Source of the DNA: Bacillota bacterium
GTDB taxonomy: Bacteria > Bacillota > Clostridia > Lachnospirales > Bianqueaceae
DNA length: 64,000 nt
Reading direction: 5' to 3'
NCBI GenBank assembly: GCA_017441925.1
Contig: JAFRUE010000007.1
Location: forward strand, 62,001 to 126,000
Shown here: positions 1 through 64,000 of the stretch, one piece after another
Layout: each line of letters opens with the position of its first letter
How positions within the stretch are numbered: the stretch's first letter is position 1
Translations under genes and position numbers: made by a program
The notes under the pieces: generated by a model
Database searches by the model: none
Seen by the model: only the letters and a program-made list of their open reading frames with translations
Told to the model about the DNA's origin: nothing

Positions 1-255
1 GTGATGAACCGTCTGTCTGTGGACTGCGACTGCAACGGCCGTCCGGCGGAACCGGATATCCACGATATCGGGATTCTTGCATCATCCGATCCTGTTGCGC
101 TGGATCAGGCATGTTATGATCTGGTCGCACAGGCAGAAGGAAATGACGCACTGATGCGGCGGATCGAACGTCAGCACGGGTTGCACACGCTGGAACACGC
201 TGAAGAGATCGGCCTTGGAAGCAGGTCTTATCAGCTGGCAGACATCGATGAGTGA
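1..255 (+). CDS. DUF362 domain protein, C-terminal fragment
   Basis: This is the last 84 residues of a gene that begins upstream of the window; the frame is open to the left edge. The pattern of a Cys-rich stretch (VDCDCNGRP), then DIGILASSDPVALDQACYDL, then a tail with HGLHTLEHAEEIGLGS, is characteristic of the C-terminus of DUF362 proteins, which usually carry ferredoxin-like 4Fe-4S motifs and are common in anaerobic Firmicutes. Their biochemical role is not established. The stop codon overlaps the start of the following permease gene, so the two are probably co-transcribed. Confidence 0.75.
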   Translation: MMNRLSVDCDCNGRPAEPDIHDIGILASSDPVALDQACYDLVAQAEGNDALMRRIERQHGLHTLEHAEEIGLGSRSYQLADIDE

Positions 256-1159
256 GATCTTTGCGGTCCTCCGGAGAGAATTTGTATATATCTGGTACTA
301 TTTCGAAATCCAGTTCCGGCAGATCTTCTGGTACTGGGTCATCGGGATGGCGGCCGGATCTTTGATCTCTGTCTTTGCCAAGGACCTGATCCATGGACTT
401 TTTGTCGGGATACAGAAGAAAAAGTGGGGCGTGCTGGGCGTAGTTCCGGCATGCCTTCTTGGCATTGCGTCGCCGCTCTGCATGTACGGGACGATCCCGA
501 TCGCGGCATCCTTCAGAAAACAGGAAATGCGCGAAGACTGGCTTGCCGCGTTTATGATGGCTTCGATTCTGCTGAACCCGCAGCTGATCATCTACAGCGC
601 GGCACTTGGCCCCATAGCACTGGCTGTCCGGATCGTCAGCTGCTTCCTGTGCGGGATCTGTGCCGGACTGCTGGTCCATTTCGTATACAAGGGCAGGGAT
701 TTCTTTGATTTCAAAGGTTTCTCGGAGCGGGAGAGCCATGATACGCATCCAAACCTGCTGGTGCGGTATCTGCTGAATCTGTGGCGGAATGTGAAAGTGA
801 CCGGCCTGTATTTTCTTTTCGGCATCCTGTTGTCAGCGCTGTTCCAAAGATACGTCCCGCAAGAGGTGATGGTGAATGTTTTCGGCGGCAATGAGGCCTG
901 GGGAATATTGATGGCAGCGACCGTAGGTGTGCCGCTGTATGCGTGCGGCGGAGGGACGATCCCACTGCTCCAGAGCTGGCTTGCGGAGGGCATGAGCCTT
1001 GGAAGCGCGGCCGCGTTTATGATCACAGGCCCGGCGACCAAAATCACGAATCTCGTTGCTCTGAAGATCGTTATGGGCCTGAAAAAGTTCATTCTCTATT
1101 TTCTGTTTATCATGATTTATGCTTTCATCAGCGGGGTTCTGATCAATTTCGTTCTTTAA
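248..1159 (+). CDS. COG0701 (ArsP/DUF318-type) membrane permease
   Basis: A protein of 303 residues with about eight hydrophobic segments and the two duplicated signatures of the COG0701 permease family: GIASPLCMYGTIPI near residue 70 and VPLYACGGGTIPL near residue 230, the latter followed by FMITGPATKITNL. Family members include arsenic and other metal(loid) exporters; the substrate here is unknown. I chose ATG 248, which overlaps the stop of the preceding gene in an ATGAGTGA arrangement; a TTG at 215 is in frame but less likely. A strong hairpin terminator follows at 1171. Confidence 0.8.
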   Translation: MSEIFAVLRREFVYIWYYFEIQFRQIFWYWVIGMAAGSLISVFAKDLIHGLFVGIQKKKWGVLGVVPACLLGIASPLCMYGTIPIAASFRKQEMREDWLAAFMMASILLNPQLIIYSAALGPIALAVRIVSCFLCGICAGLLVHFVYKGRDFFDFKGFSERESHDTHPNLLVRYLLNLWRNVKVTGLYFLFGILLSALFQRYVPQEVMVNVFGGNEAWGILMAATVGVPLYACGGGTIPLLQSWLAEGMSLGSAAAFMITGPATKITNLVALKIVMGLKKFILYFLFIMIYAFISGVLINFVL

Positions 1160-1170
1160 AACAACACAAA

Positions 1171-1204
1171 AAAACGGCATGACCCGGAAAATCATGCCGT
1201 TTTA
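1171..1204. terminator. Bidirectional rho-independent terminator
   Basis: The perfect inverted repeat AAAACGGCATGA / TCATGCCGTTTT encloses a short loop. A-run and T-run flanks let it end both the permease gene (plus strand) and the converging lipoprotein gene (minus strand). Confidence 0.85.
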
Positions 1205-1217
1205 TAATGCACAACAC

Positions 1218-2315
1218 TTATTTTACAGCGTAGAACCATTCCGCCATTTCCGCAACGTGATCTTCCATGAAACTGGCAAGCGTTACGGAAGTGATATAAT
1301 TGTCCTGCTTGATGACGATGACCATCTCGTAAACATCTATATCGATATTGTTTACAGACATCTGGCTTGTCAACCGGATGATTCCATGTTCTGAACCGGC
1401 GAATTCAAGAGAGCCTTTCTCAGTTACAATATTCTTGAATCCCTGAGCTTCCAGTGAAGGAGCCAGTTTGGACAGAGCGATATCAATGTAGCCGGATTCA
1501 TCAAGCATTGCGCCGTAAACGGTCCCAAGATCTTCAAATACGACATTCATTGTCCTGAGACCATCGCTCGACATCGCGAACATATCAAATACTGTCTGCT
1601 GCTTGGCAAGCAGTTCCTTAACGCTTTCGACCGTCATCTGATCGGCAGAGATTCCACTTGTCGTAGCAAGTTCTTCGGTCGAGTAGAAAATCCAGTCATC
1701 ACCGGGCTTAACACCTATGCCGAAATAAGCGTTCTCATAGGTCCCGTCAGCAGTGGTGCCAAGCGAAAATTCTTTAGCTGTATTTGTAGATGCAGAAGAT
1801 TCTTCTTTAGAGGACTCGGCCTTGGAAGATTCTTCTTTGGAGAACTCGGTCTTGGAGGATTCTTCTTTGGAGGACTCGGTCTTGGAGGATTCTTCTTTAG
1901 AGGACTCGGCCTTGGAAGATTCTTCTTTAGAGGACTCGGCCTTGGAAGATTCTTCTTTGGAAGACTCGGTCTTGGAGGATTCTTCTTTGGAAGACTCGGT
2001 CTTGGAGGATTCTTCTTTGGAAGACTCGGTCTTGGAGGATTCTTCTTTGGAAGACTCGGTCTTGGAGGATTCTTCCTTGGAGGACTCAGCTTTGGAAGAG
2101 TCTTCCTTGCTGGATTCTTCTGCGGAAGACTCAGCCTTGCTGGCTTCAGCTGCGGAAGATTCCGTCAGATCGCTGATGGATTTTCCAGAAGAGGTTTCAG
2201 CAGCAGAGGTCTTGTCGGAAGAAGCAGAAGAACTCTCTCCGGAAGGCGTGACAACTATACAGGAGGACAAGAGCAGGGACAGTACAAGGACAAAAGCAAG
2301 AACGGTTTTTCTCAT
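1218..2315 (-). CDS. Lipoprotein with a Ser/Lys/Glu decapeptide-repeat stalk
   Basis: A secreted lipoprotein of 365 residues. The N-terminus is a signal peptide with a lipobox (LLLSSC, Cys 19), so it should be anchored to the outer face of the membrane. Residues of about 60 to 190 are low-complexity repeats of the type SSKEESSKTE, encoded by 30-bp DNA repeats. The C-terminal 180 residues form a globular domain of unknown family (it includes GIGVKPGDDWIFYSTEEL). The acidic/basic stalk probably spaces this domain away from the membrane across the peptidoglycan. The start has a good ribosome site (GAGG, 8 bases upstream). It lies 56 bases downstream of the DUF1846 gene on the same strand. Function unknown. 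Confidence 0.75.
   Translation of the reverse strand: MRKTVLAFVLVLSLLLSSCIVVTPSGESSSASSDKTSAAETSSGKSISDLTESSAAEASKAESSAEESSKEDSSKAESSKEESSKTESSKEESSKTESSKEESSKTESSKEESSKTESSKEESSKAESSKEESSKAESSKEESSKTESSKEESSKTEFSKEESSKAESSKEESSASTNTAKEFSLGTTADGTYENAYFGIGVKPGDDWIFYSTEELATTSGISADQMTVESVKELLAKQQTVFDMFAMSSDGLRTMNVVFEDLGTVYGAMLDESGYIDIALSKLAPSLEAQGFKNIVTEKGSLEFAGSEHGIIRLTSQMSVNNIDIDVYEMVIVIKQDNYITSVTLASFMEDHVAEMAEWFYAVK
1801..2100 (-). repeat. Ten tandem 30-bp coding repeats (SSKEESSKTE/A)
   Basis: Ten near-identical units of exactly 30 bp lie end to end, each encoding the decapeptide ESSKEESSKT or ESSKEESSKA; degenerate copies continue to about 2160. Units differ mainly by synonymous changes and a Thr/Ala swap. 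Such in-frame arrays can change copy number by slippage or recombination without breaking the frame. Confidence 0.9.
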
Positions 2316-2371
2316 AGTGGTTACCTCAGAGTTTCATTGTTTCATTACGGCCGGTATGCGGCCTTCATAGA

Positions 2372-3883
2372 TTATTCGTACAGATCCTTGTTTGCGAACT
2401 GCGGCTCGCACGTAACGTTGACGCCCATACGGCGGAGGAGCTGTTCCTCGGAAGAAGTGAGCATGCAGGTGGAATGCGCCTGGCAGCCGGACAGCCTGCC
2501 GATCTGGTCGATAGCGAGCTTTGCGACTTTGTCGTTGGCCGCGCAGACACAGAGTGCGTTGATCGTCTCTTCCGCATTGAGCTCACCGGAACGGTCGTGG
2601 AGGATATTTGTCTTCAGATTGCTCATAGGCTCCAGAACATACGGAGCAAGCATGTGAACGCTGTCATCGATGCCGGCAAGCGCCTTCAGCGCGTTCAGCA
2701 GACAGGCGGATACGGCAGACATGACACGCTGCGGAGAATGACGACCGGTAATGACTCTGCCGTCCTCAAGCTGCAGGGATACGACCTGGCAATACTCCGG
2801 TGCATATCCCTCACCGACAAGTTTCTCCTGACGTTCCAGGGCGGGACGGACTACCGCGCGGTCATAGATCGTCAGATTCAGCTCGTCCATCAGAAGCTTC
2901 TCTTTGGAAACGGTGTCTTCCTCTGCAAGTCCGCGCTTATAGTCGCAGGCTTCTTTATAATAGCGGCGGATGACTTCCTGCTTGGAAGCTTCGCGCACCA
3001 CATCGTCATCGATAATGCCATAGGCGATCCGGTTGACGCCCATGTCGGTCGGGGACTTGTAGAAGGACTCTTTACCGGTAATGCGCTCGATGATGCGGCG
3101 CAGCACGGGGAAAGTCTCAAGATCGCGGTTATAGTTGACTGCGATCGTTCCGTAGGCATCATAATGGAAAGAATCCAGACGGTTCACATCCTTGAGGTCT
3201 GCAGTAGCAGCCTCGTAAGCGATATTGACCGGATGGTTCAGAGGCAGGTTCCAGACCGGGAAGGTCTCGAACTTGGAATAACCGGCTTTGATATTGCGGA
3301 CCTGCTCGTGATAGAGCTGGCTCAGGCAGGTGGCAAGCTTGCCGCTGCCGGGACCGGGCGCCGTCACGACGACAATCGGACGGGTGGTCTCGATATACGG
3401 ATTGGCTCCGTATCCGTTCTCACTGACGATCAGATCGACGTTGGTCGGATAGCCGGGCGTGGCGCGGTGTGCATAGCAGCGGATACCGCGGCGTTCAAGC
3501 TGTGTCATGAACTGCTGTACAGCCGGCTGCTCCTCGTAACGGGTCACGACCACACTGGAGACGAGCAGACCGTAGCTTGTCAGAATGTCCATCATACGGA
3601 AGACCTCATCACCGTAGGTGATGCCGTAATCGCCGCGGCGCTTGTTGCGCTCGATATCCCGCGCGTACACGCAGATGATGATCTCGGCACTGTCCTTGAG
3701 CTTCTGCAGAAGACGGAGCTTGCAGTTCTCATCGTAACCGGGCAGTACACGCTTTGCGTGTGTGTCGTTCATCAGCTTGCCGCCGAACTCCAGATACAGT
3801 TTGTTGTAGCTGTTGACGCGTTCCAGAATGAAACGGGACTGCTCGGCAAGATATTTCTCTGAATCAAATCCGATTTTACTCAT
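2372..3883 (-). CDS. DUF1846 domain-containing protein
   Basis: A protein of 503 residues that matches the DUF1846 family along its whole length, for example KIGFDSEKYL at the start, the AHRATPGYPTNVDLIVSE stretch and VVVTAPGPGSGKLATCLSQ near residue 185, which is a P-loop-like glycine-rich segment. The family is widespread in Clostridia and other Firmicutes; structural work on relatives has suggested a nucleotide-binding fold, but no physiological role is established. The length is normal for the family. The start has an ideal AAGGAGG site. A tRNA gene and its terminator lie upstream on the same strand. Confidence 0.9.
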   Translation of the reverse strand: MSKIGFDSEKYLAEQSRFILERVNSYNKLYLEFGGKLMNDTHAKRVLPGYDENCKLRLLQKLKDSAEIIICVYARDIERNKRRGDYGITYGDEVFRMMDILTSYGLLVSSVVVTRYEEQPAVQQFMTQLERRGIRCYAHRATPGYPTNVDLIVSENGYGANPYIETTRPIVVVTAPGPGSGKLATCLSQLYHEQVRNIKAGYSKFETFPVWNLPLNHPVNIAYEAATADLKDVNRLDSFHYDAYGTIAVNYNRDLETFPVLRRIIERITGKESFYKSPTDMGVNRIAYGIIDDDVVREASKQEVIRRYYKEACDYKRGLAEEDTVSKEKLLMDELNLTIYDRAVVRPALERQEKLVGEGYAPEYCQVVSLQLEDGRVITGRHSPQRVMSAVSACLLNALKALAGIDDSVHMLAPYVLEPMSNLKTNILHDRSGELNAEETINALCVCAANDKVAKLAIDQIGRLSGCQAHSTCMLTSSEEQLLRRMGVNVTCEPQFANKDLYE

Positions 3884-3922
3884 AATGCCTCCTTCTGAAT
3901 TTCAGGTAAAGCAGGACCTACG

Positions 3923-3953
3923 AAAAAAGCCAAGGTTCTTGCGAACCCTGGCT
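3923..3953 (-). terminator. Terminator of the serine tRNA unit
   Basis: Read on the minus strand, the hairpin AGCCAGGGTTCGCAAGAACCTTGGCT is followed by TTTTTT, directly after the 3' end of tRNA-Ser(GGA). Confidence 0.8.
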
Positions 3954-3958
3954 TGCAC

Positions 3959-4046
3959 GGAGAAGAAGGGATTTGAACCCTTGCGCCGCTATTAACGGCC
4001 TACTCCCTTTCCAGGGGAGCCCCTTCGGCCACTTGGGTACTTCTCC
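3959..4046 (-). tRNA. tRNA-Ser (anticodon GGA)
   Basis: The 88-base minus-strand sequence folds as a class II tRNA: acceptor stem GGAGAAG/CTTCTCC, anticodon stem CTCCC/GGGAG around the loop CTGGAAA (anticodon GGA), a long variable arm (AGGCCGTTAATAGCGGC) and a T arm with GGTTCAAATCC. The long variable arm is diagnostic for serine. No CCA is encoded. Confidence 0.95.
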
Positions 4047-4085
4047 AAAACGGCTTACGCAAAAACAGATATGAAGTTGAAGAAC

Positions 4086-4170
4086 GGAAAGGGTGGGATT
4101 TGAACCCACGAAACCATAACGGTTTACTGGATTTCGAGGCCAGCTCCTTCGACCACTCGGACACCTCTCC
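4086..4170 (-). tRNA. tRNA-Ser (anticodon CGA)
   Basis: An 85-base class II tRNA. Acceptor stem GGAGAGG/CCTTTCC (one G-T pair), anticodon loop CTCGAAA giving CGA, long variable arm and GGGTTCAAATCCC T arm. It reads UCG codons. It lies upstream of tRNA-Ser(GGA) in the same transcription direction, so both are probably made from one precursor. No CCA is encoded. Confidence 0.95.
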
Positions 4171-4199
4171 TCATAATGTCAGTCGCTGACACGAACAGT

Positions 4200-4229
4200 A
4201 TTATACTATGGACATGTCCGGTCTGTCAA
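4200..4229 (-). promoter_or_regulatory. Promoter of the tRNA-Ser pair with a palindromic spacer
   Basis: On the minus strand, TTGACA (4229-4224) and TATAAT (4205-4200) are separated by 18 bases. The spacer contains the perfect 10-base palindrome GGACATGTCC, which could be chance or an operator. Confidence 0.75.
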
Positions 4230-4248
4230 TACTTTTTTGAGGAAAAGA

Positions 4249-4277
4249 TTGCAGACTCCCGGATCCTGTGCTATAAT
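4249..4277 (+). promoter_or_regulatory. Promoter of the isomerase/FGGY kinase operon
   Basis: TTGCAG, a 17-base spacer and TATAAT. It stands about 55 bases ahead of the start codon at 4334 and runs divergently from the tRNA promoter. Confidence 0.75.
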
Positions 4278-4333
4278 TTAATCGTCTATGAGGTGCGTTT
4301 CGGTTTACTAATTTTAATAAGGGGGAAATACAA

Positions 4334-5119
4334 ATGTTATTTGGTATATGTGGTAAGATCGATCTGATGGCAGAAGCCAAAGAGCTCGGTTTTGATTACC
4401 TTGAAATGTCTGTATCCGCGCTTGCCGCGCTGAATGAGGACGAGTTCGTAGAGGTGCAGAAGACGGCAAGAGAGGTCGGACTGCCCACTCCGGTCTGCAA
4501 CGGACTGATCCCCGGGAGCATTCCGCTGATCGGCGAGAACAGAGATCCGGAGCAGCTGGAGAAATACCTGCGCCACGCTTTCGGACGTCTGAATAAGCTC
4601 GGCGTGCAGATCGTCGTATTCGGCAGCGGCGCAGCCCGTAAATGTCCGGAAGACGTCAGCTATACCGAGGCCTGGAGACAGCTTGTCGAGTCGACCAAGA
4701 TCATCGGCAGGATCGCGGGAGAGTATGGGATCACCGTCGTGATCGAGCCGCTGCAGCGCCGTGAGTGCAACATGATCAATTCGATGGCGGAGGGTGCCTG
4801 CCTGCAGGCTGACGTCAATATGCCCAGTGTCGAGCTGCTGACGGATTTCTACCACGTTGTCTCCGACAATGAACCGATTTCCGACATTACGAGGATCGGA
4901 TCCTTCAGCCATGTACACATTGCGGCACGCTATCAGCGCCGTTATCCGCTGCCCGGACAGCCTGACGATTATCTGCAGTTCTTTGCCCGGCTGAAAGCCA
5001 TTGGATATGACGCGCATATGAGTATTGAGGGACGCTGCGATGATTTTGCCAAGGAAGGCGCCGTAAGTCTCAGATACATCAAGGAACTGTGGGCACAGGC
5101 GGATCCTGCAGCGTTGTAA
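4334..5119 (+). CDS. Sugar phosphate isomerase/epimerase (TIM barrel)
   Basis: A protein of 261 residues of the xylose-isomerase-like TIM-barrel superfamily (AP endonuclease family 2 fold). Metal-ligand positions typical of the family can be seen: VVIEPLQRRECNMINS near residue 135, DFYHV near 175, HVHIAARYQRR near 200 and SIEGRC near 235. The enzyme should isomerise or epimerise a free or phosphorylated ketose; the substrate cannot be told. The start follows AAGGGGGAAATACAAATG. The gene ends one base before an FGGY kinase gene, so the pair probably forms a two-step pathway in which the sugar is epimerised and phosphorylated. Confidence 0.8.
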   Translation: MLFGICGKIDLMAEAKELGFDYLEMSVSALAALNEDEFVEVQKTAREVGLPTPVCNGLIPGSIPLIGENRDPEQLEKYLRHAFGRLNKLGVQIVVFGSGAARKCPEDVSYTEAWRQLVESTKIIGRIAGEYGITVVIEPLQRRECNMINSMAEGACLQADVNMPSVELLTDFYHVVSDNEPISDITRIGSFSHVHIAARYQRRYPLPGQPDDYLQFFARLKAIGYDAHMSIEGRCDDFAKEGAVSLRYIKELWAQADPAAL

Positions 5120-5120
5120 T

Positions 5121-6593
5121 ATGAAGTATATTCTTGCGATTGACCAGAGTACGCAGGGCACCAAAGCCATGCTGCTCGATGAGCAGGCGCATGTGCTGCC
5201 TGCCGTGAGTCTGCCGCACCGGCAGATCATACTGGATAACGGTTATGTGGAGCATGATCCGGAAGAGATCTATGCAAATGTGATCCGGCTTGCCGGGATG
5301 GCGGTGGAGGCCGCGGGGATCCGTAAAGAGGACGTTACCGCGATCGGGCTGTGCAACCAGCGTGAGACCTCACTTGCCTGGGACAGGCAGACAGGAAAGT
5401 GTTTCGGCAACGCGGTCGTCTGGCAGTGCGCGCGCGGAGAGGCAATCTGTCAGGAGATCGAAGCGCAGGGGCTTGCGGAGACGATCCGCAGGAAGACCGG
5501 CTTGAGACTTTCGCCGTATTTTTCCGCGGCTAAGATCGCCTGGATCCTCAGGAACCGTGAAGATGCACGGGAAGCGGCTGCCAAGGGTGATTTCCTGGCA
5601 GGGACGGTGGACAGCTATCTGCTGTACCGCCTGACACACGGAAAAGAGTTCAGGACAGACGTATCCAATGCGTCCCGGACTCAGCTCATGAACCTGGAGA
5701 CACTGGACTGGGATCCAGATGTCTGCGGATACTTCGGACTGAAGCCGGAGATGCTTCCGGAGATCTGCGCGTCTGACAGCCTGTTCGGTATGACCGATCT
5801 GGAAGGGACTTTCCCTGCGCCGGTACCGGTCCACGCGATGCTCGGCGATTCGCACGCGTCCCTTTTCGGACACGGATGCCTTAAGCCGGGACAGATGAAA
5901 TCCTCTTATGGGACAGGTTCTTCGATCATGATGAATATCGGGGAGAAGCCGGTCCTGAGTGAGCAGGGGCTTGTAACCTCGCTGGCATGGAAGGTCGGCG
6001 GCAAGGCGATGTATGTGCTGGAAGGCAACGTGAACTACTCCGGTGCGGTCATGACTTGGGCAATCAAGGATCTGGGGCTTCTCGCGTCCCCGTCGGAGGC
6101 TGACGAGCTCATTGCGCAGGCATCTCCCGAAGACACGACTTATATCGTGCCTGCATTCTCGGGACTGGGTGCCCCGTACTGGGAGAGCAGCGCGAAAGCG
6201 ATGATCTACGGTATGTCCCGCTCGACAGGCCGTGCGGAGATCGTGCGTGCAGTCGATGAATGCATATGCTATCAGGTGACGGATATCGTCAAGATCATGG
6301 AGAAGGAGAGCGGCTATCCCGTGGCGCAGGTGAGCGCGGACGGAGGCGGCAGCAAGGGACGGTTCCTGATGCAGTTCCAGAGCGATATGCTGAATGTGCC
6401 CGTAAACGCGTCCCGCAATCCGGAGCTTTCCGCGACGGGAGCCGGATACGCAGCCGGACTCGGGTCAGGTTTCTATGACATGTCTGTTTTTGATAACAGC
6501 GATTATGTACGTTATGAACCATTGATGAGGGAGGAAGACCGTGCCCGTAAGCTGGACGGCTGGAAGGACGCCATCAGAAGAGTGCTGCTGTAA
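5121..6593 (+). CDS. FGGY-family carbohydrate kinase (glycerol kinase-like)
   Basis: A protein of 490 residues, normal for FGGY kinases. The N-terminal ATPase-fold phosphate loop is LAIDQSTQGTKAML; NQRETSLAWDRQTG near residue 78 and GLRLSPYFSAAKIAWIL near 132 resemble glycerol kinase; the expected catalytic Asp lies in GDSHASLFGHG near residue 246, followed by the GTGSS phosphate motif. The WQCARG segment replaces the WQDRRT of true glycerol kinases, which suggests a different polyol or ketose substrate. It is translationally linked to the upstream isomerase/epimerase (one base apart). Typical automatic labels would be glycerol kinase or xylulokinase; I do not think either can be asserted. 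Confidence 0.85.
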   Translation: MKYILAIDQSTQGTKAMLLDEQAHVLPAVSLPHRQIILDNGYVEHDPEEIYANVIRLAGMAVEAAGIRKEDVTAIGLCNQRETSLAWDRQTGKCFGNAVVWQCARGEAICQEIEAQGLAETIRRKTGLRLSPYFSAAKIAWILRNREDAREAAAKGDFLAGTVDSYLLYRLTHGKEFRTDVSNASRTQLMNLETLDWDPDVCGYFGLKPEMLPEICASDSLFGMTDLEGTFPAPVPVHAMLGDSHASLFGHGCLKPGQMKSSYGTGSSIMMNIGEKPVLSEQGLVTSLAWKVGGKAMYVLEGNVNYSGAVMTWAIKDLGLLASPSEADELIAQASPEDTTYIVPAFSGLGAPYWESSAKAMIYGMSRSTGRAEIVRAVDECICYQVTDIVKIMEKESGYPVAQVSADGGGSKGRFLMQFQSDMLNVPVNASRNPELSATGAGYAAGLGSGFYDMSVFDNSDYVRYEPLMREEDRARKLDGWKDAIRRVLL

Positions 6594-6626
6594 GGGACAA
6601 AACACAGCATTATGATCCAGATAACA

Positions 6627-6655
6627 AAAAACCGCCGGGTGTACCGGCGGTTTTC
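6627..6655. terminator. Bidirectional terminator
   Basis: AAAACCGCCGG / CCGGCGGTTTT around a short loop, between the converging kinase and histidine phosphatase genes. Confidence 0.85.
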
Positions 6656-6671
6656 TTGTGTGTGGTTCCGG

Positions 6672-7286
6672 TCAGTTTCCCTGGCCGTATTCCGATGCTG
6701 CGAACTGATCCGGCGACAGATTGATTGCGAGCAGTTTCCAGTCGTTGCGCAGGATCGAAATGTTGCAGTTATACAGCATGATGGTGCCGTCTTCTTTAAC
6801 GGCTTCGAAACGTTCTGTCTGCTTGTCCTGCAGATGTTCGATCAGGTGGTAGAGGACGCCGCCATGGGTTACGACCGCGATCTGCCCGAAGCGGACTGGC
6901 TGATATCGGAAATATGCCGCCATTGCATCCATGGCGCGTTCGAATACGGCTTTCTCGTCTTCAACATGCGCGGTCCGGCCTTCCCGGAAGAACCATTCGC
7001 GTTCTTCGATCGTGGTACCGGAGAGCGCGCCGAAATCTCTCTCGATCAGCCGCTCGTCCTCGATAACAGGAACGTTCGGATGATACGAAGCGATCGCGGC
7101 TGCCGTTTCTTTAGCCCGGCCAAGGGGACTAACAAAGATTGCGTCCAGATCCGTATACCGCATGGCTTCCGCGGTGCGCTGACTCTGAGCCTTGCCTGTC
7201 TCATTCAGCGGGATATCCTCCCGTCCCTGTACACGTCTCGCGAGATTCCAGTCGGTCTCTCCGTGGCGGATCAGAAAGAGGATCAT
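6672..7286 (-). CDS. Histidine phosphatase family protein
   Basis: A protein of 204 residues with the phosphoglycerate-mutase/acid-phosphatase signature LIRHGETDWN at residues 5-14, SPLGRAKETA near 53 and the second catalytic His in VVTHGGVL near 143. These enzymes form a phosphohistidine and remove or move phosphate on small molecules; the substrate here is unknown (relatives include alpha-ribazole phosphatase and sugar phosphatases). The start codon lies two bases after the stop of purB, so it is translated from the purB message. Confidence 0.85.
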   Translation of the reverse strand: MILFLIRHGETDWNLARRVQGREDIPLNETGKAQSQRTAEAMRYTDLDAIFVSPLGRAKETAAAIASYHPNVPVIEDERLIERDFGALSGTTIEEREWFFREGRTAHVEDEKAVFERAMDAMAAYFRYQPVRFGQIAVVTHGGVLYHLIEHLQDKQTERFEAVKEDGTIMLYNCNISILRNDWKLLAINLSPDQFAASEYGQGN

Positions 7287-7288
7287 AC

Positions 7289-8722
7289 TCAGACGTTAAC
7301 GGACGCGTCGACGGCCAGATCGTCCGGATACTGCGCAAGGATCGGCGCGAGGGTATCCGTCAGGAATTCCGTGACCTGCTGCGGAGCTCTGCCGACAAAA
7401 GCCTTCGGATCCGTCAGTTTCTGCAGTTCTTCCAGTGTCGTGCCGAACAGCGGATCCGCCGCGATTGCCGCGAGCAGATTGTTTTCTCCGCCTTCCTCCT
7501 TGATGATCCGGCTGGCTTCCATTGAATGCACCCGGATCCTCTCATGCAGCTGCTGACGGTCGCCGCCGCGCTTGACCGCGTCCATCAGGATCGTCTCGGT
7601 CGCCATGAAAGGCAGTTCGCGGAGCAGATGTGCAGTGATGACCTTGGGATAGACTACAAGTCCGTCCGAAACATTGATATACAGACTCAGGACCGCGTCC
7701 GCCGCAAGGAACGCTTCCGGTACGGAAATCCTCTTGTTGGCGGAATCGTCGAGCGTGCGTTCAAACCACTGCGTAGCGGCTGTGATCGCGGGATTCAGTG
7801 TATCCGCGATGATGTAGCGGGAGAGGGAAGCGATCCTTTCGCTGCGCATCGGATTGCGTTTGTAAGCCATCGCGGACGAACCGATCTGGCTCTTCTCGAA
7901 AGGTTCCTCGATCTCTTTCATATGCTGCAGCATGCGGATGTCGGAGGAGAACTTGGACGCGGACTGTGCGATTCCCGCCAGGATATTCAGGACGCGGCTG
8001 TCGACTTTACGCGAATAAGTCTGGCTCGTCACGGCGTATACGTCCGGATAGCCCATTTTCTGCGCGACCATCTTGTCGAGTCGGCGGACTTTGTCGGAGT
8101 CTCCGTCAAAAAGCTCCAGGAAAGAAGCCTGTGTTCCGGTCGTTCCCTTGGCTCCGCGCAGCTTCGCGTGGGACAGGAAGTCCTCCAGATCCTCAAGATC
8201 GAGAAGCAGATCCTGCATCCAGAGCGTGGCGCGCTTGCCGACCGTCGTCGGCTGAGCAGGCTGGAAATGCGTATAGGCGAGTGTCGGCAGATCCTTGTAC
8301 TGATCGGCGAATTTAGCGAGATGGCGCAGCAGGACGACGAGCTTCCTGCGGATCAGCCGGAGGCCTTCATGCATCAGAATCAGATCGGTATTGTCACCGA
8401 CATAGCAGGAAGTCGCTCCGAGATGAATGATGCCTTTTGCCGCGGGACACTGCAGTCCGTACGCATAAACATGGCTCATAACGTCGTGACGGACGATCTT
8501 CTCCCGGGCTTCAGCGTCTTCATAATTGATGTCGTCAGCGTGCGCCTTCAGCTCGGCGATCTGTTCATCCGTGATCGGAAGGCCGAGTTCCTTTTCGGAT
8601 TCGGCAAGGGCGATCCAGAGACGCCGCCAGGTGCGGAATTTCTTCTCCTCGGAGAAAAGATACTGCATCTCCTTGCTGGCGTAACGGGATGTAAGGGGTG
8701 TACTGTATATGTCGCGTGCCAT
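7289..8722 (-). CDS. purB: Adenylosuccinate lyase
   Basis: A protein of 477 residues, the usual length for the clostridial type. It carries the fumarase/aspartase superfamily signature GSSAMAYKRNPMRSE near residue 280 and the N-terminal region DIYSTPLTSRYAS typical of PurB. It makes AMP from adenylosuccinate and also splits SAICAR to AICAR in purine synthesis. The gene has its own promoter at 8791-8819 and an unusually stable hairpin in its leader. A histidine phosphatase gene follows two bases downstream. Confidence 0.95.
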   Translation of the reverse strand: MARDIYSTPLTSRYASKEMQYLFSEEKKFRTWRRLWIALAESEKELGLPITDEQIAELKAHADDINYEDAEAREKIVRHDVMSHVYAYGLQCPAAKGIIHLGATSCYVGDNTDLILMHEGLRLIRRKLVVLLRHLAKFADQYKDLPTLAYTHFQPAQPTTVGKRATLWMQDLLLDLEDLEDFLSHAKLRGAKGTTGTQASFLELFDGDSDKVRRLDKMVAQKMGYPDVYAVTSQTYSRKVDSRVLNILAGIAQSASKFSSDIRMLQHMKEIEEPFEKSQIGSSAMAYKRNPMRSERIASLSRYIIADTLNPAITAATQWFERTLDDSANKRISVPEAFLAADAVLSLYINVSDGLVVYPKVITAHLLRELPFMATETILMDAVKRGGDRQQLHERIRVHSMEASRIIKEEGGENNLLAAIAADPLFGTTLEELQKLTDPKAFVGRAPQQVTEFLTDTLAPILAQYPDDLAVDASVNV

Positions 8723-8755
8723 AACTGCAGATGTACCTCCGTTCAGATAAAATAG

Positions 8756-8782
8756 GGCCGGCCGCCGTAAGAGCGACCGGCC
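8756..8782 (-). promoter_or_regulatory. GC-rich hairpin in the purB leader
   Basis: On the minus strand GGCCGGTCGC and GGCGGCCGGCC flank a short loop immediately downstream of the predicted transcription start and are followed by CTATTTTAT. It could be a weak terminator for the upstream peptidase gene or an attenuator or stability element of purB. There is no room for a purine riboswitch aptamer. Confidence 0.45.
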
Positions 8783-8790
8783 TGAAAATC

Positions 8791-8819
8791 ATTATAAATG
8801 CTCACAAAATGCTTGTCAA
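8791..8819 (-). promoter_or_regulatory. purB promoter
   Basis: TTGACA, a 17-base spacer and TATAAT on the minus strand, a near-consensus vegetative promoter starting only eight bases after the stop of the M3 peptidase gene. Confidence 0.85.
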
Positions 8820-8826
8820 GGCATCA

Positions 8827-10515
8827 TTAATAGCGGTCCAGCACTTCATCGATCACATGGCGCACGCATTTTTCCACGCTGCCCTCACGGAACGGGTTGG
8901 GGATGCCGGCAAGATCCAGCAGTTCGAAATACCCTAAAGTACCGCCCGCGCGGCAGAGCTTCAGATAATCGTTCCAGGCTTTCTCGCGGTCTGTTTTCAT
9001 CAAGCCGTAGAAGTGGAACGCGCCCATCTGTGCCAACGCGTAATCGATATAATAGAAGGGGTAGAGGAAGATATGCTGTTTCTGCATCCAGAAACCGCCT
9101 TCCTCAAGGAACGGATTGCCGTCATAATCGCGCCATGGCATGTATTTTTTCTCGATGGCTCTCCAGACATGTCTGCGCTCCATCGCTGACATCTCGGGCT
9201 TCTTGTAGACTTCGTGCTGGAATTCATCGACGCAGCACATGTACGGCAGGACCGCGAGCGCGCCGATCAGATGAGCAGTGAGATATTTCTCACTGTTTTC
9301 CTCAAAGAAAGCAGGCATCCACGGATAGGCGAAATGCTCCATGCTCATCGAATGGATCTCATTGATCTCGGATGTGGAACCGGACAGCATCGATACCGGG
9401 ATCGACCGCATGGCCAGATATCCCTGGAACGCATGGCCGGCTTCGTGAGTCAGAACATCGACGTCAGCGCTCGTGCCGTTGAAATTGCTGAAGATGAACG
9501 GTGCCTTGTAGGCAGGGAAGCGGGTCATATAGCCGCCCATCCGTTTGCCGGGGCGGGTCTCGAGGTCGAACAGCCGGTAATTGACCATGAAATCAAAGAA
9601 TTCACCGGTCTCCGGGCTCATCTCACGGTACATATTCTGTGCCTTAGCGACAAGCTCTTCCGTTGTACCGATCGGATCAGCATTCCCCTCAGGGTACAGA
9701 AGCGCTTCGTCATAGTAACGGAGCTTGTCCACGCCCAGACGCTGCTGCTGTTTCTCACGGATAGCCGCGACTGCCGGTGTTACGATCTCAAGGATCTGTC
9801 TGCGGAAATTTGCCGCGTCCTCTGCATTGTAATCAAAGCGGCGGCGCTGCAGATAGGCAAGTTCGGTATAGGAGGGGAATCCAAGCGTATCAGCCATCCC
9901 ATCGCGGAGATGTACGAGCTCGTCGTACTGTGCGTCCAGCTTGGGACTGATCTCTTCATAAAGTCCGGCCCATGCCTGGAACGCTTCCCGGCGCTCGTCA
10001 CGGTCGGTGCTCTCCATATGCTTGAGCAGTCCGTAGAAATTGCATTTCTCACCGCGAAAATCGGTCGTGGCTACGGCGCTGTCCTTCTGATACTGCTGGC
10101 TGAGCTCGCCTTCCCGGATGACCGCGGGGATCACACGCTCGTCGGTGGTCTTAAGTGAAGAATCTACGATCTTCATCAGCTGTACCCCGAATTCCTCCTC
10201 GAACGAAGCGCGGAACGGGCTTGCGGAGAGGGCTTCGCGGTATTGCTTGCGCAGCGGGATCAGATTGGCGTTCGCTTCGCGCAGCCATTTGATCTCATTG
10301 CTGTAGAACTCGTCGGTCGTGTCGATCGTGTTGCGGACAGAGCAGATGCTCATCATCGTGGATGCCTGTTCATCCTGTTCCTGCAGGTCAAAGAAGGCTT
10401 TTCTTGCCTCTTCATAGGTGGAAGCGTTCTTAAGGGCGTCGATCGTGCAGACATAGAGCGCTTTCATCGCCTCCATGTCGGGGCGGACATAGGGCATTTC
10501 CTGGAATCTGATCAT
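8827..10515 (-). CDS. M3 family oligoendopeptidase
   Basis: A zinc metallopeptidase of 562 residues. The active-site motif VLTHEAGHAFQGY (HEXXH) is near residue 347, with the downstream Glu in EINEIHSMSMEHF near 377, the standard M3 arrangement. There is no signal peptide, so it should act on peptides in the cytoplasm, as oligoendopeptidase F and related enzymes do. The length is normal for the family. The start has GAAAGGAG. It follows the aldo/keto reductase by 24 bases on the same strand and is probably co-transcribed. Confidence 0.9.
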   Translation of the reverse strand: MIRFQEMPYVRPDMEAMKALYVCTIDALKNASTYEEARKAFFDLQEQDEQASTMMSICSVRNTIDTTDEFYSNEIKWLREANANLIPLRKQYREALSASPFRASFEEEFGVQLMKIVDSSLKTTDERVIPAVIREGELSQQYQKDSAVATTDFRGEKCNFYGLLKHMESTDRDERREAFQAWAGLYEEISPKLDAQYDELVHLRDGMADTLGFPSYTELAYLQRRRFDYNAEDAANFRRQILEIVTPAVAAIREKQQQRLGVDKLRYYDEALLYPEGNADPIGTTEELVAKAQNMYREMSPETGEFFDFMVNYRLFDLETRPGKRMGGYMTRFPAYKAPFIFSNFNGTSADVDVLTHEAGHAFQGYLAMRSIPVSMLSGSTSEINEIHSMSMEHFAYPWMPAFFEENSEKYLTAHLIGALAVLPYMCCVDEFQHEVYKKPEMSAMERRHVWRAIEKKYMPWRDYDGNPFLEEGGFWMQKQHIFLYPFYYIDYALAQMGAFHFYGLMKTDREKAWNDYLKLCRAGGTLGYFELLDLAGIPNPFREGSVEKCVRHVIDEVLDRY

Positions 10516-10539
10516 GTTCTGATACTCCTTTCTGTATTT

Positions 10540-11670
10540 TCAGCTGCTGTATCTTTCTTCGAAATCGGCAAAAGCGTTCGTGAATTTCTCAAGGAAGCTG
10601 CGGATCTCGATATGCTGCGGGCAGATCTCTTCGCACAGACCGCAGTGGAGACAGTCTTTGGCGGCTCCGTGACCAATGCGGGAGCGCTCATAGTACTGGC
10701 CGCTCTTTGTTCCGCCCGTGCAGAACTGATTGTACAGATCGAAATACGCAGGAATATTGATGTTCATCGGGCATTGTTCCATACAGTATCCGCAGGCTGT
10801 GCAGGGAATCTCGATGGCTCTTTCCATGATGCCCTTGGCTTCAGCCACGACCTCTTTCTCATGGTCGGTAAGCGGCTTGAAATCTTCCATGTAGGAAATA
10901 TTATCAAGCATCTGATCCATCTCGCTCATGCCGGAGAGCACGACCATGACGTTAGGCAGCGACGCTGCAAAACGGATCGCCCAGGAGGCAGGGGAGAAGT
11001 CGGGAGCTTCGGATCTGAACAGATCAGCGGCTTCCTGCGGCAGACGTTTTACGAGGGTGCCGCCCTTGATCGGCTCCATGACGACGACGGGCTTGCCGTA
11101 CTGCACGCAGAGCTCATAATTGCGGCCGGATGCCACAACAGGGCTGTCCCAGTCAAGATAGTTGATCTGCAGCTGTACGAAATCGATGATGTCGCCGTAA
11201 TTCTTCAGAACGTCTTCCAGAAGCTCGGGACGGTCGTGGAAAGAAAAGCCCGCTTTGCGTATAGTGCCTTTCTTTTTCTGCTCGGCCAGAAACTCGAATC
11301 CGCCGGTAGCCTTCGTACGGTCGTAGCGGTCGACGCCGATGTTGTGCAGCAGATAATAATCAAAATAGTCGACACCGCATTTCTGCAGCTGTTCCTCGAA
11401 ATACATCGGATAGTCTTCAGGCTTGCGGACGCGGATAATAGGCATCTTGTCCGCGAGCAGGAAGGAATCGCGGGGATGACGCTTTACAAGGCACTCTCTG
11501 ACAGCGATCTCCGATGCCTGATCATGATACGGATACGCCGTGTCAAAATAAGTAAAGCCTTTCTCCAGGAAAATATCCGTCATGCGGGATACCTGATCAA
11601 AATCGATGGATTTCTTATCGTTGCTGTCCAAAAGAGGCAGTCTCATGGTGCCAAAACCCAGTTTTTTCAT
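10540..11670 (-). CDS. Aldo/keto reductase with C-terminal 4Fe-4S domain
   Basis: A protein of 376 residues. The N-terminal 280 residues are an aldo/keto reductase TIM barrel: FGTMRLPL, the catalytic Asp/Tyr in FTYFDTAYPYH, Lys in LADKMP and His in YYLLHNI. The C-terminus has two ferredoxin-type clusters, CTACGYCMEQCP and CLHCGLCEEICP. This fusion is common in anaerobes; it is thought to move electrons between an NAD(P)H substrate reaction and an iron-sulfur carrier, but the substrate is unknown. I placed the start at 11670, where KKLGFGTM begins after GAAAGGAGTTCTAT; a longer in-frame extension to 11916 crosses the promoter and looks non-coding. Confidence 0.85.
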   Translation of the reverse strand: MKKLGFGTMRLPLLDSNDKKSIDFDQVSRMTDIFLEKGFTYFDTAYPYHDQASEIAVRECLVKRHPRDSFLLADKMPIIRVRKPEDYPMYFEEQLQKCGVDYFDYYLLHNIGVDRYDRTKATGGFEFLAEQKKKGTIRKAGFSFHDRPELLEDVLKNYGDIIDFVQLQINYLDWDSPVVASGRNYELCVQYGKPVVVMEPIKGGTLVKRLPQEAADLFRSEAPDFSPASWAIRFAASLPNVMVVLSGMSEMDQMLDNISYMEDFKPLTDHEKEVVAEAKGIMERAIEIPCTACGYCMEQCPMNINIPAYFDLYNQFCTGGTKSGQYYERSRIGHGAAKDCLHCGLCEEICPQHIEIRSFLEKFTNAFADFEERYSS

Positions 11671-11766
11671 ATAGAACTCCTTTCTCTCTGTAAAAGTGTG
11701 AACGCGGGACTCCCGGGGAACCGTACGTCCCGCCGCGCGTGACCCCTGCGCGGCCATACTGATCAT

Positions 11767-11795
11767 AGTATAAAGGATTTCCCGCGGTTTTGCAA
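11767..11795 (-). promoter_or_regulatory. Promoter of the reductase/peptidase operon
   Basis: TTGCAA, a 17-base spacer and TATACT on the minus strand, about 100 bases ahead of the reductase start. Confidence 0.7.
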
Positions 11796-11833
11796 GAATA
11801 ACGAATAAAGGCGGCAGGCTTTTCAGAGGCCGC

Positions 11834-11862
11834 TTGTCAATGCGCGGAAATGGTTGTATACT
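11834..11862 (+). promoter_or_regulatory. Promoter of the alpha/alpha-barrel glycosidase
   Basis: TTGTCA, a 17-base spacer and TATACT, 40 bases ahead of the start at 11903 and divergent from the reductase promoter. Confidence 0.7.
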
Positions 11863-11902
11863 GAATAAAAACGCGCGGCAGATCACACAGGAGGTCAGAT
11901 AA

Positions 11903-13120
11903 ATGGAACCCATCACAAAACCTTCCGGTGAGCGTATCCGGGAGAGGTATAAACAGGCGGTGCAGCGGATCAGAGAGCATCATATCAAGACTTTTGAGGG
12001 GCAGCCGGGTCCGGTCGTCCTGATCTCGTCACAGTATCCTGGCGTGTGGCTGGAGCATGCCTTTGACGCGCTGTGCTATGCGAGACTTTTTCCGGAGAGG
12101 CCGGACGCGCAGGACGTATTGCGCGGCGAGATCAATCTTTTCCTTGACAATCAGAAAGAAGACGGACATCTGCCGTTCTGCGTCAGAGATCCGGCAGCAA
12201 GCAAGTGGAGCTTTTCCAATGTCGCGTACGCGCATATACAGGAATGTGTGTCGTTCGCGACGATCTGTCTGGAAGCCTACGGGATCCTGCGGGATCTGAA
12301 TTTCCTGGAGAAGGCCTATAAAGCGCTTTCCAAATGGGACGACTGGCTATGCATCAACCGTATGACGACGGATCAGGGACTGATCGAGACATTCTGTCTC
12401 TACGATACAGGCCATGACAACAGCGCGCGGTTCGCGGGCATTCCGAACGGATGCCCGGACGCGGAGGGCAAAGTCCCGGCTGACGCGGCGGGGCTGCCGA
12501 TGCTTTCGCCGGATATGAATGCCGTGTTCTACGGGGACAGACGTGCGCTCGCGCAGATGGCGAGACTGCTCGGAGAGCCCGAGGAAGCGGAGATCTGGGA
12601 AGACCGTGCACAGGCGGTCCGCAGCCGGATGTTCGAGCTTCTGTATGATAAAGACGATGCGTTCTTTTATGACCGTGATTCATCCGGGAATCTGCGTAAG
12701 ATCAGGAATATCTCGATCACAAATGTCTTTACCGAGCATATGCTGACGCAGGCGGAATTTGACGAGATCTATTACCGGCATTTCCGTGATCCGGAGGAAT
12801 TCGGGACGCCTTATCCGTTCCCGTCGATGGCGCTCAACGCTCCGGAGACGGCCGGACATGCGGAGTGGAACTGCTGGGGCTACTATTCCCAGGCACTGAC
12901 GGCGCTGCGGTGCATGCGCTGGATGGACGATTACGGTAAGACGAGAGACTATAACAATCTGCTCCGTGCCTGGGTCGATGGGATGGCGGCACAGGAGGGA
13001 CGGATCTTCACACAGGAACTGGATCCGGTGACCGGCCGCGCGACGGAATGTTCCGAGTGGTATTCGAGCGCCATGCTGCTGTATATCTACGCTGTCAGAA
13101 GGCTCGGACTGCTTGCATAA
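11903..13120 (+). CDS. Alpha/alpha-barrel glycoside hydrolase (MGH1/trehalase-like)
   Basis: A cytoplasmic protein of 405 residues without signal peptide. Its helix-rich pattern (WLEHAFDALCYARLF, FLDNQKEDGHLPF, ETFCLYDTGHDNSARF, EWNCWGYYSQALTAL) fits the (alpha/alpha)6 barrel of the MGH1/GH63/GH37 group (mannosylglycerate hydrolase, glucosidase and trehalase relatives). The substrate is unknown; intracellular location implies an imported oligosaccharide. An excellent AGGAGG site precedes the ATG. It has its own promoter and is followed by an RpiB-type isomerase, which suggests a sugar-catabolic role. Confidence 0.65.
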   Translation: MEPITKPSGERIRERYKQAVQRIREHHIKTFEGQPGPVVLISSQYPGVWLEHAFDALCYARLFPERPDAQDVLRGEINLFLDNQKEDGHLPFCVRDPAASKWSFSNVAYAHIQECVSFATICLEAYGILRDLNFLEKAYKALSKWDDWLCINRMTTDQGLIETFCLYDTGHDNSARFAGIPNGCPDAEGKVPADAAGLPMLSPDMNAVFYGDRRALAQMARLLGEPEEAEIWEDRAQAVRSRMFELLYDKDDAFFYDRDSSGNLRKIRNISITNVFTEHMLTQAEFDEIYYRHFRDPEEFGTPYPFPSMALNAPETAGHAEWNCWGYYSQALTALRCMRWMDDYGKTRDYNNLLRAWVDGMAAQEGRIFTQELDPVTGRATECSEWYSSAMLLYIYAVRRLGLLA

Positions 13121-13141
13121 TACGGATTTATGTGATACAAT
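13113..13141 (+). promoter_or_regulatory. Promoter of the RpiB-type isomerase
   Basis: TTGCAT, a 17-base spacer and TACAAT. The -35 element overlaps the end of the preceding gene. Confidence 0.55.
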
Positions 13142-13186
13142 GATGCTGGTTCATTCATAAAACAGCATAATAGGAGGTTATGGTTT

Positions 13187-13825
13187 ATGAAAATCGCTCT
13201 GATCAATGAAAACAGCCAGGCTGCGAAGAACGCGCTGATCGAGAAGACACTGCGCAAGGTCGTTGAGCCGATGGGACATGAAGTCGTTAACTACGGAATG
13301 TATGCTGCAGACGATGCCGCTCAGCTGACGTATGTACAGAACGGCATCCTTGCCTGCATTCTGCTGGAATCCGGAGCTGCCGATTATGTCATCACCGGAT
13401 GCGGTACAGGCGAAGGCGCGATGCTGGCCTGCAATTCCTTCCCCGGTGTCCTTTGCGGACATATCGAGAGTCCTCTGGACGCTTACCTGTTCTCTCAGGT
13501 CAACGACGGCAACTGCGTAGCGATCCCGTTTGCCGAGAATTTCGGATGGGGCGGAGAGCTGAATCTGGAATACATCTTTGAGAAACTGTTCTGCGCACCG
13601 GGCGGCGGCGGATATCCTCCGGAGAGAGTCGTTCCCGAGCAGCGCAACAAGAAGATCCTGGATGGTGTCAAGAAAGTCACCCACAGATCTCTTGTAGACA
13701 TTCTTCCCGAGCTCGACAGAGATCTCGCCAAGGGAGCTGTAAGCGGCGAGCATTTCCAGGAGTATTTCTTCAAGGACTGCAAAGACGCTGCGATCGCGGA
13801 AGCTGTTAAGGCACTGCTGGCTTAA
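13187..13825 (+). CDS. RpiB/LacA/LacB family sugar-phosphate isomerase
   Basis: A protein of 212 residues. The N-terminal 150 residues match the RpiB/LacAB fold, with the phosphate-binding and active-site segment DYVITGCGTGEGAMLACN near residue 66. Family members interconvert ribose 5-phosphate and ribulose 5-phosphate, or galactose 6-phosphate and tagatose 6-phosphate. It is about 60 residues longer than RpiB, with a C-terminal helical extension, and likely represents a less studied subfamily. Strong AGGAGG site. A hairpin terminator follows, so it is probably a single-gene unit. Confidence 0.8.
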   Translation: MKIALINENSQAAKNALIEKTLRKVVEPMGHEVVNYGMYAADDAAQLTYVQNGILACILLESGAADYVITGCGTGEGAMLACNSFPGVLCGHIESPLDAYLFSQVNDGNCVAIPFAENFGWGGELNLEYIFEKLFCAPGGGGYPPERVVPEQRNKKILDGVKKVTHRSLVDILPELDRDLAKGAVSGEHFQEYFFKDCKDAAIAEAVKALLA

Positions 13826-13842
13826 TCAATCAGACAATATAA

Positions 13843-13880
13843 CAGAAGCGCCGGGATGATTCGGCGCTTCTGCATTTTAT
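13843..13880 (+). terminator. Rho-independent terminator
   Basis: CAGAAGCGCCG / CGGCGCTTCTG around a short loop, followed by CATTTTAT, between the isomerase and GH112 genes. Confidence 0.75.
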
Positions 13881-13904
13881 GGAAGCGAGGCTTACCGGAA
13901 TACG

Positions 13905-16028
13905 ATGAAACAGGGTAATTTTACACTTCCCGGCGAAGCGGGATATGAGAAACTGACACTCGATCTTGCAAAGAAGTGGGGCGCGGACGTAATCCGCGAC
14001 AGCGACGGTACGAAGCTATCCAAGGACATTCTGGACGCGGGATACCAGATCTATTCGACGATCTGCGTGATCCGCGATCATAACGAATGGGCCAGGCAGC
14101 ATCCTGACTGCCAGCAGGAGAGTTTCCTGATGGCCGGACCGGCGGCAGCTGAAGGCGCCGAGCTTAAGATCCATCTGCTTGACCAGTTCTATACGGAGCA
14201 GTTCCAGATCAATGAATCTGCGGACTCCGTGAAATACTGGCAGGTATTTGACAGGACCGCCGAAGCGGAAGTTCCGACCGGACAGTGGGACTATGCGGAC
14301 GGGACCGTTACGATCCGCGGCTGCACGCCCTGGCATGAGTATACGGTCAATTTCCTTGCGTACCGGATCTGGGAAGAGATCTCCATGTACAACTACGTCA
14401 CGAATTCCTGGACCGGTGAGCATCTGATGCAGATCGATCCGCGGTATTCCGAGACGCAGGAGTATATGCTCGACTGGATGGACCGCTGGTGCAAAGAGCA
14501 TCCGCAGACCGATGTCGTGCGGTTCACCTCGCTTTTCTACAATTTCGTATGGATCTGGGGATCCGACGCGCGCTGCCGCAATCTTTTCACGGACTGGGCT
14601 TCGTATGATTTCACCGTAAGCCCGCTCGCGCTCGATCAGTTCGAGCAGGAGTACGGCTACCGGATGACTTCCGAGGACTTCATCAACCAGGGTAAACTGC
14701 ATGTTACGCATATGCCGCCGACGCAGCATAAGAGGGACTGGATGGAGTTCATTCACCGGTTCGTTGTTTCTTTCGGCCGCAAGCTCATCGATATCGTACA
14801 TCAGTATGGTAAGAAAGCCTATGTTTTCTACGATGACAGCTGGGTCGGTCTGGAACCGTACAGCGAAGATTTCGGCGAATTCGGTTTTGACGGTCTGATC
14901 AAGTGCGTTTTCTCCGGATACGAAGTGCGTCTTTGCGCGAATGTACCGGGCGTTACGCACGAGCTGCGTCTGCACCCGTATCTGTTCCCGGTAGGACTGG
15001 GCGGCGCGCCGACCTTTATGGAAGGCGGACGTCCCGCACTGGACGCGCAGCGTTACTGGATCCATATCCGCCGCGCGCTGCTGCAGCAGTGTACTGATCG
15101 GATCGGATTGGGCGGATATCTGCATCTGACACTGGGATTTGAAGAGTTCAATGACAGGATCGAGCAGATCGCGGATGAGTTCCGCACGATTCAGGAACTG
15201 CACGCTGAGGGTGAGCCCGAGCGCCTGCCGGTTCACGTCGCCGTACTGCATGCATGGGGCAAGATCCGTTCCTGGTCGCTGTCCGGTCATTTCCACGAGA
15301 CGTATATGCATACGCTGATCCATGTGAATGAAGCGCTCGCCGGTCTGCCGGTCGAGGTCAGCTTCATCAGCCTGGACGATGTGAAAAATCAGGATCTGTC
15401 CAGGTATCAGGTCATTATCAATGCCGGACGGGAGGGCGACGCGTGGAGCGGCGGCGACGGATGGAAGGATCCTGAAGTCGTTTCGAATCTGCTCTCATGG
15501 ACCGCGGCAGGCGGTACTTTCATCGGCATCAATGAGCCTTCCGCAGTGGAAGGGACCACACACCGGTTCCGCATGGCACCGGTTCTCGGTGTCGATCTGG
15601 ACCGCGGAGAGAAGGTCTGTCACGGCAAATTCACCTTTACAAGTGAAGAGACCGTGCTGCCGGAAGACTGCGAATTCCCGGCAAAAGCCGGCATTTATCT
15701 GACGGATCCGGAGACGAGAGTCCTTCGTGCGGTCGACGGAGCGCCGGTCTATACGGAGCATAAGTTCGGCAAGGGCCGCGGAGTCTATCTGTCCGATTAC
15801 AGCTGGACACCGGCTTCGCTCCGTGTACTGCAGCAGATCCTTACACCGGAAGGCTGTGAGCTTCCGGCAAGTGATAATCCGGAAGTCGAGACCGTATGGT
15901 TCCCGGCGTCCCGTACAGTCGTTTTCCTGAACAATTCCGAGAAAAATCAGCACGCGGAGGCGGTCGTCGACGGCAAGAAGGTCGCAGCCGATCTTGCGCC
16001 GCTTGCTGATCAGTATATCAAGATTTAA
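13905..16028 (+). CDS. GH112 beta-galactoside phosphorylase
   Basis: A cytoplasmic enzyme of 707 residues that matches the whole length of GH112, the 1,3-beta-galactosyl-N-acetylhexosamine phosphorylase family: GNFTLPGEAGYE at the start, VVRFTSLFYNFVWIWG near residue 205, AYVFYDDSWVGLEPY near 305 and the later half with NAGREGDAWSGG. GH112 enzymes use phosphate to split galactosyl disaccharides to galactose 1-phosphate. Known specificities are lacto-N-biose/galacto-N-biose (milk and mucin glycans) and, in Clostridia, D-galactosyl-1,4-L-rhamnose (from plant polysaccharides). The nearby pectin-type genes make the latter possible, but sequence reading alone cannot decide. It leads a run of closely spaced plus-strand genes. 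Confidence 0.9.
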   Translation: MKQGNFTLPGEAGYEKLTLDLAKKWGADVIRDSDGTKLSKDILDAGYQIYSTICVIRDHNEWARQHPDCQQESFLMAGPAAAEGAELKIHLLDQFYTEQFQINESADSVKYWQVFDRTAEAEVPTGQWDYADGTVTIRGCTPWHEYTVNFLAYRIWEEISMYNYVTNSWTGEHLMQIDPRYSETQEYMLDWMDRWCKEHPQTDVVRFTSLFYNFVWIWGSDARCRNLFTDWASYDFTVSPLALDQFEQEYGYRMTSEDFINQGKLHVTHMPPTQHKRDWMEFIHRFVVSFGRKLIDIVHQYGKKAYVFYDDSWVGLEPYSEDFGEFGFDGLIKCVFSGYEVRLCANVPGVTHELRLHPYLFPVGLGGAPTFMEGGRPALDAQRYWIHIRRALLQQCTDRIGLGGYLHLTLGFEEFNDRIEQIADEFRTIQELHAEGEPERLPVHVAVLHAWGKIRSWSLSGHFHETYMHTLIHVNEALAGLPVEVSFISLDDVKNQDLSRYQVIINAGREGDAWSGGDGWKDPEVVSNLLSWTAAGGTFIGINEPSAVEGTTHRFRMAPVLGVDLDRGEKVCHGKFTFTSEETVLPEDCEFPAKAGIYLTDPETRVLRAVDGAPVYTEHKFGKGRGVYLSDYSWTPASLRVLQQILTPEGCELPASDNPEVETVWFPASRTVVFLNNSEKNQHAEAVVDGKKVAADLAPLADQYIKI

Positions 16029-16034
16029 GATCAT

Positions 16035-16068
16035 TTCTCCGGCATATATAAAAAGATCAGCCGGAGAA
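16035..16068 (+). other. Intercistronic hairpin
   Basis: TTCTCCGGC and GCCGGAGAA flank an AU-rich loop between the GH112 and PAP2 genes. There is no T-run after it, so it may be an mRNA stability or processing element rather than a terminator. Confidence 0.5.
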
Positions 16069-16095
16069 CTGTAATTCCGAGGAGAAAGTACAAAA

Positions 16096-16788
16096 GTGAA
16101 AAAGCCCGTTGTTAATTACCGTACCTTCAGCCTGGATAAGCTGAACGGTGAGTTTTCCTATCTGAAACTGCTTCTTTTCTGGCCTGTTCACGGTCTGGTC
16201 TTTAGTTTTCTCGAAAAGGGGCTGTTCCAGCAGTTTTATTATCCGATGCACTGTGTACTGGATGACATCATTCCGTTCTGTGAATGGTTCTTCATCCCGT
16301 ATCTGATCTGGTTCCTGTTCATTCCGGCGATCCTGATCTACGGCCTGCTTTATGAACCGAAGGGCTTCATCAAAACGATGCAGTTCATTATATTTTCATA
16401 CGCGTTTACACTGTTCGTGTATTTCGTATTCCCGACCTGTCAGAATCTGCGGCCGGCTTCTTTTGCGCGGGACAATATCCTGACGCGCATGATCGCGCGG
16501 TTCTACGCGAATGATACGAATACCAACGTCTTTCCGTCGCTGCACGTTCTGGGTTCCATAGCGGTCAGCTACGGAGCGCGCTTCTGTGAGAAACTGCGCC
16601 GTAAGAAAGGCTGGATCGCCGCGATCGATTTCACGGCGTTTCTGATCACGATATCGACATGCTTCGTCAAGCAGCATTCTTTCCTGGACGTTTTCTCGGC
16701 TGTGCTGGTCGCTGTCCTGACCTCCGCGCTGATCCGGGAGTTTGATCTGCAGACGGCATCGCATGCTGTCATTAAACGCGCCGCTTAA
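16096..16788 (+). CDS. PAP2-family membrane phosphatase
   Basis: A polytopic membrane protein of 230 residues with about six transmembrane segments. The PAP2 motifs are partly recognisable: VFPSLHVLGS (the PSGH-like motif, with SLH) near residue 140 and the C-terminal motif FVKQHSFLDVFSA (SR-x5-H-x3-D-like, His and Asp present) near 195. Relatives dephosphorylate lipid phosphates or transfer phospho-groups, for example in inositol-phospholipid or undecaprenyl metabolism. It starts with GTG after GAGGAGAAAG. The role beside glycoside genes is unclear. Confidence 0.8.
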   Translation: MKKPVVNYRTFSLDKLNGEFSYLKLLLFWPVHGLVFSFLEKGLFQQFYYPMHCVLDDIIPFCEWFFIPYLIWFLFIPAILIYGLLYEPKGFIKTMQFIIFSYAFTLFVYFVFPTCQNLRPASFARDNILTRMIARFYANDTNTNVFPSLHVLGSIAVSYGARFCEKLRRKKGWIAAIDFTAFLITISTCFVKQHSFLDVFSAVLVAVLTSALIREFDLQTASHAVIKRAA

Positions 16789-16801
16789 GAAAGGATTTGT
16801 C

Positions 16802-17908
16802 ATGAGCCTGAGGGAGACCGCAAGCAGACTGTTCCGGTGCGAAGAGCCTTTTGCCATCACAATGTGGGATTTTTCCTGGCTGGAGCGCAGATGGCCGGGT
16901 GCCGGTTATGAGGACTGGGATCAGGCGCTTAGCGAGCTTACGGATCGCGGGTATAATGCTGTACGTATCGATCCGTATCCGCATCTTTTAGCAAAAGACA
17001 TCTGCCGCGTGTGGACGCTGAATCCTGTCTGGAATCTTCAGAACTGGGGTGCGCCGGCCGTGACCAGGATCTGTCTGGAGAGGAATCTTCAGGAATTCCT
17101 GCGTGCCTGCCGCCGTCATCAGGTGAGAGTCGGACTGTCAAGCTGGTTCCGCCAGGATGCGGATCACAGCGAGATGGATATCCGGACACCGGAGGATCAT
17201 GCCGGCATCTGGATCCGGACCATGGATTATATCCGCGAATGGGGCGAACTTGACAATATTCTGTATGTAGATTTCTGCAATGAATTTCCGCTGGATCTCT
17301 GGTCCCCGTTCCTCCGCAGAGGCGCTACGGGACTCAAAGATCCTTTTGTTGTGGATTGGATGAAACGGACTGTCTGCCGGTTCAAGGAAGCCTATCCGGA
17401 GATTCCGGTGACGTTCTCTTTCTGCTATGATTTTGACGAGAACATGGACGTGAGCTATCTCGATTTCCTCGAGCCGCACATCTGGATGACGTCGAACAGT
17501 GACTTTTACAAGAAAGTCGGATATTACTCCGACCGTTTTGACGACAAAGGCTATACCAATCTGGCTTTGAACGGAGAAATGGAGTACCTGATGAATCAGG
17601 CGGAGTATGACCGGGCTCTGGTGGACGGGATCTTTCAGCTTGCCCGCTGGGCGGAGAAGAGCGGGCGCCCGCTGGTAACGACCGAGTGCTGGGCTGTTGT
17701 GGATTATAAAGACTGGCCGCTGCTGAACTGGGGCTGGATCCTGGATCTGAACCGCCTCGGCGTGTCGATGGCAGCAGCGACGGGCTGCTGGGCAGGGATG
17801 GCGACGAGCAACTTCTGCGGACCACAGTTTGTCGGTATGTGGCGGGAGAAAGAATGGCACAGAGAGATGACTGGGGTGATCAGAAGCAGCAGTCTGAAAG
17901 ACCGCTGA
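16802..17908 (+). CDS. Cellulase-like glycoside hydrolase (clan A type)
   Basis: A protein of 368 residues without signal peptide. It resembles the cellulase-like TIM-barrel family: YNAVRIDPYPHLLA near residue 52, the acid/base pair YVDFCNEFPLDLW (NE) near 158 and a candidate nucleophile in PLVTTECWAVVD near 293. The overall arrangement fits a retaining clan GH-A enzyme acting on a short intracellular glycan; the substrate is unknown. I chose ATG 16802, preceded by AAGAAAGGATT; an upstream in-frame start would overlap the PAP2 gene. Confidence 0.65.
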   Translation: MSLRETASRLFRCEEPFAITMWDFSWLERRWPGAGYEDWDQALSELTDRGYNAVRIDPYPHLLAKDICRVWTLNPVWNLQNWGAPAVTRICLERNLQEFLRACRRHQVRVGLSSWFRQDADHSEMDIRTPEDHAGIWIRTMDYIREWGELDNILYVDFCNEFPLDLWSPFLRRGATGLKDPFVVDWMKRTVCRFKEAYPEIPVTFSFCYDFDENMDVSYLDFLEPHIWMTSNSDFYKKVGYYSDRFDDKGYTNLALNGEMEYLMNQAEYDRALVDGIFQLARWAEKSGRPLVTTECWAVVDYKDWPLLNWGWILDLNRLGVSMAAATGCWAGMATSNFCGPQFVGMWREKEWHREMTGVIRSSSLKDR

Positions 17909-17960
17909 ACCGCAGCTGCACAATGTGCAGACACTGACTGAAAAGAAACGAGGCAATCCG

Positions 17961-18701
17961 ATGATTAAGGCTGTAATCTACGATCTGGACGATACACTGT
18001 ATGATTTTGTTAAGCCGAATGCGCATGCCCAGCGGAAGCTGTGCGAAGAAGCAGAGCGCCTTCTTGGGGTTCCGGCGGAAGTGTTTGAACAGGTTTTCAT
18101 CGAGTCGTATCATGCGATCGCAGACCTTGTGCCGCAGGATGTCCGCAGCCTTTTGCAGGAGGGTGAGAGGGATCTGTACGCGATGCACAGCCGTTCGCTC
18201 CGCCTGAATTATACGCTGGAGAAGCTTCAGAAGCCGCTGCTGCCGTACGCGGTCGATCTGTACAACTGCTATTGGGAGGACCTGCTCGAGAGCATCCGTC
18301 CGGAGCCGCATCTGACGGAGACGCTGGGCTGGCTTAAAAAGAAGGGAATCCGTATCGGCATCGGCAGCAACATGATGGCGCGGATACAGTACCGCAAGCT
18401 GATCAATCTGGGACTTGCGGAGTATATCGATTTTGCGGTGACCAGCGACGAGACGATGTTTGACAAACCGGATCCGCGGTTTTTCCGCAGGGTGCTTGAC
18501 AAGGCAGGATATCCGGCGGAGGAGTGCATTTTTATCGGGGATAATCTGAAGAGAGATTATAAAGGCGCATTAGGCAGCGGTCTGCATGCTCTCTGGTATG
18601 TACCGGAGCGGCTCGCCGCGGACAAAGAGATAACGCCGGATCTGCATGTGCTGCGTGATCATGCGGATCTGCCGGCGATCATAGAAAGGATGGACTCATG
18701 A
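17961..18701 (+). CDS. HAD family hydrolase
   Basis: A protein of 246 residues with all four HAD motifs: YDLDDTLYDF (motif I, residues 6-15), IGSNM (II), the Lys of DKPDPRFF (III) and IFIGDNLKRDYKG (IV). A helical cap follows motif I, as in class C1 phosphatases. It should dephosphorylate a small phosphorylated metabolite, plausibly a sugar phosphate. The TGA stop overlaps the ATG of the following Gfo/Idh gene (ATGA), so the two are translationally coupled. Confidence 0.85.
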   Translation: MIKAVIYDLDDTLYDFVKPNAHAQRKLCEEAERLLGVPAEVFEQVFIESYHAIADLVPQDVRSLLQEGERDLYAMHSRSLRLNYTLEKLQKPLLPYAVDLYNCYWEDLLESIRPEPHLTETLGWLKKKGIRIGIGSNMMARIQYRKLINLGLAEYIDFAVTSDETMFDKPDPRFFRRVLDKAGYPAEECIFIGDNLKRDYKGALGSGLHALWYVPERLAADKEITPDLHVLRDHADLPAIIERMDS

Positions 18702-19819
18702 AAATAGGGTTTATAGGCAGCGGGTGGCGTACTCGCACGTACTGGCGCATCATCCGGATGCTCCCTGAGCGTTTTGAGATCTCCGGTGTGTATTTCCGCG
18801 ATGCGGAGAAGGCAGCGGCTTATGAAGCGGAAGGTCAGCCTTTCGGCGGAAAAGCTTACACGGATCTGGACGAATTCCTGGCGGCGGGCTATGACATGGT
18901 CATGATCCTGATCCCGCGCAAGGCGGTCTTGCCGTACATCGAAAAAGTCACTGCGGCAGGACTTCCGGTCCTTGTGGAGACTCCTCCGGCGAACGGCGTG
19001 GAGGAGCTGAAGGCAGTCTGGGCTCTGCAGAAGCGTTACGGTGCGAAAATCCAGGTCGCGGAGCAGTACTTCCTGCAGCCATATCATAGAGCTGTACAGA
19101 GTCTTGTTAATCAGGGCGTGATCGGTGAGGTCAGCAACCTGCGGATCTCCATGATGCATGATTATCACGGGATCAGTGTAATGCGGCATCTGCTGGGAGC
19201 CGGGCTCAAGCCGTGCACGATCTATGCGCGCGGATATGAATTCCCGGTGCTGTATCATATCGGCAGGAACAATCTGGAACCGGCGGAGAATCAGCGGATG
19301 ATCCGGGACCGCCGCAAAGTGGCTTCTTTTGAATACGACGACGGCAAGGTCGGATTCTTTGATTTCGCGGACGAGCAGTATTTTAATTATTTCCGCAGCC
19401 GTCATCTGAACGTGCAGGGCACGCACGGCGAGATCAATGATTACGATGTGGCCTGGATGAGCGAAGACTCGATCCCGATGACCGCGCGGATGGTGCGGCA
19501 GGAGGCCGGCCCGGATTCGAACCTTGAAGGTATGAGCCTGCACCGGATCACATGGAACGGCAAAGTCCTCTGCGAAAGTCCGTTCCTTGGCCGCCGCACG
19601 GGCAGTCATTTCGTGAACGCGCAGGAGGACGCGAGACTCAGTGATGACGAGATCGGCATGGCGTCACTGCTCGCAGGCATGGAGAAGATGATCGCGGGCG
19701 GAGAGGAGATCTATCCGCTTGCGGAAGCGCTGCAGGACACTTATCTCTATCTGATGATGGACGAAGCGATCCGGACCGGCAAGCCGGTGCGTACTGAGCA
19801 GATGCCGTGGATGGAGTAA
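18698..19819 (+). CDS. Gfo/Idh/MocA family oxidoreductase
   Basis: A protein of 373 residues. The N-terminal Rossmann fold has KIGFIGSGWRTRTYW; the C-terminal domain begins with QVAEQYFLQPYHRAVQSL and includes GVIGEVSNLRISMMHDYHG. In most family members the substrate site contains an E-K-P motif; here the matching segment is VETPPA near residue 93, so the usual Lys is Thr. That may mean altered chemistry or a non-oxidoreductase role. It overlaps the HAD gene by four bases and the Nudix gene starts eight bases later. Confidence 0.8.
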   Translation: MKIGFIGSGWRTRTYWRIIRMLPERFEISGVYFRDAEKAAAYEAEGQPFGGKAYTDLDEFLAAGYDMVMILIPRKAVLPYIEKVTAAGLPVLVETPPANGVEELKAVWALQKRYGAKIQVAEQYFLQPYHRAVQSLVNQGVIGEVSNLRISMMHDYHGISVMRHLLGAGLKPCTIYARGYEFPVLYHIGRNNLEPAENQRMIRDRRKVASFEYDDGKVGFFDFADEQYFNYFRSRHLNVQGTHGEINDYDVAWMSEDSIPMTARMVRQEAGPDSNLEGMSLHRITWNGKVLCESPFLGRRTGSHFVNAQEDARLSDDEIGMASLLAGMEKMIAGGEEIYPLAEALQDTYLYLMMDEAIRTGKPVRTEQMPWME

Positions 19820-19827
19820 GGGATAAG

Positions 19828-20349
19828 ATGCGTCTTTTGTTTGAGCTTGATGCAAAGGATTATGATCCGGACGGAAGAGCTTTTGTCAGACCGTCCGCCC
19901 GCGGGATCATTATCAAAGAAGGTAAAGTGGCAATGGTTCACAGCCTTAGGTATGATTATTATAAATTCCCGGGCGGAGGGCTGGAACCAGGCGAGGACGC
20001 GAAGGCTGCTATGATACGCGAAGTCCGGGAAGAATCAGGACTAAGAGTCATTCCGGCATCTGTCCGAGAATACGGATTAGTACGCCGTATGCAGAAGAAC
20101 GATATGCCGGGATATGATTATTTTTATCAGGAAAACTTTTATTTCCTGTGCGATGCGGAAGAAGAGACCGTATCCCAGGACCTTGACGACTATGAGGCAG
20201 AAGCAGGATTCGTACCGGAATGGATAGAACCGGACCGAGCAATCTACGTCAACAGATATGTCAATACCAATATACAGGGCAGATTCACCCGTGAACGGGA
20301 GGCAAGGATCCTCGAGATGCTGATGAAAGAAGAATATTTCGCCAGGTAA
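19828..20349 (+). CDS. Nudix hydrolase
   Basis: A protein of 173 residues with a complete Nudix box at about residues 52-75 (GGGLEPGEDAKAAMI then REVREESGL), which fits Gx5Ex7REUxEExGU. It should hydrolyse a nucleoside diphosphate linked to another moiety; the substrate is not predictable. I placed the start at 19828 after GGAGTAAGGG; an in-frame ATG at 19807 would overlap the preceding gene. Confidence 0.85.
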   Translation: MRLLFELDAKDYDPDGRAFVRPSARGIIIKEGKVAMVHSLRYDYYKFPGGGLEPGEDAKAAMIREVREESGLRVIPASVREYGLVRRMQKNDMPGYDYFYQENFYFLCDAEEETVSQDLDDYEAEAGFVPEWIEPDRAIYVNRYVNTNIQGRFTREREARILEMLMKEEYFAR

Positions 20350-20384
20350 GAGGGATCTGGAATCCGCAGAAAGATGATCTGATC

Positions 20385-22613
20385 ATGAAAGATAAAGAGA
20401 TAACGCAGAATGGGGCACAGAGACTGAGAATTCACAGGAGAAGCACACTCCTTGTTTATCTTGTCTCTAATTTTCTGTTGTTGATTTTACCGGCTCTGAT
20501 TCTGACAATCAATACCAGAGTGACGTATAATTTCCAGACTCAGCTGCTTGCCCAGTCCAGACAACAGCTTGCCGGCCAGTTCCAGCAGATGATGGACAAT
20601 AAGCTTAATGAGATGGACAAGCTATACCGCGGTATGTTCAAGGATGAAGAAGTCGTCAAGTTCATGTTCGTAAAAGGCAATACCATACAGAAAAATGACT
20701 ATTACACCGTTCTGCAGATCGTCAATAAGCTGGGCCTGATCTATGACAGGCAGAGTTCGATTTCCGAGATTTATCTGTATTTTCCGGCGAGCAGCAGTAT
20801 CATCACACCGACTTACAGACTTTATGCGCGGACGTTTTTTGACAGGATCATGGAAATGGACGATATCTCCTATGATCAGTGGACGGAACTTCTCTGCAAA
20901 GGATATATAACCCTGTCGAATGTTTATCTTAGGGACAGTGATGCAGATGATGATAATCTGTATTTTGCCAAAACAATGTATATTACGACGGATGAACAGT
21001 ATTCGCCGGTCATTTTCTTCAGTATATCAAAGGATAGTATAAGAGAAGAGGCAGAAAATCTGCTCGGTTCTTCCGGAATGTCTGCCGAGATTATAGATGA
21101 ACGGGATAATAAGGTGGTATTTGATTCCGGATCAGATGAGAGCAGTCCGTATATCGATCTGGCATCATCGATAGAGAATCTGAGCTACCGTATCTATTAT
21201 CCGGCTAACAGTTTTACGGATGAATACGCGTTCTCACTGCATTTTATTATGATCAGTACGGTTCTCGGCTTCCTGATCAATATCGGTATCGCCGTGTATC
21301 TGGCATACAGGAATTATAAACCGATCCGCAATATCCTGATGCGGATCGGGAACCGCGGCCGCGAGACTCTGGAAGATGAAAATGAATTTGTTCAGATGCA
21401 GGAAATCATGGACAGGACGTTCGCCAGAAATGAAGAGATGAAACCGGTCTATCTGCAGTATTATCTGCGACAATTGCTGGAAGGACGTATTCGGATGACG
21501 CAGCCGGTACTGGATAACGTCGCTGCTTCCGGAATCAATTTATCTGATGGCTGGTTCCAGATCTTTGAGGTCATTTCCGCAGAAGAGAAAGACAACAGGA
21601 CTGATCTTTTGGACACCATTCGCAAATTAATGGAGGACTATCCTGAAAAGAGAAGCGATGTTTATTATGTGTCCCATGAAAACGCCAGCCTGACAGTTCT
21701 TCTGCGTTATCCAAAAGAGCTGGAGATCGGCAGTATCCTGTCGGAAGTCGAGAAGATCCAGAGAAAAACAGAGAATATTCTCAGTCAGCCGATCGCGATT
21801 TACGTCAGCAGAATGCTCGATCAGGCATCGGAACTGCCGGATGTGTATCAGCAGGCGGAAAGAGCCAGAATCTATGTCGGCTGGAGCGGATATACCGGGA
21901 TACTGACATATGAGGATTTCATGAATGAGCAGACCGGGTATTTCAGATACAGTATCGATGACGAGCTGCAGCTGATCAATTATATACGCAGCGGAGAGAC
22001 AGAGAAAGTATCAGATGAGATCGACAGACTGTTCCATAACTGCGCCAGCCGGATCAAAGAAGATGATCCGCAGTTTGCTGCGGCAGTCAGAGGAATGATG
22101 ATCCATCTGATGAGTACTTATCTGAAGGTCGCTCAGCAGCTTGGGCTGGAGGAAGAATCATTTAATTACGATATTATCCTGACAAGTGCTCCCCAGCAGG
22201 CAAGAAGATGGTGCATAGAGGCTTTCTGCAGACTTGCTGACCGTGCGCGGGCTAAATATGACAAGAACAGCAGAGCGGTGAGACAGGTAGAGGATTATAT
22301 TTCGGAGCATTACGCGGATGACAGTCTGGGACTGGCGGGGCTTGCGGAAGTAGCAGGCTTAAGCGCGGCGTATCTGTCGACTCTGTTTAAGCAGAATACA
22401 GGCATGAATCTGTCTGACCATATCAACAGGGTCAGGATCGATCATGCTAAAGAGAAACTTAAAGAAAACGACATGGCAACCATACATGAAATCGCCGTCG
22501 GATGCGGTTTCTATTCTGACGCGACGTTTATGAGAGTGTTTAAGAAGCTGGAAGGCATTACACCGGGAGAATACAGAAAATCATCTGAAAAACCTGGAAG
22601 CCGGAATATCTAA
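20385..22613 (+). CDS. Membrane-anchored AraC-family regulator
   Basis: A protein of 742 residues. A transmembrane segment at about residues 24-42 and another at about 285-310 enclose an extracellular sensor domain, and the C-terminus is a double helix-turn-helix AraC domain (LAGLAEVAGLSAAYLSTLFK, then IHEIAVGCGFYSDATFMRVF). This architecture is typical of Firmicutes regulators next to LplABC-type oligosaccharide importers, where the sensor probably detects the sugar outside the cell. It directly precedes the solute-binding protein gene by 116 bases and probably controls the importer and the lyase downstream. Confidence 0.85.
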   Translation: MKDKEITQNGAQRLRIHRRSTLLVYLVSNFLLLILPALILTINTRVTYNFQTQLLAQSRQQLAGQFQQMMDNKLNEMDKLYRGMFKDEEVVKFMFVKGNTIQKNDYYTVLQIVNKLGLIYDRQSSISEIYLYFPASSSIITPTYRLYARTFFDRIMEMDDISYDQWTELLCKGYITLSNVYLRDSDADDDNLYFAKTMYITTDEQYSPVIFFSISKDSIREEAENLLGSSGMSAEIIDERDNKVVFDSGSDESSPYIDLASSIENLSYRIYYPANSFTDEYAFSLHFIMISTVLGFLINIGIAVYLAYRNYKPIRNILMRIGNRGRETLEDENEFVQMQEIMDRTFARNEEMKPVYLQYYLRQLLEGRIRMTQPVLDNVAASGINLSDGWFQIFEVISAEEKDNRTDLLDTIRKLMEDYPEKRSDVYYVSHENASLTVLLRYPKELEIGSILSEVEKIQRKTENILSQPIAIYVSRMLDQASELPDVYQQAERARIYVGWSGYTGILTYEDFMNEQTGYFRYSIDDELQLINYIRSGETEKVSDEIDRLFHNCASRIKEDDPQFAAAVRGMMIHLMSTYLKVAQQLGLEEESFNYDIILTSAPQQARRWCIEAFCRLADRARAKYDKNSRAVRQVEDYISEHYADDSLGLAGLAEVAGLSAAYLSTLFKQNTGMNLSDHINRVRIDHAKEKLKENDMATIHEIAVGCGFYSDATFMRVFKKLEGITPGEYRKSSEKPGSRNI

Positions 22614-22729
22614 AATTTTGAGAGAAAATCGAAAAAGCTGTCGGTTCCCGATTCCTGTTTGACAAGCTACAATAGAAGCAGCAAGATGGCCGCAGTCTGG
22701 CGGCTGTCAAAAAACAGGAGGGAAAACTT

Positions 22730-24358
22730 ATGAAAGGAAAAAGCTTTAAGAGTGTGCTGTGTGTAGTGCTGGCTGTTCTGCTTGTAGCGAGCACACTGAC
22801 AGGCTGTACCGGCGGGTCTTCCAGTAACAATTCCGGCAGCGGTTCCAACTCGAACGGATCTGCCTCCGGAGAGAAGGTTTCTCTGACGTTCTGGTCCGAT
22901 CTGAACGCGAAGACAGCCAACACCTGCACGTCCTATGAGGATGTTGCGGCCATGAAGAAGCTCGAAGAGATCCTGAATATCGACATTACATGGCAGCATC
23001 CTCCGGTAGGCGAGGAGAAGGAACAGTTCAACCTTACGGTTGCTTCTATGAAGCTGCCGGACATGATGTACTATGACTGGCTGAACGGATATGCGGGCGG
23101 CCCGGAGAAGGCTGTTGCCGACAAGGTCATTCTGAAGCTGAATGATTCACTCGATAAAGCACCGAATCTGAAGGCTCTGTTTGATGAGTATCCGGATTTC
23201 TACAAGCAGTCCGTAACAGATGCCGGAACACTGTACATGTTCCCCTTTGCCCGTGAGATCTGCCTGGCAGAAGAGAACAAGATCCTGAACTGCTTCCAGG
23301 GTCCTGCCTACAGAAAGGATCTGGCGGATGCTCTGAATATCGCGGAGCCTCGTACCATCGACGAGCTTTATGCTATGTTCAATGCTTTCAAGGCTGAATA
23401 CGGCGATGATTTTATCCCGTACTGCGCCCGTGCTCTGGATGCTCCGAACGGTATCTTCGCGATCTGTGCCGCTTATGGATTCCTGTCTGATTTCTATATG
23501 GAAGGCGATACCGTCAGCTACGGCGTTCTGTCTCCCAATTTCAAGGCATATCTGGAGACTATGGTCAAGTGGTACAGCGAAGGACTGATCGATCCCGATT
23601 TCATGGCGAATGACGGCGATTCCTTCAAGGCTAAGATCACAAACGGCGATGCCGGATTCTATATCGGTTCTCAGGGCGGTAACTGGGTAACCTTCTGCAA
23701 GGTCCTGGAGACGACCGTTCCGGAAGCGAATCTTGCTTATATGCACTGGCCGGCAGGTCCGGACGGCAAGGCGTACTCTTCTCAGACTGCTGTCGACCAT
23801 ATCGTTGGCGGATCCGGTGCTGCGATCACCACGCAGAACACCAATCTGGATGCCTGCCTGAGATATCTGGATTACGGCTATAGCAAGGAAGGCATCTATC
23901 TCCTGAACTATGGTATCGAAGGCGATACCTATGAAGTTGTTGACGGAAAGGTCAACTTTACCGCTAAGATCAATGACGCGGCTGCCGAAAAGGGCATGGA
24001 CTTCGTCATGGGTCAGTATGCGTTCGGCGGAATTTCCAGCTGGGCGACTCTGCAGGCTGTCGATCTGGTCAGCATTACCAGGACCTATCCGGGACAGGCA
24101 GAGACCGTTTACACCTGGGGCGACTGCAGCCATGATCTGATCCTTCCGCCGATCTCTCCGACGGTTGATGAGGCTACAAAGCTTGCCAACATCATGAATC
24201 AGATCAAGACGTACCGTGATGAGACGGTCGCCAAGATCGTTATGGGTCAGCTGCCGATCAGCGAGTGTGATACGATGGTAGCCAAGATCAAGGAGATGGG
24301 CATCGACGAAGCTCTTGAGATCGAAAATGCCGCTCTGGACAGATATAACAAGCGTTAA
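22730..24358 (+). CDS. Extracellular solute-binding lipoprotein (sugar ABC importer)
   Basis: A protein of 542 residues. The signal peptide ends in the lipobox LTGC (Cys 26), followed by a Ser/Gly/Asn-rich linker and a family-1-type binding domain (VSLTFWSDLN, KLPDMMYYDW). The length (over 500) and adjacent LplB/YtcP-type permeases fit the LipO/LplA group that binds plant-derived oligosaccharides. Given the lyase two genes on, I infer an oligogalacturonide or related pectic ligand. Strong ribosome site (CAGGAGGG). A hairpin separates it from the permease genes. Confidence 0.85.
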   Translation: MKGKSFKSVLCVVLAVLLVASTLTGCTGGSSSNNSGSGSNSNGSASGEKVSLTFWSDLNAKTANTCTSYEDVAAMKKLEEILNIDITWQHPPVGEEKEQFNLTVASMKLPDMMYYDWLNGYAGGPEKAVADKVILKLNDSLDKAPNLKALFDEYPDFYKQSVTDAGTLYMFPFAREICLAEENKILNCFQGPAYRKDLADALNIAEPRTIDELYAMFNAFKAEYGDDFIPYCARALDAPNGIFAICAAYGFLSDFYMEGDTVSYGVLSPNFKAYLETMVKWYSEGLIDPDFMANDGDSFKAKITNGDAGFYIGSQGGNWVTFCKVLETTVPEANLAYMHWPAGPDGKAYSSQTAVDHIVGGSGAAITTQNTNLDACLRYLDYGYSKEGIYLLNYGIEGDTYEVVDGKVNFTAKINDAAAEKGMDFVMGQYAFGGISSWATLQAVDLVSITRTYPGQAETVYTWGDCSHDLILPPISPTVDEATKLANIMNQIKTYRDETVAKIVMGQLPISECDTMVAKIKEMGIDEALEIENAALDRYNKR

Positions 24359-24371
24359 TCAGTTTATTTCA

Positions 24372-24407
24372 GGGCAGAAGGGGACTTCAGAGAGTCTCCT
24401 TCTGCTC
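24372..24407 (+). terminator. Hairpin between binding-protein and permease genes
   Basis: GGCAGAAGG-GACT and AGTC-CCTTCTGC form a long stem followed by a short T-containing stretch. In binding-protein importers such a partial terminator or stabiliser typically lets the binding protein be made in excess over the permeases. Confidence 0.6.
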
Positions 24408-24513
24408 TTGCTGTATCCAAAAACGTATAAACAACAAGAGAATATCATAAACAGATAAAACAGGGTCACACCTTTTACGATTCAGACATCAGAAAAGACA
24501 GAGAGAATATGAC

Positions 24514-25434
24514 ATGAAAAAAGACAGCTTTATAAACCGTCTCGGCAAAGACCTGAAGAAGTTCAAATATGTATACATCATGGCGATCCCCATGGTCGTA
24601 TACTATGTTCTTTTCAGTTATATGCCGATGTACGGCGCGATCATCGCGTTTAAGCATTTTTCACCGGGACTGGGGATCTGGAAGAGCGAATGGGCCGGAA
24701 CGTTTTATTTTAAGATGTTCTTCCAGGATGTATACTTTTCCCGTATTCTCCGGAATACGGTCCTGATCAGCTTCAAAAATCTGCTTTTCGGCTTCCCAGC
24801 ACCGATCATTCTGGCCCTTCTGATCAATGAAGTGCGGAATAACGCGTTTAAGAAAACGGTTCAGACGATTTCGTATCTGCCGCATTTCGTTTCGATCATG
24901 GTCATCTGCGGACTGATCATTGACTTTACGGCCAGAGACGGAGCGATCAATGACGTGATCGCGTTCTTCGGCGGAAGCAGGCAGACCATGCTTCTGAATC
25001 CGAAGCTTTTCCAGCCTGTCTATATTATCAGCGGGATCTGGCAGGAGATCGGCTGGGGCTCCATCATTTATTTGGGAGCACTGACTGCAATTGATCCGCA
25101 GCTGTATGAGGCCGCAAGCATCGACGGAGCGGGCCGGTTCCGGAAGATGGCGCATGTTACGCTTCCCGGGATCATGCCGACGATCATCATCATGCTGATC
25201 CTCCGCATCGGTTCCATCATGAATGTCGGACATGAGAAGATCATTCTTCTGTATAACGCGACGGTTTATGAGACGGCGGACGTTATCTCAACGTATGCTT
25301 ACCGCAAGGGTCTGCTGGAAATGAATTACAGCTATTCGACAGCGATCGGTCTCTTTAACTCCATTATCAATTTCATTCTGGTTATCGGATCCAACACGAT
25401 CAGCAGAAAGTGGGGGGAGACAAGCTTATGGTAA
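24514..25434 (+). CDS. ABC sugar importer permease, LplB type
   Basis: An inner-membrane permease of 306 residues with six predicted transmembrane segments. The EAA loop EAASIDGAGRFRKMAHVTLP near residue 203 is where the ATPase docks. The C-terminal segment ISTYAYRKGLLEMNYSYSTA is typical of LplB relatives. It partners the permease at 25428 (seven-base overlap) and the binding protein at 22730. No ATPase gene is nearby; relatives share a general MsmX/MsmK-type ATPase encoded elsewhere. Confidence 0.9.
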   Translation: MKKDSFINRLGKDLKKFKYVYIMAIPMVVYYVLFSYMPMYGAIIAFKHFSPGLGIWKSEWAGTFYFKMFFQDVYFSRILRNTVLISFKNLLFGFPAPIILALLINEVRNNAFKKTVQTISYLPHFVSIMVICGLIIDFTARDGAINDVIAFFGGSRQTMLLNPKLFQPVYIISGIWQEIGWGSIIYLGALTAIDPQLYEAASIDGAGRFRKMAHVTLPGIMPTIIIMLILRIGSIMNVGHEKIILLYNATVYETADVISTYAYRKGLLEMNYSYSTAIGLFNSIINFILVIGSNTISRKWGETSLW

Positions 25435-26324
25435 AGAAAACTTCGAACGCGATCAAAAGGACTCCGGGCGAGTGGGCTTTTGATATTATAAATACGATCA
25501 TTCTTGTTCTGATCATTGTTGTTACACTGTATCCGTTTATCTATGTACTGTTTGCTTCGATCAGCAATCCCTCGATGATCGCGAGCCATACGGGACTGCT
25601 CCTGTGGCCGATCGGATTTGATCTTTCTTCATATTCCGCGGTTCTGGAGAATCCCAATATCCTCATGGGATATAAGAATACAATCTTCTATGTGCTTGTC
25701 GGTACCTCCGTCAGCCTGCTCATGACGATCCTGACGGCCTATGTCCTTTCCAGAAAAGGATATATGCTCAAGAGATTCCTGACGTTCATGGCTGTGTTTA
25801 CGATGTTCTTCAGCGGCGGTCTGATCCCGTTCTACCTGCAGGTCAACAGACTGGGACTGGCGGACACCCGCTGGGCTCTGATCTTCCCGGCGGCGATGAG
25901 CACCTATAATGTTATCGTTATGAGGACCGCCTTCTCGAGCATCCCGGACAGTCTGGAGGAATCCGCCAGAATCGACGGGGCCCAGGATTTTACGATCCTG
26001 TTCCATATCGTGTTGCCGCTGTCGCTGCCGACAGTTGCGATCATGGTCCTGTTCTACGGTGTAGGCCAGTGGAACTCCTGGTTTAACGCGATGGTCTTCC
26101 TGCGTGACCGGAATCTGTATCCGCTGCAGCTGATCCTGCGAGAGATCCTGATCCTGTCCGATACCTCGGATATGGTCACGAATATGGTCGTCGACCGCGA
26201 GATGATCGGTGAGACGATCAAATACGCAACGATCATCATTACGACAGTTCCGATCCTGCTGGTATATCCTTTCCTGCAGAAATACTTCGTTAAAGGCATG
26301 ATGATCGGAGCGGTTAAGGAATAA
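25428..26324 (+). CDS. ABC sugar importer permease, LplC/YtcP type
   Basis: A protein of 298 residues with six predicted membrane segments and the EAA loop EESARIDGAQDFTILFHIVLP near residue 180. The family-typical end is VKGMMIGAVKE. I chose ATG 25428, inside the end of the preceding permease gene and eight bases after a GGGGGGAG site; a GTG at 25410 is the alternative. The overlap suggests coupled synthesis of the heterodimer. Confidence 0.9.
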   Translation: MVKKTSNAIKRTPGEWAFDIINTIILVLIIVVTLYPFIYVLFASISNPSMIASHTGLLLWPIGFDLSSYSAVLENPNILMGYKNTIFYVLVGTSVSLLMTILTAYVLSRKGYMLKRFLTFMAVFTMFFSGGLIPFYLQVNRLGLADTRWALIFPAAMSTYNVIVMRTAFSSIPDSLEESARIDGAQDFTILFHIVLPLSLPTVAIMVLFYGVGQWNSWFNAMVFLRDRNLYPLQLILREILILSDTSDMVTNMVVDREMIGETIKYATIIITTVPILLVYPFLQKYFVKGMMIGAVKE

Positions 26325-26368
26325 CGTTTTTTCAGAAACAAATTTACAGTAAAACAGAGAGGTAAGTC

Positions 26369-28141
26369 ATGGTTTTCCCGAAACGATGGGGAGAAGGAAC
26401 TCCTTTTGTATTTTCCGGGCTGGAGGGAGAGGCACGTTATACGGGGCAGATGATCGGGACTCTTTTGCAGAACAGAAGAGGGATCTGCTTTACGTGTCGA
26501 TCTGACAATTGGACGCTGTACGCGGATGTTGAGAAGCTTGCATGGGATCTCGTCGTCTGTGATCAGTTGACGGGACATCTGGCGGAGCCTGGTATGCAAA
26601 CGGATGAGCCGGACCATTCTCAGGACAGCGACAGAGTCTGTTCGTTTGGCTTCTATGATGCCCATACGGTGATCGGCCGCGTCCCTCACGGGACTTTACG
26701 GTGTTGCAAGGCCGGGACAGAGACTGCCTTTACGGCGGAGACAATGGCAGCCTTTACGGATACCGATGGATCGTGGAAGGACGGCGATCTGGCGATCGAG
26801 ATCCGGACGGTCGATGATATGGATTATTTCCGGATGACCTACGATAAGGTTGCGGGGGACAGTACAGGACAGCCGCTGCCGGAGCAGGTGAGGGAGCTGG
26901 AGGTCAGGCATAAGGCCTTCTACGAAGGGCTTGCCTGCCCGTCCTTTAAGAACCCGGAAATGGAAGAGACCTTCTATAAGGCCTGTTCGGTGATGAAGGC
27001 GGGCTTCTATTCGCCGGAGGAGCCCTTTAGGCAGCGCTGGACGACGCCGGATAAAACGCCGCATCAGACGATGTTTCTGTGGGACAGCGTGTTCCATTCC
27101 TTCGGCAACCGGGTTTTCGGCACGGATATCGCAAAGGAAACGATCCTGTCCGTTCTCGATACAGAGTATCCGGATGGATTTATCCCGCATATGTCCGCGC
27201 CGGATCATCATTCGGAGGTGACACAGCCGCCGCTGCTTGCCTGGGGTGTCTGGGAACTGTATAAACGGACTGGAGAGAAGGACTGGCTGATCTCCTGTTA
27301 TCCGCGGCTCTCCGGATATCTGGATTGGAACATCAAGCACCGGATGTCTGCCAACGGCCTTTTTGTGTGGCATGTCAACCGGACCAGTCTGGAATGCAGA
27401 TGCGACGAGTCCGGCATGGATAACAATCCGCGATTTGATACGGAAGCGGATCTGGAGAGCATAGATTTTTCCTGCTATATGGCTCATGAGGCGGAGATGA
27501 TGGCCCATATCGCTGAGTTGGTACAGCCGCAGGACACGCTGAAATGGCAGACGCTGCGGGATCAGCTTACGGCACGGATCAGGGAACGGCTGTGGGATGA
27601 AGCGGACGGTCTGTTTTATGATCGGATCGCGCCGGACGGACCGCTGCGCAAGGTGAAGTCCATGGCATCTCTGCTGCCGTTGTGGGCAGGTATCTGTACG
27701 GAGAAGCAGGCGGACAGACTGGTCAGCCATATTGAAGATCCAGCTGATTTTGGTACGCCGATGCCGGTGCCAAGCGTCGCGGTATCCGACCCTGCTTACA
27801 GCAAGGACATGTGGCGCGGGCCCGTATGGCTGAACTATGACTATATGATCATTCGCGGCCTGCAGCGATACGGCAGGAAAGCACTGGCTGATCAGCTGAT
27901 CGTCCGCGTTCTGAAAGAGATCACCCGCTTGTATATGGAAGAGGGGATCCTGTACGAATTCTATGACGATCAGGCGAAGCTGTCCCCTTCGGTACTGCGC
28001 CGGAAGAGACCGCTCGGGTTTGTGGAAGCGGACGAAGACAAGATCCCCAAGGTCTATCCCTATGTCGTGATCCGCGATTACGGCTGGACGGCGGCGGTCT
28101 ATGCGGCTTTAGCGATGGAAAATCCGGAGCTTATCGGATAA
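26369..28141 (+). CDS. Clan GH-G-like alpha/alpha-barrel glycosidase
   Basis: A cytoplasmic protein of 590 residues. An N-terminal beta-rich domain (about 190 residues) precedes an (alpha/alpha)6 catalytic domain whose motifs resemble GH63/GH37-type glucosidases and trehalases: MFLWDSVFHSFGNRVF near residue 235, PDGFIPHM near 268, DMWRGPVWLNYDYM near 480 and LYEFYDDQ near 527. The Asp in LWDS and the C-terminal Glu are candidate general acid and base. It lies between the importer and the PL22 lyase, so it probably processes the imported oligosaccharide. The substrate is uncertain. It shares a fold class with the protein at 11903 but is not a close copy. Confidence 0.7.
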   Translation: MVFPKRWGEGTPFVFSGLEGEARYTGQMIGTLLQNRRGICFTCRSDNWTLYADVEKLAWDLVVCDQLTGHLAEPGMQTDEPDHSQDSDRVCSFGFYDAHTVIGRVPHGTLRCCKAGTETAFTAETMAAFTDTDGSWKDGDLAIEIRTVDDMDYFRMTYDKVAGDSTGQPLPEQVRELEVRHKAFYEGLACPSFKNPEMEETFYKACSVMKAGFYSPEEPFRQRWTTPDKTPHQTMFLWDSVFHSFGNRVFGTDIAKETILSVLDTEYPDGFIPHMSAPDHHSEVTQPPLLAWGVWELYKRTGEKDWLISCYPRLSGYLDWNIKHRMSANGLFVWHVNRTSLECRCDESGMDNNPRFDTEADLESIDFSCYMAHEAEMMAHIAELVQPQDTLKWQTLRDQLTARIRERLWDEADGLFYDRIAPDGPLRKVKSMASLLPLWAGICTEKQADRLVSHIEDPADFGTPMPVPSVAVSDPAYSKDMWRGPVWLNYDYMIIRGLQRYGRKALADQLIVRVLKEITRLYMEEGILYEFYDDQAKLSPSVLRRKRPLGFVEADEDKIPKVYPYVVIRDYGWTAAVYAALAMENPELIG

Positions 28142-28166
28142 ACCATACCAGAAAGGAGAGGGCGAC

Positions 28167-29327
28167 ATGGCGATCGGTAAGAAATGGGAATCAGAGAAGA
28201 CGGATTTCAAAGACGCTGTTACAGGTGTTCAGATGTCGCGTCTGACGACGTACAAATGCAATCATAATCATCTGTATTTTACGAATCCGGGATGGTATGA
28301 CAACGGAAAAAAGCTGATCATCTGCGGTGACCGGGACAACAGGACCAATCTTCTGTCTCTGGATCTGGATTCCTATGAGATCACGCAGGTGACGGATTTG
28401 CCGGAATACCCGCTTCCTTTTGAACATTGTCTGCATATCTCCTGTGTCGACGGCGTCCGGAATATGGCCTATCTGGTCTGCGGACGGGATTTTCTGGCGG
28501 TAGATCTGCATACCTTTATGACGAGGAAGCTGTGGACGTTGCCGGAAGGCTATATGAAGCATGTGTTGAGCTGTAGTCAGGATTCAGACTATCTGTATAC
28601 GTCCATTTATGAAGATCTGTCAGATCTGTTCCCGATCGATATTGAACGGGGATATATCGGGTTTAAGGAGATCTTTGAGCATCATCCGCTAAGCAAGATC
28701 ATCCGCATCCGGACGGACGGTACCGGCGCGGAATCGATCTGGGAGGAGCATAACTGGATCGGTCATGTGAACGTTGCGCCGCATAACGCGGATAAGATCA
28801 CCTTCTGTCATGAGGGCCCCTGGAACCTGATCGATCATCGGATCTGGGGCATGGATGTGCTAAGCGGTAAGATCTGGAAAATCCATCCCAGTGAGCCGGA
28901 CGAGACGATCGGCCACGAATACTGGTATGAGGATTCCGAGCATATCGGTTATCACGGAGCCCGGCAGGACGGCAGATCCTATCTCGGCAAGATCGGTTTC
29001 GACAATACAGGCAAGCAGGAGGCGGCCTTCTCCAATGCGACCGGGCATATCCATTCGCTGGATCAGAGTCTGATCGTCGGAGACGGAGGCATCCAGGGTT
29101 CCCGCTTCGTCAGTCTGTGGAAATGGGACGGACAGGAATACATCGGGCCGAAAGCCCTGTGCGAGCATTGCAGCTCCTCCAAGACGCAAAGGGAGCATGT
29201 GCATCCGCGACTTACGCCGGACGGGAAGAGCGTCCTGTTCACAAGTGACAGATCCGGATACGGCTCTGTTTATCTGGCACAGATCCCGGAATTTGAAACT
29301 CTTCCGGATCTGGGGGATGTGCTGTGA
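28167..29327 (+). CDS. ogl: Oligogalacturonide lyase, PL22 family
   Basis: A protein of 386 residues matching PL22 along its length: GKKWESEKTDFKDAVTGVQM at the start, HNHLYFTNPGWYDNGKKLI, HVNVAPHNADKITFCHEGPW and REHVHPRLTPDGKSVLFTSD. PL22 folds as a seven-bladed beta-propeller with Mn2+ held by His and Gln residues; several conserved His residues are visible. It has no signal peptide, so it acts in the cytoplasm on short unsaturated oligogalacturonides, giving 4-deoxy-5-threo-hexosulose uronate. It closes the importer/glycosidase operon and is the best clue that the whole locus handles pectin fragments. Confidence 0.88.
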   Translation: MAIGKKWESEKTDFKDAVTGVQMSRLTTYKCNHNHLYFTNPGWYDNGKKLIICGDRDNRTNLLSLDLDSYEITQVTDLPEYPLPFEHCLHISCVDGVRNMAYLVCGRDFLAVDLHTFMTRKLWTLPEGYMKHVLSCSQDSDYLYTSIYEDLSDLFPIDIERGYIGFKEIFEHHPLSKIIRIRTDGTGAESIWEEHNWIGHVNVAPHNADKITFCHEGPWNLIDHRIWGMDVLSGKIWKIHPSEPDETIGHEYWYEDSEHIGYHGARQDGRSYLGKIGFDNTGKQEAAFSNATGHIHSLDQSLIVGDGGIQGSRFVSLWKWDGQEYIGPKALCEHCSSSKTQREHVHPRLTPDGKSVLFTSDRSGYGSVYLAQIPEFETLPDLGDVL

Positions 29328-29352
29328 GAAGCTGAAATCGCTTTGACAAACT

Positions 29353-29396
29353 AAAAACACCGGGTCGCCTGTTGCTTGAGGCGATCCGGTGTTTTT
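29353..29396 (+). terminator. Strong terminator after the PL22 gene
   Basis: AAAAACACCGG-TCGCCT pairs with AGGCGA-CCGGTGTTTTT around a short loop, 26 bases after the stop codon. Confidence 0.9.
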
Positions 29397-29495
29397 GCCT
29401 ATATTGGAAGCTCTTTTGAATATAGGACAAGTGTCTGCAACCGTAACGGTCTGCCAGAACTGACCCTCTCGTTTATAAAACTATCCCTGTCAAAC

Positions 29496-29755
29496 AAAGC
29501 AGAAAAATCTGTGCTTTTGCCAAGATTTTCTGCTTGTTTCGCGAGGATAAGCAGAAAAACCTGCAATAATTCCAAGATTTTCTGCTTTTTCCACGGGGGC
29601 GAGCAGAAAAATCTGCATTTATCCTAGGATTTTCTGCTGTTTGCTATGGGACAAGCAGAAAAATCCATGCTTTTGCGGTGTTTTTCTGCTTATTGAATCA
29701 AACGATAGGCTTCAAAGCAGAAAAAACCACGAAACTTGTACGATTTTCTGCTTTT
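29496..29755. repeat. Five-unit array of 39-base palindromes, mostly 52-bp period
   Basis: Five imperfect palindromes with arms AGCAGAAAA and TTTTCTGCT occupy 29497-29535, 29549-29587, 29601-29638, 29653-29691 and about 29714-29755. The first four begin exactly 52 bases apart; the fifth is about 62 further on. The arms alternate in orientation about every 26 bases, while the loops and the 13-base gaps vary in sequence. The array lies in the 539-base region between the converging PL22 and aldolase genes, which otherwise holds only a terminator and a C-rich stretch. Possible roles are a multi-hairpin transcription barrier, a protein-binding array or a REP-like family. No gene is evident here. 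Confidence 0.85.
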
Positions 29756-29785
29756 CACTTCTGGGGTAACATCAGGGACGGATCT

Positions 29786-29856
29786 CTCCGGCTACTTTCC
29801 AGCCACCGCCCGGCCACTCCTGGCCATCCCCGGCTACTCCGGCCACTCCCGGCAAC
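29786..29856. repeat. Degenerate 10-12 bp C-rich repeats
   Basis: Repeated variants of CCGGCCACTCC and CCGGCTACTCC (about six copies) lie just beyond the 3' end of the aldolase gene. They are clearly different from the palindromic array next door. No function is evident. Confidence 0.55.
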
Positions 29857-29866
29857 AGAAACTGCC

Positions 29867-30754
29867 TTACAGCAGCTTCATATCCTCCAGGACCTTGCGG
29901 AGCTTGGCCTTTTCGTCCGGAGTCAGCTCTTGGATTGGATCCAGGCACTTGCCGACCGGGTATCCCTGCATCATCAGACCTTCCTTAATGACTTCGGGGA
30001 AAGTGCCCATGTTGCAGGCAAGACGCAGCGGTGCCAGTGTGAACTGGGCATCCAGAGCGCCTGCAAGATCACCGGCCTTGAACTTGTCGTAGATGTCGGC
30101 GGCGATGCGCGGGGCAACATTGGCGCAGGATGCGATCGCGCCGGCGGCACCGCAGCACAGACCTGCATAGATCAGAGTGTCGCGGCCGAGCAGTACGCTG
30201 AAGTGGTCGTTCCCGCGGGTCAGACGGATGTATTCCGCAGTGTTGGTGAAATCACCGGTGGAATCCTTGACGCCGACGATATTGGGGATCTCGGCGAGCT
30301 TGGCGACCGTTGCCGGAGCGACGTGCACGTTGGTCTTGGGTCTGTTATTGTAGATGATGACGGGGAGAGAGGTGTTCTCCGCGACGGTCTTATAGAACTG
30401 ATAGATCTCATCCTGTGTCTGGGACACGAACATCGGAGTCAGGACAGAAACCGCGTCGACGCCGGCTTCCTCAGCGACCTGTACTAGACGGACCGTGCCG
30501 CGGGTCGTGATATGGGTGGCTCCGCCGTAGACCGGGACCCGTCCCTTGACGGCGTCAAGCGTGACGGCAAAAATCTCGCGGACTTCGTCTTCGCTGACTG
30601 CGTAGAATTCGCCGGTGGTCCCGAGCGGGAATACACCATGGACGCCATCGCGGATCAGATGGTCTACCATTTCGCGGTAGACCGGTTCATTGAATTTACC
30701 TTCTTCGGTAAACGGAGTGATAATAGGCGGGATAATTCCGTAAGGCTTAATCAT
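29867..30754 (-). CDS. DapA-family aldolase, probable 5-keto-4-deoxyglucarate aldolase
   Basis: A protein of 295 residues of the dihydrodipicolinate synthase/N-acetylneuraminate lyase TIM-barrel family. GVFPLGTTGEFYAVS (the GxxGE pyruvate-binding motif) is near residue 41, the Tyr in IIYNNRPKT near 136 and the Schiff-base Lys in VGVKDSTGDF near 163. It is 13 bases downstream of garR and opposite garD, not among lysine genes, so I infer it splits 5-keto-4-deoxy-D-glucarate to pyruvate and tartronate semialdehyde. That step is done by the unrelated class II aldolase GarL in E. coli. A 2-keto-3-deoxygluconate aldolase or a dehydratase of the same fold is the alternative. Confidence 0.75.
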   Translation of the reverse strand: MIKPYGIIPPIITPFTEEGKFNEPVYREMVDHLIRDGVHGVFPLGTTGEFYAVSEDEVREIFAVTLDAVKGRVPVYGGATHITTRGTVRLVQVAEEAGVDAVSVLTPMFVSQTQDEIYQFYKTVAENTSLPVIIYNNRPKTNVHVAPATVAKLAEIPNIVGVKDSTGDFTNTAEYIRLTRGNDHFSVLLGRDTLIYAGLCCGAAGAIASCANVAPRIAADIYDKFKAGDLAGALDAQFTLAPLRLACNMGTFPEVIKEGLMMQGYPVGKCLDPIQELTPDEKAKLRKVLEDMKLL

Positions 30755-30767
30755 GTCGGTCTCCTTC

Positions 30768-31652
30768 TCAGCGCTTAACTGTTACGTTCGCGTTCTTCTC
30801 ATAGTAGTGCAGCATGCCGGAATGATCTTCTTTCTCATGTCCGTCAGCCTTGACTGCCTGCAGGATCTCCATCATTTGCGCGGTGATCGGAACCGGCGCG
30901 CTGACGGCATGTGCCGCGTTCAGAGCGTTGTTCAGATCCTTGATATGCAACTCGATGCGGAAGCCGGGCTTGAAGTTGCGGTCCATCATCATCGGAGCCT
31001 TGGCGTCCATAACGGTGGAGCCGGCCAGACCGCCGCGGATCGCCTGGTATACGCGCTCCGGATCAACACCGGCTTTGACGGAGAAAGTCAGAGCCTCAGC
31101 GACTGCCGCGATGTTGGAAGCTACAACGATCTGGTTTGCCAGCTTCGCAACGTTGCCTGCACCAAGCTCACCAACATAGACGACAGAGGCAGCCATATGG
31201 GACAGAAGCTCTTTATACTTGTCGAAAGTCTCTTCTTTGCCGCCGACCATGACGGAAAGTGTGCCGTCGATCGCCTTGGGTTCTCCGCCGGAAACAGGAG
31301 CATCCAGCATGTCGATGCCTTTCTCAGCGAGAGCAGCGCCGATCTTACGGGATTCTACGGGGTCGATGGAGCTCATGTCGATCAGAACTGTCCCTTCTTT
31401 GGCCTTGGCGATGATGCCGTCGTCAGAGAGAGCGACCTCGCGGACCTGAGGACTGTTGGGAACCATCGTGATGATGACATCGGATACAGCGGCGACTTCC
31501 GCTGTACTGAAAGCTTCCTGAGCGCCGCATTCCGCGACTTCGTGAGCCGCAGCCTGATTGCGGTCGTAAACGATCAGATCATAACCTGCTTTGACAAGAT
31601 TTTTGCTCATGGGCTTGCCCATGATTCCAAGTCCGATAAAACCGATTTTCAT
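30768..31652 (-). CDS. garR: 2-hydroxy-3-oxopropionate (tartronate semialdehyde) reductase
   Basis: A protein of 294 residues that aligns closely by eye with E. coli GarR, including KIGFIGLGIMGKPMSKNL at the N-terminus, VIITMVPNSPQV, IDMLDAPVSGGEPKAIDG, the catalytic Lys region AGNVAKLANQ and AIRGGLAGSTVMDAKAPM. It reduces tartronate semialdehyde to D-glycerate with NAD(P)H. It is the first gene of a two-gene minus-strand unit with the DapA-family aldolase, read from its own promoter and divergent from garD. The glycerate kinase expected as the next step is not in the window. Confidence 0.93.
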   Translation of the reverse strand: MKIGFIGLGIMGKPMSKNLVKAGYDLIVYDRNQAAAHEVAECGAQEAFSTAEVAAVSDVIITMVPNSPQVREVALSDDGIIAKAKEGTVLIDMSSIDPVESRKIGAALAEKGIDMLDAPVSGGEPKAIDGTLSVMVGGKEETFDKYKELLSHMAASVVYVGELGAGNVAKLANQIVVASNIAAVAEALTFSVKAGVDPERVYQAIRGGLAGSTVMDAKAPMMMDRNFKPGFRIELHIKDLNNALNAAHAVSAPVPITAQMMEILQAVKADGHEKEDHSGMLHYYEKNANVTVKR

Positions 31653-31690
31653 AGGATAGATTCCTTCCTTTCTGTTTCAGTACTGATGCT

Positions 31691-31719
31691 ATTATAGAAG
31701 ATTTATGGGCCGATTTCAA
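31691..31719 (-). promoter_or_regulatory. garR-aldolase promoter
   Basis: TTGAAA, a 17-base spacer and TATAAT on the minus strand, about 40 bases ahead of the garR start. Confidence 0.85.
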
Positions 31720-31727
31720 GTCTTATC

Positions 31728-31756
31728 TTGTTTTTATCCGCAGTTTCGGGTATAAT
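31728..31756 (+). promoter_or_regulatory. garD promoter
   Basis: TTGTTT, a 17-base spacer and TATAAT. The -35 elements of the divergent garD and garR promoters are only eight bases apart, so one regulator bound here could control both. Confidence 0.85.
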
Positions 31757-31801
31757 GTACAAAATGCCTTATTATATTCAGACGAAGCAGAGGTGCTATA
31801 T

Positions 31802-33310
31802 ATGACAGAGCCTTTATATATCCGGATCAAGCCGGAAGACAATGTTGCGATCGCAGTACACAAGATAGCGGCCGGTACTGAGATCATGCCCGGTATCGTG
31901 ACAAGAGAAGAGATCCCCCAGGCACATAAGATCGCGCTTGCGGATATCCCAAAGGGCGGAGCGATCGTCCGTTACGGCGTCGTTCTCGGCTACGCGCTGC
32001 AGGACATTGCCTGCGGCGGATGGATCAATGAGCATATGCTGGAGCTACCGGAGCCGCCGGATGTCGATCATATGGAATTCGGTACGAATATCCGGACGGA
32101 TCTGCCGAAGCCTGAGCGTACGACCTGGATGGGCTACCGCAATGCGGAGGGCTATGCCGGTACGCGGAATTATCTTGGAATCGTTACGACCGTACAGTGT
32201 GTCGAGGGCGTTGTGAATGTTGCGGCGGATCGTATCCGCAGAGATATTCTGCCCAAGTATCCGAATGTGGATGATATCGTTGTGATCAACCACGCGTACG
32301 GATGCGGCGTCGCGATCAACGCGCCGGAGGCCAAGGTGCCGATCCGCGCGCTGACCAATATCTGTAAGCATCCGAATTTCGGCGGAGAGCTGATGGTCAT
32401 AAGCCTTGGCTGTGAGAAGCTGCAGCCGGAGATGATCACGGACCGTACGGATGCGGATCATCTGATCGTCCTGCAGAATTACAAGGGCTTTGAGAATATG
32501 GTCCGGGCGATCCTGGACATGGCGGATAAGAAGCTGGCGAAACTGAACGAACGCCGCAGGGAAGAGCTTCCGCTTTCCGATCTTCTGATCGGCATGCAGT
32601 GCGGCGGCAGTGATGCTTTCTCCGGCGTGACGGCCAATCCTTCCGCGGGTTACGCATCGGATATGCTGGTCGCGGGCGGAGCAACGGTCATGTTCTCCGA
32701 AGTGACGGAAGTGCGCGACGGTGTCCATCTGCTGGCGGAGCGCTGCGTAAGCAAAGAAGTCTGTGACAGACTGTCCGAAGAGATGAAATGGTACGATAAT
32801 TATCTGGCGGAAGGTCAGGTGGACAGAAGCGCGAATCCGACGCCCGGCAACAAGAAGGGCGGACTTTCCAATATTATTGAAAAAGCTATGGGCTCGATCG
32901 CCAAATCCGGAACGGCACCGATCGTCGAGGTGCTTTCTCCGGCCGAGCGTCCGTCCAGAAAGGGACTGATCTATGCGGCGACGCCGGCGAGCGACATCGT
33001 TTGCGGACCGTCGCAGCTTGCTTCCGGCATTACACTGCAGGTCTTTATGACAGGACGCGGCACGCCTTACGGAATGGCAGCGGCGCCGGTCATCAAGGTC
33101 TGCTCGAGGACGGATATGAAGGAACTCTGGCCGGATCTGATCGATGTCAACTGCGGAACGATCGCGGAAGGCAAGCAGACGCTGGAGGAGAAAGGAACAG
33201 AGCTTTTCAACTGCATCCTCGATACTGCGGAGGGCAAGTACAAACCGTACGCAGAGAGCTATAAGCTGAACAACTACATGTGCTTCTTCAATCCGGCACC
33301 GATTACGTAA
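31802..33310 (+). CDS. garD: Galactarate dehydratase
   Basis: A protein of 502 residues that aligns closely by eye with E. coli GarD. Matching landmarks include the N-terminal SAF domain with DIPKGGAIVRYG, then YGCGVAINAPEAKVPIR, MQCGGSDAFSGVTANPS, SANPTPGNKKGGL and the C-terminal FNPAPIT. It dehydrates galactarate (meso) to 5-keto-4-deoxy-D-glucarate. With the divergent aldolase and GarR it makes a complete route to pyruvate and glycerate. I chose ATG 31802, after AGAGGTG. Only 18 bases separate it from the next gene, so its transcript may read on into the cell-division cluster. Confidence 0.93.
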   Translation: MTEPLYIRIKPEDNVAIAVHKIAAGTEIMPGIVTREEIPQAHKIALADIPKGGAIVRYGVVLGYALQDIACGGWINEHMLELPEPPDVDHMEFGTNIRTDLPKPERTTWMGYRNAEGYAGTRNYLGIVTTVQCVEGVVNVAADRIRRDILPKYPNVDDIVVINHAYGCGVAINAPEAKVPIRALTNICKHPNFGGELMVISLGCEKLQPEMITDRTDADHLIVLQNYKGFENMVRAILDMADKKLAKLNERRREELPLSDLLIGMQCGGSDAFSGVTANPSAGYASDMLVAGGATVMFSEVTEVRDGVHLLAERCVSKEVCDRLSEEMKWYDNYLAEGQVDRSANPTPGNKKGGLSNIIEKAMGSIAKSGTAPIVEVLSPAERPSRKGLIYAATPASDIVCGPSQLASGITLQVFMTGRGTPYGMAAAPVIKVCSRTDMKELWPDLIDVNCGTIAEGKQTLEEKGTELFNCILDTAEGKYKPYAESYKLNNYMCFFNPAPIT

Positions 33311-33328
33311 ACCCGGGAGGCAGATCCA

Positions 33329-34723
33329 TTGAGCAGAAAAAACAATAAAAGGTCTTCCGGAAATCTGGGCTACCGCCTCATGTACATCATCATCCTTGCG
33401 ATCTTCGTATATGTCGGGGTGCAGTCCTTCTTTCTGGCAAGATCGGATAAAACAACATATATAACGGCTGAGAGCGGCAGTCTGCAGAACATTCTGGAAT
33501 ATACCGGCGTCATCACGCGCGAGGAGCAGCTGATCCAGTCGTCGGCGTCCGGTGCCTGTGAATATCTGTACCCGGCAAGCCGTCATGTTTCCAAGGGGAC
33601 GGTAGTCTGTTCCATACTGGATCCGGACTACGGCACGCTTCTCAAGGAGAAGGTCAGCGAGCTGTATCAGGAGATGCTGCGCGAAGCCGGCACCGGTGAA
33701 TATGCCGATGAGTTTACCAAGCTGAACGAGACAGTCGTTTCTGAACTGACCGGATATACAGTCGGGAAGAGCGGCTCTTCCATGGGCCAGCTCTATGAGC
33801 TTAAGGCCGGCGTACAGCGGACGCTCGGCGAGCGCGAGAACATTTTCATGATGTCCCAGAACGAGCAGGTCAAAGCGCTGCTCGCGGAACAGGGCATTTA
33901 TGAGAAAAAGATGGACGATGACAGCGTAGAGATCAGCGTTCCTTTTGCCGGCATGATCTGCTATACGTATGACGGTTACGAGGGATGGACAGTCGATCAG
34001 GTAACGCAGACTTTCGCGGAGAATTATACGGGCGGATATGAGACGATCGCGTCCAATCTGCAGAAGGTCGCGAACGGAGATCCGCTGTACCGCCTGATCA
34101 CCGGCGAGAGCTGGCAGATCACATTCTTTGCGAAAGAATCGGATAGCCGTGAATGGGAAGAAGGGGACAGTGTTTCGTTCTATATCGGAACGAAAGAAGT
34201 CACCGGGACGGTCAGTTCGGCAACATCATCGGCCGGAGGGCTCAAGGTCACGATCCGAATGGATTCCTGGCTGGAAGAATACGCGAACACCCGGCTTGTC
34301 ACGGTCCGTTTCATCCGCGGCGGAGAGACAGGGATCAAGATCCCGCTTTCCTGCATCCGGACGCAGACTTATTACAGAATACCGGAATCCTACCGCTATA
34401 AGTCGGGAGACCGGTCCGGGATCATGGTAAGGACCGGCAGCGGGGACAGTTTCTATCCTGTATCTTTCGCAATGGAAGAGACCGGTGATGACGGAGAAAC
34501 ATATCTGTATCTCCGCCTGCCGGAAGGCGTTGCGGAAGGCGCCAAGATCCTGCAGCGCGGGACGACTTCGACGATTCCGTTAAGCGACGCGAGAGAACTC
34601 TCTTACGTCTGCACGGTGAACGGCGGCTATCAGGAGGAAAAAGTCGTACGGATCCTGTCGCAGTCGGATGCATACGCGGTCGTGGAAGGCATCAAACTGT
34701 ACGACAGAGTACTGGTTCCGTAA
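33329..34723 (+). CDS. HlyD-like membrane-anchored protein of the sepF cluster
   Basis: A protein of 464 residues with one N-terminal transmembrane segment (residues 18-38) and an extracellular part with HlyD/biotinyl-lipoyl-like half-motifs (ITAESGSLQNILEYTGVI, then beta-rich domains). Similar proteins occur immediately upstream of sepF in many Clostridia, where they are labelled HlyD-family or left hypothetical; a role in cell-envelope assembly or division is plausible but not shown. The start is TTG after CGGGAGG. The gene follows garD by 18 bases without a terminator. Confidence 0.7.
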   Translation: MSRKNNKRSSGNLGYRLMYIIILAIFVYVGVQSFFLARSDKTTYITAESGSLQNILEYTGVITREEQLIQSSASGACEYLYPASRHVSKGTVVCSILDPDYGTLLKEKVSELYQEMLREAGTGEYADEFTKLNETVVSELTGYTVGKSGSSMGQLYELKAGVQRTLGERENIFMMSQNEQVKALLAEQGIYEKKMDDDSVEISVPFAGMICYTYDGYEGWTVDQVTQTFAENYTGGYETIASNLQKVANGDPLYRLITGESWQITFFAKESDSREWEEGDSVSFYIGTKEVTGTVSSATSSAGGLKVTIRMDSWLEEYANTRLVTVRFIRGGETGIKIPLSCIRTQTYYRIPESYRYKSGDRSGIMVRTGSGDSFYPVSFAMEETGDDGETYLYLRLPEGVAEGAKILQRGTTSTIPLSDARELSYVCTVNGGYQEEKVVRILSQSDAYAVVEGIKLYDRVLVP

Positions 34724-34726
34724 CAT

Positions 34727-34756
34727 TTGAAAAAAGATTGGAACATTGCATAATAA
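34727..34756 (+). promoter_or_regulatory. Possible sepF promoter
   Basis: TTGAAA followed by CATAAT (16-base spacer) or TAATAA (18-base spacer), about 30 bases before the sepF start. It would give sepF a transcript independent of garD. Confidence 0.4.
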
Positions 34757-34786
34757 ATCGACATTGTGAGGAGAAAGGATCAGAAA

Positions 34787-35356
34787 ATGAGCAAATTAGA
34801 CAATTTCTTAGCGAAGATCGGATGGCAGTCCGTACCGGCTGAAGAGCAGGAAACGTACAAAGAGCCCAAGAGCGCGGTCTATTCTCCGTCAGGGGCCTAC
34901 CGCGGCAATTCCGATTCTGAGATTCATCTTACTTTTGACGAGCCGGAGGGAAATATCGTGAGAAGCAGTGTGCCGCGGCCCAGACCGCAGGAGACATATA
35001 ATGAGGACCGGACATCTTCAGGAGCCAAGGTCGTGAATCTGCATGCAAACGTGCAGATGGAAGTCGTCGTCGCGAGCCCGGAGTCTTTTGACGAGGCTAA
35101 AGGCATCTCGGACGATCTGCGCAACAATAAACCGGTCGTTATCAATCTTGAGTTTGTCGAGCATCCGATCGCGCAGCGGATCACGGATTTCCTGTGCGGA
35201 GCATGCTATGCGATGGGCGGGAACGTCCAGCAGATCGCGGACAAAATCTACATGATCGCGCCGGGCAACGTCGATATCGCCGCCAGCTCGGATTTCCGCA
35301 GAACGCTGCAGAACGAGAGCGGACTTGTCTTCCCGTGGGGAAGGGAACAGCAATAA
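34787..35356 (+). CDS. sepF: Cell division protein SepF
   Basis: A protein of 189 residues. An N-terminal amphipathic region (SKLDNFLAKIGW) for membrane contact, a variable linker, and a C-terminal SepF domain with VVNLHANVQMEVVVASPESF, NNKPVVINLEFVEHPIAQRITDFLCGACYAMGGN and the final YMIAPGNVDIA. SepF rings link FtsZ to the membrane at the division site. I chose ATG 34787 with GAGGAGAAAGG upstream. It precedes ylmH, as in other Firmicutes; the usual ylmG and divIVA between these genes are absent. Confidence 0.93.
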   Translation: MSKLDNFLAKIGWQSVPAEEQETYKEPKSAVYSPSGAYRGNSDSEIHLTFDEPEGNIVRSSVPRPRPQETYNEDRTSSGAKVVNLHANVQMEVVVASPESFDEAKGISDDLRNNKPVVINLEFVEHPIAQRITDFLCGACYAMGGNVQQIADKIYMIAPGNVDIAASSDFRRTLQNESGLVFPWGREQQ

Positions 35357-35380
35357 GGCGGTCTGTCTGCCGGCATCATA

Positions 35381-36145
35381 ATGGATAATAAAGATACCAG
35401 AACGCTTGAGAACCGGTTCGCGGATCTCGCGGCGCGGGCGGAGCGGACCGGATATCCGCAGTTTACGGATTTCCTGGATACTGCGGAGCAGGACATTCTG
35501 GACCGCATGCAGAGGAGATTCGCGCCTGTCCGGGTCGCTTTGAGCGGAGGATATGAAGGGGCGGAGAGGCGGATCGCGTCTTTCTGTCCTTCTTTTATGC
35601 AGGATGAGGAAGTGTACTATCCGTACGTGTGTCTGAAGATCGAACTCGCGGACGCGCGCTTCCTCAGGAAAAAACCGCAGCACCGGGATTATCTCGGCGC
35701 GGTCCTCGGGTGCGGCATCGAGCGGAAAATGACGGGAGACATCCTTGTCGTTGAGGACGGCGCGGTCATCTTCCTGATGCAGGAGATGGAACAGTATCTG
35801 ACGGATTCGTTGACCGGAGTCGGGGCGGCGGACGTAAGGATCGAGCCGTTTACCGGAGATCCGGAACAGCTTGGCGGAGACGGCAAAGAAGTCGTGATCA
35901 GTGTGGCTTCCATGCGGCTTGACGCTGTGCTGGCGCACGGATTCGGTGCGAGCCGGGGCGATGCTGCGGACTGGATCCGGCAGGGCAGGGTTCAGATCAA
36001 TCACAGGGAATGCACAAAAGCTGATACCGTGATTACAGAGGGTCAGATCCTGACCGTGCGCGGCAGGGGCAGGCTTAAGATCGGCACGCAGAAAGGCGTT
36101 TCCAAATCCGGCAGGATCCAGATCACGGCCAGACGGTTCACGTGA
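35381..36145 (+). CDS. ylmH: YlmH-type S4-domain RNA-binding protein
   Basis: A protein of 254 residues. The N- and middle parts match YlmH (FTDFLDTAEQ, HRDYLGAVLGCGIERKMTGDILV), and the C-terminal S4 domain is visible from SMRLDAVLAHGFGASRGDAADWIRQGRVQIN. YlmH homologues bind ribosomal RNA and have been linked to ribosome quality control. It sits in the conserved order sepF-ylmH-lspA-rluD. The ribosome site is weak. Confidence 0.9.
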   Translation: MDNKDTRTLENRFADLAARAERTGYPQFTDFLDTAEQDILDRMQRRFAPVRVALSGGYEGAERRIASFCPSFMQDEEVYYPYVCLKIELADARFLRKKPQHRDYLGAVLGCGIERKMTGDILVVEDGAVIFLMQEMEQYLTDSLTGVGAADVRIEPFTGDPEQLGGDGKEVVISVASMRLDAVLAHGFGASRGDAADWIRQGRVQINHRECTKADTVITEGQILTVRGRGRLKIGTQKGVSKSGRIQITARRFT

Positions 36146-36205
36146 AGGAACGGCCGGAGAGGAACGGGACAGTTATTTATCAGACAGGTTAAGGAGGATG
36201 GTACC

Positions 36206-36739
36206 GTGGACACAGATATGCGTACCCGCAGGATCCTGCAGATCGTTTTTTTCATCGTGGGCACAGCGCTTCTTACGATAGCGGACTACGAGATCAAGCA
36301 ATGGGCCATAAGATCGCTTAAGGACGCTTCAGCGATCGATGTGATCCCGGGAGTGTTCCGGTTCTCTTATGTGGAAAACAGAGGCGCGGCGTTCGGGATC
36401 TTTCAGGGGAAATCGTTGATCCTTGGGATCTTCTCGGTCATCGTCGGCGTACTGATCGGTTATTTGTATTTCAAAGCGGTGCCGGAACGCAAGAACTGGC
36501 TGCTGGAACTGTCTCTGCTTCTGATTTTTGCAGGAGCGGCCGGCAATCAGATCGACCGTCTGACACAAGGATATGTCGTCGATATGTTTGAATTCTACTG
36601 GTTTTCGTTCCCGGTCTTCAATTTCGCGGATACATTGATCACGATCGGAGCGGTCCTTTTCGGACTGTTTGCCATTATCCGGCCAAAACAGCTGGATCAG
36701 CTGTTTGAAGGACGTAAGAAAGGTGATCGGAATGGATGA
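36206..36739 (+). CDS. lspA: Lipoprotein signal peptidase II
   Basis: A protein of 177 residues with four transmembrane segments. The catalytic Asp pair lies in GNQIDRLTQGYVVD near residue 112 and FNFADTLITIG near 135; VENRGAAFGIF near residue 51 is also typical. It removes signal peptides from prolipoproteins; several lipoprotein substrates are encoded in this window. The start is GTG with AAGGAGG upstream. It overlaps the pseudouridine synthase gene by eight bases. Confidence 0.95.
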   Translation: MDTDMRTRRILQIVFFIVGTALLTIADYEIKQWAIRSLKDASAIDVIPGVFRFSYVENRGAAFGIFQGKSLILGIFSVIVGVLIGYLYFKAVPERKNWLLELSLLLIFAGAAGNQIDRLTQGYVVDMFEFYWFSFPVFNFADTLITIGAVLFGLFAIIRPKQLDQLFEGRKKGDRNG

Positions 36740-37697
36740 AGTCATCCGTGTCAGAGCAGAAGCGGCTGACGCCGGATTGAGGCTCGACAGGTTTCTGGCG
36801 GATGCCGTGCCGGATCTGTCCCGAAGCCGTATTCAGAAACTGCTGGACGAGGGAAGGATCACGTCGACGGCTGCTGTTACCGGTTCCGGGGAAACAGCGG
36901 GTCTGAAAGCGCGGGACAAGGTCCGTGAGGGCGATCTGTATGTTATTTCCCTACCGGAGCCGCAGGCGCTTGAAGCGCGGCCGGAAGATATTCCGCTGGA
37001 TATCGTTTATGAAGATGAGGATCTGATCGTTGTGAATAAGCCGAAAGGCATGGTCGTGCATCCTGCGCCGGGCAATGAGACCGGAACGCTGGTCAACGCG
37101 CTGCTGTATCATTTCGGAGACGGTCTGTCCGGTATAAACGGCGTGCTGCGGCCCGGAATCGTTCACCGGATCGATAAGGACACAGCAGGGCTCCTGGTCG
37201 TGTGCAAAACGGACCGCGCGCACCGCGGGATGGCGGAGATGCTGGCAGTACACGATATAGAGAGGGCTTATCACGCGATCGTTTACGGGAATTTCCAGCT
37301 GGATGAGGGGACCGTGGACGCGCCGATCGGCCGTGATCCGAGGGACCGCAAACGGATGGCTGTCTGTGAGGACGGCAAAAGGGCGGTCACGCATTATAGG
37401 GTCCTGGAACGCTTTGGCAATTTTACTTATATTGAGGCAAGACTCGAGACAGGCCGTACTCATCAGATCCGCGTACATATGCGCAGTATCGGGCATCCGC
37501 TGCTGGGCGATCCTGTCTATGGACCGAAAGAGTCTCCCAGGATCCCGGGTATCAAGGGGACGGATCTGGACGGCCAACTGCTGGTAGCAAAGGTTCTTGG
37601 ATTCATTCACCCGGTCACGGGTGAGACGATGCGTTTTGAGACAGGACTGCCGGATACGTTCCGGCGGGTGCTGGACGCGCTGCGGAAAGGAAGATAA
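36732..37697 (+). CDS. RluA/RluD-family pseudouridine synthase
   Basis: A protein of 321 residues. An N-terminal S4 domain (LRLDRFLADAVPDLSRSRIQKLLDEG) precedes the catalytic domain with the signature PGIVHRIDKDTAGLLVVCKT, which contains the catalytic Asp, and GRTHQIRVHMRSIGHPLLGD. In the sepF-lspA context it is the gene usually called rluD or ylyB, which modifies 23S rRNA uridines; exact target unproven. I chose ATG 36732, overlapping the end of lspA. Confidence 0.93.
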   Translation: MDEVIRVRAEAADAGLRLDRFLADAVPDLSRSRIQKLLDEGRITSTAAVTGSGETAGLKARDKVREGDLYVISLPEPQALEARPEDIPLDIVYEDEDLIVVNKPKGMVVHPAPGNETGTLVNALLYHFGDGLSGINGVLRPGIVHRIDKDTAGLLVVCKTDRAHRGMAEMLAVHDIERAYHAIVYGNFQLDEGTVDAPIGRDPRDRKRMAVCEDGKRAVTHYRVLERFGNFTYIEARLETGRTHQIRVHMRSIGHPLLGDPVYGPKESPRIPGIKGTDLDGQLLVAKVLGFIHPVTGETMRFETGLPDTFRRVLDALRKGR

Positions 37698-37699
37698 AA

Positions 37700-38431
37700 A
37701 TGACGGCAAGAGAGCAGTTGAGGGAGTGGCTCTTAGAGAGCCGGAAGGCCGTATTTTTCGGCGGAGCAGGAGTGTCTACTGAGAGCGGGATCCCGGATTT
37801 CCGCTCCAAGAACGGAATCTACAGAACGATCAGCAAGTACGGTGTACCGCCGGAACAGATCCTGTCGCACACGTATTTTGTGCATTATCCGGAGACTTTC
37901 TACGAGTATTACCGGGAGAATCTGATCTATCCGGACGCGGAGCCAAACGCGGCGCATAAAGGGCTTGTATACTGGGAAAAGGCAGGTCATCTGAAGGCTG
38001 TCGTTACGCAGAATATCGACGGTCTGCATCAGAAAGCCGGAAGCACCAATGTCTATGAACTGCATGGTTCTGTTCTCCGTAATTATTGTCTGAAATGCAG
38101 GCGTAAGTACGGGCTTGAGATCATAACGGAAACGAAGGGTGTTCCGGTCTGTCCGCATTGCGGGGGACAGATTAGGCCGGACGTTGTTCTCTATGAGGAA
38201 GGTCTGGACGATAAGGTCATCACCGGCAGCGTCAAAGCGATCGAGCACGCGGACCTTCTGATCGTCGGAGGAACGTCTCTCGCGGTCTATCCTGCTGCAG
38301 GCCTGATCCGGTATTTCCGCGGCAGTCATCTTGTGCTGGTGAACAGGGATGAGACGCCCTATGACCGGAACGCGGATCTCGTGATCCATGAGAACATCGG
38401 AGAAGTTTTCGCAGAGATCAGCCATGACTGA
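37700..38431 (+). CDS. cobB: NAD-dependent protein deacylase (sirtuin)
   Basis: A protein of 243 residues with the sirtuin core: FFGGAGVSTESGIPDFRSK near residue 20, TQNIDGLHQKAG near 100, the catalytic His in ELHGSV near 118 and a zinc site with two Cys pairs (CLKC and CPHC). It removes acyl groups from lysines using NAD. It begins two bases after the pseudouridine synthase stop and shares that transcript. Confidence 0.93.
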   Translation: MTAREQLREWLLESRKAVFFGGAGVSTESGIPDFRSKNGIYRTISKYGVPPEQILSHTYFVHYPETFYEYYRENLIYPDAEPNAAHKGLVYWEKAGHLKAVVTQNIDGLHQKAGSTNVYELHGSVLRNYCLKCRRKYGLEIITETKGVPVCPHCGGQIRPDVVLYEEGLDDKVITGSVKAIEHADLLIVGGTSLAVYPAAGLIRYFRGSHLVLVNRDETPYDRNADLVIHENIGEVFAEISHD

Positions 38432-38497
38432 GTCCGCTGCGGACAGTCCGGTCGTGAATGGGCGGGCACGGATAATTCTCTGAAAGGAGCATGCGGC

Positions 38498-39700
38498 ATG
38501 GAGTTCAAGGATACACGGCAGGTCACGGTCCGGGAGCCGTATGACGTCATCGTTGTGGGCGGCGGGATCGCGGGAGTCGCCGCGGCGGTATCTGCCGCGC
38601 GTAACGGAGCCAATACACTGCTGCTGGAGAAGCAGGTCAATCTCGGCGGGCTTGCGACAGTAGGCCTGATCAGTTGGTACGAACCGCTTTGCGACGGCGA
38701 AGGGAAACAGATGATCTACGGGATCGGCGAAGAGCTGATCCGTCTTTCGGTCCGTTACGGATATGAAGATCTGCCGGAGAAATGGGGCGGACAGAGCAAT
38801 AATAAACATAAGAACGGACGTTTCTCTGCACATTATTCGCCGACGGTCTTTGCTCTGGCTCTCGACGAATATGTGCGGGAGAGCGGCGTGAAGCTGCTTC
38901 TGGACGTGCTGGCGGTCTGGCCGGTAATGGACGGAAAGGTATGTCTCGGCGTGATGACAGAAACGGCATCCGGACGCGAGTTTTTCCCTGCAGGATGCAT
39001 CGTGGATGCTACAGGTGATGCCGCGATAGCCTGCCGGGCGGGGATCCCGACCGAGGAGGGCGAGAGCTATCTGACCTATATCGCGCATGGATTTGACCGG
39101 AAGACCCTGGCAGAGCATGATGAGACACGCGATATGCTGGATCTTCGCAAATGGATCGGAGTCGGCAGCGATCTGTACGGCAACGGCCATCCTGCGGATG
39201 TGAGGAAGTTCCACGGCATCACATCCGATGAGGAGAACCGTTATCTTGCCGAAGGGAAAAGCCGCCTGCTGGACAGGATCCGCAGTTGGGACAAATCTTC
39301 CTTTGATCTGACCATGATACCGACAATGCCGCAGTACCGTAAGATCCGCCGCATCGTGGGCAGAGTCACGCTGACCGGGGATGAAGAAGGCAGGAACTGT
39401 CCCGAGAGTGTCGGACGTTTTGGCGATTTCCGCACATTCGGGAGGCGTTTTGAACTGCCTTATGGCACGCTTTATCATCCCGACTGGCCGAATATCCTCA
39501 CCGCGGGCAGAGTCATTTCGGCCGGCGGCGATGGATGGGAGCTGGTGCGGGTGATACCGGTCTGCGCCGTTTCGGGCGAAGCGGCAGGAGCCGCCGCGTC
39601 GCTGGTTTCGGTGCGGAAGGAAAGTGTGGACAGTCTGCCGGTCTCAGCGGTGCAGGAACGGCTTATGACAGCAGGTGTCAGGCTTCATATCAACGATTAA
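38498..39700 (+). CDS. FAD-dependent oxidoreductase
   Basis: A protein of 400 residues with an N-terminal FAD-binding Rossmann motif VIVVGGGIAGVAAAVSAARNG (residues 14 on), the EKQ segment and GGLATVG typical of the FAD-dependent oxidoreductases found in carbohydrate-active loci (PF12831-like), and a C-terminal NILTAGRVISAGGDGWELVRVI segment. There is no signal peptide. Substrate unknown. Good AAAGGAG site. It follows the sirtuin by 66 bases. Confidence 0.8.
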   Translation: MEFKDTRQVTVREPYDVIVVGGGIAGVAAAVSAARNGANTLLLEKQVNLGGLATVGLISWYEPLCDGEGKQMIYGIGEELIRLSVRYGYEDLPEKWGGQSNNKHKNGRFSAHYSPTVFALALDEYVRESGVKLLLDVLAVWPVMDGKVCLGVMTETASGREFFPAGCIVDATGDAAIACRAGIPTEEGESYLTYIAHGFDRKTLAEHDETRDMLDLRKWIGVGSDLYGNGHPADVRKFHGITSDEENRYLAEGKSRLLDRIRSWDKSSFDLTMIPTMPQYRKIRRIVGRVTLTGDEEGRNCPESVGRFGDFRTFGRRFELPYGTLYHPDWPNILTAGRVISAGGDGWELVRVIPVCAVSGEAAGAAASLVSVRKESVDSLPVSAVQERLMTAGVRLHIND

Positions 39701-39739
39701 TACAGACCATACGGGGACGGAACGGAGAGTGCAACAGTC

Positions 39740-40132
39740 ATGAAGAGAATAACCGCACTGATGCTTGCGATGGTGCTGATCTTTACGGCAGCCGGCTGCA
39801 GCAGCTATATATCCAGCTATACAGCCGTCGGTTTTGTTCATTCGAACAGCTCGAAATCAGCCTTCATGAATTTCTTTTCTTTTAAAGGCAGGATGGTGTT
39901 TCGGCTGAAGAGTACCGGCGAAGGCGACATCAAATATACGGCTAAACTGGAATCCGGGAAAGCCGCCGTATACTACGATTACAACGGAACGAAGCTGGAG
40001 CTGTTCTCCGCAAGCGGTGGGGATGAGATCGACTCCCGCGGCGGCTATATCGAAAAAGGGACAGTTTACATCATCGTCGAGACGGACGGGCAGTGTAAGA
40101 ATGGTGAGTTCCGGTTCAGTGTAGGCGGGTAA
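39740..40132 (+). CDS. Small lipoprotein of unknown function
   Basis: A protein of 130 residues with a signal peptide and lipobox TAAGC (Cys 20), followed by a short beta-rich domain. I recognise no family. It lies 39 bases after the FAD enzyme and ends at a strong terminator, so it is the last gene of that unit. Confidence 0.65.
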   Translation: MKRITALMLAMVLIFTAAGCSSYISSYTAVGFVHSNSSKSAFMNFFSFKGRMVFRLKSTGEGDIKYTAKLESGKAAVYYDYNGTKLELFSASGGDEIDSRGGYIEKGTVYIIVETDGQCKNGEFRFSVGG

Positions 40133-40153
40133 GAATAATACGACGATCCATAG

Positions 40154-40202
40154 AAAAACACGGCTATGCGGGAGCTTCAGGCTCATACACAGCCGTGTTT
40201 TT
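40154..40202. terminator. Bidirectional terminator
   Basis: AAAAACACGGCT and AGCCGTGTTTTT flank a 25-base loop that has its own small inverted repeat. It separates the plus-strand unit from the converging minus-strand VWA operon. Confidence 0.85.
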
Positions 40203-40259
40203 ATTTGTAAAACCTGTTTTTACAGAACTGTTTGACTCCGAATCGTTGAAGGAGTCTTT

Positions 40260-41060
40260 TTATCTGCGTTCCCGTATCTCGTATTTTTTAGTTGGAAACA
40301 CAGAATCCACTGCGAGCGACAATCCGACCAGCATAAGCAGGATAACCATCGCGCCTGACAGACTGCCGACTGCCCATCCGAGAGAGACGCCTTCCTGCAA
40401 TGCTCCAAGCACCAGCAAGATGATGAAACTGTTGCCAAGAATAATCAGAGAATTCAGCAGAAAATACTTTATCACGACATAGAGAAAAGATGTTTTGCCG
40501 GAAGAATATTTATGATAAGCTATGAGAATACCCGCAACCAGTGTTCCCAGGATAATCAGAATCGATAATACAATACTCCAGAACAGTCCGAAAAAGGATT
40601 GAACAGCGGCGAGGATCATTCCGCCTGCAAGAGAGGAGAGAATGACGGCAATGAAAGTTGAGAAGAAATACTTGATTTTGTCTTTGCTTTCTCCGTTTTT
40701 GTCCGCCCCGAGAAGCAGATGACAAAGCTCCTTGAAGAGATCAAGCAGTGCTGCGCTGTACAACAGTTTGGCCAGCTGATTTAAAAACAGTTCGACCGTC
40801 ATAGGATCCGGCTGCTTTTTATCATAAACAAGACTGTAAATGTTGGGAGCAACACCGTTAATTCTTCCGATAGCCTGGCATACGAGCTTAAAAACAGAAT
40901 CACCGAAGGGAAAGGACTTGACCAGAGCACTGATTGCCAGCGCAAACCATTTCTGTTCTCGTAAGGATTGAATGAAAACCGTAGCGATCAGAATGATAAC
41001 AATAAAAGTAATCAGTAATGCCCAAAACGGTTTTTTCTTAACGATATATCTTTCAGCCAT
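40260..41060 (-). CDS. Polytopic membrane protein of unknown family
   Basis: A protein of 266 residues with an N-terminal membrane segment (PFWALLITFIVIILIATVFI) and about four more in the C-terminal half. It carries no motif I recognise. It starts 36 bases after the VWA membrane protein on the same strand with a good AAAGGGAA site, so it is the second gene of that operon and probably a partner of the VWA/tubulin-like system. Confidence 0.6.
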   Translation of the reverse strand: MAERYIVKKKPFWALLITFIVIILIATVFIQSLREQKWFALAISALVKSFPFGDSVFKLVCQAIGRINGVAPNIYSLVYDKKQPDPMTVELFLNQLAKLLYSAALLDLFKELCHLLLGADKNGESKDKIKYFFSTFIAVILSSLAGGMILAAVQSFFGLFWSIVLSILIILGTLVAGILIAYHKYSSGKTSFLYVVIKYFLLNSLIILGNSFIILLVLGALQEGVSLGWAVGSLSGAMVILLMLVGLSLAVDSVFPTKKYEIRERR

Positions 41061-41096
41061 TTGAAGTTCCCTTTCTTTACAACAGATTCAAAGACT

Positions 41097-42482
41097 TTAT
41101 CTTATATCAGCCATCCGGCCGGGGTCGTATACCGGTTTGCCGGCAGCCGTGGCGGAATACAGGATCCACAGAATGAGCCACATCAGACCGGCTGAAGCAC
41201 CGAGTCCGGTGCTGAGCTCCATCAGCAGCGCACCGAGTAGGGAAGTGGCGCCAGTAGCCACAAGCAGCAGATTTGCCGTATCGGCATAACCGTAGGCTAC
41301 GAGTGCTCCAAGACCGATCACACAGCCCAGAATCGTCAGGAACAGGATTCTCAGGAAACCGTATAGCCAGCCGAGATGCGAGCTGTAACGGACCGAGAGA
41401 AGATCATGCGCAGAAGTCTTGACAGCGGCGGATTTCATCGCGGCGGAGAGTTCTGTCGCATCCGAAACATCGATATAGACACCGCCGGTCGATTCCGCGA
41501 TACTGCGCATCAGATTTTCATCGGCATCTCCCAGACCGACGGTGCTGACGCTGATCCGTGCTTTTGCATACTGTTTCAGGACAGGATTGATCGGGCGGAA
41601 GAGACCGATATCTCCGGCCACACCGTCCGTCAACAGGATGACACGCGGCGAATCTCCGCCTTTCCACACGCCGGACTGATAGTCTTCCAGAACCTGTTTC
41701 AGCGCGCCGCGGATCGCAGTCCCTCCGTCACTTGCGCCGGAAAGCTGCGGCAGGCCTTTGCCGACCGTTGTCATTGGCTGCAGCACGGTCGTATCGTTTG
41801 AGAAACCATACACCATATAGGGAAAATCAGAATCCATATCTCTGAGAACCTCACGGATCGCCGTGTATCGCTCTCCGTCGGGGTCATTTGCCGTCATGGA
41901 TCCGGAATCGTCGATGACAAAAACATATGAAGTCGGTCCGGCCTGTTTCGCTGACGCGCTCAGGCCGTACAGCCACTGGAAGAACGCCGCGAGGAAGAAA
42001 ACGATGACGGCTCCGGCCAGAAGGATCAATGCCGTAAGGCCTTTGTCGGGACTGCCGGTCAGCATGTTCTCTCGGAAGACCGCAGTGATATTGCTGAAGA
42101 TGAAAACCGTCAACACAACGATCACATAGAGGATCAGGAAGATCAGACCGATCAGCCAGGGACGGGAAGCGGTATCTACCATGCCGGAGTAGACAAGTGT
42201 TCCGATAAGCCAGGCAACAATGCCCGCTGCAAGTGTTATCAGGAGAAAGAGCCAGTTCATTTTGACGGAAACGCCGGCCGGGCTCCTGCCTCCGGATCGG
42301 CTGCTGTTGCTGCCGCGGCTGTATCCGCTGCGGTCAGAACTGCTGTTACGGCCATAACTGCCGCCGCGGTCATTCCCGTAATCCCGGCCGCGGCTTCTGG
42401 AGGAGCTCCGGGATCTGTTTCTGGAATCTGTAGAAGATCTCCAGTCGGATGAAGACCTGTTCCGTGAATCTCTGCCTGCCAT
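41097..42482 (-). CDS. VWA-domain membrane protein with an N-terminal Ser/Arg-rich tail
   Basis: A protein of 461 residues. Residues 1 to about 70 are a disordered Arg/Ser/Gly-rich tail. Three or so membrane segments follow (about 78-180), then a VWA domain with a complete metal site: VIDDSGSMTAND near residue 197, Thr in GGTAIRG near 265 and Asp in LLTDGVAGD near 300. Three more membrane segments end the protein. This topology puts the VWA domain on one face of the membrane between two hydrophobic blocks. I chose ATG 42482, after GAGGGT. It is divergent from the second VWA gene. Confidence 0.8.
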   Translation of the reverse strand: MAGRDSRNRSSSDWRSSTDSRNRSRSSSRSRGRDYGNDRGGSYGRNSSSDRSGYSRGSNSSRSGGRSPAGVSVKMNWLFLLITLAAGIVAWLIGTLVYSGMVDTASRPWLIGLIFLILYVIVVLTVFIFSNITAVFRENMLTGSPDKGLTALILLAGAVIVFFLAAFFQWLYGLSASAKQAGPTSYVFVIDDSGSMTANDPDGERYTAIREVLRDMDSDFPYMVYGFSNDTTVLQPMTTVGKGLPQLSGASDGGTAIRGALKQVLEDYQSGVWKGGDSPRVILLTDGVAGDIGLFRPINPVLKQYAKARISVSTVGLGDADENLMRSIAESTGGVYIDVSDATELSAAMKSAAVKTSAHDLLSVRYSSHLGWLYGFLRILFLTILGCVIGLGALVAYGYADTANLLLVATGATSLLGALLMELSTGLGASAGLMWLILWILYSATAAGKPVYDPGRMADIR

Positions 42483-42527
42483 ATCTGTACCCTCACTGTT
42501 TTGTTCGAATCTGTTTACTTGCTCGGT

Positions 42528-42556
42528 ATTATAGCAGATTCGGTTGCCAGTTGCAA
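42528..42556 (-). promoter_or_regulatory. Promoter of the VWA membrane protein operon
   Basis: TTGCAA, a 17-base spacer and TATAAT on the minus strand. Confidence 0.75.
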
Positions 42557-42668
42557 GCAAGGTTTACAATATGTGCATACTGCCGCCGGACTGTGTCAGA
42601 CAGCCGGTTTGAACAGTAATTCTGTAGAAAAAACTATAAAAATAATTATTGTCATCCACAGAAAAATA

Positions 42669-42697
42669 TTGCGTAAAAACATCTTTTTATGTATAAT
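42669..42697 (+). promoter_or_regulatory. Promoter of the VWA/tubulin-like operon
   Basis: TTGCGT, a 17-base spacer and TATAAT in an AT-rich stretch, about 80 bases before the start at 42775. Together with the promoter at 42528-42556 it makes a 170-base divergent control region; the stretch between them holds no gene. Confidence 0.7.
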
Positions 42698-42774
42698 ATA
42701 CTAGAGATATATTAGACAGAGTGAATGTTATAGGTGCAAAAACTGTCCCTGCTTTCACAGACAAGGAGGAAAAG

Positions 42775-45030
42775 ATGAAATTTCATAGATCTCCTATACG
42801 GACTTTGCTTGTTTTTGTGTTGATCCTGGGTTTACTGGTCCCGGCTTTCGCGGCTGGAGCAGCAGGAACAGCACAGAATATCAAAACAAAGCAATGGTCC
42901 AATTTTAATGTCGGTCTGGTCATCGACGGCAGTGCCTCTCTCGGCAATGCGGGATCCAGCTCGACAGACCCGGACGGAATGCGTTATGAGGCGCTGGATC
43001 TGTTCCTCGCGCTTCTGACGGAGCGGGGCAATTATGTTGATACGATCGTTTTTAATGATAATAAAGCCGGCTATCTTCTGAATACCGGAGTGCAGCCGAT
43101 CGACAGCCGTGAGGCCAAGCTTGAGCTTTCCCGGCAGATCCGGGCTACGGGATCGGTCGGAGATACCGATATCGGCGGATCGCTGCTGGAAGCTGTGGAC
43201 GCGCTTCAGAAGGCCAGTGATCAGAACGGACTTAAGCCTGTCGTGATCCTGTTCAGTGACGGACGCACTGATCTGGGCGACGATAAAGAAGCTTATGAGC
43301 AGTCTCTGGAGAATAAGGAGAAGGCGATCGAGCTCGCTCAGGAAGCCGGTATCCCAGTCTACACGATCTGTCTGGCGGCTTCTGATTTTGCCGATCCGGC
43401 GGAACTGCAGGAGATCGCGGAGCGGACTTCCGGTGAGTATATCGTAGTTGACGAGGCGGAGGAGCTGAGCGATGCTTTCGAGAGCTTTTACCAGCTGATC
43501 TTCGCTTCTTCCTGCAAGAACCGGATCTCGGCCGCTTTTGACGCGGAAGGCAAGTTCGATTATGATTTTAAGATCCCGCACTATGGAGCCGAGGAAGTCA
43601 ACGTCATTATGGACACGGACGAGATCAAGGACGTCCACATGACACTCCCGGCTGCTGAATGGGATAAGGCGGCTCTGGAAAACACGTCCATGAGCGGCGG
43701 CAAATACAATGTCATTAAGTTCGTGGATCCGGAATCAGGCGACTGGGTACTGCACCTGGCAGGAGAACCGGGCAGCGAAGTCCTGGTAAACGTTTTGTAC
43801 ACGCTGAACGCTAATGCGTTTCTGGGGACAGAAGACGGTCTGACGGATAAAAACGGCAGCGCCGATTACGAGCTTGGTGCGGATACGACGCTGGTGACAT
43901 GGATCTATGAGGACGGGAAACAGATCACCGATCCGCTGGTAGCGGACGAATATCTGGCTTCTGTCACGCTTGTGAATCAGGCCGACGGCAGCAAGCGTAC
44001 CGAACCGATGACGCCTAACGCCAACGGATCCTTCAGCTACACGGTAAAGGGCGATCCGGCGAAAAAGATCACGTACAGAGCGACGGCTCATCTGGAGACA
44101 GCCGGCATTTCGATGGATACCAATACTGTCACCCTGAATATGGGCAGCAAGCCTCCGGCAATCGTTGAGCCTCCGGAGAAGGAGGAGCGGACGCTGACGC
44201 TTGAGGACGGCGAGCCGGTCGTCAAGGATACGGTCACGGTAACGATCTTCCGCAATCATTCAAAGACATACGATCTGTCCAAATGGTTCAACTATGACGG
44301 AGAAGATGAGCTTAAATACGAGATCGTTTCTTCGCAGCTTGTACCGGATACGGCGAAACTGGACGGACATGATCTGAAGATCAACACATTGAAGAGTAAG
44401 AGCGGCAATGTCCTTCTGAAAGCCTCCAACGAGAACGGAGCTTTTGTCGAAGTCACACTCCGGCTTAAGGTCATCAACCTGATTCCGGCAATCGGCGGCC
44501 TGACATTCGCGCTGATCGCGGCCGGCATCGTGATCCTGCTGGCCGGTTTCTACGCACGGACACATCTGATTTTCCGTGGTAATGTAGAGGTGCGGAATCT
44601 GGAGACCGGAAGCCACGGTACTTCGCCGGCGAGCTTCCGCGGCAAGCTGATTCTGAGACGTTTCATGGTGGGTGATACCGGTTTCGACCAGAAGAAAGCA
44701 TACTTCTATCCGACCGGACGCAACCGTCTGGAGTTCCGTTACGGCACGGGCTTCTACATGAGGGAGTATCGGGATATGCTTAAGAAAAAAGATATCAGCT
44801 CCGGCACCTATGTGATCTTCAGCGATCAGGCAATGACAAGGGGCATTGAGGTTCGCGTCAATCCGGACCGTAATGCGGCTGTAAGAGAGCCTCGCGGAGG
44901 CAGAGGTGACGTCCGGGGCGGCAGCCGCGGCGGACGCACAGCGGGAAGTTCCGCAGGACGTGCCGGAAACGCCAGCGGACGGGCCGCTCAGGACCGCAGC
45001 AGAGACCGCTATGCGGGACGCGGCCGATAA
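42775..45030 (+). CDS. Secreted, membrane-anchored VWA protein with an Arg/Gly cytoplasmic tail
   Basis: A protein of 751 residues. A signal peptide (about residues 1-27) is followed by a VWA domain (about 40-250) with metal-site residues D51-x-S53-x-S55, a Thr in GDTDIGGSL and the Asp in LFSDGRTDLGDD. Beta-rich Ig-like regions follow (about 260-560). A transmembrane helix at about 569-595 leads to a cytoplasmic part that ends in an Arg/Gly-rich tail (about 700-751). It should be a type I membrane protein that binds something outside and connects to the cytoplasm. It is the first gene of the tubulin-like operon. I chose ATG 42775, after AAGGAGG. Confidence 0.82.
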   Translation: MKFHRSPIRTLLVFVLILGLLVPAFAAGAAGTAQNIKTKQWSNFNVGLVIDGSASLGNAGSSSTDPDGMRYEALDLFLALLTERGNYVDTIVFNDNKAGYLLNTGVQPIDSREAKLELSRQIRATGSVGDTDIGGSLLEAVDALQKASDQNGLKPVVILFSDGRTDLGDDKEAYEQSLENKEKAIELAQEAGIPVYTICLAASDFADPAELQEIAERTSGEYIVVDEAEELSDAFESFYQLIFASSCKNRISAAFDAEGKFDYDFKIPHYGAEEVNVIMDTDEIKDVHMTLPAAEWDKAALENTSMSGGKYNVIKFVDPESGDWVLHLAGEPGSEVLVNVLYTLNANAFLGTEDGLTDKNGSADYELGADTTLVTWIYEDGKQITDPLVADEYLASVTLVNQADGSKRTEPMTPNANGSFSYTVKGDPAKKITYRATAHLETAGISMDTNTVTLNMGSKPPAIVEPPEKEERTLTLEDGEPVVKDTVTVTIFRNHSKTYDLSKWFNYDGEDELKYEIVSSQLVPDTAKLDGHDLKINTLKSKSGNVLLKASNENGAFVEVTLRLKVINLIPAIGGLTFALIAAGIVILLAGFYARTHLIFRGNVEVRNLETGSHGTSPASFRGKLILRRFMVGDTGFDQKKAYFYPTGRNRLEFRYGTGFYMREYRDMLKKKDISSGTYVIFSDQAMTRGIEVRVNPDRNAAVREPRGGRGDVRGGSRGGRTAGSSAGRAGNASGRAAQDRSRDRYAGRGR

Positions 45031-45082
45031 AAAGTGTAATTTATTACGGAATACATATATCAGGAAGGGAGACATATGATCC

Positions 45083-48000
45083 ATGTATAATTCATTACTT
45101 CTGAATGCCGGCGGCGGTATCATCACGTCGAGCATGAAGTCACAGCAGAGCAAAGACGCGGGTTCCGTCATCATCGGACTGGGCGGCACCGGGTTCCGTG
45201 CTCTGTCGGTTCTGAAGCAGAAAGTGTATAATCAGCTGTATGCCGACGGCGAGTATGAGGCAATGCAGAATCCGGATCCGGCAATGCGCAAGATCGATGT
45301 CAAGCGCTATCAGAACATCCAGTTCCTGGAGATCGATTCTGATGATACCGAGATCAAAACCTCATCCGGCGCGACCAGACTGGACGCGAATGAAGAGTTC
45401 TTTTCCATTAAGGAAAAGGAGATTTCCGTCCTTCTGAAAGAGAAGACACAGATCAAGCAGAATCCGCTGATGGACTGGATGGATATCGACCAGATCAGCG
45501 AAATGATGTCTCCGGAAGGAGCCGGCGGCGTGCGCCAGATCGGACGTTATCTGCTGCTTTCCAAGATCGATAAGCTGGAGACGGCTCTGATCAAGAAGAT
45601 CAACGACGCGAGCACCGGCATTCCGGGCGGCGCAGTAAACGTTTACATCATTGCCGGTATCTCCGGCGGTACCGGAAGCGGATGTTTCCTGGATACCTGT
45701 TATATTACCCGTGCGATCCTGAATCAGACCGGTCATAAGGACAGTAAGATCTATGGCCTGTTCTTCCTGCCGGACGTTGTGACCAGTAAGCCGGCCGTCG
45801 CTTCCAAGCGTGGAGCCAAAGAGTATAACGAGTCCAACGGTTACGCTGCCATGAAGGAACTGGATTACCTGATGAATCTTCAGGATTCCAATGAATGGTT
45901 CGAGCAGCGCTATTCCGCCAGCATGTCCGTTAAGACGCAGGATCCTCCGTGCGACATGTGTCATCTGATCTCCGCTACCAACGCCAAGGGCGATGTCCTG
46001 CCGAACGGCTTTGACTACTGTGTCAATGTTGCCGCGGACTACGTTATGGCTTATCTGGCATATGTTGCCAACGCGCAGGGACAGAACGATAACAATAAAG
46101 CGGAAGTTCCGCTGACCATGTCCGGTCATCTGGCCAATGTCAATACCGGTATTACGCACCTGAAGAAGACTGCCGGAGCGAACCTCAAGTATCATATCGT
46201 CGGCGCGGCGAACGAAGAGATTCCGATGACGGAGATCGCAACGTATCTTGCAGCCGGTTTTATCGACAAGTTCGCGAACCTGGTCAATCCGGACGTCAAG
46301 CCGCTTTCCAAGGAAGAGGTCAAGCAGTTCATCAGAGAACTCGGACTTGAAGCCGATACGCTGCAGCAGAGCTTCCAGAATGGAGATTATCCAGAAGCCC
46401 GCATGCCGGAAATGGATATGGATGATCTGAAGCGTTACGGCGTACCGGACCGCGGCAAGCTGCCCCGTCCGTGGGCGGAGGCTTCCACAACGATCGCTGA
46501 TAGAGTGGAAGGCGCTCTGGGAGCCCATAAGGCAGCCCTGAACGCAGAGCTTCCAACCTATGACCGCGCACGTCTGCAGGAGGACGGTACGACATCGCTG
46601 CTCGGCAAGATCTTCCTCAAGCTGCTGCAGCTGGCGGATAATCCGCAGTACGGACCGTTCTACGCAGCCTCTATCCTGAATCACGGCGGCTATGATCTGC
46701 TTTCCGAACTGAGAGGCCAGATCGAATACGCGGATCAGTCCGTACAGACCGCCCGCAGCCGCCAGAGTGAGTTCCTTGACTATATCGTCGATGATGCTTC
46801 CGGTTTCTGCGGAGCCTGGGGACTTGGACGCAAGGGCAAATATACCAAGTATAAACAGACGGTCGAGGATTATCTCGCCTTCAACATCCGTGAGAAAGAA
46901 TATCAGACGATCTCCGACATTCTGAACAAACTCGTCACGGATCTTCAGAGAGTCCTGACGCAGGGTTACTTCAAGCCTCTGACCGACCTTCTGACAGAGC
47001 TTGAGCAGACCTTTAAGGAGAATACGAACTATACGGTCCAGAAGAGCAAAGAAGCCAAGAAGGACAAGGATTATACGATCCGTCTCCTGGAGCTGAAGGA
47101 TATCCAGGAAGATCTGGACAAGGCCATCAAGAATCTGCAGCCGAACGAGCTGGTCACCAAGTTCATCGATTACCTGATCGCAAAGCCGGGTGAGTGGCGT
47201 ACCACCACGGATGATCAGGTCATCGGACGCTTCATCAGTACGTATATGCAGGATCAGTTCAGTACGATCGTCAATCAGCAGATGCAGCAGTTCCTGGTCA
47301 AGAAGTATCCGAAGGCTACGAACGTGACAGAGCTGACCAAGACCGTTCAGGACGATATCATCAAGAAGCTCGCGGAGAGCGCCGAGCCGATGTTCTGGCG
47401 CGATCCTGTCTATAAGGGCGACACCTTTGACAGCGTAAGCATGTCGGTACCGAGCGGATCAACCGTTATCTGCAACGCGGCTGAAAGTTATGCCAAGATC
47501 TCGTCCGAATTCACCGTCCGTCAGACGGGCCTGCAGGACAGGATCTTTGCACTGCGTTTCTGCAGCGGTATTCCGTTCTATGCATATCAGGGCGTTACGC
47601 TGATGAAGCAGGTCTACGATTCAACAGCAGGAACGGCTTCCGGTGCCGGCGCGCATCTGTATTCCAAGACCGGCCGCGGTGATTTCGGCAAACATGACTG
47701 GCGTACCGAGATCCCGACCCCGATGCCGATGTCCGCACAGGCTGCTCTTGTTCCTAACGGAGAAGCGCTGAAAGAACTGTATATCCAGGGCCGCGATGCC
47801 GGCATTATCCGCGAAGAGCTGGATGTTACCGGACAGCCGGACGGCAATTACAGGATCTATTTCCTGGAGCCGGAACAGGAGCGTAATTATACGATAGACG
47901 ATTTCAAGGGACCCAACGGCGAGTTCCTTGTTAACAAATGGGATGCGGAGCGCAAAGCTGTTCAGGACAGACTGAATGTCCGCAAGGCGAACGCAGATCC

Positions 48001-49123
48001 GAATCATTCGATCTCGCTGAAGAATGACGGAGACGACCGCGGCGGCAACTTCAAGGAAATGATCCGTATCGACTATTTCGTCCATTACCGCCGTTATCAG
48101 GAAGCGGTCCGTCAGGAACTTGCATCCCGCAAGATCCTTGAGGATGCCGTTAAGAAGCTGGATGCTCTGAGGACGGAAGTAGAAGGATACGACCGCGAAG
48201 TACAGTCTTTCGCAGAAGAAATGTTCTTCGGGTACATCAAGGGACTGAATGCGGAAGGCAATCCCGACTACGCGTACGGCCGTATGCGTTCGGTCGAGTA
48301 TGATTACGAAGACGCCTATCATGTAGCGCAGAAAGAGATTTTCGCGGCACGCAATGACGAAGGCGCTTTCCGCGATCATCCGCTGTACCGCGCGTTCCTG
48401 CACTATACGGCAATGGATCCGGACGGTGAGCCCAGACGCTCGCTGGATCTGATGCGCCGCGACCGCAAGGCCGAAACGAGAAAAGCGGGCGTGGATAACG
48501 TCATCGCTTATCAGATGGAGCAGAAGTGGACACCGGATATGGTGGCCGATCTGGAGAGAAAAGTACGGAACGGCTTCGGTGCGGAAGACGCTCAGAACAT
48601 AATGCGTTTCTATCGGACCTTCGTCGCGAATATCCATGAGTTCAAGAGCCAGTTCACTCCGGAAGGCTGGATCAAAGGGTGTGTAGAAGCGGAAACGCCT
48701 CCTGTCGGGCAGGCTGCCGGTGGACAGCAGGTTACCTGGACTGCGCCGAAAGCGGGCGGAGACACCTGGACCTGCCCGGTCTGCGGAAAAGAGCAGACGG
48801 GAATGTTCTGCCCGAACGACGGAACCAAGAAACCGGAACCTCAGCCTGCGGCAGACGATGATTCCTGGATCTGCCCGACCTGTGGACAGAAGCGTACAGG
48901 ACTGTTCTGTTCCGCTGACGGGACCAGGCGGCCGGAAAAGGCACCGGACAACAGCTGGATCTGCCCGGTCTGCGGTGAAAAGCGTAACGGCATGTTCTGT
49001 CCCAAGGATGGAACCAAGAGACCGGCAGCGGCTCCGGAAGCTCCGGCATTCTGGTTCTGCCCGAACTGCGGCACCAAGAATACCGATATGTTCTGCCAGA
49101 ACTGCGGAACAAAGAAAGCATAA
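45083..49123 (+). CDS. Tubulin-like GTPase with four C-terminal zinc ribbons
   Basis: A protein of 1346 residues. The N-terminal part has the hallmarks of the tubulin-like family (Pfam Tubulin_2): IIGLGGTGFRAL (residues 30-41) and the tubulin/FtsZ signature loop in IAGISGGTGSGCFLD (G195-G200). A long helical middle region follows. The end (about 1229-1346) carries four zinc ribbons; the first three have CxxC...CxxD and only the last has four Cys. Such a protein should bind GTP and might polymerise. The assigned start is ATG 45083 with a rather distant GAAGGGA; ATG 45134 is an alternative. It is followed by a hairpin, then by six or seven further genes of the same apparent system. Confidence 0.85.
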   Translation: MYNSLLLNAGGGIITSSMKSQQSKDAGSVIIGLGGTGFRALSVLKQKVYNQLYADGEYEAMQNPDPAMRKIDVKRYQNIQFLEIDSDDTEIKTSSGATRLDANEEFFSIKEKEISVLLKEKTQIKQNPLMDWMDIDQISEMMSPEGAGGVRQIGRYLLLSKIDKLETALIKKINDASTGIPGGAVNVYIIAGISGGTGSGCFLDTCYITRAILNQTGHKDSKIYGLFFLPDVVTSKPAVASKRGAKEYNESNGYAAMKELDYLMNLQDSNEWFEQRYSASMSVKTQDPPCDMCHLISATNAKGDVLPNGFDYCVNVAADYVMAYLAYVANAQGQNDNNKAEVPLTMSGHLANVNTGITHLKKTAGANLKYHIVGAANEEIPMTEIATYLAAGFIDKFANLVNPDVKPLSKEEVKQFIRELGLEADTLQQSFQNGDYPEARMPEMDMDDLKRYGVPDRGKLPRPWAEASTTIADRVEGALGAHKAALNAELPTYDRARLQEDGTTSLLGKIFLKLLQLADNPQYGPFYAASILNHGGYDLLSELRGQIEYADQSVQTARSRQSEFLDYIVDDASGFCGAWGLGRKGKYTKYKQTVEDYLAFNIREKEYQTISDILNKLVTDLQRVLTQGYFKPLTDLLTELEQTFKENTNYTVQKSKEAKKDKDYTIRLLELKDIQEDLDKAIKNLQPNELVTKFIDYLIAKPGEWRTTTDDQVIGRFISTYMQDQFSTIVNQQMQQFLVKKYPKATNVTELTKTVQDDIIKKLAESAEPMFWRDPVYKGDTFDSVSMSVPSGSTVICNAAESYAKISSEFTVRQTGLQDRIFALRFCSGIPFYAYQGVTLMKQVYDSTAGTASGAGAHLYSKTGRGDFGKHDWRTEIPTPMPMSAQAALVPNGEALKELYIQGRDAGIIREELDVTGQPDGNYRIYFLEPEQERNYTIDDFKGPNGEFLVNKWDAERKAVQDRLNVRKANADPNHSISLKNDGDDRGGNFKEMIRIDYFVHYRRYQEAVRQELASRKILEDAVKKLDALRTEVEGYDREVQSFAEEMFFGYIKGLNAEGNPDYAYGRMRSVEYDYEDAYHVAQKEIFAARNDEGAFRDHPLYRAFLHYTAMDPDGEPRRSLDLMRRDRKAETRKAGVDNVIAYQMEQKWTPDMVADLERKVRNGFGAEDAQNIMRFYRTFVANIHEFKSQFTPEGWIKGCVEAETPPVGQAAGGQQVTWTAPKAGGDTWTCPVCGKEQTGMFCPNDGTKKPEPQPAADDDSWICPTCGQKRTGLFCSADGTRRPEKAPDNSWICPVCGEKRNGMFCPKDGTKRPAAAPEAPAFWFCPNCGTKNTDMFCQNCGTKKA

Positions 49124-49145
49124 AAGATCATACGTTATGAATCAG

Positions 49146-49192
49146 AGGTCCAAGCCCGGTAACCTGGCCGGCACCGGGTTTGGACCTTTTTA
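49146..49192 (+). terminator. Terminator-like hairpin inside the system operon
   Basis: AGGTCCAAGCCCGGT and ACCGGGTTTGGACCT pair with one or two mismatches and are followed by TTTTAT. It would reduce transcription past the tubulin-like gene. I see no convincing promoter before the next gene, so the downstream genes may be made at lower level by read-through. Confidence 0.7.
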
Positions 49193-49249
49193 TCCAGTCA
49201 TTGCAGATGGATTCTTTTTCTATGTTTGTACAGCAAGGAGAGGGACAAA

Positions 49250-51157
49250 ATGCCAGATAAATCCAGAGGCGAGGTATACAGACAGCTGATCGAGGACTGC
49301 AGCAGGAAGCTAAGAGGCAATGCTGTGGACGGCAACGGACGTCTGATCAGTATGCCATTGCTCAGCGTGTTCTTCGGGCAGGAAGCGGAACGGAATATAC
49401 CGGTCGTTTTTGACACCTATGGTGCTTACTGGGTCGATGCCCGGTATCTGAGGGCTCTTGGACAGTGGGATTATAATCCGGAAGAACCGGAGCGCCAGTG
49501 CAACATCATGCGCAGTGCCCGGGGTGTTTTCCAGGAATACAACCATGTACTGATCGCGTATTACTGGGATATCATGGACGAGACATTCGAGACGGCGTTC
49601 AGGATGGCGCAGGACGAGCTTTCTTTCCCCATGATGACCCGGTATGAATGCCTTTATTTTATCTTCTGCAAAGATTCTACGGCGGAATACCGCCGCGTCC
49701 GGAAGGACCGTCTGAACCGTCTGATGGACTGGGCAGCGGCTGCGAATCGTCACCTTCTGATCCTGAGCGATTCGACGGATCAGGGCATGCTGGACGCGGA
49801 GACATATCCGGAGAATTACCGGATCTGCGCAAATATACTTACGATCATCAACAGCGTTTATTATAATGACGCCCTCCGCCGGGAGACACCTCTCGGCCCC
49901 GAATTACTGATGAATCTGCAGAGAGAGCCGTATTACAGCGCCTCTTTCTATTCAATAGAGAAAAACATACATGATATCGCCTGTGTAACGCTGGATACCA
50001 TGCTGACCGAGTACAAGAACATCGCCAAACGTTCCAGATCCATGCAGAACGTGCGGGAGAGACTGTGCGGCGTCGGCAAGGATTATCCGGATCTTTTTGA
50101 TGAGTTCTTCCAGGAAAACCTGCTTCGTTTCCTGCACGCGGATGTCTCGTTCCTGCGGACGATGCCCTGGACACCGGCCATGGAGGATCTTGAACAGAGC
50201 ATTATCAATCCCCGCAGAGGCTGGGGCCGTACGCTGAATCCGGCTGACTGCGCCGAGCGGGCGGTAGCGTCCCTATCGGGCACACCGGACGGAGGACCGG
50301 GTATCTGGGAGCTGGTCTACGACCGCTACTACGGCAGCGCTTTACGTGAATGGCAGCAGGAAGAAGGCAGAACGATCCAGAGTTTCTTTGAACAGAAGCT
50401 GAACAGTCGTCTGAGCTATATTGAGCAGCGCGACATGCTGGGACCGGAGATCGATGTGCTGGAGCGCCGCGGAGAAGAGCTGATCCGGAATTACCGGATG
50501 GGAGATCCGATGGATCCCGGCAGTATGAAGCTTGAGGACTGGCTTGACAACTGTGCTGTCGAGCAGATGAAAAGGGAGCTGTATCCTACGCTTTTGGAAG
50601 GTCTGATCGAAGCGATGAAGAATATGGCGCTTAAATCCAAGGACTTTGAAGATGTTCTTATCGAGGCTGACCGCAACGTGCCCGGCGAGAGAGCGGATGA
50701 TTCGATCCGGACCGCCTACAGCCATTACGCGAAGGAGCTCTTTGGTCAGTATCCGGAGGTCCTGACAGACAATATCCGTCCCTGCGATCCCGACGAGCTG
50801 CCGGCAGAGCTTGACAAGGCTTTCACCCAGCTGATCCAGGCGGATACGGCCGGCAACAGGATCTATACGGCTTCTTTGGAAAAGGACCTGGCCTTCCAGA
50901 TCGAGCAGGGCGGGGCACAGGCATCACGCGATACGATCTATGCCTGCTTCCGGCAGAATCTGGCTGAGATGAGGCGGTTGAGGACACTTCATACTCCGTC
51001 CGACACGATGCTTTACAGTATGGTCAATGAGAACGCGGCTTTTCTGAACGATCTGCGTCAGGATCAGTTCGGAATGGTCTTCCGGTCCGCCCGGGCGGAT
51101 GTCATCGAACGTCTGATGATCTATCCGGTCGAACGCGGAGACATTGTACTGGATTAA
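49250..51157 (+). CDS. Unknown protein of the tubulin-like system
   Basis: A cytoplasmic protein of 635 residues with no signal peptide or membrane segment. I recognise no named family. The first 220 residues alternate predicted strands and helices (IPVVFDTYGAYWVD, YECLYFIFCKDS, NRHLLILSDSTDQG, NYRICANILTIINSV), like a Rossmann-type fold; the rest is mostly helical. It lies between the tubulin-like and GTPase genes, 12 bases before the next gene. An adaptor or regulator of the tubulin-like protein is a guess from position only. Strong AAGGAGAGG site sets the start at 49250. Confidence 0.7.
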   Translation: MPDKSRGEVYRQLIEDCSRKLRGNAVDGNGRLISMPLLSVFFGQEAERNIPVVFDTYGAYWVDARYLRALGQWDYNPEEPERQCNIMRSARGVFQEYNHVLIAYYWDIMDETFETAFRMAQDELSFPMMTRYECLYFIFCKDSTAEYRRVRKDRLNRLMDWAAAANRHLLILSDSTDQGMLDAETYPENYRICANILTIINSVYYNDALRRETPLGPELLMNLQREPYYSASFYSIEKNIHDIACVTLDTMLTEYKNIAKRSRSMQNVRERLCGVGKDYPDLFDEFFQENLLRFLHADVSFLRTMPWTPAMEDLEQSIINPRRGWGRTLNPADCAERAVASLSGTPDGGPGIWELVYDRYYGSALREWQQEEGRTIQSFFEQKLNSRLSYIEQRDMLGPEIDVLERRGEELIRNYRMGDPMDPGSMKLEDWLDNCAVEQMKRELYPTLLEGLIEAMKNMALKSKDFEDVLIEADRNVPGERADDSIRTAYSHYAKELFGQYPEVLTDNIRPCDPDELPAELDKAFTQLIQADTAGNRIYTASLEKDLAFQIEQGGAQASRDTIYACFRQNLAEMRRLRTLHTPSDTMLYSMVNENAAFLNDLRQDQFGMVFRSARADVIERLMIYPVERGDIVLD

Positions 51158-51169
51158 GGCGGTGACATC

Positions 51170-51841
51170 ATGGCATTCAGAGAAATCAACATGGACGCGC
51201 TGAATATCCGGGATTTCCGGGTCGGGCGCTTTCAGAACGGGAAATACTATATCAGCCTTGCCAATACGCTGGCGGACGGATACGTCATCTGTTTTTCCAA
51301 AACGATGAATCCGATCATGCTGGATGACCTTGCGGGAGTACCGCAGGATTTTCTGAACCGGCTGCTGCAGAACGGATACGACGAGTATCAGCTTCCTTCC
51401 GGAGAATGGATCGCGCTGCGGGCGGTTCCGCGCCGGGCTTTCGACGCTATGCCGACCTTCTCGGATTTTACGACGCATCCTCCGGAAAGGATTCAGGTCT
51501 GGACGATGCTGGTGCGTCCGCATATGGACATTTACGTGCCCAGACAGCCGGGCGCGGAGACACAGTTCCTCCCGGCTTTTTATTCCGTCAGCTGGAGAGA
51601 CGGCGGACGGGACACGAACGGAGGATCAAGACCGGGAGAACTGGTCGTTTCCATTGCAAGAGAGGTCCAGTACGTACAGGGGTCGCTGGAATACAGAGTA
51701 GGAGAACGTGAACCAATCCCGCTTCCTTACAGCGCACTGGGACAGAAACTGTATATTCAGAATAACGGCGAACCGGTCATTGTACAGCCGGCTGCGGGCT
51801 ATGAGAACCGGTACCGCGACGAAGCGGCCCGCAATCATTAA
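51170..51841 (+). CDS. Small unknown protein of the tubulin-like system
   Basis: A protein of 223 residues, beta-rich by pattern, with no signal peptide or membrane segment and no family I recognise. It starts 12 bases after the preceding gene (AAGGCGG upstream) and ends 17 bases before the GTPase gene. Close packing implies a stoichiometric partner of its neighbours. Confidence 0.7.
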   Translation: MAFREINMDALNIRDFRVGRFQNGKYYISLANTLADGYVICFSKTMNPIMLDDLAGVPQDFLNRLLQNGYDEYQLPSGEWIALRAVPRRAFDAMPTFSDFTTHPPERIQVWTMLVRPHMDIYVPRQPGAETQFLPAFYSVSWRDGGRDTNGGSRPGELVVSIAREVQYVQGSLEYRVGEREPIPLPYSALGQKLYIQNNGEPVIVQPAAGYENRYRDEAARNH

Positions 51842-51858
51842 GGGAGGGACAGGACTCT

Positions 51859-54540
51859 ATGGGAAATTATCATATCACGTGTCCATATTGTTTCAGTAAA
51901 TTTGACGACGATCAGGTCATTTTCCGCGCGAACACCTCTTACACGGAGGAGCAGACCCAGGACCCGAGACTGTCACAGGACGAGAGAGAAGTACGTAAGC
52001 TGTTCCGCCAGTATGACCCGACGACCAAAAGGGCACAGGATATTGTCCCTTCGGATCATGCGGACCGTGAACTGATGGCTTACTGGGAGACACGAGGCGG
52101 CGATACCGGCTTCACAACAGCGGATCCGCATTGGATGAATCCGCATATCGAGCCGAATTCCACGACATTCCGCGATATGATCTCCCAGCGCGGACAAGGA
52201 GAAGTCCGTCCGGACGAGGACGGTTTTGTCCGTGATAAAGACGGCTTTATCTATCGTGTCGTAGACCGGATGGAGACGGATCTGGCGCTTCCGATGGCAC
52301 GTCTGTGCCCCAAATGCCACAATCCGCTGCCGCTTGCGACTTACGGTAAATACGACGTGCTTTTCATCGGCGTTGTCGGTATTACTTCCTGCGGTAAAAC
52401 TGTTTTTCTGAACCAGCTGCTTAAGAGATTCCCGGCTGCCATGAGGGGCACGGGCTATCATATGGGAGATTCGAACCTTGCGACACTGAACGAATCGGTT
52501 GCCCGCAACCATCCGCTGCCGGGCGCGACGGATGATAAACTGATGCGCCGCCCGCTGGCGATCCAGATGCTTGTGGACCGGGACAATAAGGACCCGAACG
52601 CAACGCCCAGGACACTTGTTTTCTATGATATCGCAGGTGAGAACTGTGTCGAATCCGTCGATGACAAGGGTAATATTCAGGAGCGCAACTCCGTATCGAC
52701 ATATCTTGGACAGTGTAACGGACTGCTTTTCCTGATCGACCCCAAGCAGATCCCGTATTTCTCCGGCAATATGAACATCGAGAACGCAAAGGAAGTCGCG
52801 GACGTTATCAATAAAGTCATCCCGCTTCGCGGTACGAAGACCTGGGATGACGTACCGGTAGCGATCGTACTGACGAAGAGCGACCGCATCCCGCCTAACG
52901 TCATCCGCGAGTTCCCGGAGATGGCCCAGCCCGCACGGACGGAGGGCGAGAACGGTAAACAAGGTTTTGCAAGGGATCATTATGTCCCGCTCAATCATTT
53001 CCTGAAAGAGAAATTCGAAGAGAACGAGAGCGATATTGAGGCGGCGCTGGATTCTTTCCAGAAGCATGCCTATTTTGCCGTGTCCGCGATCACGTGCGGT
53101 GTCCAGAACCGTTTTGAAAAGCATGGCAATATCTATTTCCTGGACACGATGAACAACGATAAATTGGACGATCTGAAGCATTTTGTGAACCGCTGGAACG
53201 GCGCGGACAGCCTTGCCGGGATCAGGCCGCAGGACCGTCTGTACCACGGGGAAAGATCCCGCATGGATCCGAACCGCGTGCTGGCTCCTGTCAGAGCCGC
53301 TGACGGCAGCGAGATCAGTTTTGACATCAACGCGCAGATCCTGCCGATGCAGGCACTTGCCGCGATGGCACAGCAGGGAGGACGTCAGGGACGCAGTCAG
53401 CGTGCCAGTGCAGTCGTCTCGCAGGCGTCGGGAGATGCCGCAGAAGCTCCTGCGACAAGGCAGAGCCGAGGATCCCGCGGGCGCGCCAGTGCAGTCGTCG
53501 GCAGCGCAGTTGTAAATACCGCATCTGCCGCGGAAGAAAATGCAGGGACAGCAGCACAGAATGAAAACGTCCAGGCTGTTCAGAACCCGGTCGATATAGA
53601 GACGGAGATCCAGGCTTTTGCGATGGGTAATTATATGCACGCGATCAATCTGACGGTGGATGATGTGCTGACGCTGACGCTGCAGAGCTATCCGGACGGT
53701 AACCCGAATCCGAGACGGATCGAAGAACCGATCAAGTGGCTGCTGTGGCAGCTGCATTTCCTGGAGCCAAAGCAGTTTGCATGGACGCCCGAGCCTGCAC
53801 GTCCCCGGATCATGATTACTCCGGCGCAAAAGAGAAGGTATGAGGACTCGCTTGCGGAATGGAAAGAACAGAACGAACAGGCAGAGAAAGAATTCTGGGC
53901 CTGCGATATATCTTCTGTTGATCCGAATATAATCGATATTACCGGTGGCCGTGTTGATGAGGGCCACGAGTATTATGAAGACCATTACAATGACCGTCCG
54001 ATGTATCGTGATGGTCAGGGTGGCTACGGCGGTCAGGGCGGCTACGGTGGCCAGGGTGGCTACGGCGGTGGCCAAGGCGGCTATGGCGGCCAGGGCGGTT
54101 ACGGTGGTCAGGGCGGCTACGGTGGCAATCAGGGCGGCTATGGTGGAGGCCAAGGCGGCTATGGTGGCAACCAGGGCGGCTATGGCGGCGGTCAGGGCGG
54201 CTATGGCGGCAACCAGGGCGGCTACGGCGGTGGTCAGGGCGGCTACGGCGGTGGTCAGGGCGGCTACGGTGGCGGCCAGGGCGGCTATGGTGGCAACCAG
54301 GGCGGCTACGGCGGTGGTCAGGGCGGCTACGGTGGCAACCAGGGTGGCTACGGTGGAGGCCAGGGCGGCTACGGTGGCAACCAAGGCGGCTATGGCGGCG
54401 GCCAGGGCGGCTACGGCGGCCAAGGTGGTTATGGTGGCAGCCAGGGCGGCTACGGATATAATCATTCTGATAACCCGGATCAGAATCCTGACAATCCAAA
54501 CAATAACCGGGGCGGCTACAATGGAGGCTATGGACGATGA
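51859..54540 (+). CDS. Zinc-ribbon TRAFAC-type GTPase with Gly/Tyr/Gln-rich tail
   Basis: A protein of 893 residues. A split zinc ribbon (C8, C11, C150, C153) precedes a P-loop GTPase domain: Walker A/G1 GVVGITSCGKT (171-181), G3 YDIAG (D257, G260), G4 TKSD (339-342) and a likely G5 at VSAIT. This matches the double-GTPase type TRAFAC proteins (Pfam DO-GTPase2) that occur beside GAP1 proteins. A linker with two imperfect repeats around SQRASAVVSQ and RGRASAVVGS follows. The final 180 residues are a low-complexity Gly/Tyr/Gln tail. It should act as a GTP-dependent switch in the cytoplasm. Its TGA overlaps the ATG of the GAP1-like gene. Confidence 0.8.
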   Translation: MGNYHITCPYCFSKFDDDQVIFRANTSYTEEQTQDPRLSQDEREVRKLFRQYDPTTKRAQDIVPSDHADRELMAYWETRGGDTGFTTADPHWMNPHIEPNSTTFRDMISQRGQGEVRPDEDGFVRDKDGFIYRVVDRMETDLALPMARLCPKCHNPLPLATYGKYDVLFIGVVGITSCGKTVFLNQLLKRFPAAMRGTGYHMGDSNLATLNESVARNHPLPGATDDKLMRRPLAIQMLVDRDNKDPNATPRTLVFYDIAGENCVESVDDKGNIQERNSVSTYLGQCNGLLFLIDPKQIPYFSGNMNIENAKEVADVINKVIPLRGTKTWDDVPVAIVLTKSDRIPPNVIREFPEMAQPARTEGENGKQGFARDHYVPLNHFLKEKFEENESDIEAALDSFQKHAYFAVSAITCGVQNRFEKHGNIYFLDTMNNDKLDDLKHFVNRWNGADSLAGIRPQDRLYHGERSRMDPNRVLAPVRAADGSEISFDINAQILPMQALAAMAQQGGRQGRSQRASAVVSQASGDAAEAPATRQSRGSRGRASAVVGSAVVNTASAAEENAGTAAQNENVQAVQNPVDIETEIQAFAMGNYMHAINLTVDDVLTLTLQSYPDGNPNPRRIEEPIKWLLWQLHFLEPKQFAWTPEPARPRIMITPAQKRRYEDSLAEWKEQNEQAEKEFWACDISSVDPNIIDITGGRVDEGHEYYEDHYNDRPMYRDGQGGYGGQGGYGGQGGYGGGQGGYGGQGGYGGQGGYGGNQGGYGGGQGGYGGNQGGYGGGQGGYGGNQGGYGGGQGGYGGGQGGYGGGQGGYGGNQGGYGGGQGGYGGNQGGYGGGQGGYGGNQGGYGGGQGGYGGQGGYGGSQGGYGYNHSDNPDQNPDNPNNNRGGYNGGYGR
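54013..54456 (+). repeat. About 22 coding repeats of QGGYGG type
   Basis: Tandem 18-24 base units encode QGGYGG, GQGGYGG or NQGGYGG; in the middle part GQ and NQ versions alternate. Codons vary within the array (GGC, GGT, TAC, TAT), so the protein pattern seems selected rather than a very recent DNA expansion. The long open reading frames on the opposite strand here are by-products of the repeat. Confidence 0.92.
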
Positions 54541-57212
54541 AATTTGAACAGGCCTGCCGTTTCCGCGCATCGGGAGGATACCGGATCACAGCGCATACGA
54601 ACAACATTACCGAGGATAATACCCGGCATATGGCTGTTTTTTCCGATACGATGAATACACTTTTTGAACGCGGCGGAGACTCGGTCATGACATTGGCGAT
54701 TCAGGAATATGATGCCATGCTGACCGTGAGTACAATGCGTTCGGACGTCGGCGGACGTCCTGCCATTTTCAGCAATACTTTCTTTATTCCTCTTGAAGAT
54801 TACAACTGGCTGATGGAAAAGAATCCGTCGATCATTCTGACCATACCGGATGATGTTTTCCAGGTCATGGAAATTGCCGGACTGGAGCATCTGAATCCGG
54901 TCGAAATCAATGAGAATATGGATCCGCTTCTCCTTCTGGAGGACGTCCGGAACGATTATCAGCTGGACAAAGATCGCTACGCTACGCTCTTAGCCGGCGC
55001 GGTACGTGCTCTGACAGGCGGCGGATCACTCTGCATCTGTGCGAACGCGGACCCGTATCTCTCCATGGATATCGTGCGGGATATGGTTTTCTGCGTTGCG
55101 AAAGGCATTATTCCCAGCCTGCGCGGACAGCTGACCTGGTCGAGCGCGCTCGATACCCGGCAGAAAGTCTGCCTGAATAACGGCGGAGCACGGATCGGCA
55201 GCGCCAGTATGCTGAGTTTCCCGGCATATGCTGACGGAACGGCTGATATCGGAAATGTCGATCCGATGACCCGGCGTGTTTTTGACGCGATCGCGGGAGC
55301 TTCGGATGAAGAGCGGGACCGGATGCTGGACGCTATGCAGAACTGGCTGGATAATCTGCTGGGACCGGAAGCGCGCCCGGACTTTTATCTGTATGTTATG
55401 TCCTGGTATATCGCCACCGGGTATCCGCTGACAAGTCAGGAGGCACAGTCCCTTCTGCAGATCCTGACGAACTCGGCCGGTATTGCCGAGATCAAGGAAG
55501 AAGCCAGAGAAGAAGTCACGATGGATTTGCTTCAGTATTGCGGAGACGGGTCGGAGGATCCGGCCTTAACGGAGCTCCTCGGCAAACTGTACGAGACAAG
55601 TGTCGCGGCAAGCAAAACCGCTATGATAACGGCAGTGAAAGCGGCAGTTCTCCGGCTCCCGGCTAAAGAGCAGTTCCAGGTCACAAGATACCTGATGGAT
55701 AAAGCGGCTGACCCGCTGATCACATCCGAAGCAGCTGACCGGCTGGCAGAATATGCCGCATCGGGAAGCACGCTTCCGATGGATCAGGGTGCAGAGATTC
55801 TGGCCTGGTGCGAGAAAAAGAAGCTCACGTCCGTTCAGATCAAGAAACTCTGCGGCGATTATCTTACACAGCTTCCTGTCCCTGAGAAGATAAATCTTGC
55901 CGATAGGATTACAAGAGATCTTCTGTCCGTCAATCCGCAGAACAGGGAACTGGACTGCTTCCTGCTGAACAATCTTGTGACAGGTATGCTGGATCCCGTA
56001 TTCTCTGCGTCAGGCGCGGTTTTAGCCGATGATACGGTCAGTAATCTGGTCAGACTCTGGGTACGTCTGGATAAATGGAATCCGGAGGAGGGGCAGCTGC
56101 AGGACACGATTACAGATTATATCTATGCCAAGAAGCTCCACACGATGTCCAACCTGTGGGAACAGACCGATTATCTGCAGTGGATGGAGAAAAATGTCCC
56201 GGTTCTTTTCAATCAGATAGAGGACCGGATACACCGCAATCCTGCTGACAAAGAGATGTGGGATACTTTTACCGTGTCGCGTTATCTCAGAAAAGGCATG
56301 ACCCTGAATGAACTGGTGGATGCTTCTGTCTATAATCCTGTACGGGACGCACGCAGCGGATTCGAGAGGAACTTCGTCTATTACTGGAATGAACAGATGA
56401 AGGAAGACGTTCATAAAATCGAAGGTTTTACCTGGCGGTATGACTGGGTGCGCAGTATTCAGGATAAAGCCAGGATACTGAATGAACACTGTTCGCAAGA
56501 AAGCTGTGCCAGCATTATGGAAGAGACGGTCCGGCTCTTCTGGCAGACACTGCGTTATTCGGAAGTGATCCGGGATGTCGATGATTGGATCAAGAACGGA
56601 CAGCGGCGCGATATTCTGAACCAGATGTCATATAAAGACCGGTTTGCAAAACAGGCGATTCTTGAGACCATCGAAAAGAAGCTCGGGATCCGCCAGCTGT
56701 GGGAATCCCTTAAGGCCGGACTGAGCCGTGATACCGAAGCAATAAACTGCAGATATTTCATCCAGGTGATGGAAGCGGAGAATTCCTCCTTCAATATTCC
56801 GGAGAAGCAGGATATTGCTTCTGTAATGAATTATATGGCCGCAGAGATCTATCTGATCACGGGAGGCCTGATGGCCTGGGATCTGCTCGTAATGGGTAAT
56901 ACCGTTTATAACGAGGACGGTACAAAACAGTTCCAGACATCTAAGTTCGCGGAAGCCGTCAATACAATAAAAGCCAGTACCGATCAGGCTGAGCCGCGGA
57001 TCGCGGCGGAGTCATCGCAGATCCTGAACAGTGAGAACGCCAAAGATCTGCTGAAAGAACTGCGCAACGCGGCCAGGGTATCCGAACCGGTAGCGCTTCT
57101 TCTGGAAGAGCTTAAAAAGAATCATTCCGCAGGCAGCTCGCGCGGTCTTTTCGGGCTGAGCAAAGAATCCATGCAGGACGGTGTCGCGGGGCTTTTTGGT
57201 AAGCACAAGTAA
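54537..57212 (+). CDS. GAP1-like GTPase-associated protein
   Basis: A protein of 891 residues without signal peptide or membrane segment. The N-terminus (MKFEQACRFRASGGYRITAH, then RPAIFSNTFFIPLEDY) resembles the GAP1 N-terminal domain, and residues about 135-225 (ALTGGGSLCICANADPYLSM, then IIPSLRGQLTWSSALDTRQ) resemble the GAP1 middle domain. The remainder is a helical repeat region. GAP1 proteins accompany double-GTPase TRAFAC proteins and are thought to be their partners. The four-base overlap with the GTPase gene supports a direct pairing. The match is recalled by pattern, so a profile search should confirm it. Confidence 0.65.
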   Translation: MKFEQACRFRASGGYRITAHTNNITEDNTRHMAVFSDTMNTLFERGGDSVMTLAIQEYDAMLTVSTMRSDVGGRPAIFSNTFFIPLEDYNWLMEKNPSIILTIPDDVFQVMEIAGLEHLNPVEINENMDPLLLLEDVRNDYQLDKDRYATLLAGAVRALTGGGSLCICANADPYLSMDIVRDMVFCVAKGIIPSLRGQLTWSSALDTRQKVCLNNGGARIGSASMLSFPAYADGTADIGNVDPMTRRVFDAIAGASDEERDRMLDAMQNWLDNLLGPEARPDFYLYVMSWYIATGYPLTSQEAQSLLQILTNSAGIAEIKEEAREEVTMDLLQYCGDGSEDPALTELLGKLYETSVAASKTAMITAVKAAVLRLPAKEQFQVTRYLMDKAADPLITSEAADRLAEYAASGSTLPMDQGAEILAWCEKKKLTSVQIKKLCGDYLTQLPVPEKINLADRITRDLLSVNPQNRELDCFLLNNLVTGMLDPVFSASGAVLADDTVSNLVRLWVRLDKWNPEEGQLQDTITDYIYAKKLHTMSNLWEQTDYLQWMEKNVPVLFNQIEDRIHRNPADKEMWDTFTVSRYLRKGMTLNELVDASVYNPVRDARSGFERNFVYYWNEQMKEDVHKIEGFTWRYDWVRSIQDKARILNEHCSQESCASIMEETVRLFWQTLRYSEVIRDVDDWIKNGQRRDILNQMSYKDRFAKQAILETIEKKLGIRQLWESLKAGLSRDTEAINCRYFIQVMEAENSSFNIPEKQDIASVMNYMAAEIYLITGGLMAWDLLVMGNTVYNEDGTKQFQTSKFAEAVNTIKASTDQAEPRIAAESSQILNSENAKDLLKELRNAARVSEPVALLLEELKKNHSAGSSRGLFGLSKESMQDGVAGLFGKHK

Positions 57213-57284
57213 CAGGACTGTCTGATACGGAGACAGGATGTCCGGCTTAGGCAGATGACAGTCAGACAGGGAGGAGATGGGCAA

Positions 57285-58415
57285 TTGGGAGAGAGTTATA
57301 ATGAGAACTGGTGGCAGAACGGTGAGTGGTTATCCAGCTGCCTGACTGGGACCAATTACTATGAAGTCGTGGATAGTGAACCGCGCTATCTCGAAGAGAT
57401 CAGGGACGGAAACCTGGAGGAAAGAGTCCATGTTGACAGCGACCATCAGTTTATCAAGGTGCGAGCCTTGGGCTCCAGAGAATCGCAGTGGATGATGCTG
57501 GATCATGACGGTAAGAATATCGACCGCATGGAGGATGTCCTGGGACGGATCATCCTGGCAAAACTGCGCGGAGCGGACGGATTTTTCCTGCCGTATGATA
57601 TGATCTGGGACCGGAGCAGCGATGACGGGCTTGCAGGCTATGTCATGCATCCGATCGATATGTCGCGCTTCGTACCGATCCGGAACTATCTGCATACGAC
57701 ACAGGCGCCCCGCTGGTTCCTTTCATACAGTCTGTTTGAACGGATCGGTCTGATGCAGAGCAAAGGCATCACCATGGGAGGATTCGGCAGAGAGCAGGTC
57801 TTTGTGGACCAACGGGATATGCGGATCTGGATCTTCACCGGCGACAGTCTTAGGATCGGCCGGAAGACGGGAGGAGCTCTCCCGAGCTGGGAATATGAGG
57901 ACCGATATCAAGACGGCTTTCTGGCGGCACCGAGAGCCGCGATCGACGGGTTCAGAGAGCGCAGTATCCAGGTGCCCGCGATCGTCTATGATATCTTCTC
58001 AGCGGCTTCGCTGTCCTTCTATCTGCTGTTTTACACCCATCCTTTTGTCGGTAATTACTACTGGTACAGCGGCAGCCTGAATCCGGCTGTATATCACGAT
58101 TATTACCAGACACATCCGATGTACATCTTTGATGAAGAGCATATCGAGACGAATCCGAATGTCCTGCAGAACGATCCGGATCAGGAGTTCAACGCCATCG
58201 TTCTGGAGCAATGGGACAGGACGGCGCCCGAGCTCAAGACTCTGTTCAACAGCCTGTTCATGGATATCTGTTATCCGCATGAATTCACCGGACAGGAGAG
58301 TTATCTGCAGGTAGAGAACTGGCTTCAGGCGATCAATGCCGACGGCCGAATCAATGATAATGAAAGCAGCAGGCAGGACATTGACTTTGCAATGTACCAG
58401 TCACTGTTAGTCTGA
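57285..58415 (+). CDS. Degenerate protein-kinase-like protein
   Basis: A protein of 376 residues. The order of motifs resembles bacterial kinases of VWA-linked conflict systems, but key residues are lost. LMQSKGITMGGFGREQVFVD (F167) sits where such kinases have a GD(I/L)xxxN catalytic loop, FTGDSLRI replaces the metal-binding motif, and IVYDIFSAASLSFYLLFYTH leading to HPFVG (H252-F254) mirrors the FALAVLIFxLLxxGRHPFAG helix. I infer a pseudokinase that binds rather than phosphorylates. I prefer TTG 57285, eight bases after GGGAGGAG; ATG 57255 is in frame but would start before that site. Confidence 0.55.
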   Translation: MGESYNENWWQNGEWLSSCLTGTNYYEVVDSEPRYLEEIRDGNLEERVHVDSDHQFIKVRALGSRESQWMMLDHDGKNIDRMEDVLGRIILAKLRGADGFFLPYDMIWDRSSDDGLAGYVMHPIDMSRFVPIRNYLHTTQAPRWFLSYSLFERIGLMQSKGITMGGFGREQVFVDQRDMRIWIFTGDSLRIGRKTGGALPSWEYEDRYQDGFLAAPRAAIDGFRERSIQVPAIVYDIFSAASLSFYLLFYTHPFVGNYYWYSGSLNPAVYHDYYQTHPMYIFDEEHIETNPNVLQNDPDQEFNAIVLEQWDRTAPELKTLFNSLFMDICYPHEFTGQESYLQVENWLQAINADGRINDNESSRQDIDFAMYQSLLV

Positions 58416-58428
58416 GAGGGAAGAGAAG

Positions 58429-59475
58429 ATGAGTTTTACGAATCTGAAAGGCACCTTTGATACCGTGATCAGTAAAGGCGGCGCGGACGTCCTGCGGAAT
58501 GCCGACACATTCTGCGAAGGACTGCGTCAGGAGGGGATCAATGACGTGGATGTGCGGACAGTAGGTCTCCTGCTGGAAGCCTGTCCCTCTGTCCTGACGA
58601 CGGTCAGGGACGCGGCAAACGGTTCGGTCAATCTGACCAACGCGGAAGCAGAGTCCCTGGTCAATACTGCCGTGCAGGAAACGAATCTGAATACATCAGC
58701 AGTCCGCCGGATCCTGTCGGATCTGTTCCATGCGGCTGGTGTCAGCTTCCCGGATGAGATCCCTGAGACGGCATTTTCGTTCCGTACAAGCACCGGCGGC
58801 CGTAAAGCGTTGATCAAGCCCTTGACGATGGGCGTGCCGGATCCGGAATTTGCCGCGACGCTGCAGCCTGTGCCGGAGGAATACGCTTCCATGGTGAGTG
58901 AGGACGAGGATGCGGAAGTATCCGTCTCAAGTCTTGACACGAACGACGTGGACGCCCTTACGATCCTGGCGGCTAACGGCGATGCCAAAGCCTGTTATCT
59001 GATGGGAATGCATCTGTATGAGAACGGAGCTGATGCGGATAAAGATAAGGCGAGGATCTATTTTGAGCGGGCGGCGGAACTCGGCTACGGTCCTGCTTAT
59101 GGTGCACTCGCGGATTACGAGATCAGCGGGAAGCGCCAGAATATGCGCAAAGCCGCTGTCTATCTACGGCATCCGGGTTCACTGTCCAAACCGGACGGCA
59201 GCCGCTGGAGGGACAATGCCGCCAGAGTTTTTGCCTATTGGGATACGAATCAGAGACGTTTTATTCCGACGTTGATACTGGCAGTTGTACTCCTGGTACT
59301 CTCGATCTATTGCTTCAGTGTATCGACGGTCTTTGGTCTGATCGCAGCGCTGGTATCCGCCGTCTGCATCGTTATGGCGGTCCTGATCCGTTTCCGCTTC
59401 CAGTATGTCAGCTATTCCTGGATCTATCTCGGGTTCGCTGTCAGCTGGGTCCTGATGATCCTGGCCATTTTCTAA
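58429..59475 (+). CDS. Sel1-repeat membrane protein
   Basis: A protein of 348 residues. A helical N-terminal domain (about 10-105, with KGGADVLRNADTF and AVRRILSDLFHAAGVS) resembles an unnamed domain seen in other Clostridia regulatory proteins. One or two Sel1-type TPR repeats follow (about 180-235, DAKACYLMGMHLYENGAD and KARIYFERAAELGYGPAY), and three membrane helices end the protein (about 275-348). It is probably a membrane-tethered adaptor. It starts 13 bases after the kinase-like gene and ends 12 bases before the lectin membrane protein. Confidence 0.75.
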   Translation: MSFTNLKGTFDTVISKGGADVLRNADTFCEGLRQEGINDVDVRTVGLLLEACPSVLTTVRDAANGSVNLTNAEAESLVNTAVQETNLNTSAVRRILSDLFHAAGVSFPDEIPETAFSFRTSTGGRKALIKPLTMGVPDPEFAATLQPVPEEYASMVSEDEDAEVSVSSLDTNDVDALTILAANGDAKACYLMGMHLYENGADADKDKARIYFERAAELGYGPAYGALADYEISGKRQNMRKAAVYLRHPGSLSKPDGSRWRDNAARVFAYWDTNQRRFIPTLILAVVLLVLSIYCFSVSTVFGLIAALVSAVCIVMAVLIRFRFQYVSYSWIYLGFAVSWVLMILAIF

Positions 59476-59487
59476 GAGGTGGCTCAG

Positions 59488-62400
59488 ATGAAATCAAAAC
59501 AATCCCGTGAGAATAGAGGAGGGCTTTCATCCCAGGCAGTCAACTGGATAGCGTTGGCGCTCATCCTGCTGTACGCAGGCTGGAAAGCCTGGGGCCTCTA
59601 CAACACATCAGATAATCTGATCCCGATCATTGCAGCCGGCGCGGCATGGGTCATCGGGCTGATTTTCCTGCTGACGAGAACCGATAGGAAACAGCGTCTC
59701 AAACGTCCTTTCTGGACCAATGTACCCGTTTTCGCGCTGATGCTGTTCCTGGTCCACTGGATCTTCCTGGTGGAGCCGGATCTGGAGTGGGTCCGCGAAC
59801 ATCTGGTGTATATGGCCTGGAGAAATTATGATTTCCCCAAGAGGATCCTGATGATCTCGGTCATCGGGATCGGCGTCACCTTCGTTCTGCGCCGCTTTTT
59901 ACCGAATTTCAGAGATTCGCTTATCGGTATACTGGCCTTTTGTATCTTCTTTGGAAGCTTCTTTTTCCTTATGACAGAAGAGATCAGCTTACGGATAGGC
60001 TTTATGCCGCTTGATCTGAAAACACTTCTGAACACGAATCTGCTGTCACAGACGCCTTTTTATCTTTTTATGATCCCGGTCCTGTGGCTGTTTCGAGAGC
60101 TGCATGGCTATCTGATCAGGAGGATCAACTCCAGGGCGATCAAGGCCGAAGAGCTTACCACGTTCGAGAGAGAGCTGCGCTGGAAACAGTTGGTCTTTGG
60201 CTTTCAGACATATAAAGAAACACGGAGTTACCGTGCTCTGTTCCGGACCGTTGTCGCGTATGCCATAGTAGGCGCATATACTGTCCTGATGAATGATCCG
60301 CAGTCCGGAGAGATCTTCGGCTGGGGATTCGCTGCGGCGCTGCCTTCCGTTAAGATCGCCTGGCCTGCGGTCATAGCCGGTGTACTGGTCTTCCTGGACA
60401 GGAACACATACAGACGCGGCCTGACCGAGACCAAAGCGCTCGCCGGCCGTATGATCGGCTACAGTCTGCTTGCATTTGCCAGTTATGTCCTGATGTGCCA
60501 GTGGCTGGTCAAGAGTGCGAATCTGTATGTATTTATGTTCGGCATTCCGATCGTCAGCATCGTAATTGAGGCGAGCCTCGAGTTTCAGATCCATAAAGCC
60601 TGCCGGGAAGGCACAAAGCCGAGTACGGCCAACAGACTCTGGCTGGATTATGAGCCTGTCTTCTGGATCATCGGTGTCCTGGCGCTTTTTGCTGTCGGGA
60701 CCATGCTGAATTTCATGCCGCGCTATCTGCTGCTGGTATTCGTGATCATTCTGCTATACTTTGTACTGAATGCGATCCTGCGCCGCAAAAGCGCTTCTAA
60801 AGCCGCTCATACGAACGAAGCCGGACAGCTGCGTCTGCAGACGGCCGTCAATAATTTCTGGGGAGCTGCTTTTGTCGTACTGCTGCTTGCTGCGCGTAAT
60901 CCGCAGCTCTTGAGTCCGGACCTCAGCAATTATGACCTGATGGATCTGTATGTATTGAATCCTAAAATATGGATCGCAATCGGCCTGATCATACTGTGGT
61001 TCATCGTAAGCGGGAGCTTCTACAGGATCGCCAATACAAAGGTCAAGAGCCAGGTCCGCGGTCTCAAGGAGTATGATAAGGCAGTGGATTACCAGACATG
61101 GATGAATGCTTCACATGCCAAGAATGCGATCGTACTGTTCATGGCCATGCTGCTGATCCTTGTCTTTATCATCAATGAGTTTAAGATCTATCCGGTGAAT
61201 TTCCTGACGGAACCGGAGAGACCTGTCCTGACGCTTTATTATCCGGCAGAGGAAGATTCTGCCGGATCCCGTTACCGTCTTGTGGACGATGGTTTGTCCT
61301 TCGATGAAGCAGAAAGCCGCTGTGAACAGGCCGGCGGTCATCTCGCTGTTGTGACAAGCGAAGAAGAGAATAAACTGATCACCAGCCTGCTGTACGGTTC
61401 CGCGACGAAAAACTGCTACCTCCTTGGCGCGAGGCAGAACGAATACGGCACTTTTGAATGGATTACAGGAGATCCTTTCACCTATACGCATTGGAGTTCC
61501 GGCGAGCCAAACAATGAAGATGAAGATATACTGATGATCTATGGTAAAGGGACCGACTCCGGCAGCTATGTCGGAGAATGGAACGATACGATGGACTACA
61601 GTGAGATCGATTTCTATGGGATCGAGGATCTGGGATATATCTGCGAATGGGAAGCTGATGTTCCGATGCCCTCCGATGAAGAGCTGTATGACATTTTCGG
61701 CGTCGATGTGCTCAGCGTGGCTAAAGAAGCTGAGGCCGAGCGGCTGCAGAATCTGTATGATCTGATGGCGGCAGGCGATCTGCAGTCTGCGCTCAGAGCG
61801 TCAAATAAGATCAACGAGTCATTGCGGGATCTGTATGGGATCGATCATCTGATCTACGTTCCCGCTGTGACAGATGAGGACGGTTCGGTTACAGAGGATC
61901 CGCTGAACGGTATCGGTGTCGGTATTTACCAGATATTCGACATGAACGGACAGGATTTCTACACGGTATATTACGGTGAGTATAAGAACGGGCTGCGAAG
62001 CGGTACCGGTACGGAAGTTGTCCGATGCTATCTGGTTGACGGCTTCGATTACGTTTATGAGGGTTCCTGGCTTCTGGATAAACCGAACGGAGATGGTCGG
62101 GAGACCTTTACAGTTCTGTCGGAGCGGGAAGACGGCCTGGATTCGATCGTGACAGAGGGCTCGTATGTGAACGGCCAGTATTACGGCAAACATACGACGA
62201 CCTGGAAATTCCGTCAGGACGCGGCGCTTCGCAGGATCACGGAAGAGTGCAGTTTCGGCTACGGCCGGCCGCTTGGAAAACTCATCCGTCACGTTGTATA
62301 TACGGATGGAACAAAATATGACCTTACGGCATATTACCGCGACGGACAGCCGGAAGGCACATGGAAAGTCGACTATGCGTCTGCATCCGGCGAGAAACAT

Positions 62401-62622
62401 GGGTTCCGCTATGATGTGCAGGACGGCAGGATCGCCGAAGGCGCTTACCAGAGCCTGGTTGCGGATCATGGAGATAAGATCCGTGTCAGCATGAATGAGA
62501 ACGGTTTCATCGCGAATTATGAGGTGCGGGATGAGGAGATCTATTGCCTGACTTATCCGGATCCCTTCTGTCTGACCTGGGAGAGTTATACTCCCGTCGG
62601 TCTGTATCTGCTGATGAAATAA
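59488..62622 (+). CDS. Polytopic membrane protein with C-type lectin domain and MORN-like repeats
   Basis: A protein of 1044 residues. About 12-14 membrane segments fill residues 18-570. After the last (NAIVLFMAMLLILVFIINEF) comes a C-type lectin-like domain at about 594-720 with the sugar-type calcium site residues E673-P674-N675 and W698-N699-D700 and paired Cys. MORN-like repeats follow (about 828-900: YYGEYKNGLRSGTGT, YEGSWLLDKPNGDGR, TEGSYVNGQYYGK). The lectin domain should face outside and could bind a glycan in a Ca2+-dependent way, which would make this the sensor or anchor of the system. I chose ATG 59488, after AGAGGTGG; a GTG at 59479 is in frame. Confidence 0.82.
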   Translation: MKSKQSRENRGGLSSQAVNWIALALILLYAGWKAWGLYNTSDNLIPIIAAGAAWVIGLIFLLTRTDRKQRLKRPFWTNVPVFALMLFLVHWIFLVEPDLEWVREHLVYMAWRNYDFPKRILMISVIGIGVTFVLRRFLPNFRDSLIGILAFCIFFGSFFFLMTEEISLRIGFMPLDLKTLLNTNLLSQTPFYLFMIPVLWLFRELHGYLIRRINSRAIKAEELTTFERELRWKQLVFGFQTYKETRSYRALFRTVVAYAIVGAYTVLMNDPQSGEIFGWGFAAALPSVKIAWPAVIAGVLVFLDRNTYRRGLTETKALAGRMIGYSLLAFASYVLMCQWLVKSANLYVFMFGIPIVSIVIEASLEFQIHKACREGTKPSTANRLWLDYEPVFWIIGVLALFAVGTMLNFMPRYLLLVFVIILLYFVLNAILRRKSASKAAHTNEAGQLRLQTAVNNFWGAAFVVLLLAARNPQLLSPDLSNYDLMDLYVLNPKIWIAIGLIILWFIVSGSFYRIANTKVKSQVRGLKEYDKAVDYQTWMNASHAKNAIVLFMAMLLILVFIINEFKIYPVNFLTEPERPVLTLYYPAEEDSAGSRYRLVDDGLSFDEAESRCEQAGGHLAVVTSEEENKLITSLLYGSATKNCYLLGARQNEYGTFEWITGDPFTYTHWSSGEPNNEDEDILMIYGKGTDSGSYVGEWNDTMDYSEIDFYGIEDLGYICEWEADVPMPSDEELYDIFGVDVLSVAKEAEAERLQNLYDLMAAGDLQSALRASNKINESLRDLYGIDHLIYVPAVTDEDGSVTEDPLNGIGVGIYQIFDMNGQDFYTVYYGEYKNGLRSGTGTEVVRCYLVDGFDYVYEGSWLLDKPNGDGRETFTVLSEREDGLDSIVTEGSYVNGQYYGKHTTTWKFRQDAALRRITEECSFGYGRPLGKLIRHVVYTDGTKYDLTAYYRDGQPEGTWKVDYASASGEKHGFRYDVQDGRIAEGAYQSLVADHGDKIRVSMNENGFIANYEVRDEEIYCLTYPDPFCLTWESYTPVGLYLLMK

Positions 62623-62649
62623 GCCGGTCTGTCCGGAATCCGCACAATA

Positions 62650-62701
62650 AAAAGCGGCCATGCGTGAACCTTAACGGTTCATGCATGGCCGTGTTTTTTT
62701 T
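62650..62701. terminator. Strong bidirectional terminator closing the system
   Basis: GGCCATGCGTGAACC and GGTTCATGCATGGCC form a 15-base stem (one imperfect pair) with A-run and T-run flanks. It separates the operon from the converging M20 peptidase gene. Confidence 0.9.
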
Positions 62702-62733
62702 GCCGATCAGTGCGGTAATTCGGCAGGACAGGC

Positions 62734-64000
62734 TCAGTTCTGCATCAGGTTCAGGATCGCCTGAGTATAGATCGCGGTCTGTTCCAGCAGTTCTTCGATA
62801 TCCAGCTTCTCGTTCGCATCGTGAATGTGGTTGTCCGCGTCCGGGAATTCGCAGCCGAAGGCGATGATGCCGGGCAGGCTCTTGGCGTAGGTGCCGCCGC
62901 CGATGACCATCGGTTTGATGCTGCTGTCGCCGGTGACTTCTACATAAGCGTTGTAGAGGCCGCGTACCAGCGGAGATTCCGGAGGATAGAACAGAGGCTC
63001 ATTGAGTCTGAGAATCTCGACGGTCCCCTTGTCGGAATTCAGATACGGAGCGGCAAGTTCTTTGATCTGTTCACAAGTATAGGTAACGGGGAAACGGATG
63101 TCGATCGTGCAGGTGATCACGCCGTTCTCCATCCTGACAATACCGTTGTTGAGGGTCAGATCTCCGTACTTGTCGGAGATCTTAAGGCCGAGACCGGCGC
63201 CGTCGCAGGCGAGGCCGATGCGGTCCAGATAGAAATCGACAAAATCGTCCTTGAATCCGGCTTCCTTCAGGGCGGAGAGAGTATAGGCGGCAGCATTGAC
63301 ACCAAGCAGCGGTGTGCTGGCGTGGGCTGCGGTACCGACCGCGTCGATTACGATCAGATTATCCTCTTCCGTTACAGAATAGGATGTCAGCGGAGTCCGG
63401 CTGAGCGCGTGCCTCAGTTTGTCCGGGCTGACAGATTCTGCTTCGAGCTTGGTCACGCAGTGATTGCAGACCGCGTTGGAGACAAAACCGCCTTCGATCG
63501 AGACGATTTTAGAAGAAGAGCAGCGGAGCACCATCGCGCACATGCCTTTCTCACCGTGGATTCCGGGAAAATTGCCGTCCGGCGTGAATCCGCTCGTCAG
63601 AGGTTCTTCTACCTCGTTATAATGCTTCATGCAGAGAGATCCGCTCTCTTCATTGCAGCCGAGGATCAGACGGATCCGCTTGTCAAGACTTACGCCCGAC
63701 TCACGCAGCAGCTTCATGGCGTAGAGCGCAGCGATAACGGCGCCCTTATCGTCACTGACACCGCGGCCGTAGACCCAGCCGTCTTTTTCCGTCAGGGTGA
63801 AAGGATCGGTCTCCCAGCCTTCGCCGGCGGGGACAATGTCCAGATGCGCCGCGATACCGATGATATCGCTGCCTGCGCCTGTCTCGATATATCCGCAGTA
63901 ATTATCCAGATTGACCGTGCGGAAACCCATCTCGCGGCCGATCTCGAGTGCTTCTGCCAGAGCGGCGGCAGGGCCTTCGCCGAAAGGCTTGCCTTCCAGC
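62734..64000 (-). CDS. M20 family dipeptidase (PepV/Sapep type), 5' truncated
   Basis: The frame is open to the right edge, so the N-terminus lies outside the window; 421 codons plus the stop are present. Seen in order: PFGEGPAAALAEAL, the metal-binding His/Asp segment GIAAHLDIVPAGEGW, WVYGRGVSDDKGAV with the second metal Asp, the Glu pair in LGCNEESGS, and the C-terminal metal His region VIGGGTYAKSLPG. These fit PepV-like cytoplasmic dipeptidases, which use two zinc or manganese ions. Confidence 0.92.
   Translation of the reverse strand, partial: LEGKPFGEGPAAALAEALEIGREMGFRTVNLDNYCGYIETGAGSDIIGIAAHLDIVPAGEGWETDPFTLTEKDGWVYGRGVSDDKGAVIAALYAMKLLRESGVSLDKRIRLILGCNEESGSLCMKHYNEVEEPLTSGFTPDGNFPGIHGEKGMCAMVLRCSSSKIVSIEGGFVSNAVCNHCVTKLEAESVSPDKLRHALSRTPLTSYSVTEEDNLIVIDAVGTAAHASTPLLGVNAAAYTLSALKEAGFKDDFVDFYLDRIGLACDGAGLGLKISDKYGDLTLNNGIVRMENGVITCTIDIRFPVTYTCEQIKELAAPYLNSDKGTVEILRLNEPLFYPPESPLVRGLYNAYVEVTGDSSIKPMVIGGGTYAKSLPGIIAFGCEFPDADNHIHDANEKLDIEELLEQTAIYTQAILNLMQN

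Follow-up and report, generated by a model that had tools for sequence, protein, structure and literature searches.

Arginine-rich tails on two membrane VWA proteins and a tyrosine-rich GTPase tail in a predicted DO-GTPase/tubulin/VWA gene cluster: a candidate docking arrangement

Our analysis has shown that low-complexity tails are present on three proteins encoded in a single gene cluster, as an earlier note on this DNA had claimed; the translations place them on two VWA proteins (vwaN and vwaC) and on a GTPase. The cluster lies in the window, by which we mean the whole 64,000-nucleotide stretch that was analysed. We propose, with confidence just short of even, that the cytoplasmic Arg-rich tails serve as docking brushes on membrane VWA sensors, and that a matching Tyr-rich tail was added to the GTPase in this genus. 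Systems of the DO-GTPase/tubulin/VWA kind are widely distributed among Firmicutes, and the literature searched revealed no experimentally established function. The tails offer a direct handle on such systems, in that they predict which parts are in contact at the membrane. They also allow one to ask, in a natural setting, whether bacteria arrived independently at the Arg-Tyr grammar of animal cells, using membrane proteins and no RNA-binding domains. By analogy, the tail pairing resembles the sticky, droplet-building tails of animal cells, here in a gut-type bacterium.

By homology, the cluster (Table 1) is a Firmicutes DO-GTPase/GAP1-N2/tubulin-theme system, a predicted kind that is already known and for which a role in conflict or immunity has been predicted (PMC7159879). 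The GTPase scored above the PF19993 cut-off (32.7 bits vs 27). It has a P-loop, and its N-terminal zinc-ribbon cysteines (C8, C11, C150 and C153), predicted to bind metal, are invariant in 23 homologues. A sequence search of solved structures with the GTPase core gave no match, and Foldseek returned generic P-loop GTPases alone (MglA, YcjX). The GAP1 assignment of p891 comes from profile-profile comparison (hhalign 96.4%, E 1.3e-9 over GAP1-N/M) against families matching PF20013/PF20014; a direct match to these was absent in the Pfam search. The Firmicutes form of these systems has two tubulin-domain genes (PMC7159879), and p643 is the candidate for the second. It is one of 79 HMM matches that share the position after Tubulin_2, and its Paenibacillus homologue matches PF13809 weakly (E 3.7e-4), the tubulin relation being drawn from synteny and HMM only. 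VwaC matches PF00092 (E 1e-8; AF2 mean pLDDT 80), with SpaC/PitA pilus adhesins and VWA domains among its Foldseek matches. MemA had no Pfam match in a profile search and has a homologue in genome G002 only, limiting it to this genus. Across the cluster, PADLOC matched no model, NCBIfam gave only weak matches under cut-off, Rfam found no RNA, and no effector was recognised.

Table 1. Features of the cluster, in window coordinates. Residue numbers of vwaC count from the GTG at 42721; its true start is 42775.
Feature	Coordinates	Strand	Description	Evidence
memA	40260..41060	-	polytopic membrane protein, 266 aa	translation
vwaN	41097..42482	-	TM-VWA protein: 3 TM, extracellular VWA, 2-3 TM	PF00092 E 3.4e-13; TM hydropathy
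vwaN Arg/Ser-rich N-tail	42267..42482	-	72 aa, predicted cytoplasmic	
vwaN/vwaC divergent intergenic/promoter region	42483..42774	.		
vwaC	42775..45030	+	signal helix, VWA, Ig-like beta domains, TM 588-614, cytoplasmic beta domain 617-715, Arg tail	
vwaC Arg/Gly-rich C-tail	44866..45027	+	54 aa, predicted cytoplasmic and disordered	
Tubulin_2 (FtsZl1) protein	45083..49123	+	four C-terminal zinc-ribbon repeats	PF13809 E 3.6e-58
p643	49226..51157	+	candidate second, diverged tubulin-theme protein	HMM and synteny
p223	51170..51841	+	small protein, position conserved	homologues in L061-type relatives (L062)
DO-GTPase2	51859..54540	+	CxxC pairs C8/C11 and C150/C153	PF19993 E 7.6e-8
GTPase Arg/Gly linker	53359..53613	+	low-complexity	
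GTPase 22-unit QGGYGG array	54016..54459	+	within the disordered C-tail	
p891	54537..57212	+	GAP1 (GAP1-N2 and GAP1-M region, aa 2-206), directly downstream of GTPase	
p386	57255..58415	+	conserved partner, unassigned fold	HMM matches in 19 loci of such systems
Sel1-repeat membrane protein	58429..59475	+	15 loci	PF08238 E 1.6e-6, slightly under cut-off
C-type lectin/MORN membrane protein	59479..62622	+	last cluster gene; this genus only	PF00059 E 7e-11

The true start of vwaN is the ATG at 42482, which is M27 of the longest ORF and has a GAGGG Shine-Dalgarno sequence upstream; an extended -10 promoter lies at 42556-42528. Counted from this start, its Arg/Ser-rich N-tail holds 24 Ser, 16 Arg and 11 Gly (net +10), begins MAGRDSRNRSSSDW and additionally contains three Tyr and one Trp, beyond what had been described earlier. 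The Arg/Gly-rich C-tail of vwaC is situated past the TM helix, and the last 59 residues of the protein include 15 Arg and 13 Gly (net +10). Lys is almost absent from both tails. The GTPase ends in a 203-residue tail (aa 691-893) that is predicted to be disordered. The roughly 22 QGGYGG units reported for it were recovered as 21 perfect QGGYGG and one QGGYGY, with 23 Tyr in the array and 29 in the last 198 residues. A further Arg/Gly patch (QQGGRQGRSQR...RQSRGSRGR), missed previously, occupies aa ~508-545 of its low-complexity linker (pLDDT 24-45) and is retained in G002. A pattern search of the whole 2.7-Mb genome placed 22 of 24 QGGYG DNA matches in the GTPase tail. QGGYGG arrays were present in 2 of 295 genomes of the order, both from this genus, and in 1 of 398 genomes of the phylum, namely this one. 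In a sample of ~421 kb (322 ORFs, about 15% of the genome), 40-mers rich in R/G/S or Y/G occurred, besides the cluster tails, only in two doubtful small ORFs. Based on these searches, chance composition was rejected as the origin of the tails.

The tails are predicted to be disordered (pLDDT 24-43, with AF2 confidence as the proxy). The earlier note had made its reading depend on the Arg-rich tails facing the cytoplasm, and hydropathy and AF2 predict this side for both. Hydropathy gives vwaN an N-in topology with three TM helices ahead of an extracellular VWA domain, which leaves its N-tail in the cytoplasm, while AF2 puts the vwaC tail on the cytoplasmic side of its TM helix. The cluster has two VWA genes, one of them multi-TM with a predicted extracellular VWA, as judged from hydropathy and AF2 only. 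An extracellular VWA is also a property of the multi-TM protein in Firmicutes systems (Kaur 2020).

Attraction between the two kinds of tail was estimated with a crude pair model (rigid chains, CALVADOS-2 parameters). The Tyr tail and the Arg tails attracted each other in this model, and the attraction was weakened by Y>A, R>K and R>A substitutions; Arg tails paired with each other were near zero or repulsive. The Tyr tail attracted itself to a similar extent. The Tyr and Arg numbers of the cluster tails are of FUS order, with 29 Tyr in the GTPase tail vs 27 in FUS LC, which demixes at 1 uM together with an Arg-rich fragment supplied in trans (PMC5927716). The proposal that Arg-rich tails hold the Tyr-rich GTPase at the membrane thus gains from the disorder, the cytoplasmic Arg tails, the FUS-order numbers and the modelled attraction. 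It loses from homologous systems that are tailless or Tyr-less and from the divergent gene arrangement. The supposed single operon proved to be one gene cluster with two units, vwaN and its neighbour being transcribed divergently from the vwaC-GTPase unit.

Few GTPase members were recovered by a search across the class (7/391), and the broader sampling was therefore taken from a tubulin scan. The Tyr tail was seen in two species of one genus and in no other sampled genus. Since the closest relatives (L061 and L191) lack it on their GTPases, it was probably added in this lineage. Homologous systems without tails on all members, which the earlier note had named as evidence against its reading, are in part what was found: many are tailless (Cellulosilyticum, Monoglobus and others), so that the tails are unnecessary for core function. 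Arg tails occur together on both VWA proteins in six systems, this genus included. Four other systems have Arg/basic tails on both VWA proteins and a GTPase without a Tyr tail; Arg tails are therefore not generally for holding a Tyr-rich GTPase. Arg tails without a Tyr partner were recorded in L085, L096, L098 and L069, and Paenibacillus throughout has a shorter Arg C-tail on vwaN, likewise without one. A Tyr-rich or acidic low-complexity tail was sought on other proteins of the Arg-tailed, Tyr-less systems, and none was conspicuous. Judged from these comparisons, Arg tails do not in general need a Tyr partner, and recruitment through Arg-Tyr contacts is plausible only as an elaboration specific to this genus. 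That Arg tails turn up again on the VWA proteins of distant systems points to a common, unstudied coupling step. Separately, Pseudoflavonifractor An569 offers a weak parallel: its GTPase begins with a short Tyr-rich stretch (MFMPNYNYSGQYGNPSSYYDD), and its vwaN has an Arg/Gly C-tail.

We consider it possible, although we lean against it, that the Arg and Tyr tails are independent, the former anchoring the VWA proteins in a generic way, by positive charge, to anionic lipids or acidic partner faces and the latter driving homotypic GTPase self-assembly. The presence of Arg/basic tails at either terminus of VWA proteins whose GTPase has no Tyr tail is consistent with this, as are the Tyr-tail self-attraction in the pair model and the mostly net negative charge of the soluble cluster proteins (-25 to -34 for tubulin, p643, GTPase, GAP1 and p386 by charge count). 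However, the tails favour Arg over Lys, a preference not needed for binding lipids or for binding by charge alone. Membrane-tethered binding of RNA or ribosomes by the SR/RGG and GGY tails, as in eukaryotic RNPs, is improbable; the composition is SR/RGG-like, but Pfam and NCBIfam searches found no RNA-binding domain in any member and the Rfam search was empty.

All three tails persist in a second species of the genus despite diverged sequence, with 15 Arg and net +10 in the vwaC tail of both, a vwaN tail charge of +10 vs +9 and arrays of 22 vs 23 units. Within the arrays, pN/pS was 0.027 and 0.089, and pS (0.52-0.58) was higher than between the GTPase cores of the two species (0.28). By this comparison the array is under purifying selection at the amino-acid level. 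Near-neutral repeat slippage yielding dispensable disordered tails is consequently very unlikely: the array does consist of 18/21-bp units repeated in tandem at the DNA level, and most homologues have no tails, but the low pN/pS and conserved unit number speak against a mainly neutral, recent origin by slippage, which was rejected, Arg number and charge were retained as the sequence diverged, and no DNA repeat underlies the tails of vwaN and vwaC.

Under the preferred docking arrangement, the two membrane VWA proteins would expose their VWA domains on the cell exterior and keep their short tails inside, with the Tubulin_2 protein, the GTPase and its partner GAP1 in the cytoplasm. The Arg-rich tails may act as multivalent brushes for docking that line the cytoplasmic face of the membrane. 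The Tyr-rich sticker tail gained by the GTPase in this genus would then bind these brushes by Arg-Tyr contacts and also stick to itself, and GTPase, GAP1 and tubulin would thereby be concentrated at the VWA sensors. A bolder version, which we consider doubtful, is a bacterial 'split FUS', in which the Arg and Tyr tails might build a membrane-anchored heterotypic condensate that collects GAP1 and a tubulin-like polymer around the sensor and makes the extracellular VWA signal a switch-like assembly.

The cluster shares with GAP1-N2 tubulin-theme systems (PMC7159879) a DO-GTPase2, GAP1, tubulin proteins (p643 as a candidate) and two VWA proteins, one of them multi-TM with an extracellular VWA. 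It differs from them in the tails on three members, the zinc ribbons on tubulin, the lectin/MORN protein and the lack of a recognised effector; the term 'low-complexity' is absent from the text of that report. The combination of Tubulin_2, VWA and diverged GTPase also recalls the FtsZl1 operons predicted to remodel membranes (Makarova and Koonin 2010, PMC2875224). Tails are not described in the passages of that account consulted, whereas here they may link the GTPase with the VWA proteins in the membrane. In a related protein class, Borg proteins including a Tubulin_2 (PMC9879509) likewise have amino-acid tandem repeats that make disordered regions and are missing in homologues; the Borg repeats differ in composition, belong to an archaeal element and are carried by the tubulin, not by the GTPase. 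Finally, FUS-type LC/RGG condensates (Qamar et al. 2018, PMC5927716) likewise combine Tyr-rich disordered and Arg/Gly-rich segments with a similar Tyr number. Mixing in trans is established for FUS and would be a prediction here; and unlike in FUS, the Tyr and Arg parts belong to different proteins, the Arg part is tied to the membrane and the cluster has no RNA-binding domain.

The strongest new points of this analysis are three: the amino-acid sequence of the GTPase's repeat array is under selection, the array is limited to one genus in the sampled genomes, and Arg tails recur on VWA proteins of distant systems. Translated sequences confirmed all three low-complexity tails as the earlier note had described them. 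Residues 1-72 of vwaN include 24 Ser, 16 Arg, 11 Gly, 3 Tyr and 1 Trp (net +10), the C-terminal Arg/Gly tail of vwaC has 15 Arg among its last 59 residues (net +10), and the 203-residue C-tail of the 893-aa GTPase contains 22 units, 21 of them perfect QGGYGG and the other QGGYGY, with 29 Tyr and no Phe. The longest frame of vwaN opens with a TTG, but the start was placed at the ATG at 42482 because GAGGG precedes this codon downstream of an extended -10 promoter (TTGCAA-17-TATAAT); AAGGAGG lies upstream of the vwaC start. The genes had been called one operon. Since vwaN and memA (minus strand) and vwaC through the lectin gene (plus strand) diverge from a ~290-bp region, they are better described as one divergent cluster.

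Coordinates of the features discussed (window positions unless a locus or genome is named)
Feature	Position	Strand
Putative lipoprotein	1218-2315	-
30-bp tandem repeat in lipoprotein gene	1798-2109	
memA	40260-41060	-
vwaN	41097-42482	-
vwaN promoter	42556-42528	-
vwaC	42775-45030	+
Tubulin_2 (FtsZl1)	45083-49123	+
p643	49226-51157	+
DO-GTPase2	51859-54540	+
GTPase internal linker	53359-53613	+
QGGYGG array	54016-54459	+
p891	54537-57212	+
C-type lectin/MORN gene	59479-62622	+
[Eubacterium] cellulosolvens TM-VWA homologue	L085:14403-15137	+
[Eubacterium] cellulosolvens TM-VWA homologue	L185:1084-1818	
Pseudoflavonifractor An569 loci	L061:6712-8970; L183:1315-2682	
Zinc-ribbon repeats, example elsewhere	G000:C9:177450-177740	

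Elsewhere in the window, the tandem repeat of a putative 365-aa lipoprotein encodes many SSKEES/SSKTES repeats.

The system itself is known in kind, and the tail trio is its new part. Pfam assigned one protein to Tubulin_2 (PF13809, 3.6e-58), the GTPase to DO-GTPase2 (PF19993, above cut-off) and two others to VWA proteins. FtsZl1/VWA/GTPase clusters have already been described by Makarova and Koonin (PMC2875224), and Kaur et al. (PMC7159879) list a tubulin theme among GAP1-N2 GTPase-centric systems; judged by domain content, our cluster encodes the set of these two papers. No direct Pfam match was found for p891, which we assign as GAP1 because its profile aligns with GAP1-N/M-bearing relatives (96.4%, E 1.3e-9). 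Genome scanning recovered 511 tubulin relatives; the best 80 were retained, and many of them come from Clostridia and Paenibacillus. Homologues of p643 follow the tubulin at 79 loci, and the weak PF13809 match of the Paenibacillus homologue, with this placement, would be in line with a two-tubulin Firmicutes layout. The cluster matched none of the PADLOC models, and its function, membrane remodelling or conflict, is only predicted. The C-terminal ~140 aa of the Tubulin_2 protein form four zinc-ribbon repeats; further proteins, both in this genome and in related ones, carry repeats of this kind. The last gene of the cluster, seen in this genus only, encodes a C-type lectin/MORN membrane protein, a candidate variable sensor or effector.

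Within the genome, 22 of 24 QGGYG DNA matches fall inside the GTPase array. Among 295 genomes of the order, 2 have an array of at least two QGGYGG units, and both belong to the window's genus; the 398 genomes sampled from the phylum yielded one, the window's own. A ~421-kb sample of this genome, with 322 ORFs, had R/G/S- or Y/G-rich 40-mers only in the three tailed proteins and two doubtful small ORFs. Within these samples, the tails are more than chance composition.

A second species of the genus keeps all three tails, with a GTPase core identity of 465/470 and an array of 23 units and 24 Tyr (22 and 23 in the window). Among array units amino-acid changes are rare and synonymous differences common (pS 0.52 and 0.58; pN/pS 0.027 and 0.089). 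Core pS between the two species is lower (0.28), which shows that the array did not expand recently. Despite diverged sequence, the two species share the Arg count (15) and net charge (+10) of the vwaC tail, and their vwaN tails carry net charges of +10 and +9. Such selection on composition is consistent with a role as stickers. The GTPase was not matched in a third genome of the genus, which is only 79% complete. The Arg/Gly patch of the GTPase's internal linker (aa ~508-545), kept in the second species, could equip the GTPase with both stickers in cis.

Of 77 other GTPase-bearing loci, some of them duplicates, none carries a Tyr/Gly tail on its GTPase; the closest relatives (L061/L190 and L191; 45-47% identity) lack one too. 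Arg tails on vwaC recur at L085 ([Eubacterium] cellulosolvens), L096, L098 (Oscillibacter) and L069, where vwaN is likewise Arg/basic-tailed at its N- or C-terminus. In Paenibacillus, vwaN has a C-terminal tail of 30-38 aa with 3-9 Arg and vwaC none; Cellulosilyticum, Monoglobus and others have no tails. Since tailless systems exist, the tails are accessory. Arg tails occur at varying termini and independently of the Tyr tail, which was added in the window's genus onto a background where Arg tails on VWA proteins are common. A 244-aa [Eubacterium] cellulosolvens homologue has lost the VWA between its TM helices, yet an Arg/Gly tail remains at each terminus, as would be expected if the tails and the membrane part had a role of their own once the sensor domain is gone. 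In Pseudoflavonifractor An569, a GTPase with a short Tyr-rich N-terminus accompanies a vwaN whose C-tail is rich in Arg, Gly and Pro; this may be a weak parallel with the ends reversed.

The earlier note proposed that Arg-rich tails, if cytoplasmic, could hold the Tyr-rich GTPase at the membrane as a condensate. Both Arg tails are indeed predicted to lie inside the cell. The AF2 model of vwaC runs from a signal helix (25-44) through VWA and beta domains to a TM helix (588-614) and a small cytoplasmic beta domain ending at 715, followed by a disordered tail (pLDDT 34-43). For vwaN, an N-in orientation is predicted from the TM layout of homologues (three helices ahead of VWA, two or three behind) and its strongly positive N-tail. 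The GTPase tail has a pLDDT of 24-35 and no secondary structure. The causal story is weakened in general by Arg tails without a Tyr tail and by tailless systems, but may hold for the window's genus.

We tentatively favour a reading in which the VWA-protein Arg tails would form docking brushes beneath the membrane, and in the window's genus the GTPase tail would dock onto these and cohere with itself. In a crude pair calculation with CALVADOS-2-type parameters, where the chains were rigid and random and 70 aa stood for the Tyr tail, the Tyr tail was attracted to the vwaC tail (-121/-131 nm^3), the vwaN tail (-435/-376 nm^3) and itself (-263/-172 nm^3), whereas pairs of Arg tails gave values about zero or positive; attraction was lessened by each of the substitutions Y>A, R>K and R>A. 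It is illustrative only, because Arg-Tyr attraction is built into the force field. A somewhat doubtful alternative is that the Arg tails are independent cationic anchors and the Tyr tail assembles homotypically. RNA binding by the tails is improbable, and an origin by near-neutral slippage is equally so. Docking of the GTPase tail onto Arg brushes is plausible because Arg is used over Lys, Tyr occurs without Phe, and FUS fragments are known to mix in trans, a 27-Tyr LC with an Arg-rich part at 1 uM (PMC5927716); the 29 Tyr of the GTPase tail compare with the 27 of the FUS LC.
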